DNA of 64,000 nt from Actinobacteria bacterium OK074. GTDB lineage: Bacteria; Actinomycetota; Actinomycetes; Streptomycetales; Streptomycetaceae. The position numbers were made by a program, and so were the translations under genes. Each line of letters begins with the position of its first letter. Position 1 is the first letter of the stretch. The notes under the pieces are model-generated. The model was not told the origin of the DNA, searched no databases, and saw nothing but the letters and a program-made list of their open reading frames with translations. Positions 1 to 64,000 of the stretch are shown in pieces. Location of the stretch: contig LJCV01000055.1 in assembly GCA_001298575.1 (NCBI GenBank), positions 1 through 64,000 on the forward strand, given 5' to 3'.

Positions 1-4
1 CCCG

Positions 5-970
5 ATGCCCAAGCCCCACCTCGCCCGCTGGGTCGGCGACGCCGACGCCTTCCTCGACGTCACCTGGCGCAGGCAGCCGGCCGTCCACCGCCCCCCCCCC
101 CGCCTGCCGCCGCCCCTGACCCTCGCCGACCTCGACACCCTGCTGGAGACCGGACTCCTGCACAGTCCCTACGTCGAGATGGCCCGCGCCGACGACTTCG
201 TCCCCCAGGAGGCGTACTGCTCCGCACGCACGGTCAACCGCACGGCCCACCCCGGCTACGCCGACGCCCGCAAGGTGCGCGAGCAGCTGGACCGGGGCAA
301 CACGCTGCTACTGCGCTGTGTCGACCAGTGGCACCCGGCGACCGCCCGCCTCGTGGCCGGACTCGCCGCCGAACTCGGCCGCCGCATCGAGGCGTTCGTG
401 TTCGTCACCCCGCCCGGCAGCCAGGGCCTGCCCCTGCACCGCGACGACGCCGACGTCCTGACCCTCCAGATCAGCGGCAGCAAGCACTGGTACGTCCACA
501 CCGGCCCCGACGACGACCGGTGGGGGCCCGGCCCCCTGACACCTGTTGCGAAAGTCCCGTCCGCCCCGGACGCCGACCCCGAACTCCTGCTCTCCCAGGT
601 GCTCGGCCCCGGCGAGGTCCTCTACATCCCGCGCGGCTTCGCGCACCGGGCCACCGGCGACGCGGGCCTGTCGGTCCACCTCTCCCTCACCATCCGCGAG
701 CCCGGCGCCGCCGACCTGCACCGCGCCCTCCAGTACCACCTGGCGGCGGGGGTGCGCACGGCCGCCTCCCGCCCCGTCGACGAAGCGGGACTGCTGGCGG
801 CGGCGAAGGGGCTGCTCGACCACTACCGCGCCCGGCTGGAGGCGGCCTCGCCGGACGCCCTCGTCGAGGCGGCCCGCCGCGCCCAAGTGGCCCAGGCACT
901 GCCCCGGATCTCGCCGGGCCTCACGGCACTGGCCGAAGAACTCGCGACGCGGGAATCGACGGACGGCTGA
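5..970 (+). CDS. JmjC-type cupin oxygenase (possibly truncated at window edge)
   Basis: This is a protein of at least 321 residues with a cupin/JmjC fold of the bacterial Cupin_4 type, a family of Fe(II)/2-oxoglutarate hydroxylases. The iron-binding HxD is visible in LHRDDADV (about residues 146-153) and the distal His in IPRGFAHRA (about 209-217). The substrate is unknown; family members hydroxylate ribosomal proteins or peptides. The ATG lies four bases from the window edge and the frame stays open upstream, so the true start may be outside. An 11-C run at 91-101 inside the gene is prone to slippage or sequencing error. The next gene is an XRE/TPR regulator on the same strand, 117 bases away. 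Confidence 0.75.
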   Translation: MPKPHLARWVGDADAFLDVTWRRQPAVHRPPPRLPPPLTLADLDTLLETGLLHSPYVEMARADDFVPQEAYCSARTVNRTAHPGYADARKVREQLDRGNTLLLRCVDQWHPATARLVAGLAAELGRRIEAFVFVTPPGSQGLPLHRDDADVLTLQISGSKHWYVHTGPDDDRWGPGPLTPVAKVPSAPDADPELLLSQVLGPGEVLYIPRGFAHRATGDAGLSVHLSLTIREPGAADLHRALQYHLAAGVRTAASRPVDEAGLLAAAKGLLDHYRARLEAASPDALVEAARRAQVAQALPRISPGLTALAEELATRESTDG

Positions 971-1017
971 CACCGAGCGGGAACATCACAAGCGGAGGCG
1001 CTGTACCCCACATGCTC

Positions 1018-1047
1018 TTGACAAGTAAACTTGACTGACTGTTTCAT
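1018..1047 (+). promoter_or_regulatory. Candidate promoter and small palindrome ahead of the XRE/TPR regulator
   Basis: TTGACA at 1018-1023 with a weak TTTCAT at 1042-1047 (spacing 18) could be a sigma-70-type promoter. A short palindrome CAAGT-AA-ACTTG at 1022-1033 overlaps the -35 element and could be an operator. Seen in sequence; function inferred. Confidence 0.35.
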
Positions 1048-1087
1048 TCCAGTGGTTGAAAAGTTTTCTTAGCCCCTGGGGGACTGC

Positions 1088-2437
1088 GTGGCAACGGATC
1101 CGAAGGCGCTTGGCTCACATGTCCGCCGTCTTCGCCGCGCGGCCGGCCTCTCGCAGGCGGAACTGGCCGGGCCGGATCTCTCGCCGAGTTATGTCTCGCT
1201 GGTCGAGGCGGGCAAGCGCACCCCGTCGACGGAGGTGCTGCGGCAGTTCGCCGCCCGCCTGCGCTGTGACCCCGCCGAACTCCTCGGCCACGTCGACCAC
1301 GTCGAGGTCCAGGACGTCGAACTCGACCTGCGCTACGCCGAAATGGCCCTCGAACACGGCGACCGGGACAACGCCCTGCGCTCCTTCCGGGCCATCCAGG
1401 AGAAGGCGCCCAAGACCGAGCACCCCGACATCTGGTACCGGGCGGAGACGGGCATCGCCCGCTGCCTGGAGTTCAGCGGCCTCCTGGAGGAGGCGGTGGA
1501 GCACTACGAGGGCCTGCGCCAGGACGCCCTGCGGTTCCCGGACCGGGTGGCCTCGCTGGCCTGCGTCGTGCCGCTGTGCCGCTGCTACCGGGAACTGGGC
1601 GACCTCTCGCACGCCATCGGGCTGGCCGAGGGCGTCCTGAACGAACTCGACGCCCTCGGCGTCCCTCCCACCCTGGGCGTCGTCGAGATCGCCTCGACCC
1701 TGGTCGGCCTCTACTACGAGCGGGGCGACCTCAGCCGCGCCGTCTACCTGGCCTCCCGGACCATCGAGCAGGCCCAGAAGATCGAGAACCGCAGGGCCCT
1801 GGGCGCCGCCTACTGGAACGCCAGCGTGGTGATGAACCAGCAGGGCAAGCGCGCGGACGCGCTGCTGCTGATCGAACGGGCCCTGGCGATCTACTCCGAG
1901 GGCGACGACGAACGGGCCCTGGCCCGGCTGCGCAACGCCTACGCGGGACTCCTGCTGAAGGCCGACCAGCCGGACGCCCAGGTCGTGCACGAACTCCTCG
2001 ACCAGGCCGAGCGGAGCCTGGCCAAGTCCGGCAACAACATCGACCTGGCGTACTGCGAGACCGCGAGATCCCGCGCCCAACTGGTCCTGGGCGACCCCGA
2101 CTCCGCCGTCGAACACGCCACCCGCGCGCTGGAACTGCTCGGCCCGCAGCACCGCCTGGAGGCCGCCCGCGCCCTGATCCAGCTGGCCGCCGCGCACCTC
2201 GCGCTCGGGGACCACACGGAGGCGCAGGCTGCCTGCGAACGCGGCGCGCTGATGCTGGAGGCGTCCGAGGCCGGCCGTCAGGCCGGCCTCGCCTGGGGCG
2301 AACTGGCCGAGATGCTGGAGGAGTGCGGCGAGTACGAGCGCGCCCTGTACGCCTACCGCGAGGGCATGCGCTGCATGGGCTGGCGCCGCACGCGCGCGGT
2401 CGGCACCCCGTCGAACGCGTCGACGACCCAGGTCTGA
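1088..2437 (+). CDS. XRE-family HTH regulator with C-terminal TPR domain
   Basis: The 449-residue protein has an N-terminal XRE helix-turn-helix (about residues 8-62, with LSQAELAGPDLSPSYVSLVE as the recognition region). The rest is alpha-helical tetratricopeptide repeats with typical pairs such as GDRDNALRSF, GDLSHAIGLAEG and GKRADALLLIERAL. This layout matches regulators of the RRNPP type, whose TPR domain binds a small peptide, and a large group of Streptomyces regulators with unknown ligands. The GTG start has a GGGGGA Shine-Dalgarno sequence. Only three bases separate its stop from the stop of the convergent secreted-peptide gene, which makes that peptide the obvious candidate ligand (inference). 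Confidence 0.85.
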   Translation: MATDPKALGSHVRRLRRAAGLSQAELAGPDLSPSYVSLVEAGKRTPSTEVLRQFAARLRCDPAELLGHVDHVEVQDVELDLRYAEMALEHGDRDNALRSFRAIQEKAPKTEHPDIWYRAETGIARCLEFSGLLEEAVEHYEGLRQDALRFPDRVASLACVVPLCRCYRELGDLSHAIGLAEGVLNELDALGVPPTLGVVEIASTLVGLYYERGDLSRAVYLASRTIEQAQKIENRRALGAAYWNASVVMNQQGKRADALLLIERALAIYSEGDDERALARLRNAYAGLLLKADQPDAQVVHELLDQAERSLAKSGNNIDLAYCETARSRAQLVLGDPDSAVEHATRALELLGPQHRLEAARALIQLAAAHLALGDHTEAQAACERGALMLEASEAGRQAGLAWGELAEMLEECGEYERALYAYREGMRCMGWRRTRAVGTPSNASTTQV

Positions 2438-2440
2438 GAC

Positions 2441-2593
2441 TCAGGTGTCGACGCTGCAGCAGAGCGGAACCCCGTGGGCCTGAGTCTTCGTCGCGGCGGG
2501 CGCCGGGCCGGCCAGAACCAGTGCTGACAGGACGCCGACGAGAGCGGTGAGGACCGCACCGCGGCTGCGACGACCGAGGAATTTCATGCGCAT
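2441..2593 (-). CDS. 50-residue secreted peptide, candidate signal or modified peptide
   Basis: A 50-codon gene with AAGGAG (complement of 2601-2606) seven bases before ATG. The N-terminus is MRMKFLGRRSRG, followed by a hydrophobic stretch of about 18 residues and an alanine-rich cleavage region (AGPAPAA), which is a good Sec signal peptide. The predicted mature part is only about 16 residues, TKTQAHGVPLCCSVDT, with adjacent cysteines. The gene converges on the XRE/TPR regulator. A longer GTG start at 2674 exists but lacks a comparable ribosome site. I do not recognise the family. The size, signal peptide and neighbour fit a secreted signalling peptide; a modified peptide product is an alternative. 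Confidence 0.7.
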   Translation of the reverse strand: MRMKFLGRRSRGAVLTALVGVLSALVLAGPAPAATKTQAHGVPLCCSVDT

Positions 2594-3090
2594 TGGCGTG
2601 CTCCTTGCAGAAATGACCCATGCCCGCGTGGCGTTGTACTCGCCATGGTGAACGGTGTGTGTCAGGGTGTGCACCGGCTGTCAAAAAGGCGTTTTTGATT
2701 CAAAACCAGTACGAGTGAGGGTATGGCGCGCGCATATGACTGGCCGCGCAATTCGAGTCATGAATTGATATAGATAAACTACTGTGCGGTAGCAGTGTGC
2801 CGACTATTTTTAGTTCGGTTCTATAACTCCTGTTAATATTCAATAAATTTTGGGCCGCCCGCCCGCCCGCCGGTGGACACCGACCCGGAGGGGCTCGTCG
2901 GCGATCGTCCCCCCGGTGCCGAGATCGCACGCGCATGCGACCCCGTCGTCGGCGGGAAAACACTTGGACTCGGCGGCCGTCGCCGCGGGACACTTCGGGT
3001 TCTGGCGCGCCCGTACGTACGGCCATTGAGGCGGCGGCACCTCCCCGTAGAAGCACGTGGCGGCTGTCGCACGACAAAAACAGGGTTGGG
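2594..3090. promoter_or_regulatory. AT-rich divergent intergenic region
   Basis: About 500 bases without a convincing gene separate the secreted-peptide gene (leftward) from the ABC exporter (rightward). The stretch 2690-2850 is far richer in A+T than the rest of the window, with runs such as CTATTTTTAG and AATATTCAATAAATTTT. It probably carries the promoters of both genes. Open frames inside it have codon use unlike the neighbours and were not accepted. Confidence 0.55.
2681..2698. promoter_or_regulatory. Palindrome TCAAAAA-GGCG-TTTTTGA
   Basis: A perfect inverted repeat with 7-base arms and a 4-base centre, 88 bases upstream of the secreted-peptide start. It may be an operator, for example of the neighbouring XRE/TPR regulator. 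No function is proven by sequence. Confidence 0.4.
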
Positions 3091-4935
3091 ATGGGATCGA
3101 CTGAATCGCGCGAAGGTCCCCGGGGCAAGGGCTCCGTGGCCCTCGCCCTTCGCTACTACGGACGGGAAATGGTCCGGCTCCGGTGGCTGACGCTGGTCGG
3201 GATGCTGCTGCCGGCGCTCGGCAACATCGGGATCAACTACGTCGCCCCGCTGGTCGTCGCCAAGCTCGTCGGCCGGATCTCCGGGGACGCGGGCATCTCC
3301 GTCGGCTCGATGCTGCCGTACGTCCTCGGCTTCGGTGGCGTGCTGCTGCTCGCGGAGGGGCTGTGGCGGCTCGGGCTGCACGGTCTGAACCGCCTCGACG
3401 CCCTCGGTATCGAGCACCTGTACGTGATCGGCATGGACGAACTGTTCGCCAAGGACGCCGCGTTCTTCCACGACAACTTCGCCGGCGCGCTGACCAAGCG
3501 GGTCCTGAGCTTCGCCTCCCGGTTCGAGCAGTTCGTGGACACGCTGGCGTTCGAGATCGTGGGCAGCCTGGTGCCGCTGGTGTTCGGGTCGGTGGTGCTG
3601 TGGCGCTACGACCCGATGCTCGTCGTCGGGCTCCTGGCGATGATCACCCTGACCGCGCTGGTCGTGGGGCCCATCATCCGGCGCCGCCAGCGCATCGTCG
3701 ACGAGCGCGAGGCGGCCATCGCCCGGGTGTCGGGCCATGTCGCGGACAGCCTCATGAACATGGACACCGTCCGGGCGTTCGCCGCCGAGGAACTCGAGGC
3801 CGCCGAGCACCGGATTCGGGTCGCGGAGTCCCGGCGGCTGTCGCTGCGCTCGTGGGACTACGGCAACCTGCGCATCGACACGGTGGTCGCACCGCTGTCC
3901 GTGCTGACCAACGCGCTCGGCCTGCTGCTCGCGGTCCAGCTCGGCGGCGGCAGCCACGGCGTCGAGGCGGTCGTGGTCGCCTTCACGTACTACTCCAACG
4001 CGACGCGGGTCATGTTCGAGTTCAACCAGATCTACCGCCGCCTGGAAAGCTCGATGACGGAGGCCGCGCAATTCACCGAACTGCTGCTTCAGTCGCCGAC
4101 CGTGGTCGACCCGGCGCAGCCGGAGGCCCTCGCCTCCCGGCCCGCCGACATCCGCTTCGAGCGGGTGAACTTCGCCCACGCGGGCTCCGAACCCCTCTTC
4201 CAGGGGCTCGAACTGACCGTGCCCAGCGGCTCGAAGATCGGTCTCGTCGGCCGCTCCGGCGGCGGCAAGACCACGCTCAGCAGGCTGCTGCTGCGCATGA
4301 CGGACATCGACGGCGGCCGGATCCTGATCGGCGGCCAGGACATCAGCAAACTGCGCCAGGCCGACCTGCGCGGCCTGATCGCCTACGTGCCGCAGGACCC
4401 GGCGATGTTCCACCGCTCCCTGCGGGACAACATCGCCTTCGCCCGGCCGGACGCCACCGACGCCGAGATCCGCCGCGCGGCCGAGGCGGCGCACGTCACC
4501 GAGTTCGCCGACGCGCTGCCGGACGGCTTCGACACCATGGTCGGCGAGCGCGGCATCAAGCTCTCCGGCGGCCAGCGCCAGCGGGTCGCGCTCGCCCGGG
4601 CCATCCTGCGCGACGCGCCGATCCTCCTGCTCGACGAGGCGACCAGCGCCCTGGACTCGGAGAGCGAGATCCTCGTCCAGGAGGCGCTGTGGCGGCTCAT
4701 GGAGGGGCGGACGGCGCTCGTGGTCGCCCACCGGCTGAGCACGGTCGCGGGCATGGACCAGCTCGTGGTCCTGGACCGCGGCCGGATCGTCGAACAGGGC
4801 ACCCACCAGGAACTGCTCGCCGCCGAGGGCGCCTACGCGAAGCTGTGGCAGCACCAGTCGGGGGGCTTCCTCGACGACAGCTCGACGGTCGCCGAGCCGG
4901 TGGGGGACCGCTCGGCGGGGGCCGAGCTGCACTGA
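3091..4935 (+). CDS. ABC exporter, fused membrane and ATPase domains
   Basis: A 614-residue half-transporter of the exporter type: a six-helix membrane domain (about residues 30-320) followed by an ATP-binding domain. Walker A is GRSGGGKTT (from about residue 387), the signature is LSGGQRQR (from about 491) and Walker B is ILLLDEAT (from about 511). No C39 peptidase domain is present, so it does not cleave double-glycine leaders. ATG 3091 was preferred over an upstream ATG at 2935 because the conserved region begins soon after it and AGGGTTGGG precedes it. It probably works as a homodimer. The substrate is unknown; the secreted peptide gene lies divergently upstream, and mftR follows after a terminator. 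Confidence 0.85.
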   Translation: MGSTESREGPRGKGSVALALRYYGREMVRLRWLTLVGMLLPALGNIGINYVAPLVVAKLVGRISGDAGISVGSMLPYVLGFGGVLLLAEGLWRLGLHGLNRLDALGIEHLYVIGMDELFAKDAAFFHDNFAGALTKRVLSFASRFEQFVDTLAFEIVGSLVPLVFGSVVLWRYDPMLVVGLLAMITLTALVVGPIIRRRQRIVDEREAAIARVSGHVADSLMNMDTVRAFAAEELEAAEHRIRVAESRRLSLRSWDYGNLRIDTVVAPLSVLTNALGLLLAVQLGGGSHGVEAVVVAFTYYSNATRVMFEFNQIYRRLESSMTEAAQFTELLLQSPTVVDPAQPEALASRPADIRFERVNFAHAGSEPLFQGLELTVPSGSKIGLVGRSGGGKTTLSRLLLRMTDIDGGRILIGGQDISKLRQADLRGLIAYVPQDPAMFHRSLRDNIAFARPDATDAEIRRAAEAAHVTEFADALPDGFDTMVGERGIKLSGGQRQRVALARAILRDAPILLLDEATSALDSESEILVQEALWRLMEGRTALVVAHRLSTVAGMDQLVVLDRGRIVEQGTHQELLAAEGAYAKLWQHQSGGFLDDSSTVAEPVGDRSAGAELH

Positions 4936-4947
4936 ACGCGCGCGTGG

Positions 4948-4984
4948 CGGGAGGGTCCGCGCGGCGGCTGCGCGGGCCCTCCCG
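4948..4984 (+). terminator. Hairpin terminator after the ABC exporter
   Basis: Arms of 15 bases (CGGGAGGGTCCGCGC with its complement, one G-T wobble) around a 7-base loop, 13 bases after the exporter stop. There is no U-tract, as is common in actinomycetes. Confidence 0.6.
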
Positions 4985-5026
4985 GCCGGGAGCACGGGGG
5001 CGGTCCGGTCCGGGCCGTCCCTGTGC

Positions 5027-5749
5027 ATGATGTGTCCTGTGGATGCGGACAGCGGGCGGCGGAAGACCGGGGCGGGCGATTCCTTGACGACGGCGGCGAC
5101 GGCCTCGGCGGTGACGGCGGCCACGGCTGCGGCGGCGGTGGACGAACCGGGCGGGGCGGCCAGGGCGGGGCGGCCGCGGGCGACCTCGCGGGCCGCCCTG
5201 GAACGGCTGGGGTTCGAACTCTTCGCCCGGCAGGGCTTCGACCGCACGACCGTCGACGACATCGCCGCCGCGGCGGGCATCGGACGCCGTACCTTCTTCC
5301 GCTACTTCGCCTCCAAGAACGACCTCGTGTGGGGCGACTTCGAGGAGCAGCTGGTCCGGCTCGACGGCCTGCTCGCGGCGGCCGATCCGGGCGCCGCCAT
5401 GATGGACGGACTGCGGGGCGCGGTCGTCGAGTTCAACCGCTTCGACCCGGCGGTCGTCCCCTGGCACCGCCAGCGCATGGCGCTCATCCTGCGGGTGCCG
5501 ACCCTCCAGGCCGACTCCACCGTGCGCTACACCTCGTGGCGGGCCCTGGTCACGCGGTTCGCCGCGCGGCGCACCGGCCGTGCCCCCGCCGACCTGCTGC
5601 CCCGGCTGATCGGCCATGCCGCCCTGGCCGCGTGCATCGCCGCGTACGAGCACTGGCTGACGGACCCCGGCGACGGCGTCGGCGACCTGCTCGACCGGGC
5701 GATACGACAGCTCGCGCACGGGTTCGAGGGGCCGGCCGCGTCGGTGTAG
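5027..5749 (+). CDS. mftR: Mycofactocin-system TetR regulator
   Basis: A TetR-family repressor of up to 240 residues. The DNA-binding domain spans about residues 50-100 (ALERLGFELFARQGFDRTTV, then IAAAAGIGRRTFFRYFASK). The family sits in mycofactocin loci and, in mycobacteria, controls mft expression in response to acyl-CoAs (established for MftR). The first 45 residues are a low-complexity Ala/Thr tail of doubtful reality, and no Shine-Dalgarno sequence precedes ATG 5027, so the start may lie further in or the message may be leaderless. It converges with mftG across a repeat-rich spacer. Confidence 0.85.
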   Translation: MMCPVDADSGRRKTGAGDSLTTAATASAVTAATAAAAVDEPGGAARAGRPRATSRAALERLGFELFARQGFDRTTVDDIAAAAGIGRRTFFRYFASKNDLVWGDFEEQLVRLDGLLAAADPGAAMMDGLRGAVVEFNRFDPAVVPWHRQRMALILRVPTLQADSTVRYTSWRALVTRFAARRTGRAPADLLPRLIGHAALAACIAAYEHWLTDPGDGVGDLLDRAIRQLAHGFEGPAASV

Positions 5750-5762
5750 CTCTGGCGGGGGA

Positions 5763-5935
5763 CGGTCGCTGTGGTGTAGTCCCGGCCGGGGCCGGGCGCT
5801 GGGGCGCGGCCCGGGCCGGTCGCCGTGGTGTAGTCCCGGCGGGAGCCGGTCGTTGTGGTGCCGCCCGGGGCGGTCGTGGTGGGGGTCGGCTCGGGCCGGT
5901 CGCCGCGGTGTGGCTCCGGCCGAGGCCGGTCATCG
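5763..5935. repeat. Degenerate tandem repeat between mftR and mftG
   Basis: About five imperfect units each begin CGGTCG and mostly continue with GTGGTGT, starting near 5763, 5818, 5847, 5871 and 5897; a shorter remnant follows near 5927. Units at 5763 and 5818 are nearly identical for about 24 bases. The array fills the space between the converging mftR and mftG stops and touches the mftG stop. Confidence 0.55.
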
Positions 5936-7537
5936 CACCTCGCGCCGCATCGCGTCCGCCACGAGTTCGCCGATCAGGACGGCGGTGGCGGCCGGGCCGC
6001 GCAGGGGAGCCGTCGGCAGGATCGAGGTGTCCGCGACCCGGAGGCCCTCGACGCCGTGCACCCGCCCGTAGGGGTCGACGGCGGCACGGGGATCGCCCGC
6101 GGGGCCCAACGGGACGGTGCCGCAGGCGTGTTGGGAGGTACCGAGGTGTCCGTGCACCCAACCGTCCAGCAGCCGGTCGTCGTTCAGGACCTCCTCCCCC
6201 AACTCCACGAGCCCGGCGGCGACTTCGGCGAAGGCGGAGGTGGCCACCAGCTCGGCGGTCGCGCGGACCGCCTCGCGCATCCGGCGCCGGTCGTCGGCGG
6301 ACTCCAGGTAGCCGTAGTCGACGGCGGGGGGCACGGCCGGGTCGGCGGAGAGGGTCCGCAACCGCCCGCTCAGCCGCGGCGACTGGACCGACACGAGGAA
6401 CGCGAGCGGCGCCCCGGGCACGCTCACCGTCCCGCCGACCAGCCCCGCCAGGGGGACCAGCGACTGGAGGATCTCCAGATCGCCCGGGTCGGCGGCGCCC
6501 GACGACGTCAGGTGCAGGGCGCCGCCGAGCCAGGAGCCGACGGGCTCGGGCACCGGCCGCCGCGGCGTCCACTCCAGCACCACCTGGGGGTGGTCGCCGA
6601 ACCGGGCGCCGACGGCGGGGGCGTCCAGGACGACGGGGACGCCGAGCCGTTCCAGGACCCGGCGCGGCCCGATCCCCGACAGGTGCAGCAGGTGCGGCGA
6701 GCCGAACGCCCCGGCGCACAGCACGACTTCGCCGCACTCCACCGTCGTAGGACCGCCGTCGTGGTCGACGACGACGACGGTCGCGCGGCCGTGTTCGACG
6801 ACGATCCGGCGGACCGAACTGCCGCCCGCCACCGTGAGGTTGGGGCGGTCGGCGGCGGCCAGGAGGTGGCTGATGCCGGTGTTGACGCGGACGCCGTCCA
6901 CGGAGTTGGTGGGCACCGGGCCGAAACCGGGCGTGCCCTGCGCGTTCTTGTCCGGCTCGTCGGGGTGGCCCAGTTCGCGGGCGGCGGCCCCGAACGCGGC
7001 GGCCACCGGGTGCCGCAGGTCCGTGCGCCGGACCCGTACGGGGCCGCTGCCGCCGTGCAGTTCACCGCCGCCGTGGTCGAGGTCGGTCTCCAACCGGCGC
7101 AGCAGGGGCAGCACTTGGCCGTACGACCAGGCCGGGCCGCCCGCCGCCGACCAGCGGTCGAAGTCGGCGCGGCGGGCCCGGACGAAGTACCCGCCGTTGA
7201 CGGTGGTCGAGCCGCCGAGGAAACGCCCCCGGACCACCGTGTAGGGCCGCCCGGGCGTCAGGTGCGCCGGGTACGGCCGGACGGCGGGGTGCCCCGGCTG
7301 CGCGCCGGGCACGAGCCGGGCGTCCAGCAACTCCGGTGCGAACTCCGCCCGTTGGCGCGGTGCCGGGCCCGCCTCCAGCGCCAGCACCGTACGGCCGGGG
7401 TCCTCGCTGAGCCGCGCGGCGAGCACGGCGCCGCTGCCGCCGCAGCCCACGACGACGACATCCGGACGGCCGCGCCGGGAGCGGGGCGGAGCGGAACGGG
7501 AGGCGGCCGACGGTCCGGCAGACGGTTTCATGGGCAT
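5930..7537 (-). CDS. mftG: Mycofactocin-associated GMC oxidoreductase
   Basis: A 535-residue GMC-family flavoprotein. The FAD-binding GxGxxG motif is near the N-terminus (VVVVGCGGSGAVLAARLSED), a GGSTTVNGG signature follows, and a GMC C-terminal region ends with ADTSILPTAPLRGPAATA. MftG oxidises the reduced mycofactocin cofactor and hands electrons to the respiratory chain (established for the family in mycobacteria). ATG 7537 with AAGGG five bases upstream was preferred to the longer GTG start at 7558. It is transcribed away from mftA, sharing a 124-base promoter region with it. Confidence 0.9.
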   Translation of the reverse strand: MPMKPSAGPSAASRSAPPRSRRGRPDVVVVGCGGSGAVLAARLSEDPGRTVLALEAGPAPRQRAEFAPELLDARLVPGAQPGHPAVRPYPAHLTPGRPYTVVRGRFLGGSTTVNGGYFVRARRADFDRWSAAGGPAWSYGQVLPLLRRLETDLDHGGGELHGGSGPVRVRRTDLRHPVAAAFGAAARELGHPDEPDKNAQGTPGFGPVPTNSVDGVRVNTGISHLLAAADRPNLTVAGGSSVRRIVVEHGRATVVVVDHDGGPTTVECGEVVLCAGAFGSPHLLHLSGIGPRRVLERLGVPVVLDAPAVGARFGDHPQVVLEWTPRRPVPEPVGSWLGGALHLTSSGAADPGDLEILQSLVPLAGLVGGTVSVPGAPLAFLVSVQSPRLSGRLRTLSADPAVPPAVDYGYLESADDRRRMREAVRATAELVATSAFAEVAAGLVELGEEVLNDDRLLDGWVHGHLGTSQHACGTVPLGPAGDPRAAVDPYGRVHGVEGLRVADTSILPTAPLRGPAATAVLIGELVADAMRREVR

Positions 7538-7552
7538 CCGACCCTTCACTTT

Positions 7553-7567
7553 TGGCACATGGTGTCA
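7553..7567. promoter_or_regulatory. Imperfect palindrome in the mftG-mftA divergent promoter
   Basis: TGGCAC-ATG-GTGTCA has arms matching at five of six positions and sits between the divergent mftG and mftA starts. The reverse strand also carries GATAAT as a candidate -10 for mftG. It is a plausible MftR or activator site; inference only. Confidence 0.3.
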
Positions 7568-7661
7568 TTATCCTCCCCGTATTCGATCCGTATCCCCGTA
7601 GCAGCTGGGAGCGGTCCGCGGCGCACGACCGCGGTGCCGCCGGACGTCAAGGGAGAGTCGC

Positions 7662-7808
7662 ATGAACGAGCTCCACACCAGCCGGTCCGCCGAGTCCGGG
7701 GCCGTCGAGGCCGGGACCGCCGAGGAGGACGTCACCGTCGGGGCGCTGATCCAGGACGAGGACCTCCTGGAGGACGTGTCCATCGACGGCATGTGCGGCG
7801 TCTACTAG
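7662..7808 (+). CDS. mftA: Mycofactocin precursor peptide
   Basis: A 48-residue acidic peptide whose C-terminus IDGMCGVY carries the Val-Tyr pair that becomes the mycofactocin core. MftC, guided by MftB, oxidatively decarboxylates the terminal Tyr and links it to Val. MftE then cuts before the modified dipeptide, MftD converts it to the redox-active form, and MftF adds glucose units (established pathway). ATG 7662 has GGGAGAG six to seven bases upstream. It is too short for usual gene calls and is covered by a long false frame. The mftB start lies only eight bases after its stop. Confidence 0.95.
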   Translation: MNELHTSRSAESGAVEAGTAEEDVTVGALIQDEDLLEDVSIDGMCGVY

Positions 7809-7816
7809 GCCGCCGG

Positions 7817-8092
7817 ATGACCACGATGGACATCGACCGCGCCTGGGACCTGCACCCGCAGGTCTCGGTGCGGCCGGAACCCTTCGGCGCCCTCCTCTAC
7901 CACTTCGGCACCCGCCGACTGACCTTCCTCAAGGACCGCAGGCTCCTCGCGGTCGTCGAGTCCCTCGCCCAGGCACCCACCGCGCGCGCCGCCTGCCTCG
8001 CGGCCGGTGTCGGCGAGACCGAACTGCCGCGCTTCGGCCGGGCGTTGGACGCCCTGGTCCAGTCCTCGATGGTCGTCGGAAGGACCTCATGA
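7817..8092 (+). CDS. mftB: Mycofactocin RiPP recognition element chaperone
   Basis: A 91-residue protein of the PqqD-like RRE fold that binds the MftA leader and presents it to MftC. The typical N-terminal pattern WDLHPQVSVRPEPFGALLYH and the RRLTFLKDRRLLAVVESL region are visible. A second ATG nine bases in (giving MDIDRAW) is an alternative start. The stop overlaps the mftC start by four bases (ATGA), which suggests translational coupling in the mftA-F operon. Confidence 0.92.
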   Translation: MTTMDIDRAWDLHPQVSVRPEPFGALLYHFGTRRLTFLKDRRLLAVVESLAQAPTARAACLAAGVGETELPRFGRALDALVQSSMVVGRTS

Positions 8093-9384
8093 CCACCACA
8101 ACGGACCGCACGACCACGACACCGGACCGTACGACCACGACATCGGACCTCATGGTCACCGCATCGGAGGCCGCCCCCCGCGCCTCCCGCACCCCCCGCC
8201 TGGTCGACCTCTTCGAACGCGGCCTGGACGCGCCCATCTGCCTCACCTGGGAGCTGACCTACGCCTGCAACCTGGCCTGCACCCACTGCCTCTCCAGCTC
8301 CGGCCGCCGCGACCCGCGCGAGCTGAGCACCGCCGAAGCCAAGGCGGTCATCGACGAGTTGGAGGCCATGCAGGTCTTCTACGTCAACATCGGCGGCGGC
8401 GAGCCCACCGTCCGCGCCGACTTCTGGGAACTCCTGGACTACGCCACCGCCCACCACGTCGGCGTCAAGTTCTCCACCAACGGCGTCCGGATCACCCCCG
8501 AGGCCGCCGAACGCCTCGCCCGCAACGACTACGTGGACGTCCAGATCTCGCTCGACGGCGCGACCGCGGACGTCAACGACGCGGTGCGCGGCCCCGGTTC
8601 GTACGCGACCGCGGTCCGGGCGATGGCGAACCTCGCCGCCGCGGGCATGAAGAACTTCAAGCTCTCCGTGGTCTGCACCCGGCACAACATCCCCCAACTC
8701 GACGAGTTCAAGGCCCTCGCCGACCGCTACGGCGCCCAACTCCGCCTGACCCGGCTGCGCCCCTCCGGCCGCGGCGCCGACGTGTGGGACGAACTGCATC
8801 CGACGGCGGCACAGCAACGCGAGCTGTACGACTGGCTGGTGGCGCACGGCGAGCAGGTGCTGACCGGCGACTCCTTCTTCCATCTCTCCGCCTACGGGCA
8901 GGCGTTGCCCGGTCTCAACCTGTGCGGCGCCGGGCGCGTCGTCTGCCTGATCGACCCGGTCGGCGACGTGTACGCGTGCCCGTTCGCCATCCACGACGAG
9001 TTCCTCGCCGGCAACGTCCGTGAGGACGGCGGCTTCGCCGGGGTGTGGCGCGGCTCGGAACTCTTCCGGCGGCTGCGCGAGCCGCAGCACGGCGGCGCGT
9101 GCGCGTCCTGCGCGTTCTACGACACGTGCAAGGGCGGCTGCATGGCCGCGAAGTTCTTCACCGGGCTGCCGCTGGACGGGCCCGACCCCGAGTGCGTCCA
9201 GGGATACGGCGAGGCGCAGCTCGCCCGGCGGCCGTCCGACCGGGCCGACCTGCCCAAACCGTCCGGCGACCACTCCCGCCGGGGGCGCCCCGTCGACCTC
9301 GTCCTCAGCCGCCGCGAGGACCTGGAGCGGCCCCCGGTGAGCGCCTGCGCGGAGGACCCGCTGGCCGGGCTGCGGCTCGCGTAA
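8089..9384 (+). CDS. mftC: Mycofactocin radical SAM maturase
   Basis: A 431-residue radical SAM/SPASM enzyme that modifies the terminal Val-Tyr of MftA. The SAM cluster motif CNLACTHC places cysteines at about residues 60, 64 and 67. C-terminal SPASM cysteines are seen in VYACPFA, CASCAFYDTCKGGC and PECV. The first 21 residues form an unusual Thr-rich repeat (three copies of a DRTTTT-like unit), so the native start could instead be the ATG at 8152 (MVTASEAAP). The ATGA overlap with mftB favours 8089. The gap to mftD holds a stem-loop. Confidence 0.93.
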   Translation: MTTTTDRTTTTPDRTTTTSDLMVTASEAAPRASRTPRLVDLFERGLDAPICLTWELTYACNLACTHCLSSSGRRDPRELSTAEAKAVIDELEAMQVFYVNIGGGEPTVRADFWELLDYATAHHVGVKFSTNGVRITPEAAERLARNDYVDVQISLDGATADVNDAVRGPGSYATAVRAMANLAAAGMKNFKLSVVCTRHNIPQLDEFKALADRYGAQLRLTRLRPSGRGADVWDELHPTAAQQRELYDWLVAHGEQVLTGDSFFHLSAYGQALPGLNLCGAGRVVCLIDPVGDVYACPFAIHDEFLAGNVREDGGFAGVWRGSELFRRLREPQHGGACASCAFYDTCKGGCMAAKFFTGLPLDGPDPECVQGYGEAQLARRPSDRADLPKPSGDHSRRGRPVDLVLSRREDLERPPVSACAEDPLAGLRLA

Positions 9385-9407
9385 ATCACGTAGGCGCAGG
9401 ACAAAGA

Positions 9408-9430
9408 CGTGCACGCAAAAGGCGTGCACG
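9408..9430. other. Stem-loop between mftC and mftD
   Basis: CGTGCACGC and GCGTGCACG form a perfect 9-base stem around AAAAG, halfway between the mftC stop and the mftD start. It could tune downstream expression or RNA processing. There is no U-tract, and the operon appears to continue. Confidence 0.4.
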
Positions 9431-9460
9431 ACAAGGGACTTGAGCGAAGGGACGCGACCC

Positions 9461-10726
9461 ATGGGCAGAAACCCCTGGTTCGAAACGGTCGCCGAGGCGC
9501 AGCGCCGCGCCAAGAAGCGGCTGCCGAGCACGGTCTACGGCGCGCTCCTCGCGGGCTCGGAACGCGGTCGCACGATCGACGCCAACACCGCGGCGTTCGC
9601 CGAACTCGGCTTCGCACCACGGGTCGTGGGCCACCACGCCCAGCGCGACCTGTCCACCACCGTGCTGGGCGTGCCGACCTCGCTGCCCGTGCTCGTCTCC
9701 CCGACCGGGGTGCAGGCGGTGCACCCGGAGGGGGAGGTGGCCGTGGCCCGCGCGGCGGCCGGCCGGGGCGTCCTCATGGGCTTGAGTTCCTTTGCCAGCA
9801 AGCCTGTTGAGGAGGTCGCCGCGGCCAACCCGAACTTCTTCTACCAGCTGTACTGGAGCGGCACCCGCGAGCAGATGGTCCAGCGCATGGAGCGGGCCCG
9901 CGCGGCCGGGGCCAAGGCGCTCATCGTCACCCTCGACTGGTCGTTCTCCCACGGCCGCGACTGGGGCAGCCCCTCCATCCCCGACAAGCTCGACCTGCGG
10001 ACCATGCTGCGCTTCGCCCCCAACGTGCTGCCCCACCCCGGCTGGCTGTGGCGGTTCGCCCGCTCCGGCCGGGTCCCCGACCTCACCGTGCCCAACCTCC
10101 AGCCCCCCGGCGGGCAGGCCCCCACCTTCTTCGGTGCCTACGGCGAATGGATGCAGACCACCCCGCCGACCTGGGACGACGTCGCATGGCTGCGCGCGGA
10201 GTGGGGCGGGCCCTTCCTGCTCAAGGGCGTGACCCGGGTCGACGACGCCAAACGGGCGGTCGACGCCGGGGTCGCCGCGCTGTCCGTCTCCAACCACGGC
10301 GGCAACAACCTGGACACCACGCCCGCCACCATCCGGATCCTCGCCTCCGTCGCCGAGGCGGTCGGCGACCAGATCGAGGTCCTCCTAGACGGCGGCGTCC
10401 GGCGCGGTGGCGACGTGGCGAAGGCGCTCGCCCTCGGCGCCCGCGCCGTGCTGATCGGCCGTGCCTACCTGTGGGGCCTGGCGGCGAACGGCCAGGCCGG
10501 GGTGGAGAACGTCCTGGACATCCTGCGCGGCGGACTCGACTCGGCCGTGCTGGGGCTCGGGCACGCGTCCGTCCACGAACTGTCCCCGGACGACCTGGTG
10601 ATACCGCCGGGGTTCCGGCTGACGCTCGGCGGGGGCGCGGACGCGGGCACAGACGTGGACCCGGACGCGGGCGCGGCGGACGGCTCCGGCCCGGTGCCGG
10701 CCGCCGCCCACTCCCGGGCCGGCTGA
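9461..10726 (+). CDS. mftD: Mycofactocin FMN-dependent deaminating oxidase
   Basis: A 421-residue member of the FMN-dependent alpha-hydroxyacid oxidase family. Hallmarks are the C-terminal substrate/FMN region SVSNHGGNNLDTTPATI with the catalytic His, then LLDGGVRRGGDVAKALALGA and VLIGRAYLWGL. MftD oxidatively deaminates the AHDP intermediate to pre-mycofactocin (established). ATG 9461 follows GAAGGGA; a TTG at 9440 in the same frame lacks proper spacing. The mftE GTG begins two bases after its stop. Confidence 0.92.
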   Translation: MGRNPWFETVAEAQRRAKKRLPSTVYGALLAGSERGRTIDANTAAFAELGFAPRVVGHHAQRDLSTTVLGVPTSLPVLVSPTGVQAVHPEGEVAVARAAAGRGVLMGLSSFASKPVEEVAAANPNFFYQLYWSGTREQMVQRMERARAAGAKALIVTLDWSFSHGRDWGSPSIPDKLDLRTMLRFAPNVLPHPGWLWRFARSGRVPDLTVPNLQPPGGQAPTFFGAYGEWMQTTPPTWDDVAWLRAEWGGPFLLKGVTRVDDAKRAVDAGVAALSVSNHGGNNLDTTPATIRILASVAEAVGDQIEVLLDGGVRRGGDVAKALALGARAVLIGRAYLWGLAANGQAGVENVLDILRGGLDSAVLGLGHASVHELSPDDLVIPPGFRLTLGGGADAGTDVDPDAGAADGSGPVPAAAHSRAG

Positions 10727-10728
10727 CC

Positions 10729-11553
10729 GTGGCCCGGCCCGCCCCGCGCCCAGCCGCCCCTGACCGCGCCCACGACCTCGCCCACGCCGTCTGGCCCGCC
10801 GTCCCCTCCGGCGCCCTGGTCCTCGTCCCCGCCGGGTCCACCGAACAGCACGGCCCGCACCTGCCGTTGGACACCGACACCGTCGTAGCCGACGCCGTCG
10901 CGCGGCGGTTGGCGCTCGCGCTGCCCGCGGGTGCGTACGGGCCGCCGCTGGTGGCGCCCCCGTTGCCGTACGGTGCCAGCGGTGAGCACGCCGGGTTTCC
11001 CGGGACCGTGTCGATCGGGCACGAGGCGCTGGGCGTGGTGGTCGTGGAGCTGGTGCGGTCGCTGGCGCTGTGGGCCGGGCGGATCGTGTTCGTCAGCGGG
11101 CACGGCGGCAACGCGGCCACCCTCGACCGCGCGCTCGGCGGGCTGCGCGCGGAGGGGCACGACGTCGCGTGGACCGGCTGCGGGGTGCCGGGCGGCGACG
11201 CGCACGCCGGGCGCGCGGAGACCTCGGTGCTGCTGCACCTGGCACCCGAGCGGGTCAGGACCGGGGCCGCCGAGCCCGGCGACACCCGGCCGTTGGCCGC
11301 CCTGCTGCCGGAGCTGATGGCCCACGGCGTCCGCGCGGTCTCGCCCAAGGGCGTCCTCGGCGACCCGACCGGAGCCTCGGCCGAGGAGGGCCGCCACGCG
11401 GTGGACACGATGGTGGCCACCGCGCTCCGCCGCGTCACCGCGTGGACCGTCGACGGCCGCGGTCGCCTCACCGATCCCGAACGCCCGCCCGTGGCACGGA
11501 AGTCGGCGCACTCTGAACCCCAGTCGCTGGACGAAAGGGCCGCACCCCGATGA
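10729..11553 (+). CDS. mftE: Mycofactocin creatininase-family peptidase
   Basis: A 274-residue creatininase-fold metallopeptidase that releases the modified Val-Tyr dipeptide from the MftA core (established for MftE). Metal-site features are visible in PAGSTEQHGPHLPLDTDT, GASGEHAGFPGT, SGHGGN and AHAGRAETS. The GTG start lies two bases after the mftD stop and the stop overlaps mftF by four bases, so it belongs to the same translationally coupled operon. Confidence 0.92.
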   Translation: MARPAPRPAAPDRAHDLAHAVWPAVPSGALVLVPAGSTEQHGPHLPLDTDTVVADAVARRLALALPAGAYGPPLVAPPLPYGASGEHAGFPGTVSIGHEALGVVVVELVRSLALWAGRIVFVSGHGGNAATLDRALGGLRAEGHDVAWTGCGVPGGDAHAGRAETSVLLHLAPERVRTGAAEPGDTRPLAALLPELMAHGVRAVSPKGVLGDPTGASAEEGRHAVDTMVATALRRVTAWTVDGRGRLTDPERPPVARKSAHSEPQSLDERAAPR

Positions 11554-12947
11554 CGTCCCTCCCCCTCGGCTTCGTCGTCGAACTCGACCGGTACACCCGG
11601 GCCGTCGACGGCGGCCGGACCCTCGTCGGCGGGTTCCCGACGCGGCTGATCCGGCTGACCGCACGCGCCCGGCGGCTCTTCGACGCCGACGGCCGCACGC
11701 TCGCCGTCACGGGCAGGGCGAGCGCGCTGCTCGCGGACCGGCTGCTCGAACGCGGCATGGCCAACCCCGTCGTCGGCACCCTGCCGGAGCCGTCCGACCC
11801 GCGGTACACCGTCGTCGTACCGGTCCGCGACCGGCCGCGCCAACTCGACCGGCTGCTCGGCAGTGTCGGCCCCGGCCACCCCGTGATCGTGGTCGACGAC
11901 GCCTCGCGCGACCGGAGCGCCGTCGCGGCCGTCGCCGCCCGGCACGGGGCCCGGCTGGTGTCGCTGCCGGTCAACCTCGGCCCCGCGGGCGCCCGCAACG
12001 CCGGACTGCGCCGCGTCACCACGCCCTACGTGGTCTTCGCCGACTCCGACATCGTGCTCGCCCCCGACACCGTGCCCACCCTGCTGCGGCACTTCGCCGA
12101 CCCCCGCGTCGCCATGGCCGTCCCCCGCATCACCGGCCTGCCCACCGCCGCCGCCACCAACTGGATCGGCCGCTACGAGAGCGCCCGCTCCTCCCTCGAC
12201 CTCGGCGCCCACCCCGCCGCCGTACGACCCGGCAGCCCCGTCTCCTGGGCGTCCACGGCCTGCACGGTCGCCCGCACCGATGTCCTGCGGGACGGGTTCG
12301 ACGAGCGGATGCGGGTCGGGGAGGACGTCGACCTGTGCTGGCGGCTGCTCGAACAGGGCCTGCGGGTGCGCTACGAACCCGCCGTCGAGGCCGCGCACGA
12401 ACACCGCGTGCACGTCGGCGACTGGCTGCTGCGCAAAGCCGTCTACGGTACCGGGGCCGGGCCCCTCGCCCAGCGCCACCCCGAGTTCATCGCCCCGGCC
12501 GTGTTCGCCCCGTGGAGCCTGGCCCTGGTCACCGGACTGCTCGCGCAGCGGCGCTGGTCGGCGCCCGCGGCCGGGATCCTCCTCGGCGGCGTCACGCTCC
12601 GCATCGCCCGACGGCTCGACGGCACCCGGCACCCGCACCGGCTGGCCGCCCGGCTCACCGCCAACGGGGCCGTGGCCGCACTCGCCCAGACCTCCGCCCT
12701 GCTGACCCGGCACTGGTGGCCGCTCACCGCCGTCGGCTGCCTCGCCTCCCGCCGGGTGCGCCGGGCCGCTGCGGTCGCCGCCCTGGCCGACATCGCCCTG
12801 GAGTACCGGTTCGACCGCGAGGGCCTCGACCCGGTCCGCTACGGCCTCGCCCGCCGCCTGGACGACCTCGCCTACGGCACCGGCGTCTGGCTCTCCGCCC
12901 TCAAGGGCCGCTCCCTGACCGCACTGCGTCCCCGGATCGTCCGCTGA
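11550..12947 (+). CDS. mftF: Mycofactocin glycosyltransferase
   Basis: A 465-residue family-2 glycosyltransferase that decorates pre-mycofactocin with oligoglucose (established for MftF). The GT-A core starts at about residue 88 with YTVVVPVRDRPRQLDRLL; IVVDDASRD and the metal-binding FADSDIVL follow, and VGEDVDLCWRL is the acceptor-side motif. The last 150 residues contain hydrophobic segments. It is the last mft gene, and no clear terminator lies between it and the hsaA-type gene 125 bases downstream, so readthrough is possible. Confidence 0.92.
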   Translation: MTSLPLGFVVELDRYTRAVDGGRTLVGGFPTRLIRLTARARRLFDADGRTLAVTGRASALLADRLLERGMANPVVGTLPEPSDPRYTVVVPVRDRPRQLDRLLGSVGPGHPVIVVDDASRDRSAVAAVAARHGARLVSLPVNLGPAGARNAGLRRVTTPYVVFADSDIVLAPDTVPTLLRHFADPRVAMAVPRITGLPTAAATNWIGRYESARSSLDLGAHPAAVRPGSPVSWASTACTVARTDVLRDGFDERMRVGEDVDLCWRLLEQGLRVRYEPAVEAAHEHRVHVGDWLLRKAVYGTGAGPLAQRHPEFIAPAVFAPWSLALVTGLLAQRRWSAPAAGILLGGVTLRIARRLDGTRHPHRLAARLTANGAVAALAQTSALLTRHWWPLTAVGCLASRRVRRAAAVAALADIALEYRFDREGLDPVRYGLARRLDDLAYGTGVWLSALKGRSLTALRPRIVR

Positions 12948-13072
12948 GGTACCGCTTGCCCGGCCCTGTCCCGGTCAGCGGAAAGCGCTCAGCGGGGGAC
13001 GGGTTCCGGACAAGAGACTGAGGCCATCCCGCCGCCGGTGCGCGGCACATGCGAGAGCAGGAGGTGCGCGGC

Positions 13073-14254
13073 GTGGCGCATGAAGTGGTCAACCGTGTCG
13101 AGGAGCTCGGGCCCGAACTGGCCGCACTCGCCGAGGAGAACGAGAAACTCGGCAAGCTGAGCGACAGGACCGTCGAACTGCTCCGTTCGGCCGGGGTGAT
13201 CCGGCTCCTCCAGCCCAAGGAGTTCGGCGGATACAGCGCGCATCCCCGGGACTTCGCGGAAGCGGTGATGCAGGTAGCCCGGTACGACGGCGCCGCGGGC
13301 TGGGTGTGCGGCGTGGTCGGCGTACACCCGTGGGAACTGGCCCAGTTGGACCCCCGGCTGGCGCACGAGGTGTGGGACGACAACCCCGACACCTGGATCG
13401 CCTCCCCGTACATGCCCAACGGCATCGCCGACCCCGTGGACGGGGGCTATGTCCTCAGCGGCCGCTGGCCGTTCTCCTCGGGCAGCGATCACTGCCAGTG
13501 GGACTTCCTCGGCGCGCTCGTCGGCAACGGCAAGGGCCAGCCCGCCGGGCCGATCAGCGTGCTGCACGTCGTGCTGCCCCGGTCCGACTACGAGATCATC
13601 GACGGCACCTGGGACGTGATCGGCCTCGCCGGCACCGGCAGCAAGGACGTCGTCGTCAAAGAGGCGTTCATCCCCGAATACCGCACCGTGAAGCAGGAGT
13701 TGGTGCAGGACGGGACCGCCGCCGAGGCCGTCGGGCTCACCGACACCCTCTACAAGCTGCCCTTCGCCTCGATGTTCCCGCTCGGCATCACCTCGGCCGT
13801 CATCGGGATCTGCGAGGGCGCGCTCGGCATCCACCTCGACCAGCAGCGCGAGCGGGTCGCCGTCACCGGCGTCCAGGTCCGCGACGACCCGTACGTGCTC
13901 TACGCCGCCGGGGAGGCCGCGGCGGAGATCGCCGCCTCGCGCGTCCAACTCATCGACGGCATCAGCCGGTTGTACGACCAGGTCGAGGCCGGCAAGCCCA
14001 TCACCATCGAGGACCGCGCCAACGTACGGCGCAACCAGGTCCGTTGCGCGTGGCGGGCGGTGTCCGCGCTGGACGAGATCTTCGCGCGCTCCGGCGGCAA
14101 CGCCGGCCGGCGCAGCAACCCGATCCAGCGGTACTGGCGCGACGCCCACGTCGGCCTCCAGCACATGATCCACGTGCCCGGCACCGCCTACCACGCCAAC
14201 GCCCTGGCCCAGATGGGACTCGAACTGCCCGAGGCCATGCGGGTCCTGATCTGA
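13073..14254 (+). CDS. hsaA: Flavin-dependent monooxygenase, oxygenase subunit (HsaA type)
   Basis: A 393-residue protein of the acyl-CoA dehydrogenase-like group D flavin monooxygenases, matching the length of HsaA (about 394), which ortho-hydroxylates 3-HSA during steroid ring degradation using FMNH2. Matching features include AGVIRLLQPKEFGGY near the N-terminus, a GRWPFSSGSDHCQW flavin region and AGTGSKDVVV. GTG 13073 was chosen because AGGAGG stands eight bases upstream; an ATG at 13049 lies before that ribosome site. The flavin reductase partner follows. Other phenol or polyketide hydroxylases share this fold, so the substrate is inferred from the kstD/hsaEGF block further on. Confidence 0.78.
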   Translation: MAHEVVNRVEELGPELAALAEENEKLGKLSDRTVELLRSAGVIRLLQPKEFGGYSAHPRDFAEAVMQVARYDGAAGWVCGVVGVHPWELAQLDPRLAHEVWDDNPDTWIASPYMPNGIADPVDGGYVLSGRWPFSSGSDHCQWDFLGALVGNGKGQPAGPISVLHVVLPRSDYEIIDGTWDVIGLAGTGSKDVVVKEAFIPEYRTVKQELVQDGTAAEAVGLTDTLYKLPFASMFPLGITSAVIGICEGALGIHLDQQRERVAVTGVQVRDDPYVLYAAGEAAAEIAASRVQLIDGISRLYDQVEAGKPITIEDRANVRRNQVRCAWRAVSALDEIFARSGGNAGRRSNPIQRYWRDAHVGLQHMIHVPGTAYHANALAQMGLELPEAMRVLI

Positions 14255-14315
14255 CCCCGTGCGGGCCACGGCGAGAGATCTGCCAGAGGTGAGAGACGAG
14301 GAGAAGGAGGCCGTT

Positions 14316-14930
14316 GTGAGCGAGAGCTCTGCCCGTCCTCGGACGACGGACGCGGTCGGCAGGACGGTCGGCGGCACGGGCGGCGGTACGGGCGGTGAGG
14401 GAGCGGTGGAACAGGCGATCACCGGACGGCAGTTCCGTGACGTCCTGGGCCACTTCCCCACGAGCGTGGTCGCGATCACCACCTCGGACGCCGAACAGCG
14501 GCCGCACGGACTGGTCGTGGGGACCTTCATGTCCGTGTCCCTGGAGCCGCCGCTGGTGTCCTTCCTGGTCGACCGCTCCTCCACGACGCTGGGAACCATC
14601 CGCGACGCCGGCCGGTTCTGCGCCAACGCGCTCGCCGGCAACCAGGAGCGGCTGTCGCGGCGGATGGCCACCGGCACGGCCCGGCAGCGGTTCGAGGGCA
14701 CGGCCTGGACGGTGTCCGCACTGGGGAATCCCGTGCTGGAGGGGATCGTCGCCTGGGCGGACTGCACGGTCGAGAAAATAGTGGAACTCGGTGACCATCT
14801 GCTGGTCGTCGGCCGGGTCCGGGAACTGCGCGTCGAGTCGATGAAGACTCCCCTGCTGTTCTTCCGGGGCGGATACGGCGACTACTTGTCGAGCGCGACG
14901 GTTCTGCTGGACAGGCTCGTCGGCTGGTAG
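14316..14930 (+). CDS. hsaB: NAD(P)H:flavin reductase subunit (HsaB type)
   Basis: A 204-residue flavin reductase-like protein that would supply reduced FMN to the oxygenase encoded upstream. The conserved core begins at about residue 37: FRDVLGHFPTSVVAITT, GTFMSVSLEPPLVSFLVD and GRFCANALAGNQE are typical of HpaC/HsaB. The N-terminal 30 residues are a Gly/Thr-rich low-complexity tail. GTG 14316 with AAGGAGG five bases before it sets the start. It lies 61 bases after hsaA on the same strand, so the pair probably forms an operon. Confidence 0.82.
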   Translation: MSESSARPRTTDAVGRTVGGTGGGTGGEGAVEQAITGRQFRDVLGHFPTSVVAITTSDAEQRPHGLVVGTFMSVSLEPPLVSFLVDRSSTTLGTIRDAGRFCANALAGNQERLSRRMATGTARQRFEGTAWTVSALGNPVLEGIVAWADCTVEKIVELGDHLLVVGRVRELRVESMKTPLLFFRGGYGDYLSSATVLLDRLVGW

Positions 14931-14983
14931 TGGGCGCTTGTTGGTAGTGGGCGAAAAAGCCGCGAGATCAAAGGAGATCCGTG

Positions 14984-15727
14984 ATGCGTAAAGACCTGCA
15001 TTTCAGACTGGAACGCCTCTCCGCGTGGTGCGGATTCGTGCTGCTGGTGGGCTTCATCGTGGCCTTCTCCGTCGGCCATCTCATCCCGGCGCTGGATCCG
15101 GCGAGCAGCCCGAAAGAGGTCGTCGCGTTTCTGACCGACCATCGGACGGGGATTCTCGCCGCCACCGCGATCATGGTGCTGCTGGTCCCGTTCGAGTATC
15201 CGTTCGTCGTCGTGACCAGCATGCAGATGCGGCGTGTCGAAGGCGGGTGGGGCCTGCTGTCCATGACCCAGGCCCTCACCGGTGTCGTCGCCCCGATCGG
15301 GTTCTTCTTTCCGATGGCGATACTCTCCGCCGCGGCTTTCCGGCCGGAGGCCCATTCGGCGGATGTCCTGAGCGCGATGTCGGACATCTTCTGGCTCATG
15401 CTGACGGGCAATGCCTGCATATTCGTCCTCCAGGTCTGGTCGATCGGATACGCGTCCTTCATCGACCATCGTGCCAAGCCGGTGTTCCCGCGCTGGTTCG
15501 GCTGGCTCAACATCGTGCTCGGAGTGCTGCTGATTCCGGGGGCTTTCGTCTTCCTGACCGATTCCGGTCCGTTCGCGTGGAACGGTCTGCTCGCGAACGT
15601 GATTCCCTCGCTGGTGTACTTCGTCTGGAAGATCGCCACGCCGATCGTGCTGTTGCGTGCCATCAAGTCGGAAGAGGAGGAGGCCGCCGCCGAGGCCGGG
15701 GAACCGGCCGCGCTGGCCAGCACGTAG
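14984..15727 (+). CDS. Multi-pass membrane protein of unknown function
   Basis: A 247-residue protein with about six to seven hydrophobic helices (for example FVLLVGFIVAF, AATAIMVLLVPF, APIGFFFPMAILSAA, LNIVLGVLLIPGAFVF) and an acidic cytoplasmic tail (KSEEEEAAAEAGE). I do not recognise the family. ATG 14984 with AAGGAG seven bases upstream was preferred to the adjacent GTG. It is the third gene after the HsaAB-type pair, so it may help substrate entry or product exit. It ends before a strong bidirectional terminator. Confidence 0.75.
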   Translation: MRKDLHFRLERLSAWCGFVLLVGFIVAFSVGHLIPALDPASSPKEVVAFLTDHRTGILAATAIMVLLVPFEYPFVVVTSMQMRRVEGGWGLLSMTQALTGVVAPIGFFFPMAILSAAAFRPEAHSADVLSAMSDIFWLMLTGNACIFVLQVWSIGYASFIDHRAKPVFPRWFGWLNIVLGVLLIPGAFVFLTDSGPFAWNGLLANVIPSLVYFVWKIATPIVLLRAIKSEEEEAAAEAGEPAALAST

Positions 15728-15748
15728 GACCCGTTCGGCCCGCAGCCG

Positions 15749-15788
15749 TGACTGTGCCCCGCGATCGACGGATCGCGGGGCACAGTCA
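15749..15788. terminator. Perfect 18-base-stem bidirectional terminator
   Basis: TGACTGTGCCCCGCGATC and its exact complement surround a GACG loop. It sits between the convergent membrane protein gene and the SDR gene at 15853. Confidence 0.8.
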
Positions 15789-15852
15789 GTCGTATGTCCA
15801 GTTGTGTGTTCAGGTGCATGTCCGGTGGTACGGCCTGTGGGGCTGGGGCCGG

Positions 15853-16611
15853 TCAGACCGAGAGGGCGAAGCCGCCCGTCACCCGCAGCGTCTCGCCGGT
15901 GACGAAGGACGCCTTCGACGACACCAGATAGAGCAGCGCCTCGACGATGTCCCGTTCCTCGCCCTCGCGATCGAGGATCTGCTCGCCCCGCACCCGGGCC
16001 GACTCGGCGGGCGAGAGCTGCGCCCGGACCGCGTCGGTGAAGATCAGGCCCGGTGCGATGGCGTTCACGCGGATGCCGTCGGCGGCGAACTCGCGCGCGA
16101 ACGACACCGTCAGACCGCGCACGGCGAGCTTGGAGACGCCGTAGATGCTCCGGTTCGCGTAGGCGGCCGACGAGGAGATGTTGACGATGGAGGCGCCGGG
16201 GCGGCCCTTCATGGCCTCGTGCGCCGCGAGCGTGCAGATGATGACGCCCATGACGTTGACGTCGACCACCCGCCGGACCTTGGCCAGGCCGAGTTCCGTG
16301 AACGGCTTGTTGTAGGCGGCGTGCAGGCCCGCGTTGTTGACCAGGAGGTCGAGGCCGCCGTGCCGTTCGGCCACCGCGTCGATCGCGGCGGCGACCCCGG
16401 CCTCGTCGGCCACGTCGCAGGCCACGCCGGTCGCGCTGCCGCCCTTGGCGTTGAGTTCCGCGGCGGCTGCCGTCGCGGCCTCGCCGTCGACGTCGGCGAG
16501 GACGACGTGCGCGCCGCGGGCCGTCAGAGCGGCCCCGAACGCCTTGCCGAAGCCGCGTCCGCCGCCGGTGATGAACGCCACCTTGCCCTGATGCTCGTCG
16601 TCGTCAGTCAT
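15853..16611 (-). CDS. Short-chain dehydrogenase/reductase
   Basis: A 252-residue classical SDR. The cofactor motif is TGGGRGFGKAF near residue 16, LVNNAGLH follows, and the catalytic Ser...YxxxK is ISSSAAYANRSIYGVSK. The Asp at the end of beta-2 (VVLADVD) indicates NAD(H) preference. It ends in VTGGFALSV. It is probably a hydroxyacyl-CoA or hydroxysteroid dehydrogenase of the island. A GGAGAG site precedes ATG 16611. It appears to lie in a leftward unit with the SDR and acyl-CoA dehydrogenase upstream. It lacks the MGRVxxKV N-terminus of mycofactocin-coupled SDRs. Confidence 0.85.
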   Translation of the reverse strand: MTDDDEHQGKVAFITGGGRGFGKAFGAALTARGAHVVLADVDGEAATAAAAELNAKGGSATGVACDVADEAGVAAAIDAVAERHGGLDLLVNNAGLHAAYNKPFTELGLAKVRRVVDVNVMGVIICTLAAHEAMKGRPGASIVNISSSAAYANRSIYGVSKLAVRGLTVSFAREFAADGIRVNAIAPGLIFTDAVRAQLSPAESARVRGEQILDREGEERDIVEALLYLVSSKASFVTGETLRVTGGFALSV

Positions 16612-16691
16612 CCGGTCTCTCCTGCCTGTTGTCGTCCACGACCGTCCGTCGCGTGGGGCTTTCGCCGTCCTGTTCGCTTCGGGCTGTCTGC

Positions 16692-17462
16692 TTACTTCGG
16701 GCCGAACCGCTGGCCCGCGTCCAGGCGCAGGCACTGGCCGTTGAGCATGGGGTTGTCGACGATGGCCAGGGCGAGCTTGGCGTACTCCTCCGGGCGCCCC
16801 AGGCGCCTGGGGAACGCGGCGTCCTTGACCAGCGCGGCCCGCGCGTCGGCGGGGATCTTCTCGGTGGCGCCCGTCTCGAACAGGCTGGGCGCGATGGCGA
16901 GGACGCGGATGCCGAGCGAGCCGAGGTCACGGGCCATGGTGAGGGCCATGCCGGCGATGGCCGCCTTGGCCGCCGCGTACGCGACCTGGCCGACCTGCCC
17001 TTCGAACGCGGCGATCGACGAGGTCGTGATGATCACGCCGCGTTCCCCGGTGAGTTCGGGGTCCTCGGGCTCGTTGCGGCTCATGTGCGAGGCGGCCAGC
17101 CGGCTGATGTTGAAGGTGGAGACCGCGTTCAGGTCGAGGATCCGGCGGAAGGTGTCCAGATCGTGCGGGCCCGACCGGCCGAGCGTGCGCTGCACACTGC
17201 CGCCGCCCGCGGTGGTGATCGAGACGTGCAGCCCGCCGAGGGATTCGACGGCGGCGGCGAGGGCGGTCTCGGTCGCCTCGAAGTCGGTGACGTCGACGGG
17301 CTGGAACCTTCCGCCGAGCGCCGCGGCGACCTCGGCGCCGGCCGAACCGGGCCGGTCGAGTACGACGACGTCGGCGCCCCGGGCCGCGAGCAGCTCGGCA
17401 CTGGCCCGGCCCATGCCGGAGGCACCGCCGAACACCACGGCCTTCTTGCCCTTGATCTCCAT
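16692..17462 (-). CDS. SDR of the HSD10 (3-hydroxyacyl-CoA dehydrogenase type II) group
   Basis: A 256-residue SDR starting MEIKGKKAVVFGGASGMGRA. The NAD-binding Asp lies in VVVLDRPG, the catalytic Ser is in ITTSSIAAFEGQVGQVAYAA, and the active Tyr and Lys are in VAYAAAKAAI. The long insertion before the active Ser (SRNEPEDPELTGERGVIITT) and the C-terminal LNGQCLRLDAGQRF pattern fit type-10 17beta-hydroxysteroid/3-hydroxyacyl-CoA dehydrogenases. A similar protein is encoded at 49391. Its likely job is the dehydrogenase step of side-chain beta-oxidation. Confidence 0.83.
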   Translation of the reverse strand: MEIKGKKAVVFGGASGMGRASAELLAARGADVVVLDRPGSAGAEVAAALGGRFQPVDVTDFEATETALAAAVESLGGLHVSITTAGGGSVQRTLGRSGPHDLDTFRRILDLNAVSTFNISRLAASHMSRNEPEDPELTGERGVIITTSSIAAFEGQVGQVAYAAAKAAIAGMALTMARDLGSLGIRVLAIAPSLFETGATEKIPADARAALVKDAAFPRRLGRPEEYAKLALAIVDNPMLNGQCLRLDAGQRFGPK

Positions 17463-17595
17463 CGGACACCTTTCGCTTCGCTCTTCGCCGGGACGAACGC
17501 GCTCGGGGACGCCCCGGAACGGTCGTGTGGGACGGTCGTGTGGGACGGATGCATAGGACGGCCGTATGGGACGGCTGTATAAAACGGGCGTCCGC

Positions 17596-18732
17596 TCAAG
17601 CGGGCGCGGGAGACCGTCGCAGCAGCGTGCACAGCCGGTCCCGGTGGACGGCCGCGCCGCCGTACAGCACGCTGTCGGTCCTGGCGCGGCGCAGGTAGAG
17701 GTGGAGGTCGTGCTCCCAGGTGAAGCCGATGCCGCCGTGGAGCTGGAGCGCGCGGCCCGCGACATCGCCGGTGGCGGCCGAGACGTGCGAGGCGGCGGCG
17801 CAGGCCGCCCGGGCGGTGTCGTCGGCATCGGCGTCCGCGGCCATCGCCGCGTAGTACGTGGCGGCCCGGGCACCGTGCACGAGCAGGGCCATGTCGGCGC
17901 ACGCGTGCTTGACGGCCTGGAAGGTGCCGATCGGGCGCCCGAACTGCACGCGGTTGCGGGCGTGTTCGACGGTCAGGTCCAGCAGGCGTTCCATCACCCC
18001 GAGCGCGTCGGCGCAGCGCAGCACCGACGCCTCGTCCAGCAGCCGCTGGACGGCGTCCGGGCCGTGGTCCAGACGGTGGTCCCGCGGCACGCGCACGCCC
18101 TCGAACCGCACCTCGTAGAACGAGCGCGTAGGGTCGAGGACCCGCTGCCGCCGGACGGTGACACCCGGGGCGGCGCGGTCGACGAGGAACGACGCCGGGG
18201 CGCCCTCGTGCCGTGCGGTGACCAGCAGCCAACGTGCGCCGCCCGCGTCCTGCACCGCCGTCTTGACCCCGTCCAGCACGACTGTGCCCTCGTCGGCTCC
18301 GTCGGGGCGGGCGGTGGCGCGGACGCCGTCGAGGGTCCACGGGGCGCCCGGTTCCGCGAACGCCCAGGTGGCCCACGCCGATCCGGCGGCGAGCGCGGGC
18401 AGTACCTCGGCCCGCAGCCGGGGCGGTCCCGCGGTGGCCAGGGCCCGGCCGACGATCGCGGTCGGCGCGAACGGCCCCCGCCCGAGCGCCCGCCCGATCT
18501 CCTCGGCGACGAGCGCGAGTTCCACCAGCCCCTGGCCGGTGCCGTCGTACTCCTCGGGCAGGGCGAGGCCCGGCCAGCCGAGGTCGGCCGTCAGCCGCCA
18601 CAGGTCGGGGTCGACGTCCGGGCCGTCGTCCGGCCAGGCCCGTGCACGCTCGACCGGGGCCCGGTCCGCCAGCAGGTCGCGCGATGCCTCGCGCAACATG
18701 GTCTGCTCCTCGCTGAGCTCGAAGTTCACCAC
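17596..18732 (-). CDS. Acyl-CoA dehydrogenase, non-catalytic (beta-type) subunit
   Basis: A 378-residue acyl-CoA dehydrogenase-fold protein (VNFELSEEQTMLREASRDLL, LHGGIGFTWEHDLHLYLRRA). The position of the usual C-terminal catalytic Glu reads YGGAAVHR, and no LxxER-type Glu is seen on helix G, so it probably is the partner subunit of an alpha2beta2 enzyme, as known for steroid FadE pairs. Two adjacent GTG codons can start it. An imperfect GGATACC element ends only about five bases before the start, so the transcript may be leaderless. It is divergent from the thiolase gene at 18828. Confidence 0.82.
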   Translation of the reverse strand: MVNFELSEEQTMLREASRDLLADRAPVERARAWPDDGPDVDPDLWRLTADLGWPGLALPEEYDGTGQGLVELALVAEEIGRALGRGPFAPTAIVGRALATAGPPRLRAEVLPALAAGSAWATWAFAEPGAPWTLDGVRATARPDGADEGTVVLDGVKTAVQDAGGARWLLVTARHEGAPASFLVDRAAPGVTVRRQRVLDPTRSFYEVRFEGVRVPRDHRLDHGPDAVQRLLDEASVLRCADALGVMERLLDLTVEHARNRVQFGRPIGTFQAVKHACADMALLVHGARAATYYAAMAADADADDTARAACAAASHVSAATGDVAGRALQLHGGIGFTWEHDLHLYLRRARTDSVLYGGAAVHRDRLCTLLRRSPAPA

Positions 18733-18736
18733 AACA

Positions 18737-18745
18737 AGGTATCCT
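18737..18745 (-). promoter_or_regulatory. AGT-N2-ACT-like element upstream of the acyl-CoA dehydrogenase
   Basis: Read leftward, TGAGGATACCTTG is a weaker relative of the island-wide AGT-N2-ACT element. It directly precedes the dehydrogenase start. Confidence 0.4.
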
Positions 18746-18810
18746 CATTTCCATAACTGGTCGAGATGTTCGGCCGAGTTGGCGGAGAACCTTCCGAGGG
18801 GTCGGTCAGT

Positions 18811-18827
18811 TAAGTACTCTGAATTAC
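18811..18827 (+). promoter_or_regulatory. AGT-ACT element and likely leaderless promoter of the thiolase
   Basis: TAAGTACTCTGAATTAC directly abuts the thiolase ATG. TACTCT at 18815-18820 would be a -10 box seven bases from the ATG, and no Shine-Dalgarno sequence exists, so a leaderless message is likely. It is a version of the island element with no central N2. Confidence 0.5.
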
Positions 18828-20003
18828 ATGGTTGATGCCGTTCTTCTCTCCGCCTGCCGTACCGCCATCGGAACCGCGCGCAGGGGAACCCTGCGGGACA
18901 CCAGCGCCTTCGACCTCGCCACCGTCGTCGTACGGGAGGCCGTACAGCGCAGTGGGCTGCCGCTCGACGTGATCGACGACGTCGTGCTCGGCGAGTCCGT
19001 GGCCGGGGGCGGGGACATCGCCCGGTACGCGGCGATCGAGGCCGGGCTCACCCATGTGCCGGGCCTGGCGCACAACCGGCACTGCGCCTCCGGGCTCGCG
19101 AGCGTGTCGACCGCCGCGGCGGGGGTGCGCGCCGGAATGGACCGCGCGGTCGTCGCCGGCGGGACCCAGTCGACGTCGACGGCCCCCGTGTCCCGGCGGC
19201 GGGTCCTGGGCACCGACGACGAGTGGCAGGACCCCTGGTCGTCGCCGTCGCACGTCTCGACGCCGGACGCGCCCCACAACGACATGGGCATACTCGTCGG
19301 CTGGAACACCGCCCGCCTCACGGGTCTCACGCGCGAGGACATGGACGCCTGGGCGCTGCGCTCGCACCAGCGGGCCGTCCGCGCGATCGACGAGGGCCGG
19401 TTCGCCGACGAGATCGTCCCCGTCAAGGTCACCGACCGGGGCGGCGCCGTCTCGGTGTTCGACGTCGACGAGCATCCGCGGCGCACCACGACGCTGGAGA
19501 AACTGGCCGCGCTGAAGGTGCTGCACCCCGAGATCGAGGGCTTCTCCATCACCGCCGGGAACTCCAGCGGCATCAACGACGGCGCCGCCGCGGTCGTCGT
19601 CGCCGGGTCCGACCTCGCCGCCGAGCACGGCCTCGCGCCGCTCGCGACCGTACGGGCCTGGGCGAGCGTGGGCGTCGACCCCGTCCAGACCGGGCTCGCC
19701 CCGATCGCCGCCATCCACAAGGCACTTGACCGGGCTGGGCTCGGGGTCGACGACGTCGACCTGTGGGAGGTCAACGAGGCGTTCGCCGCCGTGGCCGTGG
19801 CCACCACCCGGGAGTTGGGGCTCGACCCGGAGCGGGTCAACCCGTTCGGCAGCGGGTGCAGCCTCGGGCACCCGATCGCGACCACCGGCACCCGCATGAT
19901 CGTGACCCTGGCGCACGAACTGCGCCGCCGCGGCGGAGGGGTGGCGGTCGCGGCCATGTGCGCGGGCGGCGGCATGGGCTCGGCGGTCGTCCTGACGGCC
20001 TGA
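18828..20003 (+). CDS. Thiolase (acetyl-CoA acyltransferase)
   Basis: A 391-residue thiolase. The acyl-accepting Cys lies in NRHCASGLAS, the catalytic His in GCSLGHPIATTG and the second catalytic Cys in AAMCAGGGMG; the WEVNEAFA loop is intact. It would perform the final thiolytic cleavage of a beta-oxidation round. The ATG has no ribosome site and directly follows a promoter-like element. The crotonase gene starts six bases after its stop, so the two are co-transcribed. Confidence 0.88.
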   Translation: MVDAVLLSACRTAIGTARRGTLRDTSAFDLATVVVREAVQRSGLPLDVIDDVVLGESVAGGGDIARYAAIEAGLTHVPGLAHNRHCASGLASVSTAAAGVRAGMDRAVVAGGTQSTSTAPVSRRRVLGTDDEWQDPWSSPSHVSTPDAPHNDMGILVGWNTARLTGLTREDMDAWALRSHQRAVRAIDEGRFADEIVPVKVTDRGGAVSVFDVDEHPRRTTTLEKLAALKVLHPEIEGFSITAGNSSGINDGAAAVVVAGSDLAAEHGLAPLATVRAWASVGVDPVQTGLAPIAAIHKALDRAGLGVDDVDLWEVNEAFAAVAVATTRELGLDPERVNPFGSGCSLGHPIATTGTRMIVTLAHELRRRGGGVAVAAMCAGGGMGSAVVLTA

Positions 20004-20009
20004 GCGACC

Positions 20010-20780
20010 GTGAACGGTGAACTCGCCGTCGAGGGGCTGGAGTTCAGTAGCGCCGATGGCGTGCTCTGGGTGACGCTGGCCCGGCCCCGGGCACGCAACG
20101 CGCTGACGATCGCGATGCGCAGAGGGCTCGTCGCGGCGGTGCGCGCGGCCGACGCCGACCCCGACACACGGCTGGTCGTGCTCACCGGCACCGACCCCGC
20201 CTTCTCCGCGGGCATCGACCTCAAGGAGGCGCTCGGCAACGGCGACGGCCCACCGCGCGGGGCCCGCACCGACCCGGCCGAAGTGGTCCGGGCCGCCCGG
20301 ACACCGGTGCTCGGAGTGGTCAACGGGCCTTGCTACACAGGTGCGTTGGAGCTGGCACTGTCCTGCTCGTTCCTCATCGCCTCCGAACGGGCCAGGTTCG
20401 CCGACACCCACGCCGCGATCGGCCTCACCGCCGGGTGGGGCATGAGCGCCCTGCTGCCGCGCGCGGTCGGCACCCGCCTCGCCCGCCAGATGATGCTCAC
20501 CGGGGAGCCGATCGACGCCCAACGGGCCCTCGCCGCGGGCCTGGTGAACGAGGTCGTCCCGCACGACGGTCTCCTCGACCGGGCCCGGACGGTCGCGGAC
20601 CTGATCCGCGCCGCCCACCCCGGCGCCGTCGCGGAAACCCTCGACCTGCTCGCCGCCGGCGAGGACACCAGCCTCGCCCACGCCCTCGCCCTGGAGGCCC
20701 GGGCGAAACTCCGGCGCCGCTACGACACGTCCGACGTGACCCGGCGGTTCACCGGGCGGACAGGTACACGGAAGGACTGA
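20010..20780 (+). CDS. Enoyl-CoA hydratase/isomerase family protein (one catalytic Glu replaced)
   Basis: A 256-residue crotonase. The oxyanion-hole segments FSAGIDLKEA and NGPCYTGALELALS are present. The first catalytic Glu (hydratase Glu144 equivalent) is kept in GALEL, but the second (Glu164 equivalent, usually PEI) is His in FADTHAAIGL. That suggests isomerase, hydrolase or another crotonase reaction rather than standard hydration. The GTG start lies six bases after the thiolase stop. Confidence 0.82.
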   Translation: MNGELAVEGLEFSSADGVLWVTLARPRARNALTIAMRRGLVAAVRAADADPDTRLVVLTGTDPAFSAGIDLKEALGNGDGPPRGARTDPAEVVRAARTPVLGVVNGPCYTGALELALSCSFLIASERARFADTHAAIGLTAGWGMSALLPRAVGTRLARQMMLTGEPIDAQRALAAGLVNEVVPHDGLLDRARTVADLIRAAHPGAVAETLDLLAAGEDTSLAHALALEARAKLRRRYDTSDVTRRFTGRTGTRKD

Positions 20781-20828
20781 CGGGTGCGGGGTCGCTCGCG
20801 TCCGTTGTACGCGGTGATCCCCGTCCGG

Positions 20829-21557
20829 TCAGGCCGCCGTGGCGTCGCCCAGGTACCGCCGCAGCAGTTCCGCCCCCGCCTCCCCGGCCTCCCCCGACCA
20901 CGCGACGCGCCCGCGCTGGAGGACGAGGCAGTCGTCGGCGAAGTCCAGTGCCCGGCGGGCGAATTGCTCGATCATGAGGACGGCGACCCCGGCGGACCGG
21001 GCCCGCCCCAGGCTCTCGAACACGACGTCGACCATCTTCGGCGCCAGGCCCAGGGACAGCTCGTCGGCGATGACGATCCGGGGGTCGGTCATCAGGGCCC
21101 GGGCCAGGGACAGCATCTGCTGCTCGCCGCCGGACAGGGTGCCCGCGGCCTGCCGCCGCCGGTCCCGCAGGACCGGGAAGATCTCGAACGCCCGGTCCAC
21201 GGCCGCCGTCCGCCCCCGCCGGTCCAGCGCGGTCGCCATGCGCAGGTTCTCCATGACCGTCAGCGTCGGGAACACCCCGCGGCCCTCGGGGAGATGGACG
21301 AGCCCGGCCCGGCGGACGGCGTCCGGGGCCCTGCCGGTGACGTCCTCGCCGTCGAGTTCGATCCGGCCGCGGACCGGCGGCACCAGCCCGGACAGGGCTC
21401 GGGCCAGCGTGCTCTTGCCCGCCCCGTTGGGCCCGAGCACGGCCAGGGCGCGGTTGGGGAACACCTCGAGGGACACGGCCTGGAGGGCGTGGGCGGCACC
21501 GTAACGGACGGTCAGGTCGTGGACGGCGAGCAGCGGGGGCGCCGTGCTGACGGTCAT
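20829..21557 (-). CDS. livF: Branched-chain-type ABC importer ATPase LivF
   Basis: A 242-residue ATPase of the LivF type. Walker A is GPNGAGKST, the signature is LSGGEQQML and Walker B reads RIVIADELS. Its start overlaps the stop of the LivG gene (ATGA). With LivG, the fused permease and the lipoprotein encoded divergently at 24588 it forms one importer. The Liv family is used for amino acids and also for carboxylated aromatics and amides; within this island the cargo is probably the catabolic substrate or a fragment of it (inference). Confidence 0.88.
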   Translation of the reverse strand: MTVSTAPPLLAVHDLTVRYGAAHALQAVSLEVFPNRALAVLGPNGAGKSTLARALSGLVPPVRGRIELDGEDVTGRAPDAVRRAGLVHLPEGRGVFPTLTVMENLRMATALDRRGRTAAVDRAFEIFPVLRDRRRQAAGTLSGGEQQMLSLARALMTDPRIVIADELSLGLAPKMVDVVFESLGRARSAGVAVLMIEQFARRALDFADDCLVLQRGRVAWSGEAGEAGAELLRRYLGDATAA

Positions 21558-22414
21558 GCGGAGGTCCTTTCCTCGCCGTGGTCGGCGGCTGTGCCCGGGC
21601 CGCCGTCGGTCCCCGGCCCCCCGTCGTGGTCCGCTCCCAGATACGCGGCCCGGACGGCCGGGTCCGTGCGGATCTCCGTCGGAGTGCCCTCGCTGATCTT
21701 GACGCCGAAGTCGAGGACGTGGACGACGTCGCTCAGGCCGAGGACGAGGTCGACGTCGTGTTCGACCAGGAGCAGCGACACCCCGTGCCCGGCGACCAAC
21801 TCGCCGAGGGTCGCCGCGAGTTCGTCGGTCTCGTGGGCGTCCAGGCCCGACGACGGCTCGTCGAGCAGCAGCACGCCCGGGTCGACGGCGAGCGCCCGGG
21901 CGATCTCCAGCAGCCGGCTGGTCCCCAACGGCAGCCCGTCGACCGGGCGGTGGGCGTGCGCGGTCAGCCCGAGCGCGGCGAGGATCTCGTCGGTGCGCCG
22001 GTCCTCGTCGGCGGGCGCGCGCCGGAAGCCGCCCGCGGTGACGAGGTCGGTCCAGATCCGGCGGCGGGCGTGCCGCAACCGGTGGCCGAGCACCACGTGT
22101 TCGCGCACGGTCAGCCCCGGGAACAGCTCCGGATGCTGGAAGGTACGCGCGAGACCGCGCCGGGCCCGCGCCTGCGCACTGGCCCCGGTGACGTCCCGGC
22201 CGTCCATCAGGACCGCCCCCGCGGTCGGCCGCAGCAGCCCGGACAGGACGGCGAACAGGGTACTTTTTCCTGCCCCGTTGGGGCCCACGAGCCCCACGAC
22301 GGAGGCCGGCGGGACCGCCAGGTCGACCTCGCTGAGAGCGACCAGCCCGCCGAAGCGGACGGTCACGCCCCGGGCCTCGATCCGCGGCGCCGGCGTAACG
22401 GAGATGGCGCTCAT
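21554..22414 (-). CDS. livG: Branched-chain-type ABC importer ATPase LivG
   Basis: A 286-residue ATPase with GPNGAGKSTLF (Walker A), the LivG-specific RTFQHPELFPGLTVREHV segment and VLLLDEPSSGL (Walker B). The signature region is degenerate (LPLGTSRLLEIARAL), as in many LivG proteins. A longer open frame runs upstream, but ATG 22414, which overlaps the permease stop by four bases, is the sensible start. The C-terminal 20 residues are a Gly/Asp-rich tail. Confidence 0.88.
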   Translation of the reverse strand: MSAISVTPAPRIEARGVTVRFGGLVALSEVDLAVPPASVVGLVGPNGAGKSTLFAVLSGLLRPTAGAVLMDGRDVTGASAQARARRGLARTFQHPELFPGLTVREHVVLGHRLRHARRRIWTDLVTAGGFRRAPADEDRRTDEILAALGLTAHAHRPVDGLPLGTSRLLEIARALAVDPGVLLLDEPSSGLDAHETDELAATLGELVAGHGVSLLLVEHDVDLVLGLSDVVHVLDFGVKISEGTPTEIRTDPAVRAAYLGADHDGGPGTDGGPGTAADHGEERTSA

Positions 22415-24360
22415 GCCGCGTCCCCCTGGGTGATCGGACGGTCCCCGACGGCGGCGGCCCGGCGGCTCTGGCGCCAGCGGCTCAGGTCGCGCAACTGCCG
22501 TGCGTGCATGGCGATGAGGCCCTCCGGGTTGCGGGCCAGCATGACCGCGCCGAACCCGAAGAGGATGACCGGGACCTCGGCCCAGCGCGTCGGCAGATAC
22601 GTCTGGAAGACGCTGGGCAGTACGGCGAAGGCGACCCCCGCCACCAGCGCGCCGACCACCGGCCGCGCCCCGACGGTGACCAGCACCGCCAGCCAGACCA
22701 GCCCGGTGAACGCGTTGAACGAGTCCGGCAGCGCCGACTGGTAGGCCAGCGCGAGGAACCCGCCGCCGACCGCGGCCACGAAGGTGGCGACCGCGGAGAC
22801 GAGCACCTTGACCGGGACGACGCCCAGGCCCAGCGTGCGCGAGCCGCTCTCGCTCCAGCGGACCGCCGTCACGGCGAGCCCGGCGGTCGAGCGGCGCAGG
22901 TTGACGACGAACAGGGCGAGCACGGCGAACACCGCCAGGGCCAGGTAGGCGAAGTTCCGGTTGTCCAGGGCCCAGTCCGGGCGGGGCATGAAGTTGCCCT
23001 GGCCCGAGTGGTAGAAGCGGTCCCGCAGGAAGACCAGGTTCTGCGCGAGCAGCCCGAACGTCAGGGTCACCAGGGCGACGTAGAGATTGCCGAGCCGGAT
23101 CGTGAGCAGCCCGAGCACCACGCCGACCGGCACCACGCACAGCGCGCTCACGACGACCGCGGCGAGCGGCGGCCAGCCGGAGTTCGCGGCCAGGTCGGCG
23201 GAGAACAGGGCGCCCAGACCCGCGAACGTGATCTGGCACAGCCAGATCATCCCGCCCTCGCCGGTGACGAGGGTGCAGGACAGCAGCGCGATTGCCAGCG
23301 CGATGCCCGTCGCCGTCAGACCGGTCCAGAACGAGTTGAGGACCAGCGGGAGACAGGCCACGACGGCGAGCGTCACCAGGGGCGCGACGACCGCGGTCCC
23401 GGTGCCCTTCGCCTGCGTGTTGCCGGGCGCGCCCGCGTGCTCGGTGCGGATCGCGCGGTCCAGGGCGCCGCCCGCCGGGGTGTCCGCCGCCCGGCCGCGC
23501 AGCGCGTGGGCGAGCAGGAAGACCAGCATGAACAGGAACGGCACGCTGGGCACGATCTGCGCGGCCAGCGCGCTCTGCGGGTCGAGGTAGCGCTGGATCA
23601 CACTGGTGACGACCCCCATGGCGAGCGCGACCCCGACGGCCGTCGGCAGGTTGCGCAGCCGCGCGGCCACCACCGCCGCGAACGCCGCCGCCATCAGGAA
23701 CGTCATGCCGTCCACCGACAGCCCCGCGGTGGGCGCGACGAGCACCCCCGCGAGACCGGCGAGCAGCGCGCTGAACGCCCACACGCCGAGCGAGACCCGC
23801 GCGGGGCCGACCCCCGACATCGCGGTCAGGGCCTCGGAGTCGACCAGTGCCCGGACCTTCAGGCCCACGTCGGTGTACCGCAGCAGCACGGTGCCGACGA
23901 CCAGGACCACGGCCAGACCCGCGTACGTGATCAGCTGGTTGAGGTCGACGACCGCCCCGAACGGGCGGAAGACCTTGACCGGTTGGGGCGCGAGCCCGGG
24001 CGCGGTGACGTTCACCAGCTGCCCGAGCACCAGATTGACCAGCGGCGGCAGCGCGACCGACAGACCGATCGTGGCGACGATCTTCACCAGGGGCGAGCGC
24101 AGCCGCAGATGCCGGAAGAGCACCGCGTACAGCGCCATCCCCAGCGCCGGACCGAACAGCCCGATCGCGACGACGGCGGCGAGCGGCAGCGGCCAGCCGT
24201 GCTCGACGTACAGGAAGTAGTAGAAGCGGGCGACGGCGAAGGCCATGGCACCGAAGGCGAAGTTGAAGACGCCCGACGACACGTGGGTGACGACCAGCGC
24301 GGCGGCGGCGATCGCGTAGATGGCCCCGAGAGCGAGGCCGGCGATGACGTAGGAGAGCAA
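22411..24360 (-). CDS. livHM: Fused LivH-LivM permease of the ABC importer
   Basis: A 649-residue protein joining two permeases that are usually separate. The LivH-like half (about residues 1-290) begins LLSYVIAGLALGAIYAIAAA; the LivM-like half (about 330-610) holds the NLYVALVTLTFGLLAQN and GALVAGVAFAVLPSVF regions. A roughly 45-residue hydrophilic linker (DRAIRTEHAGAPGNTQAKG) connects them. TTG 24360 with GGGGG upstream is the likely start; an upstream GTG at 24435 is possible. Fusion fixes a 1:1 permease ratio. It is divergent from the binding protein gene. Confidence 0.85.
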   Translation of the reverse strand: MLSYVIAGLALGAIYAIAAAALVVTHVSSGVFNFAFGAMAFAVARFYYFLYVEHGWPLPLAAVVAIGLFGPALGMALYAVLFRHLRLRSPLVKIVATIGLSVALPPLVNLVLGQLVNVTAPGLAPQPVKVFRPFGAVVDLNQLITYAGLAVVLVVGTVLLRYTDVGLKVRALVDSEALTAMSGVGPARVSLGVWAFSALLAGLAGVLVAPTAGLSVDGMTFLMAAAFAAVVAARLRNLPTAVGVALAMGVVTSVIQRYLDPQSALAAQIVPSVPFLFMLVFLLAHALRGRAADTPAGGALDRAIRTEHAGAPGNTQAKGTGTAVVAPLVTLAVVACLPLVLNSFWTGLTATGIALAIALLSCTLVTGEGGMIWLCQITFAGLGALFSADLAANSGWPPLAAVVVSALCVVPVGVVLGLLTIRLGNLYVALVTLTFGLLAQNLVFLRDRFYHSGQGNFMPRPDWALDNRNFAYLALAVFAVLALFVVNLRRSTAGLAVTAVRWSESGSRTLGLGVVPVKVLVSAVATFVAAVGGGFLALAYQSALPDSFNAFTGLVWLAVLVTVGARPVVGALVAGVAFAVLPSVFQTYLPTRWAEVPVILFGFGAVMLARNPEGLIAMHARQLRDLSRWRQSRRAAAVGDRPITQGDAA

Positions 24361-24471
24361 CGGCGGCCCCCTGAAAGGTCGGTGCTCGTGAGAGCGGGTA
24401 CGGATTAAAGTGCGCTCATAAGCGACCGGCGTCAAGGCTGAGGTGCGATTTCGCTGCGCTGACCGATGACA

Positions 24472-24481
24472 AAGGATACTT
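24472..24481. promoter_or_regulatory. AGT-N2-ACT-like element between livHM and the binding protein gene
   Basis: AAGGATACTT (complement AAGTATCCTT) lies in the divergent region and could control both directions. It matches the island element with one changed base in one arm. Confidence 0.5.
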
Positions 24482-24587
24482 AATATGCTCCACTGTGGCT
24501 CGCGGACGACCTGTTCGGACCGCCCGGGACCCGCCGTCGGACCGTCCGGGGACGCCGTCGGACCGGCGAAGGACGAAGGGAGCGCAG

Positions 24588-25841
24588 ATGCGCAGAGTCG
24601 GTGCCCTCACAGCCGGGGCGTGTGCCGCGATGCTGGTGCTCGCGGGATGCGGCAGCGGTGGCTCGGGAGGGGCGAGCGATACCAGTGGACCGGTGAAGGT
24701 GGGCGTGCTGACCGCGCTGAGCGGCGCGGCGGCCTCCAACTACGCCGACACCGAGAGCGGCGTGAAGGCCCGCATCGCCGCCTACGAGGCGGACGGCGGC
24801 AAGTGCGCCAAACGCGGCTTCGACGTGGTCATGGCCGACGACCAGTCCAGCCCGCAGGGAGCGCTGACCGCCGCACAGCGCCTGGTCCAGCAGGACCACG
24901 TGTACGCCGTGCTGCCGGTCAGCACCTACTTCTTCGGCGCCGGACAGTACGCCGGCACCCAGGCATCGGGCACCCCCTTCCTCGGGGGCGCGTTCGACGG
25001 CGGCGAGCAGTGGCTCAACCCGAAGTACGACAACCTGTTCGCGGCGATGTCCGGCACCGACTACGACAAGACCGCCACCACGCTCGGCGCCTACTGGAAG
25101 AAGCTCGGCGGCACCAAGGTCGCCGTGGTCGCCGCCAACACCCCCAGCGCCTCCAAGGCCGCGGAGGGCGCCGCGCTCTCCGCCGAGCACGCCGGGCTCG
25201 CCCGCGGCTACGTCAACGAGCGGCTGACGTACGGGAGCAGCGACGTCGGCTCGATCGTGCTGGGCATCAAGAAGTCCGGCGCCGACGTCCTGTACGCGCC
25301 GGTGAGCCCCGACACCGCGTTCGCGCTCGCCACCGGGCTGCGCCGCGCCGGGGTGACGATGAAGTCCGTCCTGCTGGCCACCGGGTACGGCGCCGACCTG
25401 CTCAAGTCGCCGCCCACGCTCAAGGTGGCCCAGGGGGTGGGCTTCATGACCTCGTACTCGCCGGTGGAGAAGAACACCGCGGCGACCCGTGCCTGGTCGG
25501 CCGCGCTCAAGAAGTACGCGAAGTCGAAGTCCGGCATCCCGTCGTTCTCCCAGGCGGTCGGCTGGATCAGCGCGGACCTGCTGCTGCACGGGCTGGACAA
25601 GGCGGGCTGCACCGCGAGCCAGGAACAGCTGATGGCCGAACTGCGCACCGACAAGGGCTGGACGGCGGGCGGGCTGTTCCCGAAGGCCGCCGACTTCACC
25701 GACAAGGGCACCTACTCGGTGGGCGGCCCGGGCGACTGCACCTTCGTCTCCATCCTGAAGGGCAAGAAGTTCGTCCCCGACCCGGAGGGCTCACCGGCCT
25801 GCGGGACACAGATCGCCGGGGTGAAGGTGAGCGTCAAGTAG
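24588..25841 (+). CDS. livK: ABC importer substrate-binding lipoprotein
   Basis: A 417-residue periplasmic-binding protein of the Leu/Ile/Val type. The signal peptide ends in a lipobox, LVLAGC, so the mature protein is anchored by its cysteine and followed by a Gly/Ser linker. The VKVGVLTALSGAAASNYADT opening and the DVVMADDQSSPQGALTAAQRL region are typical. ATG 24588 follows GAAGGGAG. Its ligand is unknown; its place opposite the Liv genes makes it their receptor. A long hairpin terminator follows. Confidence 0.88.
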   Translation: MRRVGALTAGACAAMLVLAGCGSGGSGGASDTSGPVKVGVLTALSGAAASNYADTESGVKARIAAYEADGGKCAKRGFDVVMADDQSSPQGALTAAQRLVQQDHVYAVLPVSTYFFGAGQYAGTQASGTPFLGGAFDGGEQWLNPKYDNLFAAMSGTDYDKTATTLGAYWKKLGGTKVAVVAANTPSASKAAEGAALSAEHAGLARGYVNERLTYGSSDVGSIVLGIKKSGADVLYAPVSPDTAFALATGLRRAGVTMKSVLLATGYGADLLKSPPTLKVAQGVGFMTSYSPVEKNTAATRAWSAALKKYAKSKSGIPSFSQAVGWISADLLLHGLDKAGCTASQEQLMAELRTDKGWTAGGLFPKAADFTDKGTYSVGGPGDCTFVSILKGKKFVPDPEGSPACGTQIAGVKVSVK

Positions 25842-25853
25842 CGTACGGCGGTC

Positions 25854-25898
25854 GCACGTCGGCGGCGGAGCTCCCCGGGAGCCCCGCCGCCGACGTGC
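25854..25898. terminator. Long bidirectional hairpin after livK
   Basis: GCACGTCGGCGGCGG and its exact complement (15 bases each) enclose a second inner palindrome, CTCCCCGGGAG. It separates the convergent binding protein and aldehyde dehydrogenase genes. Confidence 0.7.
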
Positions 25899-25915
25899 CC
25901 TGCGGCCCGGCCGGT

Positions 25916-27394
25916 TCAGCGGGCCGCCCAGGTGACCGACTTCGTCTGGAGGAACTCCTCCAGCCCGAACTCGCCCCACTCCCGCCCGAGTCCGCTCTGC
26001 TTGTACCCGCCGAACGCGACCCGCGGGTTCACCCCGGCGCTGCCGCCGTTGATGGTGACCCCACCGGCCCGGATCCGCGCCGCCATCTCGTACGCGGCCA
26101 GGGTGTCGGCGCTCCAGACGGCGCCGGCGAGGCCGTAGGGGCTGTCGTTGGCGATGCGGACGGCCTCGTCGTTCGTGCGGAAGGGGATGACGACGCCGAC
26201 CGGGCCGAAGAACTCCGTGCGGGCGATCCGCATCGCGTTGTCGACGCCGGTGAAGAGCGTGGGCTCCACGAAGTAGCCGCGCTCCAGGCCCGGCGGGCGC
26301 TTGCCGCCCTGGACGATGTGCGCGCCCTCCTCCGCGCCGACGCGGATCAGCTTCTCGACCTTGTCGCGCTGCGCCTCGCTGATCAGCGGGCCCATGGTGG
26401 TGGCCGGGTCCGCGGGGTCGCCGACCCTGACCCGGGCGAGGCCCGCGGTCAGCCGGGTGACGAACTCGTCGTGGACGGACTCGTGCACGAGCGTGCGGGT
26501 CAGCAGCGAACAGCCCTGCCCCGCATGGGTGGTGATGCCCACGAGGGAGGAGCGCACGGCCCCGTCGAGATCGGCGTCGGCGCACACGATGTTGGCGGAC
26601 TTGCCGCCGAGTTCGAGGACCGCCTTCTTCATGGTGGCCGCGGCCTGCGCGTACACCATGCGCCCGACGGTGTCCGACCCGGTGAAGCTGACGAGGTCCA
26701 CCATCGGGTGCGTGGTCAGCTCCCGGCCCGCCTCGATGTCGCCGGTCACGATGTTCAGCACGCCCGGCGGCAGCCCCGCCGCGTCGGCGAAGTCGCCGAT
26801 CAGCAGGGACTCCAGCGGGGTCGCGGGCGCCGGTTTCAGTACGGCGGTGCAGCCCGCCGCGAGGGCCGGGATCACCTTCATCATGCTGAGGAAGAACGGG
26901 AAGTTGTAGGCCGAGATCAGCGCGCACACCCCGAACGCCTCGCGGCGCAGCACCCCTTGGGAGATGCCGATGCCGGGCGCGAGCGTGGGATCCATCGGCC
27001 GCTCCCACGCGAACGCCGGCATCACCCGCTCGGCCATGTCGCGCAGGTGCGTCACCGGGACCCGGGTCTGCAACGTCTCCGCCAGCGCCCGGACCGAGCC
27101 CGCCTCGGCCATGTTGACGGCGACGAGTTCGGGCAGCCGCCGTTCCATCTCGTCCGCCATGCGCGAGAGCACCGCGGCCCGTTCGGCGGGCCGCATCCGG
27201 GGCCAGGGCCCCTCGTCGAAGGCCCGCCGCGCCGCGCCCACGGCCCGGTGTACGTCCGCGACCGACGCCGAGGGGACCTCCGCGATGGTCTCCTCCGTCG
27301 CCGGGTTACGGACGACCAGGCCCGTGTCCGACGCGCCGTCGGTGCGGCGCCCGTCGATGTAGAGCTGGGACGAGAACGCGTACGCCGTCGTCAT
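25916..27394 (-). CDS. NAD(P)-dependent aldehyde dehydrogenase
   Basis: A 492-residue aldehyde dehydrogenase. LELGGKSANIV holds the general-base Glu, THAGQGCSLLTRT the catalytic Cys, and EFFGPVGVVIPF the C-terminal Glu region. It would oxidise an aldehyde from side-chain processing, for example a P450 or alcohol dehydrogenase product, to the acid for CoA activation. GAGGAG precedes ATG 27394. It is downstream of the LLM oxidoreductase gene in the same direction. Confidence 0.87.
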   Translation of the reverse strand: MTTAYAFSSQLYIDGRRTDGASDTGLVVRNPATEETIAEVPSASVADVHRAVGAARRAFDEGPWPRMRPAERAAVLSRMADEMERRLPELVAVNMAEAGSVRALAETLQTRVPVTHLRDMAERVMPAFAWERPMDPTLAPGIGISQGVLRREAFGVCALISAYNFPFFLSMMKVIPALAAGCTAVLKPAPATPLESLLIGDFADAAGLPPGVLNIVTGDIEAGRELTTHPMVDLVSFTGSDTVGRMVYAQAAATMKKAVLELGGKSANIVCADADLDGAVRSSLVGITTHAGQGCSLLTRTLVHESVHDEFVTRLTAGLARVRVGDPADPATTMGPLISEAQRDKVEKLIRVGAEEGAHIVQGGKRPPGLERGYFVEPTLFTGVDNAMRIARTEFFGPVGVVIPFRTNDEAVRIANDSPYGLAGAVWSADTLAAYEMAARIRAGGVTINGGSAGVNPRVAFGGYKQSGLGREWGEFGLEEFLQTKSVTWAAR

Positions 27395-27419
27395 GTGTCG
27401 TCTCCTCGCGGCTCGCTTT

Positions 27420-27429
27420 GAGGGTACTC
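27420..27429 (-). promoter_or_regulatory. AGT-N2-ACT-like element ahead of the aldehyde dehydrogenase
   Basis: Read leftward, TTGAGTACCCTCAAAG overlaps the stop of the LLM oxidoreductase gene and lies 25 bases before the dehydrogenase start, which suggests a separate promoter or operator for it. Confidence 0.5.
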
Positions 27430-28435
27430 AATCGGTCTTGGGCAGGGCGTCGGCCAGGGCGAGGCCCGAACGGGCGTAGGCCGCCCGGCGCTTGTGGCCG
27501 ACGAGGAAGGAGGGCGGCGCGAAGTAGCCGACGTCGCGGGGGAGGGAACCGGCGCGCCGGGCGAGCGCGGCACGGGCGTCGGCGGTGGTGCCGCACACGG
27601 CGATCTCGGCGAGCATCTCGTCGGTGACGGCGTCCGCCATGCCGTCGGTGTCCCCGGTGCGGAACGCCTTGCGCAGCCGCTCGACGGGCTCTTCCCAGCC
27701 GTGGTGGGCGACGTACGGGTCGTACGTCTTCACGGTGAGGTAGAAGGCGATCATGCGGCGGGCGTCCGCGACCGCGCGCTCGGGGGCGGCGTCGTCGACG
27801 GCCGTGATGATCCAGCCGTGTTCGAGCGGGCCCCGGGTGCGCTCGGCCTCGGTCGCGCCGCGTTCCGCCGAGGGGCGGACGACGTCGTTCCACCAGGCGC
27901 CGGTGAACAGGCCGTGGCCGATGACGCCGTCGGCGATGCGGCCCGCGGTGGCCGCCATGCGGGTGTTGAACGCGGCGAGCAGGACGGGGATGTCGAGCCG
28001 GCCGAGCACGGGGGCGCGGACGTCGGCGTCGATGGTGTGGAACTCCCCGTCGTACCGCACCCGTTCGCCGTTCTCCGCGTGCAGCCAGGCGCGCACCGCC
28101 CCGACCGTGTCGGCCATCCGGGCCACCGGCCGGTCGGCGCCCACGCCGAGCCAGTCCCGGTTGATGCGGAACGCGGCGCTGCCCAGCCCGAGGAAGAGCC
28201 GCCCCGGCGCCTGCGCGTGCAGGTGGCGCAGCGCGGTGGCGTGCGCGTACGGGGTGCGGGCGAAGGCGTAGGCGATTGCGGGGCCCGCCAGGGCGCGTTC
28301 GGTGTTGGCGACGATCTCGGCCACGGTGAGGTAGGCGTCGTGGTCGACGAACTCCCCGGCGCAGAAGGCGCCGACACCGGCCTGCTCGGCCTCGCGAGCG
28401 ACGTCCCGGCCCGGCCACGGCATGCCGAACAGCAT
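27428..28435 (-). CDS. LLM-class (F420-type) oxidoreductase
   Basis: A 335-residue luciferase-like TIM-barrel protein. The typical opening EAEQAGVGAFCAGEFVDHDA, the RTPYAHATALRHLHAQAPGR region and LFLGLGSAAFRINRDW fit the F420-dependent LLM group common in actinomycetes. It may reduce or oxidise a ring or side-chain carbon with F420; a flavin-dependent role cannot be excluded. ATG 28435 follows GGGGAGG at five bases. A strong AGTATACT element ends just before that ribosome site. Confidence 0.8.
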   Translation of the reverse strand: MLFGMPWPGRDVAREAEQAGVGAFCAGEFVDHDAYLTVAEIVANTERALAGPAIAYAFARTPYAHATALRHLHAQAPGRLFLGLGSAAFRINRDWLGVGADRPVARMADTVGAVRAWLHAENGERVRYDGEFHTIDADVRAPVLGRLDIPVLLAAFNTRMAATAGRIADGVIGHGLFTGAWWNDVVRPSAERGATEAERTRGPLEHGWIITAVDDAAPERAVADARRMIAFYLTVKTYDPYVAHHGWEEPVERLRKAFRTGDTDGMADAVTDEMLAEIAVCGTTADARAALARRAGSLPRDVGYFAPPSFLVGHKRRAAYARSGLALADALPKTD

Positions 28436-28452
28436 GAGAGCCTCCCCTAAAA

Positions 28453-28460
28453 AGTATACT
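28453..28460. promoter_or_regulatory. AGTATACT element before the LLM oxidoreductase
   Basis: The full context TAAAAAGTATACTGTTTGCG matches the copy at 34659 (on its complement) almost base for base over about 20 bases. The element ends about 17 bases before the start codon and overlaps the likely -10 region. Confidence 0.65.
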
Positions 28461-28482
28461 GTTTGCGGAGCGTACGGGAGGG

Positions 28483-29256
28483 TCAGCGCAGTGTCCACCG
28501 TCCGCGGGGCACCGCCGCGCGGTCGATCTCGGCCTTCCCGATCGGGTTCCCGATCTGCGTGTACGACAGCCCCGTGCGCAGCGCCTGGGTGCGGGTCGCG
28601 TCCAGCGACTCCCAGATCGCCCGGACGGTGCCCTGGATCGCGGCGGGCGGCTTGGCGGCGATGATGCGGGCGATGGCGTCGGCCCGGTCCCAGAGTTCCG
28701 GTCCCGGCAGCACCTCGCTGACCAGGCCGATCTGGAGCGCGCGGGCGGCCGACACCCGCTCGTCCAGGCCGAGCAGCGCGATGCGCAGCGCCTCGCCCAG
28801 CGGGATGCGCCGGGCCAGTCCGATCGGTTCGAGCGCCGCGGTCAGGCCGTAGCTGACGTGCGGGTCGAAGAACGTCGCCTCCTGCGAACAGACCACGATG
28901 TCCGCCTCGTTGATCCAGTAGAAGGCGCCGCCCGCGGCCATGCCGTGCACCGCGCACACGAGGGGCTTCCACACCTGGTTCAGCTTGGGCGACAGGTACT
29001 CGCCGGGGTCGGTCTGCGACCAGACGTTGGGGTGCCGGTCGATGCCCTCCTTCACGTCCATGCCGGTGCAGAACGCGCGCTCGCCCGCGCCGCGCAACAC
29101 GACGACGTGCACGTCGTCGTCCGTCTTGACCGTCTCCCAGATGCTGGCGAAGTCCTCCAGCATCTGCTGGTTGAAGCTGTTCATGGCCTGCGGCCGGTTC
29201 AGGGTGATCGTGGCGACGTGGTCGCTCACCTCGAACAGGACGGTCTTGAGTTCCAT
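28483..29256 (-). CDS. Crotonase-family protein lacking both hydratase glutamates
   Basis: A 257-residue crotonase-fold protein. The oxyanion-hole segment FCTGMDVKEG and the GMAAGGAFYWINEADIVV helix are present. The Glu144 position is Phe (GGAFY instead of GGxEL) and the Glu164 position is His (DPHVSYGL instead of PEI), so it cannot hydrate by the standard mechanism. It may be an isomerase, lyase or ring-cleaving crotonase. The C-terminus SYTQIGNPIGKAEI is unlike common EchA proteins. ATG 29256 was taken; the gene is divergent from 29361. Confidence 0.78.
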   Translation of the reverse strand: MELKTVLFEVSDHVATITLNRPQAMNSFNQQMLEDFASIWETVKTDDDVHVVVLRGAGERAFCTGMDVKEGIDRHPNVWSQTDPGEYLSPKLNQVWKPLVCAVHGMAAGGAFYWINEADIVVCSQEATFFDPHVSYGLTAALEPIGLARRIPLGEALRIALLGLDERVSAARALQIGLVSEVLPGPELWDRADAIARIIAAKPPAAIQGTVRAIWESLDATRTQALRTGLSYTQIGNPIGKAEIDRAAVPRGRWTLR

Positions 29257-29297
29257 CCGGCAACTCCGTTCGTCTTCTCGACATGATCGAGGTAAGT

Positions 29298-29305
29298 AGT
29301 ATACT
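29298..29305. promoter_or_regulatory. AGTATACT element between divergent genes 28483 and 29361
   Basis: On the reverse strand it reads AAAAAAGTATACTACTTACC, the same A-rich flank as the copies at 28453 and 34659. It lies midway between the two divergent start codons. Confidence 0.65.
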
Positions 29306-29360
29306 TTTTTCTGGTCTTCGGGCGTCCGGAACGGGAACAAGATCCGCGGAGGAAGCTGCG

Positions 29361-29672
29361 ATGAGGCCACATGTGGGGCAGAAGCTCACCAGTACGGTCG
29401 ACACGACCACGGTGATCGTCGTTCGGTGCCCCGGGAGTGAACTCGACATCACCTGCGGCGGAGCCGCCATGACCGAGGGGACCGGGCCGGGGGGCACCAC
29501 CTCGGGCACCCCCGCCCCCGAGCTGAGGGGCGGTGCACTGCTCGGCAAGCGGTACGCCGACGAGGAACTCGGCCTGGAACTGCTGTGCACCAAGGGCGGA
29601 GAGGGCACCCTTGCGGTGAACGGTGTCCCGCTGCCGGTGAAGAGCGCCAAGCCGCTGCCCGCCTCGGACTGA
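29361..29672 (+). CDS. Small Cys-containing protein, possible kinase partner (LvaB-like role)
   Basis: A 103-residue protein with RCPGSELDITCGGA near residue 22 and a LLCTKGG segment near residue 79; the three cysteines could bind a metal. I do not recognise the family firmly. It is the first gene of a rightward unit with an acyl-CoA ligase and an APH-type kinase. In the levulinate (lva) pathway a small protein, LvaB, assists the 4-hydroxyacyl-CoA kinase LvaA, so an equivalent role is possible but unproven. AGGAAG lies before ATG 29361. Confidence 0.7.
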   Translation: MRPHVGQKLTSTVDTTTVIVVRCPGSELDITCGGAAMTEGTGPGGTTSGTPAPELRGGALLGKRYADEELGLELLCTKGGEGTLAVNGVPLPVKSAKPLPASD

Positions 29673-29763
29673 GGGGCCACGGGCGGGCACGGGCGTACGG
29701 CACGACCGAACAGCACGGACCGACGGCACCAACGGACGGCACGAACGGACGGAGAGCGGGCCG

Positions 29764-31281
29764 ATGAACATATCGATGCTCCTGGACATGGCCGCCGAGG
29801 GGTTCGGCGACCGGGTCGTGGTCGGGCGCACGGAGGACGGGCTGACCCCGCGGCGGCTGCGCGAGCTGTCCGCCGGCGGGGCACGGGCGGTCCGCCGGGC
29901 GGGCGCCGACGCGATCCTCCACCTCGCGGTCAACGGCCCGGCATTCCCGGTCGCGCTGTTCGCCGCGGCCCGGGCCGGCGTCCCGCTGGTCCCGGTCAAC
30001 TACCGCCTGGGCGAAGCCCAGTTGGACGCGCTGCTCGCGAACCACCCGCACGCCCTGGGCATCGCCGACCCCGACCAGGCCGAGGCGCTGCACCGCGCCG
30101 GACTCCCGGTCCGGAGCCCGGCCGAGTGGCTGGCGGAGACCGCGGCGGACGCGGGCGACGGTGAGCTCGACGACGAGGCGGCCGCCCCCGACACCCCGGC
30201 CGTGCTGATCTACACGAGCGGCACCACCTCCGCCCCCAAGGGCGTGATCCTGCGCCACCAGAACCTGGTGTCCTACGTGTTCGGCACGGTCGAGTTCGCC
30301 GGTGCGGACCCGGACGACGCCGCCCTGGTGAGCGTCCCGCCGTACCACATCGCCGCCGTGTCCAACGCGCTGACGAACCTGTACGCGGGCCGCCGCGCCC
30401 TCACCCTCGACCAGTTCACCCCGGAGGGCTGGCTCGGCCTCGTACGGGAGCAGCGGATCACCAACGCGATGGTGGTGCCGACGATGCTCGCCCGCATCAT
30501 GGACGCGCCGCCGGGCCTGGACCGGTCGGTGCCGTCGCTGCGCGCGCTCGCCTACGGCGGGGCCAGGATGCCGGTGCGGGTCATCGAGACCGCGCTGCGC
30601 ACCTGGCCGCACGTCGACTTCGTGAACGCCTACGGGCTGACCGAGACCTCCTCCACCATCTCCGTCCTCGGCCCGGACGAGCACCGGGCCGCCGTCGCCA
30701 GCGCGGACCCCGCGGTGCGCGAGCGGCTCGGCTCGGCCGGACTCCCGGTCCCCGGCGTCGAGTTGGAGGTCCGCGACCTGGACGGGACGGTCGTCGCCGC
30801 GGGCGAGGCCGGACAGATCTGGGTACGCGGCGACCAGGTCTCGGGCGAGTACGCCGGTGGCGGCTCCGCGGTCGACGAGCGGGGCTTCTTCCACACCCGC
30901 GACCAGGGGCGCCTGGACGCCGACGGCTACCTCTACATCGAGGGCAGGGCCGACGACACGATCATCCGCGGGGCCGAGAACATCGCCCCCGCCGAGATCG
31001 AGGACGTCCTGCTGCGCCACCCGGACGTCCTCGACGCCGTCGTCGTGGGCATCCCCGACGAGGAGTGGGGCCAGCGGATCGAGGCCGTCGTCGTGGCCCG
31101 CGAGGGCGCCGAGGCCGACGCCGCCGCGCTGCGCGCGTCGGTGCGCGGCACGCTGCGGGGGTCCAAGACCCCCGACCGCATCACCTACTGGAGCGAACTG
31201 CCCCGCACGCCCACCGGCAAGCTGATCCGGCGCGACATCGTCGCGGCGCTGACCGCCGAAGGCAAACCGGCGGTCCGCTGA
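29764..31281 (+). CDS. Acyl-CoA ligase (AMP-forming)
   Basis: A 505-residue ANL-superfamily ligase that activates a carboxylic acid with ATP and CoA. The phosphate-binding motif is YTSGTTSAPKGV, the adenine motif NAYGLTETSS, the hinge region is GYLYIEGRADDTIIRGAENI and the catalytic Lys lies in PRTPTGKLIRRD. It could feed the side chain or a released acid into beta-oxidation. It is co-oriented with the small protein gene upstream and the APH-type kinase gene downstream. Short GGACGGCAC-like repeats occupy the 91-base gap before it. Confidence 0.88.
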   Translation: MNISMLLDMAAEGFGDRVVVGRTEDGLTPRRLRELSAGGARAVRRAGADAILHLAVNGPAFPVALFAAARAGVPLVPVNYRLGEAQLDALLANHPHALGIADPDQAEALHRAGLPVRSPAEWLAETAADAGDGELDDEAAAPDTPAVLIYTSGTTSAPKGVILRHQNLVSYVFGTVEFAGADPDDAALVSVPPYHIAAVSNALTNLYAGRRALTLDQFTPEGWLGLVREQRITNAMVVPTMLARIMDAPPGLDRSVPSLRALAYGGARMPVRVIETALRTWPHVDFVNAYGLTETSSTISVLGPDEHRAAVASADPAVRERLGSAGLPVPGVELEVRDLDGTVVAAGEAGQIWVRGDQVSGEYAGGGSAVDERGFFHTRDQGRLDADGYLYIEGRADDTIIRGAENIAPAEIEDVLLRHPDVLDAVVVGIPDEEWGQRIEAVVVAREGAEADAAALRASVRGTLRGSKTPDRITYWSELPRTPTGKLIRRDIVAALTAEGKPAVR

Positions 31282-31339
31282 CCGTGCCGGCGAGAGCCGG
31301 CCCGCGGTCCGCCGACCGCATCCGTGAGAGAGGACAGGC

Positions 31340-32368
31340 ATGAGCAGCGTCGTCGCGAACACCCCCGAGCTGGTACGGGAGTTGACGCAGCGCACGGCCG
31401 CCGTCGTGCACGGCTGGGCCCCCGGGGCCACCGTGGAAGGGGTCGAACCGCTCACCGGCGGCACGTCGAGCCTCACCTACGTGGCCGTGCTGTCGGACGT
31501 CCCGGAAGGGTACGAGCGCGTCGTCCTCAAGGTCGCGCCGCCCGGCCTGGAACCCGTCCGCAACCGGGACGTCCTGCGCCAGGCGCGGCTGATGGAGGTC
31601 CTCTCCGGACAGCGCGGCGTCCGCGTGCCGAAGGTGCTGTTCTGCGACGCGGGCGCGCCCCCGGCCGTCCAGCCGTTCGTGGCGATGGAGTTGGTGCCGG
31701 GCCAGTGCGTGGAACCGGTGCTCGTGCCGCGCGGCACCATCCCGGCGGCGCAGGTGCGCGCCCGTGGCCTCGACGCGGTCCGGATGCTCGCCCGGCTGCA
31801 CCGGGTGGACCCGAAGCGAACTCCCCTCGCGGTGGAGCCCGTTGTCACGCTCGGCGCCGAAGTCGACCGCTGGACCCGGGCGTTCACCACCGTCCCCGAC
31901 GACCTGCGCACCGGCTACGAGGCGGTCGCCGAGCGGCTGCACGCGACCCTGCCGCCCGCGATGATGCCGGTGTTCACCCACGGCGACTACCGGCTCGGCA
32001 ACACGCTGTGCGACGCGGACACCGTCAACGCGATCATCGACTGGGAGATCTGGTCGCTCGGGGACCCCCGCGTCGACATGACCTGGCTGACCTTCTTCAC
32101 CGACGAGGCCCGCCACCCGGCGTCCCCCTCCGACGAGCCGGCCGGCACCCCCAGCAAGGCGGAACTGATCGACGCCTACCAGGAGGAGCGCGGCGAGGCG
32201 CTGCGCGACCTGCCCTGGTTCGAGGCGCTGACCAAGTACAAGGAGTCCGCCGCCACCGCGCTGCTGATCAAACGCGGCCGGAAGGCGGGGGAGCTGAAGG
32301 ACATGCACCGACGGATGCTGCCCGCGCTGCCGGTGCTGCTGGACGAGGCGATGGAACTGCTGGGCTGA
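31340..32368 (+). CDS. APH-fold kinase, candidate 4-hydroxyacyl-CoA kinase
   Basis: A 342-residue aminoglycoside phosphotransferase-fold kinase. The catalytic loop is FTHGDYRLGNTL and the metal-binding Asp lies in IIDWEIWSLGDPRVDM. Close relatives are the N-terminal domains of ACAD10/ACAD11 and LvaA, which phosphorylate the 4-hydroxyl of acyl-CoAs so that a partner acyl-CoA dehydrogenase can remove it (established for those proteins). Such a partner is encoded nearby at 33303. Antibiotic resistance is an unlikely role given the context. Confidence 0.8.
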   Translation: MSSVVANTPELVRELTQRTAAVVHGWAPGATVEGVEPLTGGTSSLTYVAVLSDVPEGYERVVLKVAPPGLEPVRNRDVLRQARLMEVLSGQRGVRVPKVLFCDAGAPPAVQPFVAMELVPGQCVEPVLVPRGTIPAAQVRARGLDAVRMLARLHRVDPKRTPLAVEPVVTLGAEVDRWTRAFTTVPDDLRTGYEAVAERLHATLPPAMMPVFTHGDYRLGNTLCDADTVNAIIDWEIWSLGDPRVDMTWLTFFTDEARHPASPSDEPAGTPSKAELIDAYQEERGEALRDLPWFEALTKYKESAATALLIKRGRKAGELKDMHRRMLPALPVLLDEAMELLG

Positions 32369-32430
32369 CGGCGGGAGTTGGGCCGAGCCCGGCGAGGGCC
32401 TGCGCACGGCGGAGTCAAGCGGCGTCACAA

Positions 32431-32459
32431 CGAGGGGGCACCCACCGGGTGCCCCCTCG
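32431..32459. terminator. Bidirectional hairpin after the APH-fold kinase gene
   Basis: CGAGGGGGCACCC and its exact complement (13 bases) around ACC, between convergent genes ending at 32368 and 32479. Confidence 0.75.
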
Positions 32460-32478
32460 CCTCTTGTCCGCACCCCTC

Positions 32479-33306
32479 TCAGTACAACCCGCCGTCCACC
32501 CGGATCAGCGCCCCCGTCGTATAGCTGGAGGCGTCGCTCGCGAGGTAGAGCGCCGTGCTGATGATCTCCTCCGGCCGCCCGGGGCGCCCGATCGCGCTGC
32601 GGGTGGTCTCCCGTTTCTCCGCCGCCCACGCCTTGGAGATGTCCGTGAGGAACGGTCCGGCCGAGATCGTGTTGACCCGTACCGTGGGCCCGTACTCCAG
32701 GGCGAAGACGGTGGTCAGCGCGTTGAGCGCGGCCTTGGCGCCGGCGTAGGGGCCGAACCGGGGCTGCGGCATCAGGGCCCCGGACGACGACACGTTGATG
32801 ATCGAGCCGCCTCCCTCATCGGCCATGCGCTGGCCGATGAGGGAGGCGAGCCGGAACGGGCCCTTGAAGTTGACGCCGATCACCTTGTCGAACAGTTCCT
32901 CGCTGGTCTCCGCCGACGACGGTGCCAGCGGGGACATGCCCGCGTTGTTGACCAGGACGTCGACCTTGCCGAACTCCGCGTAGGCGGCGTCGGCGAGACG
33001 GGCGAGGTCGTCCCAGTGGCCCACGTGCGCGGCCACCGGCAGGGCGCGCCGGCCCAGGTCACGGACCTCGGCCGCCACGGTCTCGCACGCGTCGAGCTTG
33101 CGGCTGGCGATCACCACGTCGGCGCCCGCGGTGGCGAAGGCGCGCACCATCTCCAGGCCCAGGCCCCGGCTGCCGCCGGTGACGAGGGCGACCTTGCCGG
33201 ACAGGTCGAACAGGTCGGCCGGGGCGATGGACTTCTCGTCACGCCCTGCCGCGGCGGAACCGGGCCCGGCCGCCGCGCCGCCGTCCGCCCCCTGCCCCCC
33301 GCTCAC
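32479..33306 (-). CDS. Short-chain dehydrogenase/reductase (LvaD-like position)
   Basis: A 275-residue SDR with an N-terminal tail of about 35 residues before FDLSGKVALVTGGSRGLG. The NADP-compatible SRK follows beta-2 (VVIASRKLD); NNAGMSPL, the catalytic Ser (INVSSSGAL) and YAGAK are present. Its GTG start overlaps the stop of the acyl-CoA dehydrogenase gene (GTGA), which shows coupling. In the lva-like set it would oxidise the 3-hydroxyacyl product; a ring-hydroxyl role is equally possible. Confidence 0.82.
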   Translation of the reverse strand: MSGGQGADGGAAAGPGSAAAGRDEKSIAPADLFDLSGKVALVTGGSRGLGLEMVRAFATAGADVVIASRKLDACETVAAEVRDLGRRALPVAAHVGHWDDLARLADAAYAEFGKVDVLVNNAGMSPLAPSSAETSEELFDKVIGVNFKGPFRLASLIGQRMADEGGGSIINVSSSGALMPQPRFGPYAGAKAALNALTTVFALEYGPTVRVNTISAGPFLTDISKAWAAEKRETTRSAIGRPGRPEEIISTALYLASDASSYTTGALIRVDGGLY

Positions 33307-34622
33307 GCGTCCGCCCGGCCGGTGAGGCTCTCGTCGTCGAGGACGTGGGCGTAGCGTTTGCGGGCGGCCTCCAGCTTCGGCGGGATGTGCTCGCTGGGGA
33401 ACAGCCCCTCGGCCGGCCGGTACTTCTTCAGCAGCTGCTTGGCGATCGTGGTGCGGTGCACCTCGGTCGGGCCGTCGGCCAGCGCGAGGTTCGGCGCGGC
33501 CATCCACCACTTCGCGAGCGGGAGTTCGTTGGTGGTGCCGAGCGAGCCGTGCAGATGCAGCGCCCGCTGGATCACGTCGTGCAGCACCTTCGCCGTCTGG
33601 ACCTTGCACATCGCGATCTGGGTCCGGGCGGCGCCGTGCGGCTGGGTGTCGATGATCCAGGCGGTGTGCAGCACGAGCAGCCGGAACTGCTGCAACTCCA
33701 CCCACGAGTCCGCGATGAACTGCTGCACGGCCTGCTTGTCGGCGAGAAGAGTGCCCTGAGTACGCCGGGACAGCGCGCGCTCGCACATCATGTCGAACGC
33801 GCGGGTGCACTTGCCCACCGTCCGCATCGCGTGGTGCACCCGGCCTCCGCCCAGGCGGGCCTGCGCGACCTTGAAGCCCTCACCGGGACCGCCCAGCATG
33901 GCGTCGAGCGGGACGCGCACCCGGTCGTAGCGGATGTAGGCGTGGATGCCCTCGTCCAGCGAGTCGCGTTCGTCCATCGTGCCGACGTTCCGCTTGATCT
34001 CGATGCCGGGGGTCTCGGCCGGGACGATGAACATCGACATGCGGGCGTGCGGCGGCGCGTCCGGGTCGGTGACGGCCATGACGATGAGGAAGGCCGCGTA
34101 GCGGGCGTTGGAGGAGAACCACTTCTCCCCGTCGATCACCCACTCGTCCCCCTCGCGCCGGGCGCCGCACACGAACTCCTTGGGATCGGCGCCCGCCTGG
34201 GGCTCGGTCATGGAGAACGTGGAGACGATGTCGCCGTCCAGCAGCGGTTGCAGATAGCGGGCCTTCTGCTCCTCGGTGCCGAACATGGCGAGGATCTCGG
34301 CGTTGCCGGTGTCCGGGGCGGCGGTGCCGAACACCGTCGGGGCCCAGTAGGAGCGGCCGAGGATCTCGTTGAGATGGGCGAGCCGCACCTGGCCGTAGCC
34401 GGGGCCGCCCAGTTCGGGGCCGAGATGACAGGCCCACAGGCCCTGCGCCCGCACCTGCTCCTGGAGCGGCTTCAGGATCGCGCGGGCCTTCTCGTTGCGG
34501 GTGTCGTACGGGTCGCCGCCGTGCGGGAAGAGAAGGTCGAGCGGTTCGACCTCCTCCCGTACGAAGGCCGCCGCCCAGTCCAGTTTGGCCTGGAACTCGG
34601 GTTCGATCGAGAAGTCCAGCAT
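33303..34622 (-). CDS. Acyl-CoA dehydrogenase of the ACAD10/11 (LvaC-like) group
   Basis: A 439-residue acyl-CoA dehydrogenase with the FSMTEPQAGADPKEF flavin region and the group-typical ADGPTEVHRTTIAKQLLKKY terminus (instead of YEG). The long insertion around HTAWIIDTQPHGAART is also typical. ACAD11 and LvaC act with an APH-fold kinase to convert 4-hydroxyacyl-CoA through a 4-phospho intermediate. ATG 34622 was chosen over an upstream in-frame start at 34655, which lies next to the AGTATACT element. The downstream SDR is translationally coupled. Confidence 0.83.
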   Translation of the reverse strand: MLDFSIEPEFQAKLDWAAAFVREEVEPLDLLFPHGGDPYDTRNEKARAILKPLQEQVRAQGLWACHLGPELGGPGYGQVRLAHLNEILGRSYWAPTVFGTAAPDTGNAEILAMFGTEEQKARYLQPLLDGDIVSTFSMTEPQAGADPKEFVCGARREGDEWVIDGEKWFSSNARYAAFLIVMAVTDPDAPPHARMSMFIVPAETPGIEIKRNVGTMDERDSLDEGIHAYIRYDRVRVPLDAMLGGPGEGFKVAQARLGGGRVHHAMRTVGKCTRAFDMMCERALSRRTQGTLLADKQAVQQFIADSWVELQQFRLLVLHTAWIIDTQPHGAARTQIAMCKVQTAKVLHDVIQRALHLHGSLGTTNELPLAKWWMAAPNLALADGPTEVHRTTIAKQLLKKYRPAEGLFPSEHIPPKLEAARKRYAHVLDDESLTGRADA

Positions 34623-34658
34623 CGGCTCTCCGAGAGGGTTGGCGAGTGATGGCAAAAC

Positions 34659-34666
34659 AGTATACT
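34659..34666. promoter_or_regulatory. AGTATACT element between divergent genes 33303 and 34730
   Basis: On the reverse strand the context is TAAAAAGTATACTGTTTTGC, nearly identical to the copy at 28453. It lies 37 bases from one start codon and 63 from the other. Confidence 0.65.
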
Positions 34667-34729
34667 TTTTATGGGTTGCCGGTCCATACTCGGCGTGCGG
34701 ACAGCGGAATGAGTATGAGGAGTTGGTCG

Positions 34730-35962
34730 ATGAACAGGCCGATGGAAGGCGTACGGGTTCTCGAGGTCGCCCAGTTCACCTTCGTCCCCGCGGCGGGTGC
34801 GGTACTCGCGGACTGGGGCGCCGACGTGATCAAGATCGAGCACGCCGAACGCGGCGACGGGCAGCGCGGGCTGGTCCGGGTGCTGGGCTACGAGGCCGTC
34901 AGCGAGGGATCGTCCTTCTTCCCGATCATGGAGGGGCCCAACCGCGGCAAACGCAGCGTCGGCCTGGCGCTCGAAAAGCCCTCCGCCCGGCGGGTGTTCG
35001 AGGAGCTGGTCCGCGCCAGCGACGTGTTCCTCACCAACTTCCTGCCCGGGTCGCGCGCGAAACTCCGCATCGACCTCGAAGACATCCGGGCGATCAACCC
35101 GGACATCATCTACGTCCGCGGCAGCGGCTTCGGCGCCCGCGGCGACGAGGCCGACAAGGGCGGGTACGACAGCACCACCTTCTGGGCGCGCGGCGGCAGC
35201 GCGGCGGGGGTCACCCCGCCCGGCGCGGACCGCATGACCCGGATGCCGGCCGGCGCGTACGGCGACTCGATGGGCGGCCTGACCATCGCGGGCGGCATAG
35301 CCGCGGCCCTCTACTCGCGCGCCATGACGGGCGAACCCTCCGTCGTGGACGTGTCGTTGCTCGGCGTCGGCGCCTGGGCGACCCAGTTCACGGTCAACAT
35401 GGCGCTGATGGCCGGCGGCCCGCTGCCCGCCAACCCCCCGCCCCGGTACGGCTCGCTCACCAACCCGCTGATCGGCGCGTACCGCACGTCGGACGGCCGC
35501 TGGATCGAGCTGTCGATGCTCCAACCGGGCCGCTACTGGCCGGAGTTCTGCAAACTGGCCGGACGCGAGGAACTCGCCGCCGACGAGCGGTTCGACTCCG
35601 CCGAGAAGCTGATGGCCAACGCGGCCGAGGCCGCCGAGATCGTCGCCGGGCTCATCGCCGCGCGCCCCTTCGCCGAGTGGACCGAGATCCTCTCCCGCGG
35701 ACATGGCCAGTGGTCGGCCGTGCAGAACGCGTGGGAGGTCGGCCAGGACGCCTCGCTGCGCGCCAACGGCCTTATCGCCCCGGTGGTGGACGCCGACGGC
35801 GTCGACCGCGAACTCGTCGCCAACCCGGTCCAGTTCGACGAGACCCCGGCCACCCTGAGCCGCGCCCCGCAGTTCGCGGAGCACACCGACAGCGTGCTGC
35901 GCTCGCTCGGGCTCACCGAGGACGAACTCATCGCCCTCAAGATCGACGGCGCGGCGACATGA
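34730..35962 (+). CDS. Family III CoA-transferase (CaiB/BaiF type)
   Basis: A 410-residue CaiB-type CoA-transferase. The start MNRPMEGVRVLEVAQFTFVP, the NRGKRSVGLAL segment and the catalytic Asp in AYGDSMGG (about residue 179) are characteristic. It would move CoA between carboxylic acids, activating the substrate without ATP. ATG 34730 with AGGAG seven bases before it was preferred to the upstream in-frame ATG at 34646, which lies before the promoter-like element. P450 follows after 49 bases on the same strand. Confidence 0.85.
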   Translation: MNRPMEGVRVLEVAQFTFVPAAGAVLADWGADVIKIEHAERGDGQRGLVRVLGYEAVSEGSSFFPIMEGPNRGKRSVGLALEKPSARRVFEELVRASDVFLTNFLPGSRAKLRIDLEDIRAINPDIIYVRGSGFGARGDEADKGGYDSTTFWARGGSAAGVTPPGADRMTRMPAGAYGDSMGGLTIAGGIAAALYSRAMTGEPSVVDVSLLGVGAWATQFTVNMALMAGGPLPANPPPRYGSLTNPLIGAYRTSDGRWIELSMLQPGRYWPEFCKLAGREELAADERFDSAEKLMANAAEAAEIVAGLIAARPFAEWTEILSRGHGQWSAVQNAWEVGQDASLRANGLIAPVVDADGVDRELVANPVQFDETPATLSRAPQFAEHTDSVLRSLGLTEDELIALKIDGAAT

Positions 35963-36011
35963 GGACCGTACGGCACGGCGACGCGGCCACCGTACGACGA
36001 GAGGAATCGTG

Positions 36012-37211
36012 ATGAGTACGACGCTCGAACCCGAAGGTACCTACGAAGGCGTTCCCGCCTACCCGTTCGACAACCGGCTCAGCGGGCCCGTCCTCAGCCA
36101 CCAGCGGCGCTGGGACGAGATGGCCGGCGCGCACGGCGGGTTCCGCTCCACCATCGCCAGCGGCTACTGGGTCGTGACGGAGAGCGAGGCGATCCAGCGG
36201 GCGCTCCAGGACTGGCGGACCTTCTCCAGCGAGTCGGTGACGGTGCTCAACCCCAACCCCAGGTTCCTGTGGATCCCGGAGATGCTGGACCCGCCCCAGC
36301 ACACCGACTGGCGGCGGCTGTTGGGCAAGGACTTCTCGCCGAAGGCCGCCGCCGGACACGAGCCGGTGATCCGGAAGGTCGCCGGCGACCTGATCGACGG
36401 CCTGAAGGCGGGCGGCGGCGCGGACGTCCTCGACGGCTTCGCCCGCCAGTTCCCGACCCGGATCTTCATGGGCCTGATGGGCCTGCCCGAGGCGGACCTC
36501 GACCAGTTCCTCGACTGGACCCACGACCTGCTGCACCTGACCTACGGCGAAGACCCGGACGGGGCCCGGCAGTTGAGGGCCATGAACGCGGTGTCGGACT
36601 ACTTCGACGAGCAGATCGCGCTGCGCCGCGAGTCCCCGCGCGACGACCTGCTCTCCCGCGCGATGACCTGGACGATCGACGGCGAGAAGATCAGCGACCA
36701 GGACATGCACGCGTTCTGCATCCTGTTCTTCCAGGCCGGCTTCGACACCGTTCCCATCTCGGTCGGCTGGGCGCTCTACCACCTGGCCACGCACCCGGAG
36801 CAGCGCAAGGCGATCGTCGCCAACCCCGCGCTCATCGCCACGGCCGTCGAGGAGATCCTGCGCGTCTACTCGTTCGTCGTCCCCGCCCGCAAGGCGACCC
36901 GGGACGTCGAGATCGGCGGCTGCCCGGTCAAGGCGGGCGACATGGTGATGCTCCCGGTCGCGGTCACCAACCGCGACGCCGACCGGTACGAGAACCCGCT
37001 GGAGGTCGACCTGCACCGGGAGACCACCAACCACATCGCCTTCGGCTCGGGCCCGCACCGCTGCCTGGGCTCGCACCTCGCCCGCCTCGAACTCAACGTG
37101 GCGATCGAGGAGTGGCACCGGCGCATCCCCGACTACTGGGTCGAGCCCGGCCAGGACCTGGAGGCGCACGGCAACATGTACGGCATCAAGCAGTTGCGCC
37201 TCGCATGGTGA
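36012..37211 (+). CDS. Cytochrome P450
   Basis: A 399-residue soluble bacterial P450. The haem-binding loop is FGSGPHRCLGSHLAR, the ExxR motif is EEILR and the I-helix oxygen-activation site reads FFQAGFDTVP, slightly off the usual AGxDT-T pattern. It probably hydroxylates the substrate skeleton or side chain. The candidate electron donor, a small 3Fe-4S ferredoxin, is encoded at 55740 rather than next door. ATG 36012 follows AGAGGA at six bases. The next gene starts within its last codons. Confidence 0.88.
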   Translation: MSTTLEPEGTYEGVPAYPFDNRLSGPVLSHQRRWDEMAGAHGGFRSTIASGYWVVTESEAIQRALQDWRTFSSESVTVLNPNPRFLWIPEMLDPPQHTDWRRLLGKDFSPKAAAGHEPVIRKVAGDLIDGLKAGGGADVLDGFARQFPTRIFMGLMGLPEADLDQFLDWTHDLLHLTYGEDPDGARQLRAMNAVSDYFDEQIALRRESPRDDLLSRAMTWTIDGEKISDQDMHAFCILFFQAGFDTVPISVGWALYHLATHPEQRKAIVANPALIATAVEEILRVYSFVVPARKATRDVEIGGCPVKAGDMVMLPVAVTNRDADRYENPLEVDLHRETTNHIAFGSGPHRCLGSHLARLELNVAIEEWHRRIPDYWVEPGQDLEAHGNMYGIKQLRLAW

Positions 37212-37687
37212 GCGGCGCGGGCGTCCCTCCCCTGAACGCGGCCGACCTCTACCACACGGGGATCGTGGTCCGGGACGTCGACGAGTGGAAGGCCCGGCTG
37301 ACCGGGGTCGCGGGCTACCGCTGGACCGAGACGATGTCCGCGGAGCTGCCGGTCCGCCTGGCGGACGGGGTGCGGACGCTGCCCATGCGCTGGACGTACT
37401 CGCTCGACGCCCCGCACATCGAACTCGCGCAGGAGATCCCGGGCACCCCCTGGACGGCGACCGAGCACCTGGCCACGCACCACCTCGGGTACTTCTGCGA
37501 CGACCTGCCGACGACCTCCAAACGGCTGGAGGAGGCGGGCTTCCCGCTGGAGGCGTGCGCGGTCGCCGACGGGACACCCACGATCTTCGCGTACCACCTG
37601 GCACCGGGCGGCCCGCGCATCGAGATCGTGGACCGCACCCGGATGCCGGACTTCGCCGCCTACCTGCGGTCGAAGACGCCCCGCTGA
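37205..37687 (+). CDS. VOC-superfamily (glyoxalase/dioxygenase fold) protein
   Basis: A 160-residue protein of the vicinal-oxygen-chelate fold, starting with LYHTGIVVRDVDEWKARLT and carrying HHLGYFCDDLP and PGGPRIEIVDRTRMPDF. Its putative metal ligands (His in YHTG, His in HHLGY, Glu in RIEIVD) are intact. It could be an epimerase, lyase or isomerase for an oxidised intermediate. The start (ATG 37205, or GTG 37208) overlaps the end of the P450 gene, so translation is coupled and the function is probably linked to the P450 product. Confidence 0.75.
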   Translation: MVSGAGVPPLNAADLYHTGIVVRDVDEWKARLTGVAGYRWTETMSAELPVRLADGVRTLPMRWTYSLDAPHIELAQEIPGTPWTATEHLATHHLGYFCDDLPTTSKRLEEAGFPLEACAVADGTPTIFAYHLAPGGPRIEIVDRTRMPDFAAYLRSKTPR

Positions 37688-37700
37688 CCGAGGACGACAC

Positions 37701-38828
37701 GTGGCACTGACGTTCACCGAGGAACAGGACGAACTCCGCGCGACCCTGCGCCGGTTCCTCACGGAGAAGGCACCGAGCGAGGCCGTACGGCGCTGGACGG
37801 AGTCCGAGGAGGGCCACGATCCGGCGCTGTGGCAGCAGATGGCCGGCCAACTCGGGCTGCACGGACTGGCGTTGCCGGAGGAGTACGGCGGCTTCGGCGG
37901 CGGCCCGGTGGAACTGGGCATCGTCCTGGAGGAGTTGGGGCGGGTGCTGCTGCCGTCGCCGTACTTCGCGACCGTGGCGCTCGCCGGCCAGGCCCTCGTG
38001 GCCTCCGGCGACGCCCGGGCGCAGGCCCGCTGGCTGCCCGCGATCGCGGACGGCTCGCTGACCGCCACGGTGGCGTTCGCCGAGGAGGGCGGATCGTGGC
38101 GGCCGGCGGACATCACCGCCAACGCCGTCGAGGACGACGGCGGTTGGCGGGTGTCCGGCACGAAGATGTTCGTCGTCGACGGGTACGGCGCCGGGCTGCT
38201 CCTGGTCGCGGCGCGCGACGCCACCGGACCCGGGCTGTTCGCGGTGGACGGCGACGCGGCCGGGGTGAGCCGCACCCGGCTGGAGACGCTCGACCCGACC
38301 CGGCGGCTCGCGCGGATCGACCTCGACGGCGCGCCCGCGCTGCGGGTGGGCCCGGACGGCGACGCCACGGCGTATCTGCGCACGGTGCTCGACCTGGCCG
38401 TGGTCGCGCTCGCCGCCGAGCAGGTCGGCGGGGCCCAGGCGTGCCTGGACGCGGCGGTGGAGTACGCGAAGACCCGGGTGCAGTTCGGGCGGCCGATCGG
38501 CTCGTTCCAGGCGGTCAAGCACAAGTGCGCCGACATGCTGGTCGAGGTGGAGGCCGCCCGGTCGGCGGCGTACCACGCGGGGGCGGTGGCCGCCGAGGAG
38601 GCCGCGCACGGGACGGGCGGGCTGCCGGTGGCCGCGGCGCTCGCCGCCGCCTACTGCGCGGGCGCCTTCACGCACGCGGCCAAGGAGAACATCCAGATCC
38701 ACGGCGGCATCGGCTACACGTGGGAGCACGACGCCCACCTGTACCTCAAGCGCGCGAAGTCGTCGGAGCAACTGTTCGGGGGACCGGCGCTGCACCGGGC
38801 CCGGCTGGCCGACCTGGTCGGGATCTGA
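37701..38828 (+). CDS. Acyl-CoA dehydrogenase, non-catalytic (beta-type) subunit
   Basis: A 375-residue protein closely like the one encoded at 17596 (MALTFTEEQDELRATLRRFL, IHGGIGYTWEHDAHLYLKRA). The C-terminal catalytic position reads LFGGPALHR, with no Glu, and helix G lacks the LxHER motif, so it probably pairs with a catalytic alpha subunit such as those encoded at 45128 or 50170. The GTG start is 13 bases after the VOC stop, so it is part of the CaiB-P450-VOC unit. Confidence 0.83.
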   Translation: MALTFTEEQDELRATLRRFLTEKAPSEAVRRWTESEEGHDPALWQQMAGQLGLHGLALPEEYGGFGGGPVELGIVLEELGRVLLPSPYFATVALAGQALVASGDARAQARWLPAIADGSLTATVAFAEEGGSWRPADITANAVEDDGGWRVSGTKMFVVDGYGAGLLLVAARDATGPGLFAVDGDAAGVSRTRLETLDPTRRLARIDLDGAPALRVGPDGDATAYLRTVLDLAVVALAAEQVGGAQACLDAAVEYAKTRVQFGRPIGSFQAVKHKCADMLVEVEAARSAAYHAGAVAAEEAAHGTGGLPVAAALAAAYCAGAFTHAAKENIQIHGGIGYTWEHDAHLYLKRAKSSEQLFGGPALHRARLADLVGI

Positions 38829-38933
38829 CGCCGGTACCGGTTCCTGAAGCGCTCCCCACCCTTGCTTTAAGTGTCCTGAAAACGTGTGACGGTCGTCCCA
38901 GGGTGGGGAGTTGGGTCCATCGGTCTCGTAATT

Positions 38934-38943
38934 GAGTGTACTC
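38934..38943. promoter_or_regulatory. AGT-N2-ACT element ahead of the ligase-MaoC unit
   Basis: GAGTGTACTC in the context AATTGAGTGTACTCTGTAGG has symmetric 4-base arms. It lies 90 bases before the ligase start and shares its 10-base core with the copy at 46427. Confidence 0.6.
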
Positions 38944-39032
38944 TGTAGGCGGGACGATGCAGTGATCTTGTGAGACCGAGACCGACTCCGTCCTCGCCGA
39001 GCAGGTGCTCGGCCTTCCGAAAGGCTGATCAC

Positions 39033-40544
39033 GTGGGAATTCGCGACCGCCTGTACCGGCTCCTGGCCGAAGCGCCCGCCGACGCGGAGGCGATCGAGCA
39101 CCACGGGGGCTGGTGGACATGGGGGCAGGTCCAGGAGACCGCGCGGGGCCTCACCGACACACTCGACTCGGCGGGGCTGCACGCGGACGCCCGCATCGGC
39201 GTCGTCCTGGAGAACCGGCCCGAACACGTCGCCGCGGTCGCCGCGGTCATCGCCTCCGGCCGCTGCCTGGTGATGCTCAGCCCGCTCCAGCCCGCCGCGC
39301 GGCTCGCCGACGACATCGCCCGCTGCGAGGTGCCCGTCGTCGTCGGCACGGCGGAGATCCTCGCCCGCGAAGGGGTCCTCGCCGCGGTGACCGCCCACGG
39401 CGCGGCCCTCGAACTGGCCACCGACGGCACGGTACGGCCCGCCGGCGGCACGGTGCCCGCGGCGCCACCGGCCAACCCCGACATCGCGGTCGAGATGCTC
39501 ACCTCCGGAACCACCGGCCCGCCCAAGCGCGTTCACCTGCGCACCGGCCAGCTGGACCAGGCGCTCGTCTCCGGCGGCCAGTTGCCCAAACCCGGCCGCC
39601 TGCTGTCCCGTTCGGCCGCGCTCGTGGCCACCCCGCTGGTGCACATCGGCGGCCTGTGGCGGGCGCTGGCCTGCCTCGCCACCGGGCGCCGCATGCTCCT
39701 GATGCCCAAGTTCGCCGTCGAACCCTGGGTGAGCGCCGTGGAACGGCACCACCTGCGGGCCGCCGGCCTCGTACCGGCCGCGATCCGCTCCGTGCTCGAC
39801 GCGGACGTCCCCAAGGAACGCCTGGCGAGCCTCCAGGTGGTCACCTCCGGCACCGCCCCCTGCCCGCCCGAACTCGCCGACGCGTTCTACCGCAGGTACG
39901 GCATCCCGGTCCTGATGACCTACGGCGCCACCGAGTTCGCCGGAGCGGTGGCCGGCTGGACGCTGCCGCTGCACGAGCGGTGGTGGACCCAGAAGGCCGG
40001 CAGCACCGGACGGGCCTTCCCCGGTGTCGAGTTGCGGGTGACCGGCGAGGACGGCGCCGAACTGCCGGCCGACCGCACCGGCCGTCTGGAGGTCCGCACC
40101 GAACAGAGCACCCGCGGCGCCCGCGCCTGGGTGCGCACCAGCGACCTGGCCCGCATCGACGCCGACCGGTTCGTGTGGATCGAGGGACGGGCCGACGCCG
40201 CCATCATCCGCGGCGGCTTCAAGGTACAGCCCGAGACCGTCAAACGGGTGCTGGAGACGCACGCCGCCGTACGCGAGGCGGCCGTCGCCGGACTGCCCGA
40301 CGCACGGCTGGGCGCGGTACCGGTCGCGGCCGTCGAGGTCGAACACGGCAGGGCCGCACCGGACACCGCCGAACTCGTCGCCCTGTGCCGCGCCCACCTC
40401 ACCCCCTACGAGGTGCCCGCCCACATCGTCGTCCTCGACGAACTGCCCCGCACCCCGTCGAGCAAGGTCAGCCGGGTGGAACTGCTCGACCTCGTCCGGG
40501 CCCGGCTCGCGGAGCCCGAGCGGATCAAGGAGGACCTGCGATGA
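39033..40544 (+). CDS. Acyl-CoA ligase (AMP-forming), divergent
   Basis: A 503-residue ANL-family ligase. The P-loop-like motif is LTSGTTGPPKRVH (Arg where Gly is usual), the adenine motif TYGATEFAG, the hinge motif WIEGRADAAIIRGGFKV, and the catalytic Lys is in PRTPSSKVSR. GTG 39033 was chosen, with AAAGG eight bases before it. The stop overlaps the MaoC-type hydratase start (ATGA), so acid activation and hydration are coupled. Confidence 0.84.
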   Translation: MGIRDRLYRLLAEAPADAEAIEHHGGWWTWGQVQETARGLTDTLDSAGLHADARIGVVLENRPEHVAAVAAVIASGRCLVMLSPLQPAARLADDIARCEVPVVVGTAEILAREGVLAAVTAHGAALELATDGTVRPAGGTVPAAPPANPDIAVEMLTSGTTGPPKRVHLRTGQLDQALVSGGQLPKPGRLLSRSAALVATPLVHIGGLWRALACLATGRRMLLMPKFAVEPWVSAVERHHLRAAGLVPAAIRSVLDADVPKERLASLQVVTSGTAPCPPELADAFYRRYGIPVLMTYGATEFAGAVAGWTLPLHERWWTQKAGSTGRAFPGVELRVTGEDGAELPADRTGRLEVRTEQSTRGARAWVRTSDLARIDADRFVWIEGRADAAIIRGGFKVQPETVKRVLETHAAVREAAVAGLPDARLGAVPVAAVEVEHGRAAPDTAELVALCRAHLTPYEVPAHIVVLDELPRTPSSKVSRVELLDLVRARLAEPERIKEDLR

Positions 40545-41833
40545 CCAGCGCCCAGGAACAAGCACAGCAGCACGCCCAGCAGCAACCGGGCAAGCCCGCC
40601 GAGCAGTTCGGCGTGCTCACCGACGAGGCCGTCGAACGCTCCCGCCGCCGCCTCGGCGTCCCCGAGCCGCAGCGCAACCCGCCGCACAACTACGAGGTCA
40701 CCTGGGACGGCGCCCGCCACTTCGCGTACGGCTACGGCGACCGCAACCCCCTGTACTGCGACCCCGACTACGCGGCCAAGACCCGCTGGGGCTCCCTCCT
40801 GGCCCCGCCCACGTTCCTCTACACGATGGGCGAGGACGCCGCCCCGCCGCCGGACGCCGAGACCAAGGCGCTGCTCAAGGGCGACCCCTTCGCCGGACTC
40901 GGCTCCTACCAGGCGGTGATGGAGTACGAGTGGTGGCGGCCCCTCCAACTCGGCGACCGCTGCCGGGTGTTGCAGGCCCAGGTGGGCGTCCACCTCAAAC
41001 GCAGCAGCTTCGGCGGACGCACCGCCCACGTCGTGCGCGACTACCTCTACGCCAACGGCCGCGGCGAGATGCACGCCCTGCGCCGCGGCACCTGGATCAA
41101 CGCCGAACGCCACACGTCGAAGAAGCGCGCCAAGGAACACCACGAGCCCGAGCCCTACACCGCCGCCCAACTCGCCGAGATCGACGCGGCCTACGCCGCC
41201 GAGACCCGGCGTGGCGCGCAGCCGCGCTACTGGGAGGACGTCGAGGTCGGCGAGGAACTCCAGCCCCGGGTCAAGGGCCCGCTGACCACCACGGACGTCG
41301 TCGTGTGGCACCTGGGCTGGGGCATGCAGCTCACCCCGCCCGGCGCGTTCGGCATCGCCGCCGCCGTCCGCCGCAAGGCCCCCGGGCTGTATCCGCCCAA
41401 CGCGCTGAACATCCCCGACACCGTGCAGCGCCTGCACTGGGAACCCGAACGGGCCCGGGAACTGGGCCTGCCGGGGCCCTACGACTACGGCGGCATGCGC
41501 GAGACCTGGCTGTGCCATCTGCTCACCGACTGGATCGGCGACGACGGCTGGCTGTGGAAACTCCGCTGCGAGCACCGGAAGTTCAACTACATGGGCGACA
41601 CCACCTGGGTGCGCGGCACGGTCACCGGCAAACGGCTGGTGGACGGCCGCGCCGAGGTCGACGTCGAGGTCAGGTGCGAGAACCAGCGGGGCGAGGTCAC
41701 CACGCCCGGCACGGCCGTCGTCCTGCTGCCGACCCGGGAGCACGCCGTCGAACTGCCCGCACCGCCCGCCGCGGACCTGGACGGCATGGTGGCCCACGAA
41801 CTCGCCCGGTTCCAGGTGACCGAGGCGGATTGA
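40541..41833 (+). CDS. MaoC-type double hot-dog hydratase
   Basis: A 430-residue protein with a FAS1-like dehydratase domain in the first half (HNYEVTWDGARHFAYGYGDRNPLYCD, residues about 45-190) and a second hot-dog/MaoC-like half (RYWEDVEVGEELQPRVKGPL, residues about 225-400). It probably hydrates a bulky enoyl-CoA. The N-terminus is Gln-rich (QEQAQQHAQQQPGKPAEQ), as a flexible tail. AAGGAGG precedes ATG 40541, which overlaps the ligase stop. Confidence 0.8.
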   Translation: MTSAQEQAQQHAQQQPGKPAEQFGVLTDEAVERSRRRLGVPEPQRNPPHNYEVTWDGARHFAYGYGDRNPLYCDPDYAAKTRWGSLLAPPTFLYTMGEDAAPPPDAETKALLKGDPFAGLGSYQAVMEYEWWRPLQLGDRCRVLQAQVGVHLKRSSFGGRTAHVVRDYLYANGRGEMHALRRGTWINAERHTSKKRAKEHHEPEPYTAAQLAEIDAAYAAETRRGAQPRYWEDVEVGEELQPRVKGPLTTTDVVVWHLGWGMQLTPPGAFGIAAAVRRKAPGLYPPNALNIPDTVQRLHWEPERARELGLPGPYDYGGMRETWLCHLLTDWIGDDGWLWKLRCEHRKFNYMGDTTWVRGTVTGKRLVDGRAEVDVEVRCENQRGEVTTPGTAVVLLPTREHAVELPAPPAADLDGMVAHELARFQVTEAD

Positions 41834-41841
41834 GTGCACTG
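41832..41841. promoter_or_regulatory. AGT-N2-ACT element ahead of the crotonase gene 41883
   Basis: GAGTGCACTG in the context TTGAGTGCACTGTTCTA overlaps the MaoC-type hydratase stop codon. It could allow separate control of the crotonase downstream. Confidence 0.5.
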
Positions 41842-41882
41842 TTCTACCGCATATGAGCTGTAGGCGCTGCCGAGGAGGAGAA

Positions 41883-42647
41883 GTGTCGGACGAGGTACTG
41901 GTGGAACGCCGTGGCGCGGTCCAGATCATCACGATCAACCGCCCGGCGGTGAAGAACGCGCTGGACGCGGCGGTCGGTGCCGCGGTGGCGGCGGCGGTCG
42001 ACGAACTCGACGAGTCGGACGAGCTGTGGGCCGGTGTGCTCACGGGCGCGGGTGGCACGTTCTCCGCGGGGATGGACCTCAAGGCGTGGCTGCGGGGCGA
42101 GTCCCCCGCGATCGAGGGCCGCGGGCTGTGCGGGATCAGCATGACCCCGCCCCGCAAACCGCTGATCGGCGCGGTCGAGGGCTGGGCGCTGGCCGGCGGC
42201 TTCGAACTGCTGCTGGCCTGCGACCTCGTCGTCGCCTCCCGCACGGCCCGCCTCGGCGTGCCCGAGGTGACCCGCTCGCTGGTCGCCCGCGCGGGCGCGG
42301 CCCTGCAACTGCCGCGCCGGATCCCGTACGCGATTGCGCTGGAGCTGCTGCTGACCGGGCAGCCGATCAGCGCCGTACGCGCGGCCGAGGTCGGGCTGGT
42401 CAACCGGCTCACCGACGAGGGCGGCGCGCTCGCGGGCGCGCTGGAACTCGCCGAGACCATCGCGGCGAACGGGCCGCTGGCGGTCGCGGCGACCAAGGAG
42501 ATCGCGCGCTCCGCCGCCGACTGGACCCTGGAGGAGGGCTGGGCCCGGCAGACCGAGATCGCCGCACCGGTCTTCTCCTCGCAGGACGCCAGGGAGGGCG
42601 CCGCCGCGTTCGCGGAGAAGCGGCCGCCCGTCTGGAAGGGCCGCTGA
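41883..42647 (+). CDS. Enoyl-CoA hydratase with both catalytic glutamates
   Basis: A 254-residue crotonase. The oxyanion hole FSAGMDLKAW, the first catalytic Glu in AGGFELLLACD and the second in GVPEVTRSL are all present, so unlike the two other crotonases here it should be a true enoyl-CoA hydratase. GTG 41883 has AGGAGGAG just upstream and was preferred to ATG 41853. It follows the MaoC-type gene by 49 bases. Confidence 0.87.
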   Translation: MSDEVLVERRGAVQIITINRPAVKNALDAAVGAAVAAAVDELDESDELWAGVLTGAGGTFSAGMDLKAWLRGESPAIEGRGLCGISMTPPRKPLIGAVEGWALAGGFELLLACDLVVASRTARLGVPEVTRSLVARAGAALQLPRRIPYAIALELLLTGQPISAVRAAEVGLVNRLTDEGGALAGALELAETIAANGPLAVAATKEIARSAADWTLEEGWARQTEIAAPVFSSQDAREGAAAFAEKRPPVWKGR

Positions 42648-42668
42648 CGGCGCCGTACAGGCGCGAAT

Positions 42669-42678
42669 AGGTATACGC
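42669..42678. promoter_or_regulatory. GTATAC element ahead of the racemase gene
   Basis: AATAGGTATACGCAATAAGG resembles the complement of the copy at 48155 over its GTATACG-AAT core. It lies about 50 bases upstream of the racemase start. Confidence 0.5.
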
Positions 42679-42725
42679 AATAAGGGGCGGGGGACTCCGC
42701 CCACGGACGACCAGGGAGGGCGACG

Positions 42726-43880
42726 ATGACGTCAGGACCGCTGGCCGGGTGCCGGGTCGTCGAACTCGGCGGGATCGGACCGGGACCCTTCGCCGGGATG
42801 CTGCTGGCGGACCTCGGTGCGGAGGTCGTCCGGGTGGACCGGCCGGAGCGGGCCAAGGAACCGGACGCGGGCGGACCCGCGGACGTCCTCAACCGCGGCA
42901 AACGCTCGGTCGTGCTCGACCTGAAGCACCCGGCCGGACCCGCCGCCCTCCTCCGACTCGCCGAGCGCGCCGACGTGTTGATCGAGGGATTCCGCCCCGG
43001 CGTCACCGAACGGCTCGGCATCGGACCGCACGACTGCCTGGCCCGCAACCCCCGCCTGGTGTACGGCCGGATGACCGGCTGGGGCCAGGACGGACCCCTG
43101 GCCGCCGCGGCCGGGCACGACATCTCCTACATCGCCCTGACCGGGGCCCTCGGCGCGATCGGCGCCGCGGGCGGCCCGCCCCAGATACCGCTCAACCTCG
43201 TCGGCGACTTCGGGGGCGGCGGCTGCTACCTGGTGATCGGCGTCCTCGCCGCGCTGCACGCGGTCCAGCGCACCGGGCGCGGGCAGGTCGTCGACGCGGC
43301 CATCGTCGACGGCACCGCCCACCTGCTCGCCTCCACCTTCGGCAAACTCGGGCGCGGCGAATGGACCGACGAACGGGGCGTCAACAGGTTCGACGGCGGC
43401 TGGCCGTTCTACGCCGTGTACGCGGCCAAGGACGGCGGCCACCTCGCCGTCGGCGCCCTGGAACCCAAGTTCTACCGCTGCCTGCTCGACCTGCTCGGAC
43501 TCGACGACATCGACCCCGGCAGCCAGCACGACAGCTCGACCTGGCCCCACCTGCGCGCCCGGCTGGAACAGCGGTTCGCGCAGCGCACCCGGGACGAGTG
43601 GGCGGCCCTGTTCGAGGGCACCGACGCCTGCGTGGCCCCGGTCCTGAGCCTCACCGAGGCCGCCGCCCACCCGCATCTCGCCGCCCGCGCCACCCTCACC
43701 GCCCCCGACGGCGTCGTCCAGCCCGCGGCCGCACCCCGCTTCTCCGCCACACCGTCGAGCGCCGGGGCCACCGCGCCCGAGGTCGGCGCGGACACCCTGG
43801 CGGTGCTGCGGGACTGGGCGGTCGGGGGAGTGGACGCGCTGCTCGACAGCGGCGCCGCCGTACAACGTCCTGCCCATTGA
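42726..43880 (+). CDS. Alpha-methylacyl-CoA racemase
   Basis: A 384-residue member of the CaiB superfamily of the racemase type. The catalytic His lies in GHDISYIALTGALGAIG (about residue 131), the catalytic Asp in GDFGGGG (about 161) and the conserved Glu in GALEPKFYR (about 246), matching the MCR/AMACR pattern. It converts 2R- to 2S-methylacyl-CoA so that methyl-branched chains, such as sterol or bile-acid side chains, can enter beta-oxidation. It precedes a thiolase gene by 31 bases. Confidence 0.87.
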   Translation: MTSGPLAGCRVVELGGIGPGPFAGMLLADLGAEVVRVDRPERAKEPDAGGPADVLNRGKRSVVLDLKHPAGPAALLRLAERADVLIEGFRPGVTERLGIGPHDCLARNPRLVYGRMTGWGQDGPLAAAAGHDISYIALTGALGAIGAAGGPPQIPLNLVGDFGGGGCYLVIGVLAALHAVQRTGRGQVVDAAIVDGTAHLLASTFGKLGRGEWTDERGVNRFDGGWPFYAVYAAKDGGHLAVGALEPKFYRCLLDLLGLDDIDPGSQHDSSTWPHLRARLEQRFAQRTRDEWAALFEGTDACVAPVLSLTEAAAHPHLAARATLTAPDGVVQPAAAPRFSATPSSAGATAPEVGADTLAVLRDWAVGGVDALLDSGAAVQRPAH

Positions 43881-43911
43881 GCACTGCTCCCACAGAGCGA
43901 GAGGACCCGTC

Positions 43912-45054
43912 ATGTCAGAGGCCGTCATCGTCGAGGCCGTCCGTACCCCGATCGGCAAGCGCAACGGCTCGCTGGCCCCGGTACACGCGGCGGACCTCTC
44001 GGCACAGGTGCTGGGCGCCCTGGTGGAACGCACCGGGGTGGACCCCGGCACCGTCGACGACGTGGTGTGGGGCTGTGTGACCCAGATCGGCGACCAGTCC
44101 AGCAACGTCGGCCGCTTCGGGGTGCTCGCCGCCGGCTGGCCCGAACACGTCCCCGCGGTCACCGTCAACCGGGCCTGCGGCTCCAGCCAGCAGGCCGTCG
44201 ACTCCGCCGCCCACGCCGTCATGGCCGGACAGTACGACCTCGTCGTCGCCGGCGGCGTGGAGACCATGAGCAGGGTCCCGCTCGGCGCGGCCCGCGCGAC
44301 CGGGATGCCGTACGGGCCCGGCGTCCTCGCCCGCTACGACGGGGCCCAGTTCAGCCAGGGTACCGGCGCCGAACTGATCGCCGAACGCTGGGGGCTGAGC
44401 CGCACCCGGCTGGACGAGTTCGCGTCCGAGTCGCACGCCAAGGCCGCCGCCGCGATCGACTCGGGGATCTTCGACGACCATGTCGTACCGGTCGAGGTCG
44501 ACGGCACCAAGTTCACCGTCGACGAGGGCCTGCGGCGGGGCACCTCGGTGGAGACGCTGGCCCGGCTGAAGCCGTCGTTCAAGGACGACGGGGTGATCCA
44601 CGCCGGGAACTCCTCCCAGATCTCCGACGGCGCCGCCGCGCTGCTCATCACAACTCCCGGGCGGGCCAGGGAACTCGGCCTCACCCCGATCGCCCGCTAT
44701 CACACCGGCGCGGTCAGCGGCGCGGACCCGATCACCATGCTGCTCGGCCCGATCCCGGCGACCGAGAAGGCGCTGAGCCGGGCCGGACTGACCATCGACG
44801 ACATCGGCGTGTTCGAGGTCAACGAGGCGTTCGCACCGGTCCCGTTGGCCTGGCTGGCCGAGACCGGCGCCGACCCCGAGCGGCTCAACCCGCTCGGCGG
44901 CGCAATCGCGATCGGCCACCCGCTCGGCGGCTCCGGGGCCGTCCTGATGACCCGCATGCTCGCCCAGATGCGCCGCCACGGCCTGCGCTACGGCCTGCAG
45001 ACCATGTGCGAGGGGGGCGGCACGGCCAACGCCACGATCCTCGAACTGCTCTGA
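43912..45054 (+). CDS. Thiolase (FadA5-like)
   Basis: A 380-residue thiolase with VTVNRACGSSQQAVD (nucleophilic Cys), IAIGHPLGGSGAV (His) and TMCEGGGTANA (second Cys). Several segments, such as SEAVIVEAVRTPIGKRNG and CVTQIGDQSSNVGR, resemble the mycobacterial steroid thiolase FadA5, which cleaves 3-keto-sterol side-chain CoA esters. It probably forms an operon with the racemase. A perfect hairpin follows. Confidence 0.88.
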   Translation: MSEAVIVEAVRTPIGKRNGSLAPVHAADLSAQVLGALVERTGVDPGTVDDVVWGCVTQIGDQSSNVGRFGVLAAGWPEHVPAVTVNRACGSSQQAVDSAAHAVMAGQYDLVVAGGVETMSRVPLGAARATGMPYGPGVLARYDGAQFSQGTGAELIAERWGLSRTRLDEFASESHAKAAAAIDSGIFDDHVVPVEVDGTKFTVDEGLRRGTSVETLARLKPSFKDDGVIHAGNSSQISDGAAALLITTPGRARELGLTPIARYHTGAVSGADPITMLLGPIPATEKALSRAGLTIDDIGVFEVNEAFAPVPLAWLAETGADPERLNPLGGAIAIGHPLGGSGAVLMTRMLAQMRRHGLRYGLQTMCEGGGTANATILELL

Positions 45055-45069
45055 GAACGCCGGTGATGC

Positions 45070-45110
45070 GGTGAAGCCCGGTCGGCCGCGGTGGCCGACC
45101 GGGCTTCACC
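45070..45110. terminator. Perfect 18-base-stem bidirectional terminator
   Basis: GGTGAAGCCCGGTCGGCC and its exact complement around GCGGT, between the convergent thiolase and acyl-CoA dehydrogenase genes. Confidence 0.8.
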
Positions 45111-45127
45111 GTCCGTGACTACCGCGA

Positions 45128-46336
45128 CTATCGCGCCTCCCGCGGCAGCCCCAGCCCCCGCCCCGCGACCTGTGTCCGCAGGATCTCGTTCGCCCCGCCC
45201 GCGATCGTGTACGCGCGGGAGTACAGGTGCGCGTCCTGCCACCAGCCGCCTGCCACCGCGTGCTCGTCGCCCTCGACCAGGAGCCCGTCCGTGCCCTGGA
45301 GGTCCAGGCCGAACACGGCGAGGTCGTGGTTGAGTTCACTGAAGAAGATCTTGCCCAGCAGGGCGTCGGCGGGCTGTTCGGTGTGGTGCAGCATGCGCGA
45401 CTGGGCGAGGCCGATCAGCGCGGCGTTCACCTGTACCCGGGTGGCGAGTTCGCCGATCGCCTGCCGGGTGGCGGAGTCGTCGAGCGCGGGCCGCCCGCCG
45501 ACGGACGTCTCCTCCGCGAGCCGCAGCAGGTCGTCCATCGCGGTGAACAGTTCGATGCCCCGCGCGGCCACCCCGGACCGCTCGTGGCCGAGGCTGCTCA
45601 TCGCCACCCGCCAGCCGTTGTTCACCTCGCCGATCACGTTCGCCGCCGGGATGCGCACGCCGTCCAGGAAGACCTCGTTGAAGTCGGTGGTCCCGGTGAT
45701 CTCGCGCAACGGCCGCACGTCGACGCCCGGGGTGCGCAGGTCGAGCGCGAACGCGGTGATGCCCTTGTGCCTGGGGGCGTCGCCGTCGGTGCGGGCGAGC
45801 AGGTAACCCATGTCGGCGTGCTGGCCGTTGGTGGTCCACACCTTCTGCCCGTCGACGACGTAGACCGCGTCGGGGTCGTCGGGGCCCTTCCCCTCGCGGC
45901 GCGCCCGGGTGCGCAGCGAGGCCAGGTCACTGCCGGCCTCGGGCTCGCTGAACAGCTGGCACCACACGTCCGCGCAGCTGCGGATGCGGGGCAGGAAACG
46001 GGCCCGCTGCTCGTCGCTGCCGAACTCGATCAGCGCGGCCGAGGCCAGCGAGGCGGCGCCGACCGGCGGCCAGGTGCGGGCCCGGGCGATCTCCTCGGCG
46101 ACGACGGACGGTTCGAGGGGATGCGCGTCGGGCCTGCCGCCGTACTCCGCGGGCCAGTCGATGCCGAGGAAGCCCGCCTCGTACAGCTTCGCGGTCCACT
46201 CCCGGATCGCCGGCATCAGCTCGGGCTCGGGCGACCGTACGCCCGCGTGGGTCTTGACACCGGGCGCGTGCTCGGCGACGAAGGCGCGTACCTTGCCGCG
46301 GAACGCTTCGAGTTCGGGCGTGGACTCCAGACGCAT
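45128..46336 (-). CDS. Acyl-CoA dehydrogenase, catalytic (alpha-type) subunit
   Basis: A 402-residue acyl-CoA dehydrogenase. FSEPEAGSDLASLRT is the flavin/substrate segment, and helix G carries SSLGHERSGVA, where the Glu of LGHER matches the catalytic base of steroid FadE alpha subunits. The C-terminus TIAGGANEILRTQVAGRGLGLP has Gly at the classical Glu site. It may pair with a beta-type subunit encoded at 17596 or 37701. ATG 46336 with AAGGAG upstream; divergent from the regulator gene at 46548. Confidence 0.83.
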   Translation of the reverse strand: MRLESTPELEAFRGKVRAFVAEHAPGVKTHAGVRSPEPELMPAIREWTAKLYEAGFLGIDWPAEYGGRPDAHPLEPSVVAEEIARARTWPPVGAASLASAALIEFGSDEQRARFLPRIRSCADVWCQLFSEPEAGSDLASLRTRARREGKGPDDPDAVYVVDGQKVWTTNGQHADMGYLLARTDGDAPRHKGITAFALDLRTPGVDVRPLREITGTTDFNEVFLDGVRIPAANVIGEVNNGWRVAMSSLGHERSGVAARGIELFTAMDDLLRLAEETSVGGRPALDDSATRQAIGELATRVQVNAALIGLAQSRMLHHTEQPADALLGKIFFSELNHDLAVFGLDLQGTDGLLVEGDEHAVAGGWWQDAHLYSRAYTIAGGANEILRTQVAGRGLGLPREAR

Positions 46337-46389
46337 CGCTGTCGGCTCCTTGGGTCTCGTCCTCACGGCATCGCGGTGCGCGTTCGATA

Positions 46390-46436
46390 CACATCTGAAT
46401 ACATCTGACACACGCATCGCGAAAATGAGTGTACTC
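46390..46436. promoter_or_regulatory. Divergent control region with an AGT-N2-ACT element and a direct repeat
   Basis: GAGTGTACTC at 46427-46436 is the clearest symmetric copy after 38934. Just to its left, ACATCTGA occurs twice (46391 and 46401, period 10), one helical turn apart. The region separates the acyl-CoA dehydrogenase and tandem GntR regulator genes, so autoregulation is plausible. Confidence 0.6.
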
Positions 46437-46547
46437 TATACTCCGAATGCGGATGCCTCGTTCCTCGTTCGGTGCTCGAATCGCCCGCCCCCGCCCGGGG
46501 GGTGAATAGACTGGGGATCCGCAATAGCCCCCCAGAGGAGTTGGCCC

Positions 46548-48050
46548 ATGGCGACTGCCGTCGACCGCGAGCCCGCCGACGGCGAGCCCGAGTCCGACTT
46601 CGCCGCCGTCGCCGACAACGGCATGCCCGTCGGCAAGCTGGCCGCGCAGACCGCCCAGCGCATCGAGGCCAGCGTGATCCGCCAGGGCTGGCCCGTCGGC
46701 GAGTCGCTCGGCTCCGAGGTGGACCTCCGCGAACGCCTCGGGGTGAGCCGCGCGGTCCTGCGCGAGGCGGTACGGCTGGTCGAGCACCACCGGGTCGCCC
46801 GCATGCGCCGCGGCCCCAACGGCGGCCTGATCGTCTGCGCCCCGGACGCGGGCCCGGCCACCCGGGCCATGGTGATCTACCTCGAATACGTCGGCACCAG
46901 CGTCACCGACCTGCTCCAGGCCCGCCTCCTGCTCGAACCGATCGCCGCGGGACTGGCCGCGGAGCGGATCACCGAGGAGGGCATCGCCACCCTCCGCGCC
47001 ACGCTGGAGAGCGAGATCGTCCACTGGGACGACCCGGGTGTCGGCTCGCAGGACCCGCTGCACCCGGTGCTCGGGCAGCTCTCGGGCAACCCGGTGCTGC
47101 ACCTGTTCGTGGACGTGCTCACCCGCCTGACCGCACGGTACGCGCACACCTCCCGCCGTATCTCCAAGGCCGAGATGCACGCGGCGATGGAGACGTCGCA
47201 CAGCGCGCACAAGGCCGTCGTCGACGCCGTGATCTCCGACGACGGCGCGCGCGCCCAGACCGCGCTCACCGCGCACCTGGAGTCGGTGGCCGGCTGGATC
47301 GAGAAGCACCGGGTCCGCCGCGGCCAGCGCATCGCGGGCAACGTGATCGAACCCGAACTCGTCGAGGGCCCCCGGGCCAAGCTCGCCGAGGTGGTCGCCG
47401 CCCGCATCCACGACGACATCGCCGCCCGCGGCTGGCAGATCGGCATGGTGCTCGGCTCCGAGACCGACCTGCTCGCCCGTTACGGCATCAGCCGGGCCGT
47501 GCTGCGCGAAGCCGTACGGCTGCTGGAGTACCACTCGGTCGCCCGGATGCGCCGGGGCCCCGGCGGCGGCCTGGTCGTCACCGCGCCCGAGGCGCAGGCC
47601 AGCGTCGACACGATGGCGCTGTTCCTCGAATACCAGGGCGTCACCGCCGACGACCTGCGCACCGTCCGCAACGCCATCGAGCTCGGCATCGTCGCCCGGG
47701 TCACCGCCCGGCACGCGGCGGGCGACAAGGCGGTGGCCGAGCGGCTCGCCAAGGCGGTCCGCTGGAGCACCGCGGGCCCGGCCGAGGACCAGCGCAAGGC
47801 CGACCTGTTCCACTCCGAACTGGCCGCGCTCGCCGACAATCCGGTGCTGACGCTGTTCCTCGCCATCCTCACCGAACTCTTCCGCCGCCACGCGGCCGGC
47901 CGCGACCGGCCGCTGCCCGGCGACGCCGCGGCCGACCAGGTCCAGCACGTCCACCAGCGGATCCTGGACGCGATCCTCCAGCAGGACGCCGGGGTCGCCC
48001 GGCACCGGATGCGCCGCCACCTGGACGCCCTCATGCCGTGGTGGCACTGA
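46548..48050 (+). CDS. Tandem-duplicated GntR/FadR-type regulator
   Basis: A 500-residue regulator containing two complete FadR-like units in one chain. The winged-helix recognition segment is GVSRAVLREAVRLVEHHRVA in unit 1 (about residue 65) and GISRAVLREAVRLLEYHSVA in unit 2 (about residue 313), a period of about 248 residues. Each is followed by its own all-helical ligand domain. Ordinary FadR-type proteins have one unit (about 240 residues) and dimerise, so this is effectively a built-in dimer. FadR-subfamily operators often contain GT-N(x)-AC, which fits the AGT-N2-ACT element of this island. AGAGGAG precedes ATG 46548. Confidence 0.88.
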   Translation: MATAVDREPADGEPESDFAAVADNGMPVGKLAAQTAQRIEASVIRQGWPVGESLGSEVDLRERLGVSRAVLREAVRLVEHHRVARMRRGPNGGLIVCAPDAGPATRAMVIYLEYVGTSVTDLLQARLLLEPIAAGLAAERITEEGIATLRATLESEIVHWDDPGVGSQDPLHPVLGQLSGNPVLHLFVDVLTRLTARYAHTSRRISKAEMHAAMETSHSAHKAVVDAVISDDGARAQTALTAHLESVAGWIEKHRVRRGQRIAGNVIEPELVEGPRAKLAEVVAARIHDDIAARGWQIGMVLGSETDLLARYGISRAVLREAVRLLEYHSVARMRRGPGGGLVVTAPEAQASVDTMALFLEYQGVTADDLRTVRNAIELGIVARVTARHAAGDKAVAERLAKAVRWSTAGPAEDQRKADLFHSELAALADNPVLTLFLAILTELFRRHAAGRDRPLPGDAAADQVQHVHQRILDAILQQDAGVARHRMRRHLDALMPWWH

Positions 48051-48096
48051 GCCGGACGGCAGCTCCCGCCGACGGATTCAGTGAACTGATTCAGAG

Positions 48097-48127
48097 CGCC
48101 CCATGAGGTCTTCGGCCTCGTGGGGCG
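48097..48127 (+). terminator. Terminator of the tandem GntR gene
   Basis: CGCCCCATGAGG and CCTCGTGGGGCG pair with one wobble around TCTTCGG, followed by TTCTTCT. Confidence 0.7.
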
Positions 48128-48154
48128 TTCTTCTGTGCCTGGCGAGGATAATTA

Positions 48155-48162
48155 CGTATACT
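48155..48162. promoter_or_regulatory. CGTATACT element before the acyl-CoA dehydrogenase gene 48190
   Basis: AATTACGTATACTGAATAGG. TATACT can serve as a -10 box, 27 bases before the start codon, so a regulator bound here would block the promoter. Confidence 0.55.
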
Positions 48163-48189
48163 GAATAGGGTCGAGTCGAAGGAGATCCG

Positions 48190-49338
48190 ATGCGCCGGAC
48201 CCTGTTCGAAGAGATCCACGAGGATTTCCGCCTGCTGGTCCGTGACTTCCTCGCCCGCGAAGTCACCCCGGTGTACGAGGACTGGCGCCGTGCCGGTCTC
48301 GTCCCGCGCGAGCTGTTCACCGCGCTGGGCAAGCTCGGCATCATCGGCACCGCGATCCCGGAGGAGTACGGCGGAGGCGGCCAGGACGACTACCGCTTCA
48401 ACGTCGTCATCCAGGAGGAGTGCGCCCGCGCCTGCGTCACGCTGGGCGGACTGCGCACCCATCTGGACGTCGTCGTCCCCTACTTCACGAACTTCGCCAA
48501 CGCCGAGCAGCGGCGGCGATGGTTCCCGGGGCTGGCCTCCGGCGACCTGTACACCGCGGTCGCGATGAGCGAACCGGGCACCGGCTCGGACCTCGCCGGA
48601 GTCGCGACGCGGGCGGTGCGCGACGGCGACGACTTCGTGCTCAACGGGGCCAAGACCTTCATCACCGGCGGCCACCACGCCGACCTGGTGATCGTCGTGG
48701 CCCGCACCGCCACCGACCCGGACGACCGGCGCGCCGGGCTGTCCCTGCTGGTGGTGGAGAAGGGGATGCCCGGATTCGAGGTCGGGCGCAAGCTGGAGAA
48801 GATCGGCCTGGCCACCCAGGACACCGTCGAACTCTCCTTCGCCGACGTCCGCGTCCCCGCCGCCAACCTCCTCGGCGAGGAGGGCGCCGCCTTCTCCCTC
48901 CTCGGCCGCAACCTCGCCCAGGAACGCCTCGCCATCGCCGTCGGAGCCGTCGCGCAGGCACAGGCCGCGGTCGACCTGACCGTCACCTACGTCCGCGACC
49001 GCACCGTGTTCGGCAAACCGGTCGCCCACTTCCAGAACACCAAGTTCGAACTGGCCTCCATGGCAACGGAGTTGGCAGCCGCCCAGGCCCTCCTGGACGC
49101 GGCGGTCGCCGCCCTGGTCGCGGGCGAACTGAGCCCCGTGGACGCGGCCAGGACCAAGCTCTTCTGCACCGAGACACAAGGACGCGTGGTCGATCGCTGC
49201 CTCCAACTGCACGGCGGCTACGGCTACATCCTCGAATCCCCGATCGCCCGGCTGTACGCCGACGCCCGCGTGACCCGCATCTACGGCGGCACCAGCGAGG
49301 TCATGAAGACCATCATCAGCAAGTCCCTGGGCCTTTGA
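48190..49338 (+). CDS. Acyl-CoA dehydrogenase (LCAD-like, self-sufficient)
   Basis: A 382-residue acyl-CoA dehydrogenase resembling long-chain acyl-CoA dehydrogenase. The catalytic Glu sits on helix G in NLAQERLAIAVGA (about residue 245), the flavin region is AMSEPGTGSDLAGVAT, and the C-terminus IYGGTSEVMKTIISKSLGL matches the LCAD pattern. It should be a catalytically complete homotetramer. AAGGAG precedes ATG 48190. It opens a rightward unit with an SDR, another acyl-CoA dehydrogenase and an MDR oxidoreductase. Confidence 0.87.
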   Translation: MRRTLFEEIHEDFRLLVRDFLAREVTPVYEDWRRAGLVPRELFTALGKLGIIGTAIPEEYGGGGQDDYRFNVVIQEECARACVTLGGLRTHLDVVVPYFTNFANAEQRRRWFPGLASGDLYTAVAMSEPGTGSDLAGVATRAVRDGDDFVLNGAKTFITGGHHADLVIVVARTATDPDDRRAGLSLLVVEKGMPGFEVGRKLEKIGLATQDTVELSFADVRVPAANLLGEEGAAFSLLGRNLAQERLAIAVGAVAQAQAAVDLTVTYVRDRTVFGKPVAHFQNTKFELASMATELAAAQALLDAAVAALVAGELSPVDAARTKLFCTETQGRVVDRCLQLHGGYGYILESPIARLYADARVTRIYGGTSEVMKTIISKSLGL

Positions 49339-49390
49339 AGCAGTTCCCGGGCCGTTGGCCCCCGAGCCCGCAGACCATGAGGAGTTGGGT

Positions 49391-50158
49391 GTGAACATCG
49401 ACGGATCCACGGCGCTCGTCACCGGCGGGGCCTCCGGCCTCGGCCTGGCCACCGCGCGCCGGATCATCGACCGCGGCGGCCGGGTCGTCCTCGCCGACAT
49501 CTCCGAGGAACAGGGCGTCAAGGCCGTCGCCGACCTCGGCGACGCCGCCCGCTTCGTCCGCACCGACGTCACCGACGAGGACGCCGTGGGCGCCGCCCTC
49601 GACGCCGCGCAGAACCACGGTTCGCTGCGCTTCGTCGTGCACTGCGCGGGCCGCGGCGGCGACCGCACCCGGATCATCGACCGCGAGCGCAAGCCCGGCG
49701 AACTCGACACGTTCGCCGAGGTCGTCCGCGTCAACCTGGTCGGCACCTACAACGTGCTGCGGCTGGCCGCCGCCCGGCTCTCCGGCAACGACGTCGTCGA
49801 CGGCGACCGCGGCGCGATCGTGCTGACCGCCTCGGTCGCCGCGTTCGACGGCCAGATCGGCCAGACCTCCTACACCGCCGCCAAGGCCGGGGTGCACGGC
49901 CTCACTCTCGTCGCCGCCCGCGACCTGGCCAGCTGGCAGATCCGGGTGAACACCATCGCCCCCGGCATCATGGACACCCCGATGCTCGGCCGGCTGCGCG
50001 CCGACATCCGCGACGGCCTCGCCGCGACCGTGCCCCACCCCAAGCGGCTCGGCGAGCCCGACGACTTCGGCCGCCTCGCCGTCGAAATGCTGGAGAACTC
50101 CTACCTCAACGGCCAGACGATCCGCCTCGACGGCGCCATCCGCATGGCTCCGCGCTGA
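49391..50158 (+). CDS. SDR of the HSD10 (3-hydroxyacyl-CoA dehydrogenase type II) group
   Basis: A 255-residue SDR related to the one encoded at 16692. TALVTGGASGLGLATARRII is the cofactor motif, VVLADIS suggests NAD, and the catalytic region is LTASVAAFDGQIGQTSYTAAKA. The C-terminal YLNGQTIRLDGAIRM matches the same subgroup. It probably oxidises a 3-hydroxyacyl-CoA or a 17-hydroxyl group. The GTG start is 53 bases after the upstream dehydrogenase and has AGGAG before it. Confidence 0.85.
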   Translation: MNIDGSTALVTGGASGLGLATARRIIDRGGRVVLADISEEQGVKAVADLGDAARFVRTDVTDEDAVGAALDAAQNHGSLRFVVHCAGRGGDRTRIIDRERKPGELDTFAEVVRVNLVGTYNVLRLAAARLSGNDVVDGDRGAIVLTASVAAFDGQIGQTSYTAAKAGVHGLTLVAARDLASWQIRVNTIAPGIMDTPMLGRLRADIRDGLAATVPHPKRLGEPDDFGRLAVEMLENSYLNGQTIRLDGAIRMAPR

Positions 50159-50169
50159 ACGGAGGCCGC

Positions 50170-51396
50170 ATGACCACGACCGTACAGACACCCCCCGCCG
50201 ACGACGTCGAGACCGACGAGGAGTTCCGGGCCCGGCTGCGCGCCTTCCTGACCGGGCACCACCCCGGCCGTCGGCCCAAGGACCCCGCCGAGCGCCTCGC
50301 CTGGCAGAAGTCCTGGCTCGCCACCCTCTTCGACGCCGGATTCGCGGGCCCCAGCTGGCCGCGCGCCTACGGCGGGATGGCGCTGAGCTTCGCCCGCCAG
50401 GTCATCTACCAGGAGGAGTACGCCCGCGCCCGGGTGCCGGGACCGCTCGGCACCGGCCTCGGTATCGCGGCCCCGACCATCGTCAAGTACGGCACCGCCG
50501 AGCAGAAGGAACGCTTCCTGCGCCCCATGCTGCGCGGCGACGCCGTGTGGGCCCAGGGCTACTCCGAGCCGGAGGCGGGCTCCGACCTGCCCGCGTTGCG
50601 CACCACGGCCCGGCGCGAGGGCGGCGGACCCGACGACCCGGGCGCCGAGTACGTCGTCAACGGGCAGAAGGTGTGGAACAGTTCGGCCGACATCGCCGAC
50701 ATCCTCTTCACCCTCGTCCGCACCGGACCGCCCGGCTCGCGCCAGGAGGGCATCAGCTATCTGCTGATCGACGCGCACGCCCCGGGCGTCACCGTACGGC
50801 CGCTGCGCGACCTGACCGGGGACGCGCACTTCTGCGAGATCTTCTTCGACGACGTCCGGGTGCCGGTCGCGAGCCGCATCGGCGCCGAGAACGGCGGCTG
50901 GCCCCTGGTCCGCACCAGCCTCGGCCACGAGCGCGCCGCCGGGGCGATGAACCAGGCCGCGCTCTACCGGCGCGTCCTCGACGAGCTGATCGAACTGGCC
51001 CGCGAACGGGGCGCGAGCGCCGACCCGTTGGTGCGCGACAGACTCGCGGACTTCGAGATGCGGGTCACGATCATGCGGCTCACCGGCATGCGCACCATCG
51101 CCGACATCATGACCAGGGGCGAACCGGGCCCAGCCTCCTCGACGGCCCGCCTGTTCATCGCGGTCTTCGAGCAGGAACTGCACGAGTTCGCCGTGGAGTT
51201 GCTGGGCGCGTACGGCATCCTCGGCCGCCGCGACCCGCACGCGGTCCAGCGTGGCCGCTGGGTCTGGGGCTTCCTGCGCACCCGGGCCTCCACGATCGGC
51301 GCGGGCACCGCCGAGATCCAGCGCAACACCATCGCCGAACAGGTCCTGGGCCTGCCGCGGGACCCGGCGATGCCGACCGCCGAGAGGACACCATGA
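50170..51396 (+). CDS. Acyl-CoA dehydrogenase, catalytic (alpha-type) subunit
   Basis: A 408-residue acyl-CoA dehydrogenase with GYSEPEAGSDLPALRTTA and helix-G SLGHERAAGAM, whose Glu is the probable base. The end, TIGAGTAEIQRNTIAEQVLGLP, is typical of FadE proteins in steroid clusters. It lies 11 bases after the SDR and overlaps the MDR oxidoreductase start by four bases. A beta-type partner is not adjacent; candidates are encoded at 17596 and 37701. Confidence 0.84.
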   Translation: MTTTVQTPPADDVETDEEFRARLRAFLTGHHPGRRPKDPAERLAWQKSWLATLFDAGFAGPSWPRAYGGMALSFARQVIYQEEYARARVPGPLGTGLGIAAPTIVKYGTAEQKERFLRPMLRGDAVWAQGYSEPEAGSDLPALRTTARREGGGPDDPGAEYVVNGQKVWNSSADIADILFTLVRTGPPGSRQEGISYLLIDAHAPGVTVRPLRDLTGDAHFCEIFFDDVRVPVASRIGAENGGWPLVRTSLGHERAAGAMNQAALYRRVLDELIELARERGASADPLVRDRLADFEMRVTIMRLTGMRTIADIMTRGEPGPASSTARLFIAVFEQELHEFAVELLGAYGILGRRDPHAVQRGRWVWGFLRTRASTIGAGTAEIQRNTIAEQVLGLPRDPAMPTAERTP

Positions 51397-52376
51397 GAGC
51401 CGCACGCTGCACGCAGTACGGACCGCCGGGCGCACTGGAGGTCGCCGAGGTCGACGACCTCGAACCCGGCCCCGGAGAGGTGCTGGTCCGCGTGCACGCC
51501 GCCGCGGTCAACTACCCGGACGTGCTGATCGTGGCCGACCGCTACCAGGTGCACGCGCCGCTGCCGTTCACGCCCGGCAGCGAATTCGCCGGTGTCGTCG
51601 CCGCGTTGGGGCCCGGCGTGTCCGGTCCGGTGGTCGGCTCGCCCGTCGCCGGGGCGGTGCTCACCGGCGCCTTCGCCGAACAGGTCGTGCTGCCCGCAGC
51701 GAACCTGCGCCATGTCCCCGACGGCCTCGACATGGTCCACGCGGCGGCCTTCCACGTCACCTACGCCACCGCCTACCACTCCCTGGTCACCGTCGGGAAG
51801 GCCGCGGCGGGGGAGTGGGCGGTGGTCCTCGGAGCCGCGGGCGGCGTCGGCACCGCCACCGTCGACGTGGCGACCCGGCTGGGGCTGCACGTGGTCGCCG
51901 CCGCGTCCAGCCACGAACGGCTCGCGGTGGCACGGAAGTTGGGCGCCGAGGGCGGCATCGACTACGTCCACGAGGACCTGAAGCTCCGGATCCGCGAACT
52001 CACCGGCGGCGACGGCGCCCACCTCGTCGTCGACCCCGTCGGCGGCGACCACGCGGAGGCCGCCGTGCCCGCGCTGCGGCGGGGCGGCCGGTTCGTCACC
52101 GTGGGGTACGCCGACGGGAAGATCCCGCGGATCCCGCTCAACCTGGTGCTGCTCAAGGACGCGGTCGTGCGCGGCTTCGAGATCCGCACGCTGCGCCAGT
52201 ACGCCCCCGAGGCCGTGGCCGCCGGCGACCGGGCGCGCGCCCACATGGTCCACGACGGGATGCGCCCGCTGGTCTCCCGCGTCCACCCCCTCGCCGACGT
52301 CGCGACGGCGCTGACCGACGTGGCCGAGCGCCGCACCACCGGGAAGGTGGTCATCGACATGACGGCGGGGGAGTAG
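51393..52376 (+). CDS. Quinone oxidoreductase-type MDR (zinc-free)
   Basis: A 327-residue medium-chain dehydrogenase/reductase of the quinone oxidoreductase/enoyl reductase type (AAAVNYPDVLIVADRYQVHA, GSEFAGVV, VLGAAGGVGTATVDVA). No structural zinc cysteines are seen. It may reduce an enone with NADPH. The ATG overlaps the acyl-CoA dehydrogenase stop, so it ends the four-gene unit begun at 48190. Confidence 0.84.
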   Translation: MRAARCTQYGPPGALEVAEVDDLEPGPGEVLVRVHAAAVNYPDVLIVADRYQVHAPLPFTPGSEFAGVVAALGPGVSGPVVGSPVAGAVLTGAFAEQVVLPAANLRHVPDGLDMVHAAAFHVTYATAYHSLVTVGKAAAGEWAVVLGAAGGVGTATVDVATRLGLHVVAAASSHERLAVARKLGAEGGIDYVHEDLKLRIRELTGGDGAHLVVDPVGGDHAEAAVPALRRGGRFVTVGYADGKIPRIPLNLVLLKDAVVRGFEIRTLRQYAPEAVAAGDRARAHMVHDGMRPLVSRVHPLADVATALTDVAERRTTGKVVIDMTAGE

Positions 52377-52388
52377 GGGCGGCGGCGG

Positions 52389-52421
52389 GGGAGCGGGTGC
52401 CCTCCTCGGGGGACCGCTCCC
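52389..52421. terminator. Candidate bidirectional hairpin
   Basis: GGGAGCGG and CCGCTCCC flank a 17-base segment with an inner CCC/GGG pairing, in the 53-base gap between convergent genes. Confidence 0.45.
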
Positions 52422-52429
52422 AACGGCCG

Positions 52430-53293
52430 TCAGAACGACGGCAGCTGCGGGCGCTTGCGCACGTACCCGCCGGCGTCCACCCGCATCTGCAGACCCGTCA
52501 CATAGCGGGACTCGTCGGAGACCAGGAACAGCACCGTGTCGGCGACGTCCTCCGGCTCGACATAGGGGATACCGAAACCGGTGGTCGCGGGGAAGGACAA
52601 CAGGGCGTCCTCGCGCGTCGGCCGGTCCAGGTCGGGCCGGAACGAGCGGTACATCAGGTCGCTGTTGAGCATGCCCGTGTTGACGTTGGTCGGGTGCACC
52701 GCGTTGACCCGGATCTGCCGGGACAGCATCACGGTCGCCAAGTCGTGCACGAACGCGGCCACTTGCCGCTTGGCGAACGAATAGCCCAGCCCGCCGGGCC
52801 CGTTGGCCGGGTTGTCGACGGTCGCCGGGGTCAGCGCGGCGATCGACCCGGTCGCCACGATCGAGGCCCCGTCGGACAGGTGCGGCAGCGCGGCGTCGAC
52901 GGCGTTGACGACACCGACGTAGTCCACCGTGACCGCGTCCAGGAACGCCTGCACACCGCGGTCGGGCCCCAGCGGCGCGATCCCGGCCTGGGCCACCACC
53001 GCGTCCAGGCGCCCGAGTTCGGCCACGCCCTCCGCCACGATCGCCTTCAGCGCCGCGGGGTCGCGCACGTCGGCCCTGCGGGCGACGATGCGCCGGCCGG
53101 TCTTCTCGACCTGCCGGACGGTCTCGTCCAGGTCGTCCGGGGTGGCCAGCGGGTAGCCGTTGGTGGCGATGTCCTCGCAGAGGTCGACGGCGATGATGTC
53201 GGCGCCCTCCGTCGCGAGCCGGACCGCGTGGGCGCGGCCCTGTCCCCGTGCGGCTCCCGTGATGAAGACGACCTTGTCCTGCACTCGACCCAT
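52430..53293 (-). CDS. Mycofactocin-coupled SDR oxidoreductase
   Basis: A 287-residue SDR with the marks of the mycofactocin-dependent SDR family (TIGR03971-like): the start MGRVQDKVVFITGAARGQGR, the ADIIAVDLCEDI segment after beta-2, an enlarged active-site region (ANGPGGLGYSFAKRQVAAFV) and SRYVTGLQMRVDAGG near the end. In this family the nicotinamide is bound without exchange and mycofactocin re-oxidises it (established for members such as carveol dehydrogenase). The substrate could be a hydroxysteroid or terpenoid alcohol. ATG 53293 follows GAAGGAG. Confidence 0.87.
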   Translation of the reverse strand: MGRVQDKVVFITGAARGQGRAHAVRLATEGADIIAVDLCEDIATNGYPLATPDDLDETVRQVEKTGRRIVARRADVRDPAALKAIVAEGVAELGRLDAVVAQAGIAPLGPDRGVQAFLDAVTVDYVGVVNAVDAALPHLSDGASIVATGSIAALTPATVDNPANGPGGLGYSFAKRQVAAFVHDLATVMLSRQIRVNAVHPTNVNTGMLNSDLMYRSFRPDLDRPTREDALLSFPATTGFGIPYVEPEDVADTVLFLVSDESRYVTGLQMRVDAGGYVRKRPQLPSF

Positions 53294-53317
53294 GGGGTCT
53301 CCTTCCGCCACAGAAAA

Positions 53318-53327
53318 GAGTAGCCTG
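53318..53327. promoter_or_regulatory. AGT-N2-CCT variant between divergent genes 52430 and 53471
   Basis: AAGAGTAGCCTGAATACTTG resembles the island element with one arm changed. On the reverse strand TACTCT could be the -10 of the SDR gene. Confidence 0.4.
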
Positions 53328-53470
53328 AATACTTGTCGATGGAACCGCTCGCACCCCATGATCCGCATGGATTCGTCCCGTCCGGTGTCCGACTTCCACT
53401 GAGCGGGACCGGATCAGTGCACACAATGCGGCCGGTGCTAGAGATTCTCTGAGATCAAGGGAGACCAACG

Positions 53471-54616
53471 ATGCCGTTGCAGCCGTGGATGAAGCTGCTG
53501 TCGACCGACGACCATCTGATCGAGCCGCCCCGTCTGTGGACGGACCGCCTGCCGGCCAAGTACCGGGAGCTGGGGCCGCGGATCGTGGAACAGAAGCGCG
53601 GCGAGGGCCAGGCCCCCGCCGAGGTGTGGAACTACGAGGGCCGCATCTACCCCTACATCGGCCTGAACGCCGTGGCGGGCAAGAGCCCCGAGGAGTTCGG
53701 CCTCGAACCCACGCGCTACGACGAGATGATCCCCGGCTGCTACGACCCCAAGGCCCGGCTGCGCGACATGGACCTGGACGGGGTGTGGGGCGCCCTGAGC
53801 TTCCCGTCGTTCCCGGGCTTCTCCGGCCACATCTTCCTGGAGGGCAAGGACCGCGAACTGGCCCTGCTGTGCGTGCAGGCGTGGAACGACTTCGTCCTCG
53901 ACGAGTGGTGCGCCACCGCACCCGGGCGGCTCATCCCGCTGGTCATCATGCCGCTGTGGGACGTGCAGGCATGCGTCGCGGAGATCCACCGCACCGCCGC
54001 CAAGGGCGCCAAGGCGATCTCCTTCCCGGAGAACCCCGCCCCGCGCGGCCTGCCCTCCTTCCACACGGACTACTGGGACCCGCTGTTCTCCGCGGCCGAG
54101 GAGACCGACATACCCCTGTGCCTGCACTTCGGCACCTCGGGCAAGCCGCCGAAGACGGCCGAGGAGGCCCCGTTCGCGGTGACGATCACGCTGTTCGGCT
54201 GCAACGCCATGTACGCCACCGGCGACCTGCTGTTCTCCCCGGTGCTGCACAAGCACCCGAAGCTCAAGATCGGCCTGTCCGAGGGCGGCATCGGCTGGAT
54301 CCCGTACCTGCTGGAGCGCGCCGACGGCACCTGGGAGCGGCACCGCTTCTACCAGAACATCAACCAGAGCGTGCGGCCCTCGGAGCTGTTCAACAAGCAC
54401 TTCCACGGCTGCTTCATCGACGACCGGTTCGGCGTCGAGGTCCGCCACCACGTCGGCATCGACCGGATCACCTGGGAGTGCGACTACCCGCACTCCGACT
54501 CGTACTGGCCCAAGAGCCGCGCCTACGCCGCCGAGGTCCTCGCCGACGTCCCCGACGACGAGGTGCACAAGATCGTGGAGCTGAACACCCGCCGCCTGTA
54601 CAACCTCCCCGCATGA
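53471..54616 (+). CDS. Amidohydrolase-2 family hydrolase/decarboxylase
   Basis: A 381-residue TIM-barrel metal hydrolase of the ACMSD/amidohydrolase-2 type. The N-terminal metal motif reads STDDHLIEPP (usually DxH), a later ligand is in PLCLHFGTSG, and ITWECDYPHSDS holds the C-terminal catalytic Asp. Homologues are common in steroid and aromatic catabolic clusters, and many are uncharacterised; hydrolysis or decarboxylation of a ring-derived acid is the likely reaction. The next small gene overlaps its stop by four bases. Confidence 0.82.
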   Translation: MPLQPWMKLLSTDDHLIEPPRLWTDRLPAKYRELGPRIVEQKRGEGQAPAEVWNYEGRIYPYIGLNAVAGKSPEEFGLEPTRYDEMIPGCYDPKARLRDMDLDGVWGALSFPSFPGFSGHIFLEGKDRELALLCVQAWNDFVLDEWCATAPGRLIPLVIMPLWDVQACVAEIHRTAAKGAKAISFPENPAPRGLPSFHTDYWDPLFSAAEETDIPLCLHFGTSGKPPKTAEEAPFAVTITLFGCNAMYATGDLLFSPVLHKHPKLKIGLSEGGIGWIPYLLERADGTWERHRFYQNINQSVRPSELFNKHFHGCFIDDRFGVEVRHHVGIDRITWECDYPHSDSYWPKSRAYAAEVLADVPDDEVHKIVELNTRRLYNLPA

Positions 54617-54891
54617 GCCGGCGTCCGGAGTCCGAGCGGTCCGACTGGACCGATCTGGACCTGCTGACCCGCGAGGAGGCCCACGGCCGCCTGGTCGAGG
54701 AGATCGCCGCGTCCGAGGCACGGCTGGCGGAACTCGGCGCGGCCGACGGCGCCGAACGCGACCTCCTCGACTCCCGGCTGCGCGCCCTGCGCGAGGCGGC
54801 CGAGGACCTGATCCCCGGCGTCCCCGGAGTCCCCGGTGTCCTCGGCATCCCTGGCGACACGACGAACAGGGATGCGCATGGGACGAGTTGA
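54613..54891 (+). CDS. Small charged helical protein overlapping both neighbours
   Basis: A 92-residue protein whose ATG overlaps the amidohydrolase stop and whose end overlaps the SDR start by 14 bases. Residues about 18-68 are acidic and helical (SDWTDLDLLTREEAHGRLVE, then LLDSRLRALREAAEDL), likely a coiled coil. The tail is a Gly/Pro/Val repeat (GVPGVPGVLGIPG). No family recognised. The tight overlaps suggest it is translated and may bind or stabilise one of its neighbours. Confidence 0.6.
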   Translation: MSRRPESERSDWTDLDLLTREEAHGRLVEEIAASEARLAELGAADGAERDLLDSRLRALREAAEDLIPGVPGVPGVLGIPGDTTNRDAHGTS

Positions 54892-55690
54892 GGGCAAGGT
54901 CGCGCTGATCACCGGGGCGGCCCGCGGCCAGGGCCGCTCGCACGCCGTCCGGCTGGCGGAGGAGGGCGCGGACGTCGTGATCACCGACGTCTGCCACGAC
55001 ATCAGCGACGAACTGCCGTACTCGCTGGGCACGAAGGAACAGCTGGAGGAGACGGCCGAGCTGGTGCGGGCCACCGGCCGCCGGTGTGTCGCCCTCCAGG
55101 GCGACGTGCGCTCGGTGAGCGACATGCGGGCCGCCGTCGACGCCGCCCGCACGGAGTTCGGCCGGCTCGACACGGTCGTGGCCAACGCCGGTGTCATGAG
55201 CATCGGCTCCGGCTGGGAACTGTCCGAGGAGGCGTGGGACGTCGTCATGGACGTCAACCTCAAGGGCGTCTGGAACACCACGCGGGCCGCGATCCCCTGG
55301 CTGATCGAGGCCGGGGAGGGCGGGTCGATCGTCATCATCTGCTCGGCCGCCGGCATCCGCGGCCATGTGCCGTTCGCCCACTACGTGGCCAGCAAGCACG
55401 GTGTGGTCGGCCTGATGAAGGCCCTGTCCAACGAACTGGCCCCGCACCGCATCCGGGTGAACACCGTCCACCCGACCATGGTCAGCGACACCGGGATCAC
55501 GGTCGGCGTGCCGCTGGAGGAACTCAAGGCGCGCGAGCCGCTGTTCGCCCTCGTCGAACTGAGCCCGCTGGCCCCGTTCGTCGAGCCCCGGGACATCTCC
55601 AACGCGGTCCTGTTCCTCGCCTCGGACGAGGCCCGGTACGTCACCGGCCTCCAGTTCACCGTCGACGCGGGCTCGACGAACAAGCCGTGA
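54878..55690 (+). CDS. Mycofactocin-coupled SDR oxidoreductase
   Basis: A 270-residue SDR with the same family marks as the one encoded at 52430: MGRVEGKVALITGAARGQGR, VVITDVCHDI, VNTVHPTMVSDT and ARYVTGLQFTVDAGS. The active Ser, Tyr and Lys lie in IICSAAGIRG and FAHYVASKHG. It probably oxidises an alcohol with a non-exchanging NAD that mycofactocin regenerates. ATG 54878 was chosen; an ATG six bases upstream is possible. It is followed by the ferredoxin gene. Confidence 0.86.
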   Translation: MGRVEGKVALITGAARGQGRSHAVRLAEEGADVVITDVCHDISDELPYSLGTKEQLEETAELVRATGRRCVALQGDVRSVSDMRAAVDAARTEFGRLDTVVANAGVMSIGSGWELSEEAWDVVMDVNLKGVWNTTRAAIPWLIEAGEGGSIVIICSAAGIRGHVPFAHYVASKHGVVGLMKALSNELAPHRIRVNTVHPTMVSDTGITVGVPLEELKAREPLFALVELSPLAPFVEPRDISNAVLFLASDEARYVTGLQFTVDAGSTNKP

Positions 55691-55700
55691 CCCGGCGGTA

Positions 55701-55730
55701 CGTACGCAGAACGGCCCGTACGCAGAACGG
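55701..55730. repeat. Two direct copies of CGTACGCAGAACGG
   Basis: Identical 14-base copies at 55701-55714 and 55717-55730, 16 bases apart from start to start, directly before the ribosome site of the ferredoxin gene. They may be a regulatory site or a chance duplication. Confidence 0.55.
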
Positions 55731-55739
55731 AGAAGGACG

Positions 55740-55928
55740 ATGAAGATCTCGATCGATACGGCGGCGTGCTCCGGGCACGCGCGGTGCGCGGCCGCCGCCC
55801 CGCAGCTCTTCCGGCTCGACGACGACGGCTACGCCGTACCGTTCGAGGGAGAGGTGCCCGCCGGGCTCGAAGCGGCCGGCCGGGACGGCGAGCGGGCCTG
55901 CCCCGAGAGGGCCATCACCGTCGAGTGA
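55740..55928 (+). CDS. Small 3Fe-4S-type ferredoxin
   Basis: A 62-residue ferredoxin of the kind that serves actinomycete P450s. Cluster ligands are CSGHARC near the N-terminus and CPERAITVE at the end; the second position of the cluster motif is His-Ala, as in 3Fe-4S ferredoxins. It is the natural electron donor for the P450 encoded at 36012, though 18 kb away. AGAAGGA precedes the ATG. The unit ends at a perfect hairpin. Confidence 0.85.
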   Translation: MKISIDTAACSGHARCAAAAPQLFRLDDDGYAVPFEGEVPAGLEAAGRDGERACPERAITVE

Positions 55929-55937
55929 GCAGCCGGA

Positions 55938-55980
55938 CACGGGTGAGCCCCGGGGCCAACTGCCCCGGGGCTCACCCGTG
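55938..55980. terminator. Perfect 19-base-stem bidirectional terminator
   Basis: CACGGGTGAGCCCCGGGGC and its exact complement around CAACT, between the convergent ferredoxin and extradiol dioxygenase genes. Confidence 0.8.
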
Positions 55981-55986
55981 TTCGGA

Positions 55987-56865
55987 TCAGGAAGCGGCCG
56001 GCGGCTGCGGCGGCGGGGTGAAGTGGTGGCCCCAGAACGCGCCGTCGGTGATCTCGTAGACCGGGACCGGCTCGGGCACCTGGAGGCCGTTCCAGCCGAA
56101 CTCGACGGCGTAGTTCTCCGGCGACCACACGTAGAACGACACCATGCGGTCGTTGGTGTGCTTGCCGAGCGAGTGCATCATCGGGACCTCGAGCTTCGCC
56201 GCCCGGTCCAGGGCGCGCCCGACGTCGTCCAGCGTCTCCGCCTCGACCATGAAGTGCAGCAGCCGCCCGGGGCCCGGCGCCGGGGTGACGCCCAGGGTGT
56301 GGTGGCGGGGGTTGCAGCCCATGAACCACGTGGTGCCGCCGGGGGAGCGCATGGTGTTGCGCTCGATGAACCCGAGGACGTTCACGTAGAAGTCGAACGT
56401 GCCGCGCGCGTCCTCGGCGGAGACGATGGCGTGCCCGAAGCCCATGTCACCGGTGAGGAACTTCGACACCAGCGGGGTGAGCACCGGCACGTGGTCGAGA
56501 ACGGTGCCGTAGAAGAGCTCGACCGGGTTGCCGCCCGGGTCGTTGAACTTGACGAAGCCGGTGACCCTGCGGGCCACGGCCTCGGCCTCGGTGCCGGCGG
56601 TCACCTTGATGCCGTACTTCTCGACGTCCGCGACCAGCTTGGCCAGTTCGCGCTCGTCGATGACCTCGAAACCGAGCGCCGTCATCCCGTTCTGGGCGCC
56701 CGGAGAGATCACGATGCGGGCCGGGTAGTCGTCCATGCGGAACGACAGCGATTCCGGATCGGCCCCTTCGACCGGCATCAGCCCGAGGAAATCGGCCCCG
56801 AAGACCTTCCATTTGTCGAGGTCGGTGGATTCCAGCCGCAAATACCCGAGTGAGCGCACACCCAT
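55987..56865 (-). CDS. hsaC: Two-domain extradiol ring-cleavage dioxygenase (HsaC type)
   Basis: A 292-residue type I extradiol dioxygenase. The three iron ligands are His145 (GFGHAIV), His204 (LLHFMVE) and Glu255 (NYAVEFGW), close to BphC and HsaC numbering, and a catalytic His lies in NPRHHTLGV. The enzyme opens a catechol ring next to its hydroxyls; HsaC acts on 3,4-DHSA from steroid rings. ATG 56865 with GGAGAA upstream was preferred to a TTG four codons earlier. The hydrolase gene for the next step lies divergent at 57144. Confidence 0.85.
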   Translation of the reverse strand: MGVRSLGYLRLESTDLDKWKVFGADFLGLMPVEGADPESLSFRMDDYPARIVISPGAQNGMTALGFEVIDERELAKLVADVEKYGIKVTAGTEAEAVARRVTGFVKFNDPGGNPVELFYGTVLDHVPVLTPLVSKFLTGDMGFGHAIVSAEDARGTFDFYVNVLGFIERNTMRSPGGTTWFMGCNPRHHTLGVTPAPGPGRLLHFMVEAETLDDVGRALDRAAKLEVPMMHSLGKHTNDRMVSFYVWSPENYAVEFGWNGLQVPEPVPVYEITDGAFWGHHFTPPPQPPAAS

Positions 56866-57143
56866 CAGGTTCTCCAATCAACGATCGTCAGGTCCGGCGG
56901 CCTGGGCCCCGGAAAGCGCGATACGGCCGACGGTAGGCACAGCGGAACGTCCGCCGCCGCCACCGTCCCACTGATCGGGAGACGTACGGCCCCGCCCTCC
57001 TGCTGGGTGGGACGGTGACCGGAGCGGGACCGGGCCGCGGGGCAGGATCGGACCAGCGGGACGGCAACGGGTGGGGGCGCCGCGTCCACCGCCCGGTCCG
57101 CCGGGCCCGCTGGTTATCCATCGACCGGAGGTCACGCACAGCC
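56866..57143. promoter_or_regulatory. Divergent promoter region of the hsaC and hsaD-type genes
   Basis: About 280 bases without a gene. GACGATCGTTGAT (reverse strand, near 56877-56889) resembles CTGATCGTTCAT at 60639 and CTGATCGTCCGT (reverse, near 60722), so a shared regulator of the ring-cleavage genes is possible. The AGT-N2-ACT element is not seen. Confidence 0.35.
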
Positions 57144-58013
57144 ATGACACCCACTGCACTCAGCTACGAGGACACCCTGCGCGAACTGCCCACCGACGAG
57201 GGGGTGTTGCGCTACCACGAGGCGGGCGACGGCCCCCCGCTGCTGCTTCTGCACGGCTCGGGGCCCGGCGTGACCGGCTGGCGCAACTACCGGGGCAACC
57301 TGCCCGTGTTCGCCCGCCACTTCCGCTGCCTGGCCCTGGAGTTCCCCGGCTTCGGCGTGAGCGACCCGACCGACGAGAGCCCGATGGCGGCGGGCCCCAA
57401 GGCCGTGCTGCGCTTCCTCGACGGCCTCGGGCTCGACAAGGTCGACGTCATCGGCAACTCCATGGGCGGATTCGTCGCGGTGGGGCTCGCCGTCGCCAAC
57501 AAGGACCTCTTCCGCCGGATCGTCACGATCGGCGGCGTGGGCCGCAACATCCTCTCCCCGGCGCCCAGCGAGGGCCTGAACCTGTTGGTGGAGTTCGCCG
57601 AGAACCCGACCCGGGAGAACCTGGTGCAGTGGCTGCGGGCCATGGTCCACGACCAGGCCCTGGTGACCGAGGAACTGGTCGAGGAGCGCTGGCAGACCGC
57701 GACCGAGCCGGCCACCCTGGAGGCGCTGCGCCGCATCTCCGGCCGCAAGGCCATGGCGGCGACCATCGCCGCCCAGGCCCACTCCGACCAGCCCATCTGG
57801 GCCGCACTTCACAAGATCACCGCACCCACCTTGCTAACCTGGGGCCGGGACGACCGGGTCACGCCCCTGGAGAGCGCGCTGCTGCCGATGCGCACCATCC
57901 CGAAGGCCGAGCTCCACGTCCTGCCGGACTGCGGGCACTGGGCGATGATCGAGCAGAAAGAGGCTTGGGAGAGCGCGGTCCTCGCCTTCCTGACCCGCCC
58001 CGAGTCCGCCTGA
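57144..58013 (+). CDS. hsaD: Meta-cleavage product hydrolase (HsaD type)
   Basis: A 289-residue alpha/beta hydrolase. The triad is Ser106 in VIGNSMGGF, Asp236 in WGRDDRVTP and His265 in PDCGHWAM; the oxyanion region is LLHGSGPGVTGW. It hydrolyses the C-C bond of the ring-opened product, as BphD and HsaD do. The ATG is preceded by CGGAGG at a somewhat long distance. A KstR-like TetR regulator gene follows. Confidence 0.85.
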   Translation: MTPTALSYEDTLRELPTDEGVLRYHEAGDGPPLLLLHGSGPGVTGWRNYRGNLPVFARHFRCLALEFPGFGVSDPTDESPMAAGPKAVLRFLDGLGLDKVDVIGNSMGGFVAVGLAVANKDLFRRIVTIGGVGRNILSPAPSEGLNLLVEFAENPTRENLVQWLRAMVHDQALVTEELVEERWQTATEPATLEALRRISGRKAMAATIAAQAHSDQPIWAALHKITAPTLLTWGRDDRVTPLESALLPMRTIPKAELHVLPDCGHWAMIEQKEAWESAVLAFLTRPESA

Positions 58014-58087
58014 GTCCCGGTGCCGGACTTAGGACGGCGGCGACGGCGGCGGCACGGACGGACCTGGACGAGCGGGGGGACGACGAC

Positions 58088-58687
58088 GTGGCCAGACCCC
58101 TTCGAGCACGGCAGCCCGCGGCTCCGGTGTCGAGCCGTCAGCTCGCCCGCCGGGTCGGCATCCTGCGGGCCGCCTCCGAACTCGGCGCGCGCGAGGGCCT
58201 CGCCAGGGTGCAGATGCACGACGTGGCCAAGGAGGCCGGGGTCGCCATCGGCACGCTGTACCGCTACTTCCCGTCCAAGCCGTACCTGTTCATGGCGGTC
58301 CTGGAGTGGCACATCGAGCAGTTCCTCGGCGACCGGGCGGGCGCCGGGGAGCGCGCCGACCCGGTCGAGGAGGTGGCGCAGACCCTCGTCGCGCTGAGCG
58401 GGAAGCTGCTCGAACACCCGCTGCTCGCCTCGGCGGTGGCGCTGTCCTCGTTCGCCGAGTACGCCAGTGCCGTCCCGGCCCGGATCGACATCGTCGAGAG
58501 CGCCCTGGGCCAGGCCATCCTCGGGCTGCTCGGGGTCCGGGACGTCGGCGAGACGGAGCGCAGCAGGGTACGGCTGCTGGTCTACGGCTGGTGGGGCGTG
58601 TTCGTCGCCGTGCTCACCGAGGAGATCTCCACCGAACAGGCGGAACGGGACCTGCGGCTGGCGGCCCGGCTGATCCTCACACCGTGA
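58088..58687 (+). CDS. TetR-family regulator resembling KstR
   Basis: A 199-residue TetR protein. The DNA-binding domain (VGILRAASELGAREGLARVQ, then VAKEAGVAIGTLYRYFPSKP) resembles the mycobacterial cholesterol repressor KstR (VQMRAVADRADVAVGTLYRYFPSK, from memory). It sits between the hsaD-type and kstD-type genes, so it probably controls the ring-degradation block in response to a CoA thioester or steroid ligand. GTG 58088 follows GGGGGGA at about eight bases. The known KstR palindrome was not noticed by eye near the target genes, so its site may differ. Confidence 0.82.
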   Translation: MARPLRARQPAAPVSSRQLARRVGILRAASELGAREGLARVQMHDVAKEAGVAIGTLYRYFPSKPYLFMAVLEWHIEQFLGDRAGAGERADPVEEVAQTLVALSGKLLEHPLLASAVALSSFAEYASAVPARIDIVESALGQAILGLLGVRDVGETERSRVRLLVYGWWGVFVAVLTEEISTEQAERDLRLAARLILTP

Positions 58688-58691
58688 CGTG

Positions 58692-58738
58692 ACGGGTCCG
58701 GCTGCCCACCCCCTTCCGGGGCGGGCAGCCGGACCCGT
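58692..58738. terminator. Bidirectional hairpin between TetR and kstD-type genes
   Basis: ACGGGTCCGGCTGCCC and its exact complement (16 bases) around a 15-base loop. Confidence 0.75.
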
Positions 58739-58757
58739 GCTCGTACCGTCGTCCGCG

Positions 58758-60362
58758 TCAGTCCTTCGCCCCGGCGATGTCCAGCACCGCCAGGTACGAG
58801 AAGGCCGTGCTCGAACCGATCGGGGTCCCCGCGCCCGGGTACACCCGGCCCGACATCGCCGCCGCCGTGTTCCCGGCCGCGTACAGCCCCGCGATCGGGC
58901 TGCCGTCCGGGCGCAGCACGCGCGCGTGCTCGTCGATCTTCAGGCCGCCCTTGGTGCCGATGTCGGCGGGCAGGATGGTCGCCACGTAGTACGGCGGCGT
59001 GTCCAGCGGCATCAGCAGCGGGTTGGGCCAGTCCGGCGTGGGCGGCGCCGGGTAGTTCAGCTCGGGCAGGCCGGGGTAGCCCAGCACGTGGTAGGCGATC
59101 TGGTCCCAGGGCGTCTCACCGCGGTGGAACCTCTCGTCCACCCCGGAGGCCGCGTAGCCGTTGAACTCCTCGACGGTGGCGCGCAGGGCGTCGAGCGGGA
59201 CGTCGATCAGCTCCGCCAACTCCTCCAGGGTGTCGGCCTTCTTCAGCGCGCCCGACTCGAACCACTCGGGCCGCACCGGCTGGTCGTACGGGCCGCCGAA
59301 GCTGTCCCGGTCGAGCTGGCGCTGGTCGAATATCCAGTGGGCGGGGACGTGCGAGACCCCCGTGGTGGTGTGCAGGCGGACGATCTCGTGCCCGGCCTGG
59401 TCGTAGGGGCGGGCCTCGTTGATGAAGCGTTCGCCCGCGCCGTTGACCCAGATCCCGCCGCGCGTGCCGGTGTGGAAGAGCGGCAGACCGTCCGGCCACA
59501 CCAGGCCCGGTGTGTACCACGCCTCGTCGAGCAGGTCGGTGGCGGCGCCGATCGCGATGCCCGCCTGGAGCGCGTCGCCGGTGTTGCCCGGGGCGCCGTG
59601 CGTCCACTCGACGACCTGGGGGAACGGCTGGTACTTCTCCCGCAGTTCACGGTTGCGCTCGAAGCCGCCGGCGGCGAGGAGCACGCCGCCCGGGGCCCGC
59701 AGCGTGACCCGTTCGCCGTCGCTGACCGCCTCCACGCCGACGACCCTGCCGTCCTCGACCACGAGGCTCTCCAGCGCGGTGTTGAGGCGGAGAGCGCCGT
59801 TGCCGGTCTCCAGGAACGCCTTCAGCGCCCTGCCGATCAGCGCGCGGCCACCGCTCAGGACGGGGCCCTCGTCGTGGCCCCACCGCTCGGTGGGCAGGCA
59901 GCGGCGCACCAGCCGGGCGTGTTCGCCGAGTTCGTCGACGGCGACCGGCGGCGGGAAGATGCTGTGCCCCGCGGGGGAGGCGCCGGGGGCCGAGTCGTAG
60001 TACTCCGGCACGGGACCGTACTGGAACGACTGGAACAGGGGGTTCTTCTCGAGTTCGTCGATCAGCTCGGCGCCGGCCCGGAGGTAGGCGTCCTGGAGCG
60101 GCTCGCGGGAACTGTCGTCGACGATGCCGCGCAGATACGTCCTGGCGGTCTCCACGTCGTTCTCGACGCCGGCCCGGCCCACGGGCGCGGAGCCCGGGAA
60201 CCAGAGCCCCGCACCGGAGTAGGCGGTCGTGCCGCCCACCAGGTCGGTCTTCTCGATGACGAGCGTGCGCAGGCCGCGCGACGCCGCCACGTAGGCCCCT
60301 ACCAGGCCGCCGCCGCCCGATCCGACGATGACGACGTCGTAGGCGTCCTCGTTGATGGTCAT
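58758..60362 (-). CDS. kstD: 3-ketosteroid dehydrogenase-type flavoprotein
   Basis: A 534-residue FAD enzyme of the fumarate reductase/KstD fold. The dinucleotide motif is VVIVGSGGGGLVGAYVAA; PEYYDSAPGASPAGHS and PPYYVATILPADIGTKGG match the KstD active-site Tyr and Tyr/Gly regions, and GLYAAGNTAAAMSGRVYPGA the FAD C-terminal segment. KstD introduces the C1-C2 double bond that leads to ring opening; a related 4-dehydrogenase (Kst4D) is an alternative. ATG 60362 has GAGGGAG upstream. Divergence from hsaE-hsaG-hsaF repeats the mycobacterial gene order. Confidence 0.82.
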   Translation of the reverse strand: MTINEDAYDVVIVGSGGGGLVGAYVAASRGLRTLVIEKTDLVGGTTAYSGAGLWFPGSAPVGRAGVENDVETARTYLRGIVDDSSREPLQDAYLRAGAELIDELEKNPLFQSFQYGPVPEYYDSAPGASPAGHSIFPPPVAVDELGEHARLVRRCLPTERWGHDEGPVLSGGRALIGRALKAFLETGNGALRLNTALESLVVEDGRVVGVEAVSDGERVTLRAPGGVLLAAGGFERNRELREKYQPFPQVVEWTHGAPGNTGDALQAGIAIGAATDLLDEAWYTPGLVWPDGLPLFHTGTRGGIWVNGAGERFINEARPYDQAGHEIVRLHTTTGVSHVPAHWIFDQRQLDRDSFGGPYDQPVRPEWFESGALKKADTLEELAELIDVPLDALRATVEEFNGYAASGVDERFHRGETPWDQIAYHVLGYPGLPELNYPAPPTPDWPNPLLMPLDTPPYYVATILPADIGTKGGLKIDEHARVLRPDGSPIAGLYAAGNTAAAMSGRVYPGAGTPIGSSTAFSYLAVLDIAGAKD

Positions 60363-60760
60363 GATGAAAACTCCCTCTGAGTGCCGACCTCTTGTGGTGG
60401 GGGGATTCCGATCACGGGTGGGGGAAACCGCCACAGGCACGGACACCCGGTCCGGGAGACCGTCACGGCCGCGCGCACCGGCGAGGAGCCCCCGCACCGG
60501 ACGGCGCCGGCACCGGGAGGCTCCGCGCACGGAGGTGGCGGGCCGGCCGGGACGTCCCACGGTCCCGGCCGGCCGCGGCGAAGTCGCCACCAGCCGTTCA
60601 GCAGTTAGCCGCCGACGGTAATGAGGGGTGACACCCCGGCTGATCGTTCATCTCGCTGAGCGAGACCCGCGTTCTGGCCCAGTCCCGGTGAGCGGAACGT
60701 ACGGCACCGCCGCCCGGTACGGACGATCAGGCTGGAGTCCGGCACGAGTTGAGGATGCAG
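60363..60760. promoter_or_regulatory. Divergent intergenic region between kstD and hsaE
   Basis: About 400 bases without a credible gene. Its kstD-proximal half is GC-rich with imperfect CCGGCCGG palindromes. The hsaE-proximal half carries CTGATCGTTCAT at 60639 and, on the reverse strand near 60722, CTGATCGTCCGT, plus a TCGCTGAGCGA palindrome at 60653-60663. These are candidate operators. Confidence 0.4.
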
Positions 60761-61591
60761 ATGACAGACGTCAGGAAACCGACGGGCACCGCGGACCGCG
60801 AGGAGGCCGTCGCCGAGGCGGCCGCCCGGCTGGCCCGCGCCGCCCGCGAGCACAAGCCGTGCGCGCCCGTACGGGACCTGCTCGGCTCCCGTGACATCGG
60901 CCTCGCCTACGCCGTCCAGCAGCACGTGATCGGTGACCGGATCGCGGCCGGGGCCCGGGTCGTCGGCCGCAAGATCGGCCTGACCTCGCCGTCCGTGCAG
61001 CGGCAAGTGGGCGTCGACCGGCCCGACTTCGGGGTGCTCCTCGACGACATGGACGTCACCGGACTGCCCGCCGTGCCCAGCGGACGGCTGCTCCAGCCCA
61101 AGGTCGAGGCGGAGATCGCCTTCGTGCTCGCCGCCGACCTCGACCACGCCGACCTCGACCTGGCGACGGTCCGGGCCGCGGTCGGGCACGCGGTGGCCGC
61201 GCTGGAGATCGTGGACAGCCGGGTGGCCGACTGGGACATCGCGATCACCGACACGGTCGCCGACAACGCCTCCGGCGGCCTGTTCGTCCTGGGCCAACAG
61301 CGGCGCACGCTCAAGGAGTTCGAGCCGCGGGAGGTGACGATGCAGTTGTACGCGGACGGGAAGCTCGCCTCCGCGGGCGACGGCGCCGCCTGCCTCGGCG
61401 ACCCGCTCGCCGCCCTGCTCTGGCTGGCGCGCACCGCCCGCGAGTTCGGCGATCCGCTGCGCGCGGGCCAGGTCGTGCTCTCCGGCGCGCTCGGCCCGCT
61501 GGTCCCCACCCCGCCAGGAACCACCGTACGGGCCGAGATGTCCGGCCTCGGCACGGTGGCAGCGACCTTCTCACCCAAGGACCGAGGATGA
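60761..61591 (+). CDS. hsaE: 2-hydroxypenta-2,4-dienoate hydratase (HsaE type)
   Basis: A 276-residue member of the MhpD/HsaE hydratase family. Characteristic segments are [36 protein letters not shown] (metal-binding Glu residues) and [17 protein letters not shown]. It hydrates the dienoate released by HsaD to 4-hydroxy-2-oxoacid. ATG 60761 with GAGGA five bases upstream was chosen among three clustered in-frame starts. The stop overlaps hsaG by four bases. Confidence 0.88.
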
Positions 61592-62568
61592 CGAAGACCA
61601 AGGTGGCCGTAATCGGCTCCGGCAACATCGGCACCGACCTGATGTTCAAGGTGCTGCGCCTGTCCGACACCCTGGAGATGGCCGCGATGGTGGGCATCGA
61701 CCCGGACTCGGACGGGCTGGCCCGCGCCGCCCGCCTGAAGATCCCCACGACCCACGAGGGCGTCGAAGGACTGATCCGCATGGACGGCTTCGACGACATC
61801 GCCATCGTCTTCGACGCCACCTCCGCCAAGGCCCACGTCGAGAACGCCAAGCGCCTCGCCCCCTACGGCAAACACCTGGTCGACCTCACCCCGGCGGCCA
61901 TCGGCCCCTACGTGGTGCCCCCGGTGAACCTGGACGAGCACCTGGTCGGCGACGCCGGCGGTGTCGGGGATGCCGTCAACCTCAACCTGGTCACCTGCGG
62001 CGGCCAGGCCACCATCCCCATCGTGCACGCGGTCAGCCGGATCACCCCGGTGCCGTACGCCGAGATCGTCGCCTCCATCGCCTCCAAGTCGGCCGGACCC
62101 GGCACCCGGGCCAACATCGACGAGTTCACCGAGACCACCTCCGCCGCGATCGAGAAGGTGGGCGGCGCCCGGCGCGGCAAGGCCATCATCGTGCTCAACC
62201 CGGCCGAACCGCCCCTGATCATGCGGGACACGGTGTACTGCCTGATCGGCGACGCGGACCACGAGGCGATCCGCGCCTCCGTCACTCAGATGGTGGCCGC
62301 GGTCGCCGAGTACGTGCCCGGCTACCGGCTCAAGCAACAAGTGCAGTTCACGCCGCTCGACGACGGCGCCCCCGTACACACCCTGCTGACCGGCGGCGCG
62401 GAGGGCGAGGTCACCACGAAGGTGTCCGTCTTCCTCGAAGTCGAGGGCGCCGCCCACTACCTGCCCGCCTACGCCGGCAACCTCGACATCATGACCTCGG
62501 CCGCCCTGCGGGTGGCCGAGCGGGTCGCCGAGCGTCTGTCCGCCCCGGCCGCCGAGGTGACCAAGTGA
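61588..62568 (+). CDS. hsaG: Acylating acetaldehyde/propionaldehyde dehydrogenase (HsaG type)
   Basis: A 326-residue acylating aldehyde dehydrogenase. The NAD motif is [16 protein letters not shown] and the catalytic Cys lies in [15 protein letters not shown]. It forms a channelling complex with the aldolase, converting the released aldehyde to acetyl- or propionyl-CoA. ATGA overlaps join it to hsaE before and hsaF after. Confidence 0.92.
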
Positions 62569-63581
62569 CCACCACCCCCACGCAGTTGTACGTCCAGGAC
62601 GTCACCCTCCGGGACGGCATGCACGCCATCCGGCACCGGATCACCCCCGAGAGCGTGACCGCCATCTGCACGGCCCTGGACCGGGCCGGGGTCGACGCCA
62701 TCGAGGTCGCGCACGGCGACGGCCTCGCGGGCGGCAGCCTCAACTACGGCCCCGGCAGCAACACCGACTGGGAGTGGATCGAGGCCGCCGCCGACGCCAT
62801 CGACCGCGCGGTCCTCACCTCCCTGCTCCTGCCCGGCATCGGCACCATCGCCGAACTCAAGCAGGCGTACGCCCTCGGGGTCCGCTCGGTGCGCATCGCC
62901 ACCCACTGCACCGAGGCGGACGTGGCCGCGCAGCACATCGCCACCGCCCGCGAACTCGGCATGGACGTCTCCGGGTTCCTGATGATGGCCCACATGGCCG
63001 AACCCGCCGAACTCGCCCGCCAGGCAGGGCTGATGGAGTCCTACGGCGCGCACTGCGTGTACGTCACCGACTCCGGCGGCCGGCTCACCATGACCGGCGT
63101 ACGCGACCGGGTGCGCGCCTACCGGGACACGCTGGATGCGGGGACCCAGATCGGCATCCACGCGCACGAGAACCTCTCCCTGTCGGTGGCCAACTCGGTG
63201 GTCGCGGTCGAGGAGGGCGTGACCCGGGTCGACGCCTCCCTCGCCGGGCAGGGCGCGGGTGCCGGCAACTGCCCGATCGAGCCGTTCATCGCGGTGGCCA
63301 ACCTCTACGGCTGGAAGCACGACTGCGACCTCTTCGCGCTCCAGGACGCCGCCGAGGACCTGGTCCGCCCGCTCCAGGACCGCCCGGTGCGCGTGGACCG
63401 CGAAACCCTCACCCTCGGGTACGCCGGCGCCTACTCCAGCTTCCTGCGCCACGCGGAGACGGCGGCCCAGCAGTACGGCCTGGACGCGCGCACCATCCTC
63501 CAGGAGGTCGGCAGGCGCGGACTGGTCGGCGGCCAGGAGGACATGATCGTGGACATCGCCCTCGACCTCACCCACGGCTGA
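62565..63581 (+). CDS. hsaF: 4-hydroxy-2-oxovalerate aldolase (HsaF type)
   Basis: A 338-residue class II aldolase of the BphI/HsaF family. [20 protein letters not shown] opens the TIM barrel with the metal Asp and the catalytic Arg-Asp pair, and [15 protein letters not shown] holds the metal His residues. It splits 4-hydroxy-2-oxoacids to pyruvate and an aldehyde passed to HsaG. It ends the hsaE-G-F operon before a strong terminator. Confidence 0.93.
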
Positions 63582-63624
63582 CCGGGCCCGACCGGGCCGA
63601 ACACCCCCGTCGGACCCCTCGCAC

Positions 63625-63668
63625 ACAAGCCGCTCCCCGGCAGAGTCTGCCGGGGAGCGGCTTGTTTT
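63625..63668 (+). terminator. Strong terminator after hsaF
   Basis: ACAAGCCGCTCCCCGGCAG and its exact complement (19 bases) around AGT, followed by TTT. It is one of the few hairpins here with a short U-tract. Confidence 0.85.
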
Positions 63669-63821
63669 CGCCGCCGTCTGTACGCGGCCGTCGCGCCGCC
63701 GAATAATAGACCGGTCGTACCAATTTAGTGCGTGCACGCCTCTTGGTCCGCGACTGACCGCGTTGGTACCTTGGCGCTGCTGGCGCCGAACTAGAATTGA
63801 TTTCAGTTTGAGCAGGAGGCC

Positions 63822-64000
63822 ATGACGATGACGTCTGCCCTATGCCTGAAACCGCGTTCCGAGGACGACGGGCACGCGCTGCCTCCGTCGATGATGGAGC
63901 GCGTCACGTTGATCATGGACCTCTTCGAACGTCCGCAGACGCATCTGACGCTCGAAACGGTGTCCCGCCGGACCCATCTGCCACGCTCCACCACGCACCG
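63822..64000 (+). CDS. IclR-type regulator, N-terminal part (cut by window edge)
   Basis: The first 59 residues of a protein with an IclR-like winged-helix start: MMERVTLIMDLFERPQTHLT, then LETVSRRTHLPRSTTHR. AGGAGG precedes ATG 63822 by two bases. Its promoter region holds short inverted motifs (TACCAA near 63718, TTGGTACC near 63765). It may regulate the hsaE-G-F side or genes beyond the window. Confidence 0.7.
   Translation, partial: MTMTSALCLKPRSEDDGHALPPSMMERVTLIMDLFERPQTHLTLETVSRRTHLPRSTTH

Follow-up and report, generated by a model that had tools for sequence, protein, structure and literature searches.

We consider it likely that the gene at 46548-48050 of the window (the whole 64,000-nucleotide stretch of DNA from Actinobacteria bacterium OK074 analysed here) encodes a regulator of a steroid-type acyl catabolism cluster, one that acts locally, also on its own gene, and probably as a repressor, and that this protein belongs to an old actinomycete lineage in which a GntR regulator of the FadR/FCD subfamily was duplicated and fused once.

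The gene is a complete open reading frame on the + strand, which starts with ATG and codes for 500 amino acids. Its codon GC pattern (0.78/0.48/0.96) is the one expected of a genuine gene. Pfam gives the domain order GntR-FCD-GntR-FCD, i.e. the GntR winged helix (PF00392) is present twice in the chain and an FCD domain (PF07729) follows each copy. When the halves were analysed separately, both domains exceeded their gathering cut-offs (27 bits for GntR and 24.3 bits for FCD) in the N half (29.7 and 72.9 bits, respectively) as well as in the C half (35.4 and 48.5 bits). The two halves align over 230 residues with 40% identity (E 2e-45), the internal repeat has a period of 248 residues (S67/S315), and the recognition regions, SRAVLREAVRLVEHHRVARMRRGPNGG and SRAVLREAVRLLEYHSVARMRRGPGGG, are almost identical. 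The description in the earlier note, two full units repeating at about 248 residues with near-identical recognition helices, is thus borne out. A search of the own genome returned 13 places at E 0.001 or better, the regulator gene itself included, and the best of the other matches reached 74.3 bits and 31% identity; the doubled regulator is without a close paralogue in this genome. Its parts are as follows.

46548-48050, + strand: doubled GntR/FCD regulator gene, 500 amino acids (open reading frame, Pfam, internal alignment).
46629-46835, + strand: N-terminal winged helix, residues 28-96, recognition helix 68-80 (Pfam; secondary structure of the model).
46908-47297, + strand: N-terminal FCD ligand domain, residues 121-250, with H172, H221, H243, R126 and E130 (Pfam, alignment, model).
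47298-47381, + strand: linker between the units, residues 251-278, with pLDDT <50 at 260-265 (alignment, model).
47382-47579, + strand: C-terminal winged helix, residues 279-344, recognition helix 316-328 (Pfam, model).
47646-48041, + strand: C-terminal FCD ligand domain, residues 367-498, with H422, H469, H491, R374 and E378 (Pfam, alignment, model).

Regulators of the large bacterial GntR family are usually described as homodimers of single-unit chains, and single-unit FadR/FCD chains pair up as dimers. AlphaFold2 modelled the whole 500-residue chain with a pLDDT of 87.6 and a pTM of 0.87, and the latter value suggests that two units of about 240 residues are held in a fixed mutual arrangement. 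The covalent pseudo-dimer proposed in the earlier note stands as the simplest reading of this single-chain model, which cannot separate an intramolecular pseudo-dimer from a domain-swapped one. A structure search with the model matched single GntR/FCD chains (e.g. 6az6, 2di3, NanR and DhdR), and no chain covering both halves was among the matches listed.

The double architecture is no accident of one genome; sought elsewhere, as the earlier note had advised, it was found in many actinomycetes. We observed matches in 3 of 150 genomes of the window's family at E 1e-60, and at E 1e-45 in 11 of 391 genomes at the order level (10 doubled and 1 single-unit) and in 19 of 394 at the class level, where the own genome is included each time and the three samples overlap. 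A scan of named genomes confirmed 318 relatives, and the best 80 of these all span both halves. They come from ten named genera (Streptomyces, Nocardia, Pseudonocardia, Amycolatopsis, Saccharopolyspora, Actinophytocola, Thermomonospora, Actinomadura, Modestobacter, and Mycobacterium including Mycolicibacterium) and from two Streptosporangiaceae MAG loci. A motif script recovered the protein in 77 of these 80 loci (it missed L096, L099 and L100) and two motifs in 76, L080 having one motif. Two plasmid records also matched, those of Streptomyces sp. NBC_00080 (88%) and of Rhodococcus jostii RHA1 pRHL2 (44.5%). On the latter, about 14 kb away from the doubled regulator, a gene that adjoins an acetyl-CoA acetyltransferase encodes another FCD-domain protein (L139 1-1018); for this record the plasmid search gave two places. 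In family f20 (taken for Frankia) a single, longer frame contains both halves, and the linker is enlarged; L034, L039 and other doubled members of this family carry long inserts of low complexity, located in the linker or in the FCD domain of the C unit. The G715 contig, which is the same contig as that of Thermomonospora echinospora L092, carries three different doubled regulators (L020, L038 and L045) within about 28 kb, of which L045 is very diverged.

We built a tree from 37 N and 37 C halves (those of the window, 27 of the 80 named loci and 9 others) together with 8 single-unit proteins. All 37 N halves fell into one clade (98/80) and 36 of the 37 C halves into another (98/96), the remaining C half, that of L045, being on a long unresolved branch. 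As the N and C halves form two clades, the tree argues for one ancient duplication, and the doubled form appears to be an old, conserved lineage. The single-unit L019/L162 stands beside the N clade (98/90) on a long branch; its single unit may be an ancestral or a reduced state. Two annotated records of the doubled regulator are labelled 'GntR family' or 'FCD domain-containing'. We found no description of a doubled GntR/FCD regulator among the open-licence titles and abstracts listed, which are a partial set, and none of the six words searched occurs in a survey of GntR regulators in M. smegmatis (PMC2018728).

The palindrome AGT-N2-ACT was seen 10 times in the window, where 2.9 copies are expected, and 0 of 100 shuffles reached 10. 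Between the window and seven orthologues from the same genus (Streptomyces), the DNA upstream of the regulator has diverged except for two islands; the first, ATGAGKNYACTYYA, holds AGT-N2-ACT, and the second is a block ending at the ribosome-binding site. Whole-locus palindrome counts were uninformative because coding DNA dominates them (in Streptomyces AGT-N2-ACT was not enriched, with 13 seen against 21.8 expected, rank 40 of 64), and we restricted the count to intergenic DNA. With this restriction, AGT-N2-ACT was the top-ranking one of 64 palindromes for the 12 loci of Nocardia, the 28 of Mycobacterium, the 5 of Actinomadura and the 7 of the remaining genera; it came second for the 17 Streptomyces loci and 38th for the 11 Pseudonocardia loci. 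The bare 8-mer showed no more than a roughly twofold difference, with 11.1 copies per 100 kb in the Mycobacterium regulator loci as against 5.5 in random loci of one such genome. It is part of a longer palindrome, the Mycobacterium form of which is about CAATACAGTACACTCTATTG. We also considered the element as a mere -10 box, as some copies contain TATACT; this is contradicted by copies like AGTGTACT and AGTACACT, as well as by a symmetry that reaches out to 20 bp. GT-N2-AC is a known operator spacing of the FadR subfamily, whose operators are GT-N2/3-AC palindromes according to PMC4494728.

For a cross-genus test, a symmetric 20-bp matrix was trained on 17 distinct Mycobacterium sites (consensus about SNAWWVAGTRYACTBWWTNS) and used with a score threshold of 12. 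In the window it found 15 sites, all 15 centred in called intergenic DNA (gene starts being GC-frame calls), and 0 of 200 permuted matrices reached the observed count in the window, Streptomyces, Nocardia, Pseudonocardia or Actinomadura. Sites numbered 58 in 17 Streptomyces regulator loci (360 kb; 16 of the 17 positive), 31 in 12 Nocardia loci (9 positive), 18 in 11 Pseudonocardia loci (6 positive), 10 in 5 Actinomadura loci (all positive) and 17 in 7 loci of other genera (all positive). A site scoring at least 12 was therefore present in 43 of the 52 named loci outside Mycobacterium and lacking in 9, it being understood that the loci were chosen by the regulator, which makes the co-occurrence conditional, and that many Streptomyces and Mycobacterium loci are near-copies. 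Random 20-kb loci had 1 site in 200 kb (1 of 10 loci) in G345, a genome of the window's genus, and 3 sites in 200 kb (2 of 10 loci) in G772 (family f6, taken for Mycobacterium). Called intergenic DNA, 9.2% of the sequence, contained 120 of the 134 non-training sites. In 57 of the 80 loci, 28 of them from the training genus, a site lay in the interval from 1.7 kb upstream to 0.4 kb downstream of the regulator; none of the 5 Actinomadura loci had a site next to it, and in the stretches read around the doubled members L051, L054, L055 and L058 the matrix gave nothing at score 12. On R. jostii pRHL2 a site begins 47 bp upstream of the doubled regulator gene. The G345 locus (L046), with a 91% identical regulator, has no AGT-N2-ACT 8-mer, and the matrix finds the variants AGGGTACT and CGTATACT there; the strict 8-mer core is too narrow. 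The 15 predicted operators in the window, given without strand, are listed below with their matrix scores.

18732-18751, predicted operator: score 12.4; 75 bp from 18807-18826, at divergent acyl-CoA dehydrogenase and thiolase genes.
18807-18826, predicted operator: score 17.4; promoter region of the same divergent acyl-CoA dehydrogenase and thiolase genes.
24403-24422, predicted operator: score 13.7; 64 bp from 24467-24486, upstream of the permease gene 22411-24360(-).
24467-24486, predicted operator: score 12.8; promoter region of the permease gene 22411-24360(-).
27415-27434, predicted operator: score 15.7; upstream of the aldehyde dehydrogenase gene 25916-27394(-), sharing 7 bases with the end of the next gene.
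28447-28466, predicted operator: score 28.5; upstream of the luciferase-like monooxygenase gene 27428-28435(-).
29292-29311, predicted operator: score 21.0; upstream of an enoyl-CoA hydratase gene (-), with ORF 29373 and the AMP-ligase gene 29764(+) on its other side.
34653-34672, predicted operator: score 29.2; between divergent acyl-CoA dehydrogenase (-) and CoA-transferase III (+) genes.
38929-38948, predicted operator: score 24.3; upstream of the AMP-ligase gene 38970/39033.
41827-41846, predicted operator: score 18.7; upstream of an enoyl-CoA hydratase gene, sharing 7 bases with the end of the previous gene.
42664-42683, predicted weak operator: score 13.0; upstream of a CoA-transferase III gene.
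46422-46441, predicted operator: score 28.9; separates the regulator gene from a divergent acyl-CoA dehydrogenase gene (46336 taken as start; in-frame ATG also at 46417), and forms a conserved island in the alignment of the window with 7 Streptomyces orthologues.
48074-48093, predicted operator: score 17.6; 75 bp from 48149-48168, upstream of the acyl-CoA dehydrogenase gene 48190.
48149-48168, predicted operator: score 23.3; upstream of the acyl-CoA dehydrogenase gene 48190.
53313-53332, predicted operator: score 17.4; upstream of a mycofactocin-coupled SDR gene (-), whose start is taken at 53284, where the family match begins, and not at the first ATG of the ORF, 53368; the gene at 53471 on the other side had no NCBIfam match at E 1e-20.

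The genes bordered by these predicted operators encode acyl-CoA dehydrogenases, AMP-ligases, CoA-transferases III, enoyl-CoA hydratases, a thiolase, an aldehyde dehydrogenase, a luciferase-like monooxygenase, a permease and a mycofactocin-coupled SDR. Further downstream there are HsaC-, HsaD- and KstD-like genes, for which the NCBIfam models do not reach their cut-offs, together with a pair of genes for an acetaldehyde dehydrogenase and an aldolase, for which both models pass. Because of the Hsa/KstD-like genes and of the acyl-catabolic genes at the operators, the substrate of the cluster is likely to be a steroid or steroid-like. The block 55990-63578, with the HsaC-, HsaD- and KstD-like genes, the dehydrogenase/aldolase pair and a TetR gene at 58127-58684 (77.5 bits with the KstR model, cut-off 280), has no matrix site at score 12, the last site being at 53.3 kb, and is probably a second, separately regulated block. 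The SDR enzymes at 52433-53368 and 54836-55687 score 326.9 and 358.8 bits with the mycofactocin-coupled model (cut-off 300). The plasmid of Streptomyces NBC_00080, on which the gene order is very similar to that of the window's cluster, carries mftA-mftF. Within the catabolic cluster, one AMP-ligase gene is immediately followed by a gene for an APH-family phosphotransferase (31340-32365).

Several operators come in close pairs. We collected the non-redundant pairs in which both sites score at least 12 and which are 25-200 bp apart (n=15), and found spacings of 53, 63, 64, 75 (four times), 86, 96, 106, 107, 116, 141, 151 and 165 bp. These cluster in phase at 10.6 bp (R 0.71, p 0.0004). With larger sets of 21 and 31 pairs, which admit a weaker second site, 0 of 5000 trials reached the phase clustering, and after hand-thinning to one pair per genus and distance it persisted (n=13, R 0.67, p 0.0018). 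The best-fitting period in the range 8-14 bp was 10.95-11.0 bp, slightly long for B-DNA. Of the hand-thinned pairs, those up to 120 bp gave R 0.94 (n=10), this cut having been made after seeing the data, and spacings of 128, 141, 151 and 165 bp fit the helical phase poorly. The steps of about one DNA turn between close pairs suggest that two bound molecules touch on one face of the DNA. Helically phased pairs 53-116 bp apart would also be expected if two chains paired N-with-N and C-with-C into a four-headed complex holding two palindromes, a built-in DNA bridge; the same two assemblies were weighed for the double TetR protein Mce3R by its authors (PMC11667970). We consider such a bridge unlikely, however. 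In the window, 9 of the 15 sites (e.g. 34653, 38929 and 46422) have no neighbouring site within 200 bp, a distance of about 2.7 kb separates the two sites usual in Mycobacterium, and the single-unit L162, which is unable to bridge in this manner, also has a phased pair (107 bp). The high pTM for one chain likewise favours the intramolecular pseudo-dimer, the form that Mce3R itself proved to have (PMC11667970).

We scanned whole genomes with the consensus AWNNAGTRYACTNNWTT, allowing one mismatch, and used the reversed pattern as control. The own genome (10.7 Mb) has 9 distinct places of this relaxed consensus, 7 of them in the regulator's cluster. Elsewhere, 2 of 5 places in G772 and 2 of 7 in G807 were within about 4 kb upstream of the regulator, 7 of 10 in G409 were in the regulator's 45-kb region, 2 of 4 in G345 within 22 kb and both in G730 within 10 kb of the regulator, 1 of 2 in G715 beside a regulator copy, and 3 of 6 in G276 within 6 kb of the single-unit gene. 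In six Streptomyces genomes that lack the regulator, the scattered places number 0, 2, 1, 1, 0 and 1. The pattern was in clear excess over the reversed control in the own genome (6+8 versus 1+2) and in G409 (9+6 versus 4+2), and in lesser excess in G345 (1+4 versus 2+1) and G772 (2+5 versus 1+2). Its counts were no higher than those of the control in G807, G276, G730 and G715, where it appears to be the position, not the number, that is telling.

The single-unit relative L162 (G276, 247 amino acids, Streptomyces) shows 44.2% identity with the N half and 42.7% with the C half. It has the same recognition motif as the doubled regulator and four matrix sites in 20 kb, three of which are no more than about 150 bp away from its gene. 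A distant doubled relative, L198 (G730, 37% identity), likewise has four sites in 20 kb. The single-unit members L194-L197 of family f20, which have an altered recognition region, showed 0, 0, 0 and 1 site; this agrees with expectation, but is weak evidence since their clusters differ; at the single-unit L193, with a similar recognition region, there was no matrix site. The operator element thus seems mostly to follow the recognition helix, doubled or not. It is mainly for this reason that we attribute the reading of AGT-N2-ACT to the GntR protein and not to a neighbour, and as the single-unit relative is included, the doubled chain would stand in for a homodimer.

It is very improbable that the element is the operator of another regulator, e.g. 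the TetR at 58127-58684, with the GntR protein sharing the neighbourhood only. This TetR is indeed weakly KstR-like and lies in the cluster, and co-occurrence is conditional on loci fetched by the GntR protein; but the matrix sites end before the TetR gene and none adjoins it, the element follows the GntR lineage elsewhere (single-unit L162, doubled L198, R. jostii pRHL2), the six Streptomyces genomes without the regulator have the scattered places counted above, and GT-N2-AC is a GntR operator type (PMC4494728). The doubled GntR protein is very probably the reader and by far the best candidate, as the earlier note had guessed, and on this the Mycobacterium-trained matrix, the position in the genome and the single-unit relative agree.

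Next we consider the state of the two units, using an alignment of 43 sequences (the window and 42 of the best 80 named loci, picked to spread genera). The mean column entropy was 0.70 (N) versus 0.64 bits (C) for the winged helices, 1.39 versus 1.36 bits for the FCD domains and 2.26 bits for the linker. The histidine triads, H172/H221/H243 in the N half and H422/H469/H491 in the C half, were each kept in 43, 43 and 42 of the 43 sequences, and Arg126/Glu130 and Arg374/Glu378 in all 43. Both halves therefore possess the triad of metal-type FCD domains, which we take to be metal ligands. In FCD structures an acidic residue is expected four positions before the first His; the residue three positions before it is D or E in 41 of 43 N halves and 31 of 43 C halves. 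Both halves appear to be under equal constraint, and the second half, whose possible loss of function the earlier note had raised, looks intact. That the C unit is a decaying duplicate and the N unit alone works, as an ordinary homodimer, can hardly be credited, for although the C unit has the lower FCD score (48.5 against 72.9 bits) and a less constant acidic residue, it is as well conserved as the N unit in both domains, keeps its triad, and appears to have been retained since one ancient duplication.

The FadR-type, acyl-CoA-binding ligand domain assumed in the earlier note is not supported. Each half carries an FCD domain, no model of the FadR_C acyl-CoA domain was matched at E 0.001 (Pfam), and the NCBIfam FadR model TIGR02812 gave 26.5 bits against a cut-off of 249.2.

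The mechanism that we propose is the following. One polypeptide would fold as an intramolecular pseudo-dimer, the two near-identical recognition helices of which would read the two half-sites of one palindrome. Binding at 12 intergenic regions between 18.7 and 53.3 kb would silence both the pathway genes and the regulator's own gene. The regulator would be released by a carboxylate of the pathway (the free acid rather than the acyl-CoA), for which the probable binding place, shared with a metal, is the His triads of the FCD domains; that the regulator represses, and that an acid of the pathway relieves repression, is suggested by analogy with the subfamily. More tentatively, palindromes 53-116 bp apart would face the same side of the helix, and two molecules might cooperate or loop the DNA. 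It is possible, although we rather doubt it, that the two pockets, which have been separate ever since the single ancient duplication, respond to two different acids of the pathway and make a two-input gate on one palindrome, the phased operator pairs letting two chains loop the promoter; both pockets keep the same His triad and the same Arg/Glu pair. Were this two-input pseudo-dimer reading true, the fusion would guard against mixing with the cell's other GntR paralogues.

A fused GntR form in many actinomycetes, including many mycobacteria, is thus at hand together with a predicted operator and target promoters, and this operator helps to annotate otherwise unassigned steroid-type catabolic clusters. 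The natural single-unit relative around the same operator makes the reason for the fusion testable; candidate reasons are two inputs, insulation from paralogues or stoichiometry, in parallel to Mce3R among the TetR proteins.

KstR and KstR2 are TetR regulators of steroid catabolism in actinomycetes; they are like the doubled regulator in the control of steroid-type acyl catabolism, but differ in family and operator. Proteins of the FadR/FCD subfamily (CGL2915 2di3, NanR 6on4, DhdR 9jpj and S. agalactiae GntR 6az6) have the same winged helix and FCD domain, and share the GT-N2/3-AC palindrome as operator type with the operator predicted here. They are single-unit chains, whereas the present regulator has two units in one 500-residue chain instead of one unit per chain as a homodimer, and therefore we file it as a variant of the GntR FadR/FCD subfamily, not as an ordinary member. 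L162 has the recognition motif and operator of the doubled regulator, but is not duplicated. The closest precedent is Mce3R, the double TetR repressor of Mycobacterium tuberculosis, which is an intramolecular dimer on an asymmetric operator present in two copies separated by 53 bp (PMC11667970). The two systems have in common two regulator units fused in one chain, a one-chain intramolecular dimer and autoregulation (both predicted here), a connection with lipid or sterol metabolism, and two operator copies at one promoter. Mce3R has the TetR fold, non-identical HTHs, an asymmetric operator and one ligand domain, in contrast to the GntR/FCD fold, near-identical recognition helices, palindromic operator and two complete ligand domains of the doubled regulator, both units of which, being GntR/FCD, place it outside the double TetR subfamily. 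By analogy, the doubled family would be the GntR counterpart of Mce3R.
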